From an uncultured Alphaproteobacteria bacterium (GTDB lineage Bacteria > Pseudomonadota > Alphaproteobacteria > HIMB59 > GCA-002718135), in assembly GCA_902517315.1 (NCBI GenBank), contig CABYBP010000020.1, positions 1 through 17,054 of the forward strand: DNA of 17,054 nt. Direction: 5' to 3'. Positions 1 through 17,054 of the stretch are shown in pieces. The notes under the pieces are model-generated. The model saw only the letters and a list, made by a program, of their open reading frames with translations. It was not told the DNA's origin and ran no database searches. A program made the position numbers and the translations under genes. Position 1 is the stretch's first letter; each line of letters starts with the position of its first letter.

Positions 1-1
1 A

Positions 2-613
2 AATGACAAAGATGGCGCTGCTCTTAGTGGACCAAAAGAAATTGGTATTTATCCTGAAACAGGAGAAATGATTACTCTTCGAAAAGGTCCTTATGGATTT
101 TATATGCAAGTTGGTGAAGGTACGAAAGAAAAGAAACCAAAAAGAGTTTCTATTCCTAAAAATTTTGAACCAGATGAAATAGGATTAAACACAGCAATCC
201 AACTACTTGGTTTACCACGTAAATTAGGATTTCATCCGGAAACAAATAAAACGGTTAGTGTCGGTATTGGAATGTATGGACCATATATTTTGCATGATAA
301 AAAATATAAAGCTCTCGAAAAAACAGATAACATTCTTGATATTGAACTTGAAAGAGCCATTGAATTAATTGCTAAACCTACACAGAGAGGTAATGCGACT
401 TTAAAAACATTTGGAGAGCATCCAACAGAAAAGAAAAATATTACTGCCCACGATGGAAAATTTGGACCATATGTAAAATGTGGAAAAATAAATGCATCAA
501 TTCTTGGTGATCAAACAATAGATAGCTTAAAACTAGAAGATGCCATCAGGTTAATTGATGAAAGAAAAGCTAAAATGGGTATCAAAAAAAAGAAAAAAAC
601 AGTTAAGAATTGA
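2..613 (+). CDS. topA: DNA topoisomerase I, C-terminal part (5' end outside window)
   Basis: This is the last ~203 residues of type IA topoisomerase I, which relaxes negatively supercoiled DNA. The frame is open from base 2, so the ATG at 68 is an internal Met. Three C-terminal topoisomerase repeats are visible, each with a 'G-x-x-PET/PTE' turn followed by a 'GPYGFY', 'GMYGPYIL' or 'GKFGPYVK' core. They begin near bases 32, 230 and 410. These repeats bind DNA in the family, and repeats of this spelling are typical of alphaproteobacterial TopA. The protein ends in a lysine-rich tail (KKKKK), a common DNA-binding end. The catalytic TOPRIM and tyrosine domains lie upstream, outside the window. 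The next gene starts 30 nt downstream on the same strand. Confidence 0.93.
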   Translation, partial: NDKDGAALSGPKEIGIYPETGEMITLRKGPYGFYMQVGEGTKEKKPKRVSIPKNFEPDEIGLNTAIQLLGLPRKLGFHPETNKTVSVGIGMYGPYILHDKKYKALEKTDNILDIELERAIELIAKPTQRGNATLKTFGEHPTEKKNITAHDGKFGPYVKCGKINASILGDQTIDSLKLEDAIRLIDERKAKMGIKKKKKTVKN

Positions 614-643
614 ATTAAGCTGAAATAGTTTTAAATAGAGAAT

Positions 644-1966
644 ATGGCAAAAAATATATCTCTATCAACAATTAAAACTTTCAAAAATAAATTTCTAAGA
701 AATAATAAAAATACAGCATCAAGAAATGCATTAATTAAAAATGATTTAGCTAATGTTGCACTCAATTGGGAAAACTTTAGTAAAATCAATCATAATTTTT
801 CTAATCTAATAAAAAAAGAACTTCCTGCAACAAACCAAATGGCATCAGGTAGATGTTGGGGATTTGCAGGATTAAATCTTATGCGTTTGCAAGTTGTTGA
901 TAGCCTTGAATTAAATACATTTGAGTTTTCACAAAATTATTTCATGTTTTGGGATAAGTTAGAGAAAGCAAACTATTTTTTAGAGAATATTGTCAAATCA
1001 AGAGATGAATCATATGAGAGCAGATTAATTACCCATCTTTTAAAAGCACCTGTGCAAGATGGCGGACAGTGGGATATGTTTGTAAACTTAATCAACAAGT
1101 ACGGTGCAGTACCTAAAGATGTAATGCCTGAAACAAATCATAGCAGTAAATCTGGTGCCATGAATTATATTCTTACTCACAAATTAAGAGAGTTTGCTTC
1201 TATACTAAGAAAAAAACCAGCAAAAAATTCTGCAACTCTTAAAAAAGACATGATGGAAACAATTTATAATTTACTAGCAATGTTCCTTGGTCAACCACCA
1301 GATGTTATCAATTGGTCTACTAGAAATAAAGACAATAGACACATTGTCATTTCAGATATGACACCAATTGATTTCTGCAAAAAATATGCTGATATCAATA
1401 TTAAAGATAAAGTTTGCTTAATTCATGCTCCAATGAGCAATAAAAAATTTAATACAATGTACACAGTTGAATATCTTGGTAACGTTGTTGAGGGACAAAT
1501 TATTAAATATTTAAATGTAGATATTAAAGAATTAAAAAAATCTGCGATGGACTCAATAAAAAACAATGAAGCTGTATGGTTTGGTTGTGATGTTGGGAAA
1601 TGTTTTAGTCGTGATATGGGTGTTCTTGATATGGGCATTTACGACTACGAAAATGTCTTCCAAACTTCATTTAAGATGAATAAACAAACTCGTTTAGAGT
1701 ACGGTGATAGTGAAATGACTCATGCCATGCTCTTAACAGGAGTGGATATTAAAAAAAGAAATTCAACTAAATGGAAAATTGAAAATAGCTGGGGAACAAA
1801 AAGTGGTAATCAAGGGTACATGATGATGACCGATGAATGGTTTGATGAATATACCTATGAAGTTGTCATTGATAAAAAATATATAAACAAAAGACTTCTA
1901 AAATACTTAGATATGGAACCAGTAGCACTTGCACCTTGGGATCCAATGGGTGCTTTAGCTAGATAA
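644..1966 (+). CDS. pepC: Cysteine aminopeptidase C / bleomycin hydrolase family (peptidase C1B)
   Basis: This 440-residue protein has the papain-like catalytic triad in the order and context of the C1B (PepC/bleomycin hydrolase) family: Cys71 in NQMASGRCWGFA, His360 in EMTHAMLLTG and Asn381 in KIENSWG. Its length matches the family (about 440-450). The C-terminus reads PWDPMGALAR; in this family the tail lies in the active-site cleft and sets aminopeptidase specificity. There is no signal peptide, so a cytosolic role trimming peptides from their N-termini is expected, probably as a hexamer. The ATG at 644 follows a weak purine stretch (tagaga). The next small gene begins one nucleotide after its stop. 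The family is best known from Gram-positive bacteria, Bacteroidota and eukaryotes, so its presence in a streamlined alphaproteobacterium may reflect transfer (inference). Confidence 0.93.
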   Translation: MAKNISLSTIKTFKNKFLRNNKNTASRNALIKNDLANVALNWENFSKINHNFSNLIKKELPATNQMASGRCWGFAGLNLMRLQVVDSLELNTFEFSQNYFMFWDKLEKANYFLENIVKSRDESYESRLITHLLKAPVQDGGQWDMFVNLINKYGAVPKDVMPETNHSSKSGAMNYILTHKLREFASILRKKPAKNSATLKKDMMETIYNLLAMFLGQPPDVINWSTRNKDNRHIVISDMTPIDFCKKYADINIKDKVCLIHAPMSNKKFNTMYTVEYLGNVVEGQIIKYLNVDIKELKKSAMDSIKNNEAVWFGCDVGKCFSRDMGVLDMGIYDYENVFQTSFKMNKQTRLEYGDSEMTHAMLLTGVDIKKRNSTKWKIENSWGTKSGNQGYMMMTDEWFDEYTYEVVIDKKYINKRLLKYLDMEPVALAPWDPMGALAR

Positions 1967-1967
1967 G

Positions 1968-2195
1968 TTGAATAAAGAAAACGCATCTAAAATTTGGAAA
2001 TTAATTCAAGAAACAGGCGACTTTTTAAAAGGAAAATTATCTGATCACCCTAATCATCCAAAAGGAAGAAATTCTTATGCTCATGTTGCCTTGGAAGTAA
2101 AAAATTATTTTGGTATGACTTATAAAGACATCCCTGATGAAAAATTTAATGAAGTTATTAATTATCTTGAAGAGATAAAATCTAATCCTGAGTAG
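1968..2195 (+). CDS. Small conserved-looking protein of unknown function (75 aa)
   Basis: The ORF uses a TTG start one base after the peptidase stop codon, which suggests translational coupling. I do not firmly recognise the family. The protein is soluble and charged. It has a central HPNHPKGRNSYAH segment and a C-terminal stretch (FGMTYKDIPDEKFNEVINYL) that looks like a short winged or helical unit. That last stretch resembles the 'fgv.sYkeIp..kF.e.i.fl' pattern I know from the C-terminal regions of phage antirepressor-like proteins (ORF6C/P22_AR_C type), but this is pattern memory, not a search. Its 3' end overlaps the convergent MFS gene by 14 nt. No ATG precedes in frame, so the TTG start is inferred from spacing and from the Asn-Lys-Glu start of a regular helix. 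Confidence 0.6.
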   Translation: MNKENASKIWKLIQETGDFLKGKLSDHPNHPKGRNSYAHVALEVKNYFGMTYKDIPDEKFNEVINYLEEIKSNPE

Positions 2196-2757
2196 CTATT
2201 CTTTGATTACCCTGAATGGGTAAGAAAATAATAAAAATTGAAACTATAGCCATCATTATTGCATTAATTAAAAATAAATAAGTAAACTCTAAAGTTATAG
2301 AGTATATTTCTGAAATTAAGAATACCGAAATTGGTCCCGATCCAAATGCGAGAATAAACTTAATTCCGTATACAACACCATGATACTTTTGAGGTGTAAA
2401 CCTACCAAGTAGAAGATTTTCTGTAGGCAGAATACTTGCATTAAATATGGCAGCTAGAATACATAAGACGACTAAAGAATAGCTAGATATGTAAGCTATA
2501 CCAAGATAACATGGAAACTGAAGAAATATACCAATTAAGTAAATAGTTTTTAAATTAAATCTATCAGCAAGTAAGCCTCCAACAAATGTTGTAGCACCAG
2601 AAATAAAATAAATAATTGCTATCATAAATCCAATTTGAATAGAGTTTATATTACCAATACGTATTTCAAAAACTTTTGGTAAGGCTGTTTGAGTATTGTG
2701 AAAAGATAATCCAAGGGCAAACATTGATAAAAGCATTATTAATGCAATTAAAATCAT
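2182..2757 (-). CDS. MFS transporter, C-terminal half (split gene)
   Basis: This 191-residue protein has about six hydrophobic helices and looks like the second half of a 12-helix major facilitator superfamily permease. A motif-A-like loop, GGLLADRF (residues 60-67), sits between its second and third hydrophobic segments, as expected after the internal duplication of MFS proteins. Its ATG overlaps the stop of the N-terminal half by 4 nt (ATGA, 2754-2757). Both halves together give ~393 residues, the usual length of a whole MFS protein. Adding one nucleotide near the repeated gaaatgaaatga would join the frames, so it is either a frameshifted gene (real or sequencing error) or a two-subunit transporter with coupled translation. 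The substrate is unknown. Confidence 0.8.
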   Translation of the reverse strand: MILIALIMLLSMFALGLSFHNTQTALPKVFEIRIGNINSIQIGFMIAIIYFISGATTFVGGLLADRFNLKTIYLIGIFLQFPCYLGIAYISSYSLVVLCILAAIFNASILPTENLLLGRFTPQKYHGVVYGIKFILAFGSGPISVFLISEIYSITLEFTYLFLINAIMMAIVSIFIIFLPIQGNQRIATQD

Positions 2758-3362
2758 TTCATTTCGTGAATGATCTTGCTGATCATTTTTAATAAATAAT
2801 TTTTGTAAGATATTTTATCTATTAAAATTAAGTAAATAAGAATAAACCCAATAATAATTGATATTAAACCAGGTAATATAAAAGCTAATTGCCAGTTTAG
2901 TAATTCTGTCAGAGTGCCGGCTACAAATGCGCCAGATCCTATCCCTACTCCACCAAAAATACCATTTACACCAAGTGCTCTTCCTTGTTTATTTGCTGCA
3001 TGAATCACCCAAGGAATACCTACTGGATGATAAATAGAACAGAAAAGTCCAAGAAGTGATAAGGAAAAAAATAATAAAGGAACCGATGTGCTAAGGCCAC
3101 ATAAAATGGAAGCTACTCCCATTCCAATAAACATAATTGTCATTGTTCCTGAACGAGACCATTTATCACTTAACCAACCAAAAGGTATTGCTCCTAAACC
3201 AATTAGTAGAGCTCCAAGAGACCATAATTTAATTAATTGATCATAAGAAATATTCCAGTCTTTTTCAATCGTCAGAACGATTACAAAATAAAATGCTGCG
3301 AACATATGCATAAGTGCATGACCTATTGAAGAAAATAGGAGTGTATAAAAAGTATTATTCAA
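2754..3362 (-). CDS. MFS transporter, N-terminal half (split gene)
   Basis: This 202-residue, roughly six-helix protein carries the diagnostic MFS motif A between helices 2 and 3, GWLSDKWSR (residues 62-70), with Asp66 and Arg70. The later LFCSIYHPVGI stretch (about residues 106-116) recalls the 'xxFHPxG' signature of fosmidomycin-resistance-like MFS exporters, so an efflux or small-molecule carrier is a reasonable guess. The protein stops after a positively charged loop (LLKMISKIIHEMK), where the cytoplasmic linker between helices 6 and 7 should be. The C-terminal half follows at once in the -1 frame. Its start lies 8 nt inside the end of msrB, so it belongs to the same transcript. Confidence 0.82.
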   Translation of the reverse strand: MNNTFYTLLFSSIGHALMHMFAAFYFVIVLTIEKDWNISYDQLIKLWSLGALLIGLGAIPFGWLSDKWSRSGTMTIMFIGMGVASILCGLSTSVPLLFFSLSLLGLFCSIYHPVGIPWVIHAANKQGRALGVNGIFGGVGIGSGAFVAGTLTELLNWQLAFILPGLISIIIGFILIYLILIDKISYKNYLLKMISKIIHEMK

Positions 3363-3750
3363 ACTCTTCGTAATTAATAGAAAGAGAATTTACACAATAT
3401 CTTTTGCCGGTAGGTTCAGGACCATCATCAAAGACATGACCTAGATGGGCATCACATTTCGCACACATAATTTCAATACGCACCATTCCATGAGATCTAT
3501 CAGTCTCTATTTTAATTGCTTCAGGTGATATTTGTTCAAAAAAACTTGGCCATCCACAATAAGAATCATATTTTGTTGAACTATTAAATAATTCATTACC
3601 ACAGCATTTACATTTAAAAATACCACCATTAATAATTTCAAAATTTTTACCAGAAAAAGGAGGTTCTGTTCCCTTTTGTCTTGTTACAAAATATTCATCT
3701 TCTGTGAGAAGAGACTTCCATTCTTCATCAGTTTTAATTACTTTGTTCAT
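3355..3750 (-). CDS. msrB: Peptide methionine-(R)-S-oxide reductase MsrB
   Basis: MsrB reduces the R form of methionine sulfoxide in proteins, repairing oxidative damage in the cytosol. The 131-residue sequence is full length for a stand-alone MsrB. The zinc ligands are present as two CxxC pairs: Cys47/Cys50 (CKCC) and Cys96/Cys99 (CAKC). The catalytic Cys119 is in KRYCVNSLS, and Cys65 in the CGWPSF motif is the likely recycling cysteine. HLGHVFDDGPEPTGKRYC is the family signature. The start overlaps the EamA permease gene by 17 nt and the end overlaps the MFS gene by 8 nt, so it is translated from the middle of an operon. No MsrA is seen in the window. Confidence 0.97.
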   Translation of the reverse strand: MNKVIKTDEEWKSLLTEDEYFVTRQKGTEPPFSGKNFEIINGGIFKCKCCGNELFNSSTKYDSYCGWPSFFEQISPEAIKIETDRSHGMVRIEIMCAKCDAHLGHVFDDGPEPTGKRYCVNSLSINYEEFE

Positions 3751-4642
3751 TTTTAAATCTTATATTAGATAATATAATTCCTGTAATTATAAAAAAAACA
3801 CCTACAATATGAAATATTGCAAAACTCTCATTTAAAAAAGTTATTGCCCAAATTGCTGCAAAGACAGGTATAAAATGTAAAAATAAACCAGCTCTATTTG
3901 GCCCAATTAAATGTACACCTTTATTCCAACCAAAAAAAGCAGCAATACTTGCAAAAATAGCGACATAAATAATAATGAAAAAATCAGAAGATGATGAAAG
4001 TAAAAAAGTACCATAAAAAGATTCAAAAAGATAAAGTGGAATAATAAAAAATAAACCAATAATGATCATTACTTCCAAGCTTGCTAGTTGAGGAATTGAT
4101 GTATCCATCTTTTTTAACAACACAGAGTACAAGCACCAAGATATTACAGCGGCAAACATCCATATATCTCCAATAGTAAAATTAAGGGTATATAAATTAT
4201 TTAAATTTCCTTTTAAAATTATTGCTAATGCACCTAATAAAGATAAAATTATACCAATTAATTGTAGTTTAGAAATTTTAGTTCGAAACATTATCCAAGA
4301 GAAACCAATCATAATTACAGGTGCAGTTGATGCCATTATAGTTGAATTTAAAACTAAAGTTGTCTGCAATGAAATATATGTAAAGGAGTTAAATATTGTA
4401 ACACTTAATATACTTAATGTAGTCATTAGTAACAAATTTTCTTTATAATAGTTAAAATTTTCCATAATACTTTTAAAAGTAAAGGGTAAAAGTAATAGCA
4501 AAGCTAAAGACCATCTAAAAAAACTTAACTTAAAAGGTGAAAGGTCAGTTATATGAGCAACTTTTCCAAACAAGAAATTTCCTGACCAGAACAAAGAAGA
4601 GGCTGTTAACAATAAGACTGCTAACATTAAGTTTCTTGACAT
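3734..4642 (-). CDS. EamA/DMT-family permease
   Basis: This is a 302-residue integral membrane protein with about ten hydrophobic helices arranged as two EamA repeats, the layout of drug/metabolite transporter (DMT) superfamily carriers such as RhaT- and YdcZ-like exporters. The N-terminal SSLFWSGNFLFGKVA (residues 15-29) is the usual helix-1 signature. The second repeat starts near residue 155 (IGDIWMFAAVISWCLYSVLLKK). Such proteins usually export amino acids, metabolites or drugs; the substrate cannot be told from sequence. The ATG follows directly after the stop codon of the hydroxyacid dehydrogenase gene with no spacer. The gene ends inside msrB, which indicates tight translational coupling. 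Confidence 0.93.
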   Translation of the reverse strand: MSRNLMLAVLLLTASSLFWSGNFLFGKVAHITDLSPFKLSFFRWSLALLLLLPFTFKSIMENFNYYKENLLLMTTLSILSVTIFNSFTYISLQTTLVLNSTIMASTAPVIMIGFSWIMFRTKISKLQLIGIILSLLGALAIILKGNLNNLYTLNFTIGDIWMFAAVISWCLYSVLLKKMDTSIPQLASLEVMIIIGLFFIIPLYLFESFYGTFLLSSSSDFFIIIYVAIFASIAAFFGWNKGVHLIGPNRAGLFLHFIPVFAAIWAITFLNESFAIFHIVGVFFIITGIILSNIRFKNEQSN

Positions 4643-5515
4643 TTATTTATCTACAAGAGTCATAAGGGATGATGTATCAAACCTATTGCCTCCATTTTTT
4701 TGAACTTCTTCATAATATTTATCAACTATTTTTGTAACAGGAAGCATTGCACCATTTTTGTCAGCTTCATTAAAACAAATTGATAGATCTTTACGCATCC
4801 AATCTATGGCAAAACCATAATCAAATTTCCCATCAAGCATAGTTCTATATCTATTTTCCATTTGCCATGATTGAGCCGCTCCCTTGGATATAACGCTAAG
4901 CACCTTTTCCATATCCACATTCGATTTTTTTCCAAAAGCCATTGCTTCAGATAAGCCTTGCACTAATCCTGCAATACAAATTTGATTTATCATTTTAGCT
5001 ATTTGACCTGACCCAGATGGACCTATAAGTTCAACTGCTTTGCCATAAGATGCGAGAACTGGTCTTACAGTATTATAATCTTTTTCATCACCACCTATCA
5101 TAATGGAGAGAACACCATTTTCTGCACCTGCTTGACCACCGGATACAGGTGCATCAAGAAAACTCAATTTTTTATCTTTAAGTTTTTGATAGTAATTTCT
5201 TGCGATCTCTGCGGAAGCTGTTGTGTGATCAACAATAATTGATCCTTCAGCTACTTTTGAAAGAATTCCATCTTCACCTTCCATTACTTCAATAATATCT
5301 TTATCACGTCCAACACACATAAAAACAATTTCAGAATTTTGCGAAGCCTCACCAGGAGTTTTAGCCATGCTGCCTTTATACTCTTCAGCCCATTTTTCTG
5401 CTTTAGCAGTTGTTCTATTATAAACAGTTACATTATAACCTTTGTTTTGAAGATGACCTGCCATTGGATAACCCATTACACCTAAGCCAATAAAAGAAAC
5501 ATTTTTAATACTCAT
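4643..5515 (-). CDS. NAD(P)-dependent beta-hydroxyacid dehydrogenase (3-hydroxyisobutyrate dehydrogenase / tartronate semialdehyde reductase type)
   Basis: This 290-residue protein is full length for the beta-hydroxyacid dehydrogenase family. The N-terminal Rossmann motif is FIGLGVMGYPMAGHL (residues 9-22). The substrate-binding DAPVSGGQAGAENG lies at 121-134. The catalytic Lys174 is in GSGQIAKMINQ, and Lys242 sits in the conserved RKDL segment. Asn33-Arg34-Thr35 at the end of the second strand favours NADP(H) over NADH, as in glyoxylate or succinic-semialdehyde reductases of this family. The substrate could be 3-hydroxyisobutyrate, tartronate semialdehyde, glyoxylate or another short hydroxyacid; sequence does not decide. 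The ATG overlaps the stop of the upstream phosphatase gene (ATGA). Confidence 0.93.
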   Translation of the reverse strand: MSIKNVSFIGLGVMGYPMAGHLQNKGYNVTVYNRTTAKAEKWAEEYKGSMAKTPGEASQNSEIVFMCVGRDKDIIEVMEGEDGILSKVAEGSIIVDHTTASAEIARNYYQKLKDKKLSFLDAPVSGGQAGAENGVLSIMIGGDEKDYNTVRPVLASYGKAVELIGPSGSGQIAKMINQICIAGLVQGLSEAMAFGKKSNVDMEKVLSVISKGAAQSWQMENRYRTMLDGKFDYGFAIDWMRKDLSICFNEADKNGAMLPVTKIVDKYYEEVQKNGGNRFDTSSLMTLVDK

Positions 5516-6318
5516 GAATATTCTCCTAATTTTTCTAAAATTTTTAAATTCAAATCTTCTGAATTACTTACAATTAAATTCTTATTCTTTTTTGTAAAGT
5601 CATATTTATTTTGATCAAAATCTATATCGACACCACCTGCTTCTCTGACAAAAAGAATACCTGGAATATGATCCCAGGGCGATAGTTTTGATAAAATAGC
5701 AAAATTTCTAATCCCAATACCTATATCTATATATTCAAAGCCAATGCATCTATAAGAGTTAACTTCTTTAAATATGTTTTTAAAAACTTTTAACTTATCT
5801 TGAAATTCTGGTTCCCAATATTTTGTACTTATCGATCCTATAGTTTCTTCAATTATATTTTCACCTTTAGTAACAATTTTATTGTTATTGATAAAAGCAC
5901 CTTCATTTTCAATAGCTGAACACATAATTTTTTCTAGCGGCTTATATATCCAAGAATGTAAAATTTTTTCTTTAAATGTTAAGGCTATCATAATTGCAAA
6001 TTTATCCCTACCATTAGTAAAATTTGTTGTTCCATCTATTGGATCAACAGTCCAACAATATGCGTCTTCATTATAGAAATTTAATATATTTGCATTTCTA
6101 GAGTATTCTTCTTCACCTATAAAATTAGAGGAAGGTAAAATTTTTAACAAATTTTTTTTTAATTCTTTTTCAGCTTCTATATCTGCTATTGTTACTAAAT
6201 CTGATCCATTTTTATAATTAATGTCATTGTCTGATAAATTTTTGAATTTTGGTAAAATAATATTTTTACTTACTTTATAACAAATGTCCTCTATGTCTTC
6301 TTGCTTAATATTATCCAT
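5512..6318 (-). CDS. Inositol monophosphatase family protein
   Basis: This 268-residue protein has the metal-binding signatures of the IMPase/FBPase superfamily: GEEEYS at 68-73 (Glu69/Glu70 as metal ligands), DPIDGTTNF at 92-100 (Asp92, Ile94 carbonyl, Asp95) and the C-terminal LSPWDHIPGILFVREAGG (212-229, Asp216). It probably removes phosphate from a small sugar or inositol monophosphate, needing Mg2+. Family members include SuhB, histidinol-phosphate phosphatase and CysQ-like enzymes. The sequence does not fix the substrate, and I see no special marks of CysQ. It overlaps the aminotransferase gene by 8 nt at its start and the dehydrogenase gene by 4 nt at its end. Confidence 0.92.
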   Translation of the reverse strand: MDNIKQEDIEDICYKVSKNIILPKFKNLSDNDINYKNGSDLVTIADIEAEKELKKNLLKILPSSNFIGEEEYSRNANILNFYNEDAYCWTVDPIDGTTNFTNGRDKFAIMIALTFKEKILHSWIYKPLEKIMCSAIENEGAFINNNKIVTKGENIIEETIGSISTKYWEPEFQDKLKVFKNIFKEVNSYRCIGFEYIDIGIGIRNFAILSKLSPWDHIPGILFVREAGGVDIDFDQNKYDFTKKNKNLIVSNSEDLNLKILEKLGEYS

Positions 6319-7156
6319 TTATACACGCTTCAGTATACATTTCTGCTAGTTGCAATGTAATATTGCCAATTTTACCATTATTGATTTTTTTATTATCAAT
6401 TTTCAGAATGGGAGTAATAAAACTTCCAGAACTTGTTAAAAAAACTTCATCTGCATTAATTAATTGCCTATGAGTAAATTGTTTTTCTAATAATTTAAGT
6501 TTAGTTTTTTTTATAATTTTTAAAAGAGAAGTTCTAGTTACTCCTTTTAATATATCTGAATTAGCTGGGTGGGTGATTAAATTATTTTTTTTTATAATCC
6601 AAATATTTGAAGATGTGCCCTCAGTTACTATTCCATTTTGTATTAAAATTGCTTCATAAGCATTTTTCTTTTTGGCCATATTTGCTGCTATAATATTTGG
6701 AAGTAAATTTACTGTTTTAATATCACGTCTTTTCCATCGAAGATCTTGGTATGTAATAGTATTTACTCCTACAAATTTCTTCCCAGGTAAATTAAAACTT
6801 TTGTTTCTTGTGTATACAATAAAAGTTGGGATTAAATTTTTTTGATATTTATGTTCTCTAAATTGAATACCTCTTGTAATTTGTAAATATATTATACCAT
6901 TTTTTGTTTTATTTTTCTTTATTAGATTTAAAAAAATATTAATTACGTTTTTTTTATTGATTGTGAATTTAATTTCTAATTCACGAAGAGAATATTTTAA
7001 TCTCTTAAGATGAAAGTCTAAATCAATTACATTATTATCTAAAACTGCGATAACTTCATACACACTATCAGCAAATTGCAATCCTCTATCCTCAATATGA
7101 ATTTTTGCAGATTTAAAGTTTACAAATTTGTTATTTATAAAAGCAAAATTTGGCAT
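6311..7156 (-). CDS. dat: D-amino-acid aminotransferase (class IV, PLP-dependent)
   Basis: This 281-residue fold-type IV aminotransferase matches the usual length of D-alanine aminotransferase. The PLP-linking lysine is Lys147 in RRDIKTVNLLPN, matching the DIKSLNLL context of known Dat proteins. Glu179 in VTEGTSSNIW binds the pyridine nitrogen, and THPANSDILKGVTR binds the cofactor phosphate. The N-terminal IEDRGLQFADSVYEV is also typical. It interconverts D-alanine and D-glutamate with 2-oxo acids, giving D-amino acids for peptidoglycan or recycling them. Branched-chain aminotransferase IlvE is the nearest alternative, but the DIK and THPAN contexts favour Dat. It starts 4 nt after the trkA stop codon; a trkA-dat pairing is known to me from SAR11-type genomes. 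Confidence 0.92.
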   Translation of the reverse strand: MPNFAFINNKFVNFKSAKIHIEDRGLQFADSVYEVIAVLDNNVIDLDFHLKRLKYSLRELEIKFTINKKNVINIFLNLIKKNKTKNGIIYLQITRGIQFREHKYQKNLIPTFIVYTRNKSFNLPGKKFVGVNTITYQDLRWKRRDIKTVNLLPNIIAANMAKKKNAYEAILIQNGIVTEGTSSNIWIIKKNNLITHPANSDILKGVTRTSLLKIIKKTKLKLLEKQFTHRQLINADEVFLTSSGSFITPILKIDNKKINNGKIGNITLQLAEMYTEACING

Positions 7157-7160
7157 TAGA

Positions 7161-8525
7161 TTAAACTTTTGATAAAAGTTTCTCTAGTTTATTTATGCAG
7201 TTTGTTTCAGCAAAAAAAACAACATCATCATTCTCTTTAAAAATAGTTTGACTATTAGGGATTATAATTTTTTTATCTCTTACAATTGACCCAATACGAA
7301 TACCTTTTGGCAATTCTAACTCTTTAAGATTTTTATTGCAAAGAAATGATTCTGACTGAATATCAGCCTCTATTACTTCTCCAAAGCCTTCACCTATAGA
7401 ATAATCGTTTCTTATTTTTACACCTCTAACCTTTTCTAAAATTTTAGAAATAGTGATTATTTTTGGATCTATGGTCATATCAACACCAATATTAGACAAC
7501 AAGGATGAATAATTACTATTATTAATCAAAGTTATTGATGTATCAGCTCCTGCTCTTTTAGCGAGTAAGGATGATAGTATATTAACTTCATCGTCTTCTG
7601 TAATTGATATACAGTAGCCTGAATCTGATATGTTTACCTCTTCAAGTATCTGATTGTCCAGACCATCTCCACATGTCACTGTGATATTTTCCAAATTAGA
7701 CGCAAGAAATTCTGCGCGTTCTTTATTGGCTTCAATGAGTTCAGTTTTTATATATGTTTCAGAATTTTCAATTAATTGTGCAAGTGAAAATCCTATATTT
7801 CCACCACCAATTATCACAGCTTTTTTTGCCTGCAATTCTTGATGGCCAAATTCAGATAGCACGTCTGTCAAGTTATCAGTTTCCACAACTAGAAATATGG
7901 TATCTTTCTTTTCAATTTTGGTTGAAGAATTTACTGTAAATTTTTGATCACCTCTAAATATAAACATTATGTTAGCTAAATAGTCAGGAAATTTTTCTGA
8001 TAATTCTCTTACAGATAGACCTGAATGTAAAAAATTATCCTCACATTTTAATCCAATTAATTTCAATTTTTTATCTGATAATTCAACCATGTCTATTGTC
8101 CCAGGAGAAATTAATCTTCTAAATATACCATTAGCAACTTCTTGTTCGGGAGAAATAATTGCATCTATTGGGAAATTTTCATCATTATATAAATTTTTCC
8201 AATCATTTTTTAAATAATCTTGTTGTCTTATTCTTGCAATTTTCTTTTTTATTTTAAATAAAGAATGACCTATTTGACAAGTAACCATATTAGTTTCATC
8301 ACTCTTAGTAACTGCAATTAATATTTCACAATCATTTGCACCAGCGTTGTCTAAAACTGATGGCATACTAGGAATACCATTTATTGTTTTCACATCCAAT
8401 GTTTCAGATACTTTATTTAATCTTTTTTCATCTTCGTCAATAACTGTAACTTCAAAATTTTCACGTGATAATTTATCAGCTATGCTATATCCAACATCTC
8501 CAGCACCACAAATAATTGTTTTCAT
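7161..8525 (-). CDS. trkA: Trk potassium uptake regulatory protein TrkA
   Basis: TrkA is the cytosolic NAD(H)/ATP-binding gating subunit of Trk-type K+ uptake systems. The 454-residue protein shows the expected two-fold repeat of RCK-N (Rossmann) and RCK-C domains. The first nucleotide-binding motif is GAGDVG (7-12) and ends in the acidic VID(30). The second is GGGNIG (240-245). RCK-C domains follow at about 145-220 and 370-454. The membrane subunit TrkH is not in the window. The gene lies 7 nt after the ntrX stop codon, which agrees with the common alphaproteobacterial order ntrB-ntrC-ntrY-ntrX-trkA. That order is strong evidence that the ntrX fragment beside it is in its native place. Confidence 0.96.
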   Translation of the reverse strand: MKTIICGAGDVGYSIADKLSRENFEVTVIDEDEKRLNKVSETLDVKTINGIPSMPSVLDNAGANDCEILIAVTKSDETNMVTCQIGHSLFKIKKKIARIRQQDYLKNDWKNLYNDENFPIDAIISPEQEVANGIFRRLISPGTIDMVELSDKKLKLIGLKCEDNFLHSGLSVRELSEKFPDYLANIMFIFRGDQKFTVNSSTKIEKKDTIFLVVETDNLTDVLSEFGHQELQAKKAVIIGGGNIGFSLAQLIENSETYIKTELIEANKERAEFLASNLENITVTCGDGLDNQILEEVNISDSGYCISITEDDEVNILSSLLAKRAGADTSITLINNSNYSSLLSNIGVDMTIDPKIITISKILEKVRGVKIRNDYSIGEGFGEVIEADIQSESFLCNKNLKELELPKGIRIGSIVRDKKIIIPNSQTIFKENDDVVFFAETNCINKLEKLLSKV

Positions 8526-8532
8526 TGATTAG

Positions 8533-8916
8533 TTATTCTACTTTAATATCTAGTGATTTAAATTTTCTATAAAGAGCAGTTCTCTCCATTCCTGTAAATT
8601 CAGAAACTTTAGTAATATTACCATTAAATCTTTTAATTTGCGATATTAAATAATTTTTTTCGAACTTATATCTAGCTTCTTTAAGAGACAAATCTAGAGA
8701 ATTATTTGAAGAATTTGACGCAGTTTCATCCCCCATTTGTAGAGCTAAATCATCTACCTCTAACTCTTTTATATTTTGATCTTGATTAAGTATTAAACTT
8801 TTCTCGACATAATTAATTAGTTGAGATATATTTCCAGGCCAATCATACATTTGTAACTTAGTTAAGGCGCCTGAAGAAAATTTAAAATTTAAATTTCCTC
8901 CACTTTTAATTTTTCT
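8533..8916 (-). CDS. ntrX: NtrX response regulator, 3' fragment cut at the rearrangement junction
   Basis: This is the C-terminal ~125 residues of the NtrX family. It includes the end of the AAA+ ATPase domain, LQMYDWPGNISQLINYVEKSL (the WPGN and arginine-finger region of sigma54-type activators), and a Fis-type helix-turn-helix at the end, NGNITKVSEFTGMERTALYRK. The upstream receiver and most of the ATPase domain are missing. The reading frame stays open to 9072, but residues before about KIKSGGN are antisense to pdhB and do not resemble NtrX, so the gene is cut near 8905-8916. The matching 5' part is at 16487-17054. trkA follows 7 nt downstream as expected. Confidence 0.9.
   Translation of the reverse strand, partial: RKIKSGGNLNFKFSSGALTKLQMYDWPGNISQLINYVEKSLILNQDQNIKELEVDDLALQMGDETASNSSNNSLDLSLKEARYKFEKNYLISQIKRFNGNITKVSEFTGMERTALYRKFKSLDIKVE
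8899..8916. other. Rearrangement or chimera junction: ntrX(-) fused to pdhB(+)
   Basis: Minus-strand ntrX coding sequence and plus-strand pdhB coding sequence meet head to head here. Read on the plus strand from 8902, the bases give T-F-N-F-S-M-Q-A-I-D-Q, the internal E1-beta sequence that normally follows Met-Thr-Phe-Asn-Phe. Upstream of 8902 the pdhB frame gives S-S-I and then a stop at 8890-8892. Read on the minus strand up to about 8914, the bases still make sense as NtrX (KIKSGGN). The shared stretch cttttaattttt is AT-rich and belongs plausibly to both genes, as expected for joining through microhomology. Confidence 0.88.
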
Positions 8917-9642
8917 ATGCAAGCAATTGATCAAATCATTAATTCTGCTGCAAAAACACTTTACATGTCTGGAGGACAAATTAATTGTCCTATTGTTTTT
9001 AGAGGTCCAAATGGTGCTGCAGCGCAAGTAGCTGCACAACATAGTCAGGATTTCTCTTCTTGGTATTCTCAAGTGCCAGGTTTAAAAGTTATTGCACCAT
9101 CTACTCCATATAATGCAAAAGGTTTGCTGCGTTCTGCTATATCAGATCCAAATCCAGTGATTTTTCTAGAAAATGAAATTCTTTATAGTTTAAAAGGTCC
9201 TGTTAATAATGATGTTAACTTCTCAATACCTATTGGAAAAGCAAATATTGAAAAAGAAGGAAAAGATTTAACAATTGTCACTTACTCTATAATGTTACAG
9301 AAATCGAAAGAAGCGGCATTAAGATTAAAAGAGGAATATAATTTAGATGCAGAAATTATTGATTTACAAACTTTAAGACCTTTAGATACGGAAACAATAT
9401 TAAATTCAGTTAAAAAAACTAATAGACTAATCACTGTTGAAGAGTCTTGGCCATTTGGCAGTGTTGGTTCTGAAATTTCAAATATTGTTCAAAGGGATGC
9501 ATTTGATTATTTAGATTCACCAGTGATAAAAGTTAATAGTGCTGATGTTCCAATGCCATACTCATTAAGCTTAGAAAAATTATACCTTCCTCAAGTTGAT
9601 GATATTATAAATGCAGCAAAGAAAGTAAGTTATATAAAATAA
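8902..9642 (+). CDS. pdhB: Pyruvate dehydrogenase E1 component, beta subunit (5'-truncated)
   Basis: This is the C-terminal ~246 residues of the E1 beta subunit of pyruvate dehydrogenase, which with E1 alpha and thiamine diphosphate decarboxylates pyruvate and acetylates the E2 lipoyl group. Recognisable segments are MQAIDQIINSAAKTLYMSGG, FRGPNGAAAQVAAQHSQDF, the transketolase-C start DLTIVTYS and the late WPFGSVGSEI. The first ~80 or more residues, with the start codon and part of the thiamine-diphosphate site, are missing. In this family the ATG at 8917 is an internal Met preceded by TFNF, and TFNFS is still encoded at 8902-8916. The 5' part is lost at the junction. The pdhC ATG follows the stop with no spacer. 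Confidence 0.93.
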   Translation, partial: TFNFSMQAIDQIINSAAKTLYMSGGQINCPIVFRGPNGAAAQVAAQHSQDFSSWYSQVPGLKVIAPSTPYNAKGLLRSAISDPNPVIFLENEILYSLKGPVNNDVNFSIPIGKANIEKEGKDLTIVTYSIMLQKSKEAALRLKEEYNLDAEIIDLQTLRPLDTETILNSVKKTNRLITVEESWPFGSVGSEISNIVQRDAFDYLDSPVIKVNSADVPMPYSLSLEKLYLPQVDDIINAAKKVSYIK

Positions 9643-10872
9643 ATGGCCATTAAAGTTTTAATGCCTGCATTATCCCCCACAATGTCAGAGGGTGTAATAA
9701 ACAAGTGGTTAGTTAATATTGGTGATAACGTTTCAGCTGGAGATATATTAGCAGAAATAGAAACAGATAAAGCAACAATGGAAGTTGAGGCAGTTGATGA
9801 GGGAGAAATTACTCATTTACTTGATACAACACCAGATAAACAAATTTCTGTTAACTCTGTCATTGCTTTAATAAATGGTAGCAAAGATGAAAGATTAGAA
9901 GATTATAATGATAAAGATCAAACTGTAAGCATTGATGAAAAAAATGAAGCTCCATTTGAAACTCAAACAAATACAGAAGTAGATAAAAATCAAATAATAG
10001 AAAGAAGTAAAGATTCAAACACTAGTCAAAATGCAAATTTTGCTTCACCTTTTGTTAAAAAATTCTCTAAAGATAATAATATTGATCTAACTCTTATTAA
10101 AGGATCTGGCCCTGATGGTAGGATAATAAAAAAAGATATTCAAAATTTTGAACTACAAATTAATGATGAAAATATTTCTGTAATAGAGCCTTCCAGTATT
10201 AGAAAAATAATTGCTGAAAGAACAACAAGAACAAAAAATGAGGTTCCACATTTTTATCTTACAATTGAAACAAGAATGGATAAGCTAATAAATTTAAGAA
10301 AAAAAATTAATTTAAATAGTGATGTTAAAATCTCTTTTAATGATCTTATTGTTAAAGCATGCGCAATGGCAATAGCCAAAAATCTGGAAACAAATATTTC
10401 TTGGGTGAATGGTAAAATCCACCAATATAAAAATATTGATATTGCTATAGCCGTAGCGTTAAAAGAAGGATTGATTACACCTATTGTCAAAGAAGCTGAT
10501 AAAAAAGGATTATCTGAAATCTCTACAGAGATTAAATCACTAGTAAAAAAAGCTAATCAAAATAAATTATTACCAGAAGAGTATAGTGGAGGCTCAATAA
10601 CTATCTCAAATTTAGGCATGTTTGGAATCACAGAATTTAAAGCAATTATTAATCCTCCACAATCAAGTATTATTGCAGTTGGATCTATAATTGAAAAACC
10701 CGTTATTAACGCTGGCAGTATTGAAATAGGACATACGATGAAATCTACTATTTCAGCAGATCACAGATCATTAGATGGTGCGGTTGCGGCAAAATTACTC
10801 AAAGATTTCAGCGATATTTTAGAGCATCCCTTTCAAATTTGGTTGAATAGCTTGGATATGGAAGTTATTTAA
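9643..10872 (+). CDS. pdhC: Dihydrolipoyl acetyltransferase, E2 of pyruvate dehydrogenase
   Basis: E2 carries the acetyl group on a lipoyl arm and transfers it to coenzyme A. The 409-residue protein shows all three parts. An N-terminal lipoyl domain carries Lys43 in [12 protein letters not shown] polar, Asp/Glu/Asn-rich linker (80-130) leads to the peripheral subunit-binding domain at 132-170 ([29 protein letters not shown]). The acetyltransferase domain follows, with [19 protein letters not shown] and the active-site [10 protein letters not shown] (His374, Asp378). The last ~13 residues ([13 protein letters not shown]) extend beyond the usual 'LExP' ending. It abuts pdhB without a spacer. 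No lpd (E3) gene follows; lipA starts 5 nt later. Confidence 0.96.
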
Positions 10873-10877
10873 GAGAT

Positions 10878-11813
10878 ATGGCAGATTCAAGACATCCAGA
10901 AAAAATTAAAAATAAAATTAATCTAATTCCAAAAAAACCTGATTGGATAAGAGTGAAAGCTCCAACTTCTAAATTTTTTAAAGAAACAAATAAGCTTTTA
11001 AAGGATAAAAAAATAGTTACTGTGTGTGAAGAAGCTGCTTGCCCTAACATAGCTGAATGTTGGCAAAAAAAACATGCTACCTTTATGATTTTAGGTGATA
11101 TCTGTACCAGAGCCTGTGCATTTTGTAATATCAAAACTGGCAAACCTCAGTTTATTGATCATGGTGAAGCAATCAGAATTGCTGAGTCAGTAAAACAATT
11201 AAATTTAGAACACGTTGTAATAACTAGTGTTGATAGAGATGATTTAATAGATGGAGGAGCAATGCATTTTATTAATGTGATTGATTCAATAAAATCATTA
11301 AATCCAAATTGTACAATCGAAATTTTAACTCCAGATTTTAAAAATAAACCTGAAGCAATAGATATACTATCAAAAAATCTCCCAGACGTTTTTAATCATA
11401 ATTTAGAAACAGTTCCAAGATTATACCCATCAATCCGACCAGGATCACGTTACTTTATTAGTTTAAATTTACTAAGCCAAATAAAAGATAAAAATCCAAA
11501 TATATTTACTAAATCCGGATTAATGGTTGGTCTTGGTGAAAAAAAAGAAGAAGTTTATCAAGTAATGGATGATTTACGGGCAGCAGATGTAGATTTTATT
11601 ACAATTGGTCAATATTTACCTCCAACGCCTAAGCATGCTAAATTAGAAAAATTTATTACTCCAAAGGAATTTGATGATTATAAAAAAATGGCTTATGCAA
11701 AAGGCTTCTTAATGGCTGCTTGTTCACCACTAACGCGATCAAGCTATCACGCTTCAGATGATTTTAAAATCATGCAAGAAAATAGGAAAAACAAACTTTA
11801 TTCTATTCAATGA
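10878..11813 (+). CDS. lipA: Lipoyl synthase LipA
   Basis: LipA is a radical-SAM enzyme that inserts two sulfur atoms into the octanoyl group on lipoyl-domain proteins such as PdhC. Both iron-sulfur sites are intact: the auxiliary cluster Cys50, Cys55 and Cys61 ([12 protein letters not shown]), and the radical-SAM CxxxCxxC at Cys76, Cys80 and Cys83 (CTRACAFC). The C-terminal RSSYHA (287-292) contains the serine that ligates the auxiliary cluster. The 311-residue length is normal. The start gives MADSRHPEK followed by [10 protein letters not shown], as in other alphaproteobacterial LipA proteins, which supports this ATG. It is placed directly after the E2 gene whose product it modifies and overlaps ratA by 4 nt (ATGA). 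Confidence 0.97.
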
Positions 11814-12247
11814 AATCATCAAATAGGGAGGAAATTGTCGATCACGACGCTAAAGGTTTATTCGATATTGTATTAGATGTTGAGAGTTATCCATATTTTA
11901 TTCCCTGGTGTTCAGCAATGAGAATACATTCCAAAAATAAAAACGAAATATATGCGGACATGGTTGTTTGGTATAAATATTTTATGCCTCAAACATTTGG
12001 GTCTCATGTTTCATTTGATAAAAAAAAACTTTCAATTACTACAACTTATATTGAAGGGCCTTTAAAAGATTTAAAAACTAATTGGATTTTTGAATCACTT
12101 AAAAAAAATCAAACACTAATTCATTTTAATGTTGAATTTGAGTTTAAAAGATTTTTTCATCAAAAAATTGCTGAAGCTTTTTTTCCTTTAATTGAAAATA
12201 AAATGATTGAATCATTTAAAATCCGTGCAGATGAAATATTAGATTAA
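11810..12247 (+). CDS. ratA: RatA / COQ10-like START-fold (SRPBCC) protein
   Basis: This 145-residue protein belongs to the polyketide-cyclase/SRPBCC group. The [17 protein letters not shown] segment (residues 27-43) is the family signature shared by RatA and mitochondrial COQ10. The fold ends in a long helix ([21 protein letters not shown]). COQ10-type proteins bind ubiquinone and aid respiratory electron transfer; E. coli RatA was described as a ribosome-association toxin. In Alphaproteobacteria the gene commonly follows lipA, as here, and no antitoxin partner is visible, so a quinone-related housekeeping role is more likely (inference). It is coupled to lipA by an ATGA overlap and converges on pncC with a 9-nt overlap, leaving no room for an intergenic terminator. 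Confidence 0.9.
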
Positions 12248-12703
12248 TTTATTAATTTTTCTAAAAATAAAATCTCTAGTTTTTCTCTGAATATCTAATC
12301 TTTTTCCTTTATATTTTTTTTTGAAAATATAATTATTTTTATTAATTTTAATTCCGATATACACTAATCCTACTGGCTTTAACTTTGTCCCACCATTAGG
12401 ACCCGCGATACCAGTCGTTGAAATACATATTTCTGTTTTTTCATTTTTATACAGACCATTTATCATGTCCTCTGCTACTTCTTTACTTACAGCTCCAAAT
12501 TTAGAGAGATTAGTTTTTGAAACAGATAAATATTTAGATTTAGCTTTATTAGAATAACTAATAACTCCATAAGAGAAAATTTTTGAAACTCCAGTATTTT
12601 TAGTAATAGTATTAGCTATTAGCCCGCCTGTGCATGACTCAGCAACTGAAATTGAGATATTTTTATTTATTAACTTATCTATAATTTTTTTAATAATAGG
12701 CAT
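12239..12703 (-). CDS. pncC: Nicotinamide-nucleotide amidase (CinA C-terminal domain protein)
   Basis: This 154-residue protein is the stand-alone CinA C-terminal domain, which hydrolyses NMN to nicotinate mononucleotide in pyridine-nucleotide recycling. Signatures include SVAESCTGGLIANTIT (19-34), YGVISYSNKAK (45-55), FGAVSKEVAEDM (69-80) and STTGIAGPNGGTKLKPVGLVYIG (95-117). No N-terminal MoaB-like domain is present, as is usual in Alphaproteobacteria, where the short form lies next to pgpA and ispDF. Its start overlaps the end of pgpA by 14 nt. It is the last gene of the ispDF-pgpA-pncC operon. Confidence 0.95.
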   Translation of the reverse strand: MPIIKKIIDKLINKNISISVAESCTGGLIANTITKNTGVSKIFSYGVISYSNKAKSKYLSVSKTNLSKFGAVSKEVAEDMINGLYKNEKTEICISTTGIAGPNGGTKLKPVGLVYIGIKINKNNYIFKKKYKGKRLDIQRKTRDFIFRKINKLI

Positions 12704-13166
12704 TTAGAATATAAAGAATTATTATTGTATATATTCCTGCTATTAAATCATCAAGAATTACGCCAAAAGCTGATTTAAGTCTCTTATCTACTATGTTGGC
12801 TGGAAAAATTTTCAATATATCAAAAAAACGAAATAAAATAAAAATTAATACCATTGTAACATAAGGATTTATAATTTTAATTTGATCATAAAATATTAAA
12901 ATTAAGTATATTCCTAAGAATTCATCAATAACTATTATTTTTGAGTCATGTGATTGCGTGTGTGAGGAAAATTGATTAATAAAAAATAATGATAGTAAAA
13001 AAATTATAATAAAAACAAATACAAATATTTCTAAAGAAATGATTTTGTATTCAATAATAGGAAATAAAATAAGTATGGATAAAAAAGATGCAAAAGTTCC
13101 TGGCGGTATTAATTTAATATATCCAGCAAATGATAAAGATACAAAAAAATTAGCTAATTTTATCAT
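12690..13166 (-). CDS. pgpA: Phosphatidylglycerophosphatase A
   Basis: PgpA removes phosphate from phosphatidylglycerol phosphate to give phosphatidylglycerol in the inner membrane. The 158-residue protein has about four hydrophobic helices. It carries the PgpA motifs: PPGTFAS (21-27), DEFLG (81-85), LFRFFDILKIFPAN (111-124) and the acidic metal-binding VILDDLIAG (136-144, Asp139/Asp140). It lacks a cleavable signal. The start overlaps ispDF by 17 nt and the end overlaps pncC by 14 nt, so translation is likely coupled. The cluster ispDF-pgpA-pncC is a familiar alphaproteobacterial grouping. Confidence 0.94.
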   Translation of the reverse strand: MIKLANFFVSLSFAGYIKLIPPGTFASFLSILILFPIIEYKIISLEIFVFVFIIIFLLSLFFINQFSSHTQSHDSKIIVIDEFLGIYLILIFYDQIKIINPYVTMVLIFILFRFFDILKIFPANIVDKRLKSAFGVILDDLIAGIYTIIILYILNAYY

Positions 13167-14289
13167 CTGTTATATGAACTATTGACTCGGCTGCAATTCC
13201 TTCACCATTACCAATAAAACCAATCTTCTCATTTGTAGTTGCTTTAATAGACACAGAGCTATTTTTAATTTGAAGTAATGTTGAAATATTTTTTATCATT
13301 TTTGAAACATACTTATTAATTTTAGGTTTTTCAGCTATTATATTAATATCTAAATTGATTATAGAATAACCTTTTTCTTTAAGTTTATTTCTACAATAAA
13401 TAATAAATTTAGATGAATTTGCATTTTTCCATTTTTTATCTGTGTTGGGAAAGTGATAACCTATGTCTCTCATAGAAAGTGCTCCAAAAATACTATCACA
13501 TATTGCATGTAGTACAACGTCTGCATCAGAATGACCAATTAATTTAGAGAAAGGGATTCTAATGCCTCCTAATTTCAATCCATTTTTAGTTTTTTTATCA
13601 ATTCGATGAATATCGTAACCAATACCGTATTTTGTTATTTGCTTTCTGTATAAATTAAATAACTGAATATCTTCTGGATAAGTAATTTTAATATTATTTT
13701 TCTCACCTTTAATAAAATTTATTTTTATTTTTGATTTTTGTAATAATCCTGAATCATCATTAAATTCAAAATTTTTATATTTGATATGTTGTTTTAATAT
13801 CATATTATAATTAAAACCCTGAGGCGTTTGTACGTTAATTGCTTTCGTTTCCAATTTACTTTTTTTTATCAATTGTCTGTCATTATATTCAACATATGGA
13901 ATTACATTAGTGATTTTATCTAATTTAGAAATAATTTTATTCATTAATTTATTACTACATAAAGGACGTGCAGCATCATGTATTACTACTTTCTTAATTT
14001 TAAATTTTTTTAAATTTTTTAGAGCATTGAAAGAAGAAATTTGTCTTGTATTTCCAGGTTTTGAAAATATAATTTTTATTTTCTCAGATATTACTTTTTG
14101 ATTAAAGTAAGTATTTTGATATTTTTTATCTATTGAAATATTAATAATATCAATGTTTGATAAGTCTAAATTTGAAATAAAATAATTTACAAAATTTGTA
14201 TTCCCAATTTTTAAGAACTGTTTAGGAATTTTTTGACCAAATCTCTTTCCTTTTCCTCCAGCTAGAATTACAAGTGCATTTTTCATCAT
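13150..14289 (-). CDS. ispDF: Bifunctional IspDF (MEP cytidylyltransferase / MECDP synthase)
   Basis: IspDF joins two steps of the non-mevalonate isoprenoid pathway in one chain of 379 residues. The IspD half (1-216) makes CDP-methylerythritol. It has the nucleotide-binding LAGGKGKRFGQKIPKQF (9-25), VVIHDAARPL (101-110) and TPQGFNY (155-161). The IspF half (220-379) forms the cyclic diphosphate. Its metal ligands are Asp226, His228 and His261 in YDIHRI and DADVVLHAICD, and it ends with IKATTNEKIGFIGNGEGIAA. The fusion is typical of Alphaproteobacteria. Its N-terminus is MM; the second ATG at 14286 is a possible alternative start. It is divergent from ntrY, 60 nt apart. Confidence 0.96.
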   Translation of the reverse strand: MMKNALVILAGGKGKRFGQKIPKQFLKIGNTNFVNYFISNLDLSNIDIINISIDKKYQNTYFNQKVISEKIKIIFSKPGNTRQISSFNALKNLKKFKIKKVVIHDAARPLCSNKLMNKIISKLDKITNVIPYVEYNDRQLIKKSKLETKAINVQTPQGFNYNMILKQHIKYKNFEFNDDSGLLQKSKIKINFIKGEKNNIKITYPEDIQLFNLYRKQITKYGIGYDIHRIDKKTKNGLKLGGIRIPFSKLIGHSDADVVLHAICDSIFGALSMRDIGYHFPNTDKKWKNANSSKFIIYCRNKLKEKGYSIINLDINIIAEKPKINKYVSKMIKNISTLLQIKNSSVSIKATTNEKIGFIGNGEGIAAESIVHITDDKIS

Positions 14290-14349
14290 TTTAATTTATA
14301 GATATTATTATTTAATAATTATTATTTGAAAATTTAACTAAAGTATACA
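14290..14349. promoter_or_regulatory. Divergent intergenic region between ispDF and ntrY
   Basis: These 60 nt separate two divergently read genes and must hold the promoters of both if they are transcribed here. The DNA is almost all A and T. A perfect 12-bp palindrome (taataattatta, 14313-14324) is present, and a TTGAAA at 14326-14331 looks like a -35 box, but no -10 box stands at the right distance before the ntrY GTG. I cannot name a promoter with confidence. It is the largest non-coding gap in the window. Confidence 0.35.
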
Positions 14350-16494
14350 GTGTTTGACCTATCAAAATTACTTAAATCTATTCATTTATCGAGACTATCT
14401 TTTTATTTTTTAATCTTTTTAATCGTATTGAGTTTCTCGATTACATTTTATTTAATGCTTCCGAATAATGATTTGGTAAAAGACCCTAGAAGATTACAAT
14501 TTTTTTTATTGGCTGATGTTATTTTTGTCATTTTATTGATTTCAATAATTATTAGACAAATTGTCCTTATTTTAGTTAGACGAAGAAAAAGTTATGACGA
14601 ATCTCGATTATACATAAAATTCGTTAATTTATTTGCTGCTATGGCTTTAGGTCCAGCTATTGGTTTAGTTATTATTACATCACTTTTCTTCAATTTAGAA
14701 CTAAGAACTTGGTATGGAGATGCAGTAAGAGACGCGGTTGTAAATTCAAATATAGTGGCAAAAAATTATGAAAATGAGATACAAGCAGAATTAGTATCTG
14801 ATACTCAGTTAATTATGAGAGAAATTTTAAAAGCTTCTCAAAATAATGAAGTAAATGTTCAGTCAATTAGAGTAGCTCTAAGTGAATTTATTAATTTAAG
14901 AACAATTTCAAGTATTTATATTTTTAATACTGAAGGAAATATTTACTTAAGTCTTAAAGATCCAAATAATGAAAATTTTTCTCTCCCTTCAAATGAAATA
15001 TTTAAAGTTGTTAATCAAAATCGAGTTTACATTTTTCAATTAGATAAAAATTCTATAACTGCTTATAAAAAAATAAACTTTTTAAATGATGTTTACATGC
15101 AGGTTAATAGAAATTTAAATACAAATATTTGGGATCATATTAGTGCTACAAAAGAGGCATTTGAAATTTATACTATGAAAGAAGAGGAAAGCTCAGGAAT
15201 ACAAATAACTTATTCAATGATATTCGTTCTTTTCTCTATTTGCTTTATATTAGTGGCAATTTTGATTGGTTTTAATTTAGCTAGCAATCTTAGTAAGCCA
15301 ATTACAAACTTAATTAAATCAGCAAATAAAATATCAGAGGGAGATTTTGATGCTAAGGTCAGTGAAATAGATCAATTTCAGGAGATAAAAGTATTATTAT
15401 CATCTTATAATAAAATGATTTCTGAAATTGAGAATAAACAAAATGAATTAATATCAAAGAGTCATGAAGATGAAGAAAAAAGAATATTCATAGAGGCGAT
15501 ATTAAGTTTGTTAACAATAGGTGTAATTTCTATAGATAAAAATTTCAATATTTTATTATTCAATAAAACTTTAACAAAACTATTTAGAAATACTAAAACT
15601 TTTCAAATAAATGAAAATTTTCTCTCCTATTTCCCAGAATGGAAAAAAATATTTGAAAATTTTGAAACTTCAAATAAAGTATTATTAAATTTTCAATATG
15701 ATTTTATATTATTTGATGATCAAAGAAATTTTAATATTAGAATTATTAAAGAGATTAATGATAATAAAATTGAAGGATATGTTGTTGCTTTAGATGACAC
15801 TACATCTCTAATTTTGGCAGAAAAACATGCAGCTTGGTCTGATATAGCAAGAAAGATAGCCCACGAAGTTAAAAATCCTCTAACCCCAATTAAGCTTTCT
15901 GCAGAAAGAATAGAAAAAAAATTTTTAGATGCAAATACAGATAAGGAAGATATTTCACTTTTAACTAAAACAATATCAAGACAAGTAGATGATATCGGAA
16001 AGTTAGTTGATGAATTTTCATCTTTTGCAAGAATGCCTGAAGCAGAGATCAAGTTTGACAACCTGACAAAATGTTTAGAAGATGCGTACCTCCTCTATTT
16101 TAATACAAGGAAGGATGTAAAGCTTAATTTAATTAAACCTGAAAATGATATTTATTTTCACTTTGACACTCTTCAAATCTCAAGATGTTTTAATAATTTA
16201 ATTAAAAATGCTATTGAAGCTGTCGAAAAAATACCCAATCCTGCAGTCGAATTATTAATGACTGTTGATGCTAAAAATCTAAAAATTGAAATAAAAGATA
16301 ATGGATTGGGAATTGATGGAAAAATGTTGAGTAAAATATTTGAACCCTATTTTACAACTAAAACAAAAGGAACTGGCCTTGGATTATCTATAGTAAAAAG
16401 AATTATAGAAGATCATGGTGGTAAAATAAAGATTGAGAAAAATAAAAATATGGCTGGAACAACATCCATAATTAGTTTTGAATATAATGCATAA
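14350..16494 (+). CDS. ntrY: Sensor histidine kinase NtrY
   Basis: NtrY is the membrane sensor kinase partner of NtrX, linked in Alphaproteobacteria to nitrogen, redox and envelope responses. The 714-residue protein starts with GTG. Order of parts: membrane helices near 16-37, 52-77 and 93-115; an extracytoplasmic sensor region of about 115-285; another helix at 287-311; a HAMP domain (about 311-365, SKPITNLIKSANKISEGDF); a PAS-like region (375-485); HisKA with phospho-acceptor His505 in IARKIAHEVKNPLTPIK; and the HATPase with N-box Asn616/Asn620, G1 DNGLGIDG (650-657) and G2 KGTGLGLS (673-680). All key residues are present. It overlaps ntrX by 8 nt, and ntrB/ntrC do not precede it here. Confidence 0.95.
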   Translation: MFDLSKLLKSIHLSRLSFYFLIFLIVLSFSITFYLMLPNNDLVKDPRRLQFFLLADVIFVILLISIIIRQIVLILVRRRKSYDESRLYIKFVNLFAAMALGPAIGLVIITSLFFNLELRTWYGDAVRDAVVNSNIVAKNYENEIQAELVSDTQLIMREILKASQNNEVNVQSIRVALSEFINLRTISSIYIFNTEGNIYLSLKDPNNENFSLPSNEIFKVVNQNRVYIFQLDKNSITAYKKINFLNDVYMQVNRNLNTNIWDHISATKEAFEIYTMKEEESSGIQITYSMIFVLFSICFILVAILIGFNLASNLSKPITNLIKSANKISEGDFDAKVSEIDQFQEIKVLLSSYNKMISEIENKQNELISKSHEDEEKRIFIEAILSLLTIGVISIDKNFNILLFNKTLTKLFRNTKTFQINENFLSYFPEWKKIFENFETSNKVLLNFQYDFILFDDQRNFNIRIIKEINDNKIEGYVVALDDTTSLILAEKHAAWSDIARKIAHEVKNPLTPIKLSAERIEKKFLDANTDKEDISLLTKTISRQVDDIGKLVDEFSSFARMPEAEIKFDNLTKCLEDAYLLYFNTRKDVKLNLIKPENDIYFHFDTLQISRCFNNLIKNAIEAVEKIPNPAVELLMTVDAKNLKIEIKDNGLGIDGKMLSKIFEPYFTTKTKGTGLGLSIVKRIIEDHGGKIKIEKNKNMAGTTSIISFEYNA

Positions 16495-17054
16495 AGTTTT
16501 AATTATTGATGATGAAAAGGATATTTGTTTTCTTATTTCAGAAATTTTAAATGATGAAAATTATAATACATCTATTGCGCTCAATTCTGATGAGGCAATT
16601 AGTAAATTTAATGAAATTAAACCTGATTTAGTTATTTTAGATGTTTGGCTATCTAACAGTAAATTAGATGGAATTGAGATTTTAAAAGAATTCAAATTGA
16701 TAGATAGTAATATTCCAATTATTATTATAAGCGGTCATGGAACTGTTGACCTTGCAGTAAAATCTATAAAAAATGGAGCATACGACTTTTTAGAAAAACC
16801 ATTCAATAGTGATAAATTAATTATTCTTACTAAGAGAGCAATAGAAAGTTCATCATTATTGAGTGAAAATAAAAATTTAAAAGATTCCTTAATAAAAACA
16901 ACACCATTAATTGGGAATTCAGAATTTATTAAAAAAATTAATAAACATTTAAATGAGCAAAGTTCAAGTAATTCTAGACTATTAATCGAAGGATCATTCG
17001 GAACAGGAAAAAAACATTTTACAAATTTATTACATCAAAACTCACAATATAAAG
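16487..17054 (+). CDS. ntrX: NtrX response regulator, 5' part (runs off window)
   Basis: The first 189 residues of NtrX start 8 nt inside the end of ntrY and run past the window edge without a stop. The receiver domain is complete: acidic pair Asp8/Asp9, phospho-acceptor Asp52 in VILDVW, Ser82 in IISGHGT, and Lys104 in FLEKPF. The start of the AAA+ domain follows, with the P-loop EGSFGTGKKHF (168-178). The lysine after GK replaces the Ser/Thr of a classical Walker A motif; NtrX and NtrC-type proteins commonly have Glu at that place. A full NtrX is about 450-460 residues, so roughly 140 residues are missing between this part and the 3' fragment at 8533-8916. Confidence 0.93.
   Translation, partial: MHKVLIIDDEKDICFLISEILNDENYNTSIALNSDEAISKFNEIKPDLVILDVWLSNSKLDGIEILKEFKLIDSNIPIIIISGHGTVDLAVKSIKNGAYDFLEKPFNSDKLIILTKRAIESSSLLSENKNLKDSLIKTTPLIGNSEFIKKINKHLNEQSSSNSRLLIEGSFGTGKKHFTNLLHQNSQYK

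Follow-up and report, generated by a model that had tools for sequence, protein, structure and literature searches.

A head-to-head join of ntrX and pdhB in DNA of the HIMB59 lineage, most likely an inverted chimera of whole-genome amplification

Chimeric molecules formed during multiple displacement amplification (MDA) have been described in two sets of data. In the report of Lasken and Stockwell 2007 (PMC1855051), 475 chimeras came from a single E. coli cell after amplification, and 406 of them were inverted. In 337 of the 406 the two segments lay less than 10 kb apart, inverted chimeras becoming rarer with distance within this range, and complementarity of at least two bases was present in 93.5% of these closely spaced inverted joins. 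In the phi29 MDA data of PMC4595205 the length of the overlap peaks at 6 nt, with most overlaps 5 to 8 nt long, and the joined segments are most often about 250-300 nt apart, the distances running from 0 to more than 5,000 nt.

The window, the whole stretch of 17,054 nucleotides analysed here, contains a join between the genes of the response regulator NtrX and of the pyruvate dehydrogenase E1 beta subunit (pdhB). Like the chimeras of Lasken and Stockwell (PMC1855051), it is inverted, connects sites less than 10 kb apart and has a short complementary overlap. Those chimeras were observed in individual reads of a single E. coli cell, whereas the present one apparently stands in an assembled contig and is known from the contig alone. 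The join is very probably (at about 0.93) an amplification artefact, an inverted chimera made in vitro in phi29-type MDA of a single-cell genome.

The HIMB59 lineage, formerly called AEGEAN-169, includes AG-893-E15, a single amplified genome of GORG-Tropics (PMC12416821). Seventeen of the 18 closest named loci of the window belong to AG-type isolates with NODE contig names and one to a metagenome bin; AG-893-A21 and AG-893-G20, of the same name series as AG-893-E15, are among the close relatives. The record titles of 9 of the 17 AG-type relatives contain 'MAG', which is a point against a single-cell origin. Judging only by the names of its relatives, the window would derive from MDA-amplified single-cell DNA. 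A literature search for chimeric inversion or synteny in SAR11 single amplified genomes returned no papers.

Structure of the junction and its flanks

The reference for the window was G001, the nearest genome compared, with which it has 44% of sampled words in common. Positions 1-8907 align to the minus strand of G001 in a single block (contig 4, 109470 down to 100564; 8908 columns, two single-base gaps, 95.9% identity), and positions 8902-17054 align to the plus strand, again in a single block (92022 up to 100174; 8153 columns, gap-free, 94.4% identity). There is a single breakpoint, the rest of the 17 kb being unrearranged relative to G001. At this point the 3' part of ntrX, on the minus strand, meets the 3' part of pdhB, on the plus strand, head to head. 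The two opposite-strand blocks directly confirm the inverted join proposed in a first-pass annotation of the DNA. They also sharpen its limits: pdhB begins at 8902, as had been stated, but ntrX extends exactly to 8907 and not to about 8914, and the short stretch that fits both genes does exist but comprises 8902-8907 only, not the whole AT-rich stretch 8899-8916. The two segments, lying on opposite strands of G001, have the inverted orientation of MDA inverted chimeras, and the spacing of their breakpoints in G001, 8,542 bp, is below the distance of about 10 kb that is characteristic of them. The features are listed in Table 1.

Table 1. Features of the window; gene names are presumptive, based in part on Pfam hits
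Feature	Coordinates	Strand	Content
Left arm	1..8907	-	ntrX 3' end, trkA, class IV aminotransferase, inositol phosphatase family, NAD-binding dehydrogenase, EamA transporter, SelR domain protein, split MFS transporter, C1-like peptidase, topA 3' end; colinear with G001
ntrX 3' part, cut at junction	8533..8907	-	Native residues 323-446 (AAA lid and Fis-type HTH); Pfam AAA_lid_14, HTH_8
Junction microhomology, 6 bases	8902..8907		Common to the native ntrX and native pdhB sites (G001)
pdhB 3' part (pyruvate dehydrogenase E1 beta)	8902..9642	+	Native residues 214-459; Pfam Transket_pyr (from profile position 87), Transketolase_C
Right arm (fold-back loop if the join is a chimera)	8902..17054	+	pdhB 3' part, pdhC, lipA, coq10-type protein, cinA, ORF 12690-13166, ispDF, ntrY, ntrX 5' part; colinear with G001
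ntrX 5' part, same gene	16478..17053	+	Residues 1-192; Pfam Response_reg and start of Sigma54_activat

The ntrX gene, intact in G001 (446 aa), is cut after residue 322, and its last 124 residues stand reversed at the join. Its 5' part is found behind ntrY at the right end of the window, in agreement with the native order. The 389 bp that separate the end of the window from the ntrX breakpoint, encoding residues 193-322, are absent from the window. The position of residues 1-192 behind ntrY, at the end of the window opposite to the left arm, is not mentioned in the first-pass annotation and gives the geometry of the event. The pdhB gene is cut after residue 213 of 459. Its intact G001 copy carries a lipoyl domain, and the copy in the window has neither this domain nor the front of the pyrimidine-binding domain. 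The 179-aa frame listed on the minus strand at 8533-9072 is a hybrid, the first part of which is antisense to pdhB and the second part NtrX.

Phage or plasmid origin of the DNA was set aside, as 19 of the 20 scanned frames have Pfam domains with housekeeping, transport or signalling roles; the frame at 1968-2195 has no Pfam domain, and 12690-13166 was outside the set of 20. Several smaller features of the arms were recorded. The MFS transporter (2182-3362, minus strand) is represented by two overlapping frames, 2182-2757 and 2754-3362, where G001 has one frame of 393 aa; a one-base length difference from G001 lies near 2796, and the frameshift may have arisen as an error of sequencing or amplification, or it may be a genuine mutation. 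Frames of 61-113 aa run antisense inside conserved genes (e.g. 8347-8532 on the plus strand and 15720-16061 on the minus strand) and look like chance frames. Over 151 bases the DNA of the pdhC lipoyl domain (9653-9803) matches the start of G001 pdhB at 77% identity, so that the neighbouring pyruvate dehydrogenase genes pdhC and pdhB (the latter in its lipoyl-bearing G001 form) have similar lipoyl domains.

The overlap at the join was counted directly on the native sites of relatives, the window itself being devoid of the native sites of this strain. It measures six bases in 6 of the 9 relatives with both sides readable (G001, L034, L035, L036, L039 and L042), three bases in two (L038 and L041) and zero in the more distant L044; the three relatives with a shorter overlap count against the chimera. 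So counted, it lies, L044 excepted, within the short complementary overlap (2-21 nt) by which MDA chimeras are recognized. Inverted joins placed at random at this locus, 200,000 in each of two settings, have a mean overlap of 0.8-0.9 bases; at least six shared bases occur in 0.35% of those made within 1 kb of both sites and in 0.42% of those made over the whole region.

Native order and search for the join in related genomes

The native order of the locus in G001 is pdhB, pdhC, lipA, coq10-type protein, cinA, an unscanned ORF, ispDF, ntrY, ntrX, trkA and aminotransferase, onwards to topA. A 1.2 kb query spanning the join matched 95 of the 102 genus genomes. The order was counted on the 150 matches listed, which came from 86 genomes: both sides were listed for 64, on one contig in 58 and on different contigs in 6, and one side only was listed for 22. 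Among these matches all 58 genomes that have the two sides on a single contig, G001 being one of them, show the native arrangement, and no match in the 86 genomes crosses the join. The breakpoint spacing in the 58 genomes is 8,534-8,587 bp, an approximate range, as alignment ends vary, and the first-pass estimate of two sites within about 10 kb of each other thus holds in G001 and in the other genomes of this set. The stretch between pdhB and ntrX, used as an 8 kb query, found matches in 88 of the 102 genomes: in 71 the alignment runs unbroken for at least 7.8 kb, and in the other 17 the match is partial. In the 18 closest loci (L034-L051) the pdhB side is always kept, and 12 of them also contain the ntrX-trkA side, in its native position.

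The same fusion was sought in relatives, a comparison that the first-pass annotation had called for, and was observed in none. Even when as many as 2 mismatches were tolerated, the junction pattern was absent from all 102 genus genomes. With two free bases, it has no match in the collections genome_contigs and viral_contigs, from which the genome of the window itself or a very near one may be left out. None of the 80 pdhB loci from genome_contigs crosses the join, in a DNA comparison sensitive for close loci only. Over these genomes, collections and loci the join is private to one sample, as an MDA chimera would be. A real inversion could have been common to at least one independent genome, and no such genome was found, although an inversion private to one cell would likewise leave no trace of this kind.

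The rival to be weighed against this pattern is that microhomology-mediated repair truly inverted about 8.5 kb of the chromosome in this cell or strain. Joins at microhomologies do occur in vivo, and the window would have the same geometry if it contained one end of a simple inversion reaching from pdhB to ntrX. Such an event would, however, cut two genes that are intact in G001, ntrX and pdhB, the latter a neighbour of pdhC and lipA, and it would depart from the native order of all 58 informative genomes among the matches listed and from every relative and collection searched for the junction. The frames are open up to the join, and the DNA identity to G001 is 97% on the pdhB side and 92% on the ntrX-trkA side; open frames and high identity together give no sign of decay. 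The second end of an inversion should also leave a reciprocal junction, the site of which lies beyond the end of the window. It was sought as a pattern of 21 bases with up to 2 mismatches, the reversed pattern serving as the control. This gave 30 matches in 27 of the 102 genus genomes, none of them exact, versus 22 of 102 genomes for the control, and by their coordinates 4 of the 30 lie at the native ntrX site (G082, G085, G088 and G099). Comparison of the window with its own minus strand, with E up to 1, revealed no long inverted repeat able to drive an inversion; the longest match listed, 52 columns at 79% identity, is distant from the join. Recombination sites and RNA elements were also sought by tRNA and Rfam scans of the window, neither of which had a hit. 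An inversion breaking both E1 beta and NtrX would be a private, probably short-lived mutation of one cell of a marine lineage, and we regard it as very improbable.

Origin of the join

The MDA chimera, which was also the first explanation offered by the first-pass annotation, is supported by the native order in the relatives, by the short overlap and by the published signature of MDA. In the phi29 data (PMC4595205) the reported overlaps peak at the same 6 nt as is found here, whereas the span of 8.5 kb is well beyond both the reported peak at 250-300 nt and the range in which the distances mainly fall, 0 to about 5,000 nt. Being long in comparison with the published distances, the span counts mildly against an artefact.

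An origin in vitro is inferred, as are the polymerase and the direction in which it worked, and the join would have been formed as follows. A new strand, copying the native locus leftwards, would stop in pdhB, and its 3' end would be displaced by branch migration. About 6 matching bases would then allow this end to re-anneal inside ntrX, at a distance of 8.5 kb, to the 5' strand displaced within the same branched molecule, and synthesis would continue outwards into ntrX, trkA and the sequence past them. Because a strand growing to the left via ntrY to pdhB should, by the published model, displace a strand that still carries ntrX, re-annealing there would give this join. Read on the other strand, the product would have trkA and the 3' part of ntrX head to head with the 3' part of pdhB. 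It would have the shape of a lollipop: starting in pdhB, it would pass ntrY and ntrX and then return into the same ntrX-trkA stretch.

To an assembler such a fold-back into ntrX-trkA would be a repeat, so that a contig would be expected to end near the ntrX breakpoint. If the window is taken to be a whole contig, its right end, 389 bp before the predicted branch point and not at it, gives the artefact weak, after-the-fact support. One published single-cell pipeline trims 100 bp from each contig end (PMC5519541).

The third explanation is a computational misassembly, in which two native contig ends were connected via a short common sequence without any chimeric molecule. Assemblers can produce false joins, and the genus genomes are fragmented, with about 10-170 contigs each. 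The usual word lengths of assembly, however, far exceed the mere six bases that the two sites have in common, and reads crossing the join should therefore have existed. The cut, moreover, lies inside two genes, and no long inverted repeat was found at the join. Misassembly is very improbable, the least probable of the three explanations. The MDA chimera has a difficulty of its own at this step: an assembler normally favours native reads, and the chimera must therefore have dominated the local coverage.

Consequences for the reading of the gene content

As most likely an artefact, the join tells nothing new about the living organism. It does call for caution, as a mechanical listing of open reading frames yields here a pdhB that lacks its lipoyl domain, together with the hybrid frame of 179 aa, and these could pass for gene loss or gene fusion in an ocean bacterium with a small genome.
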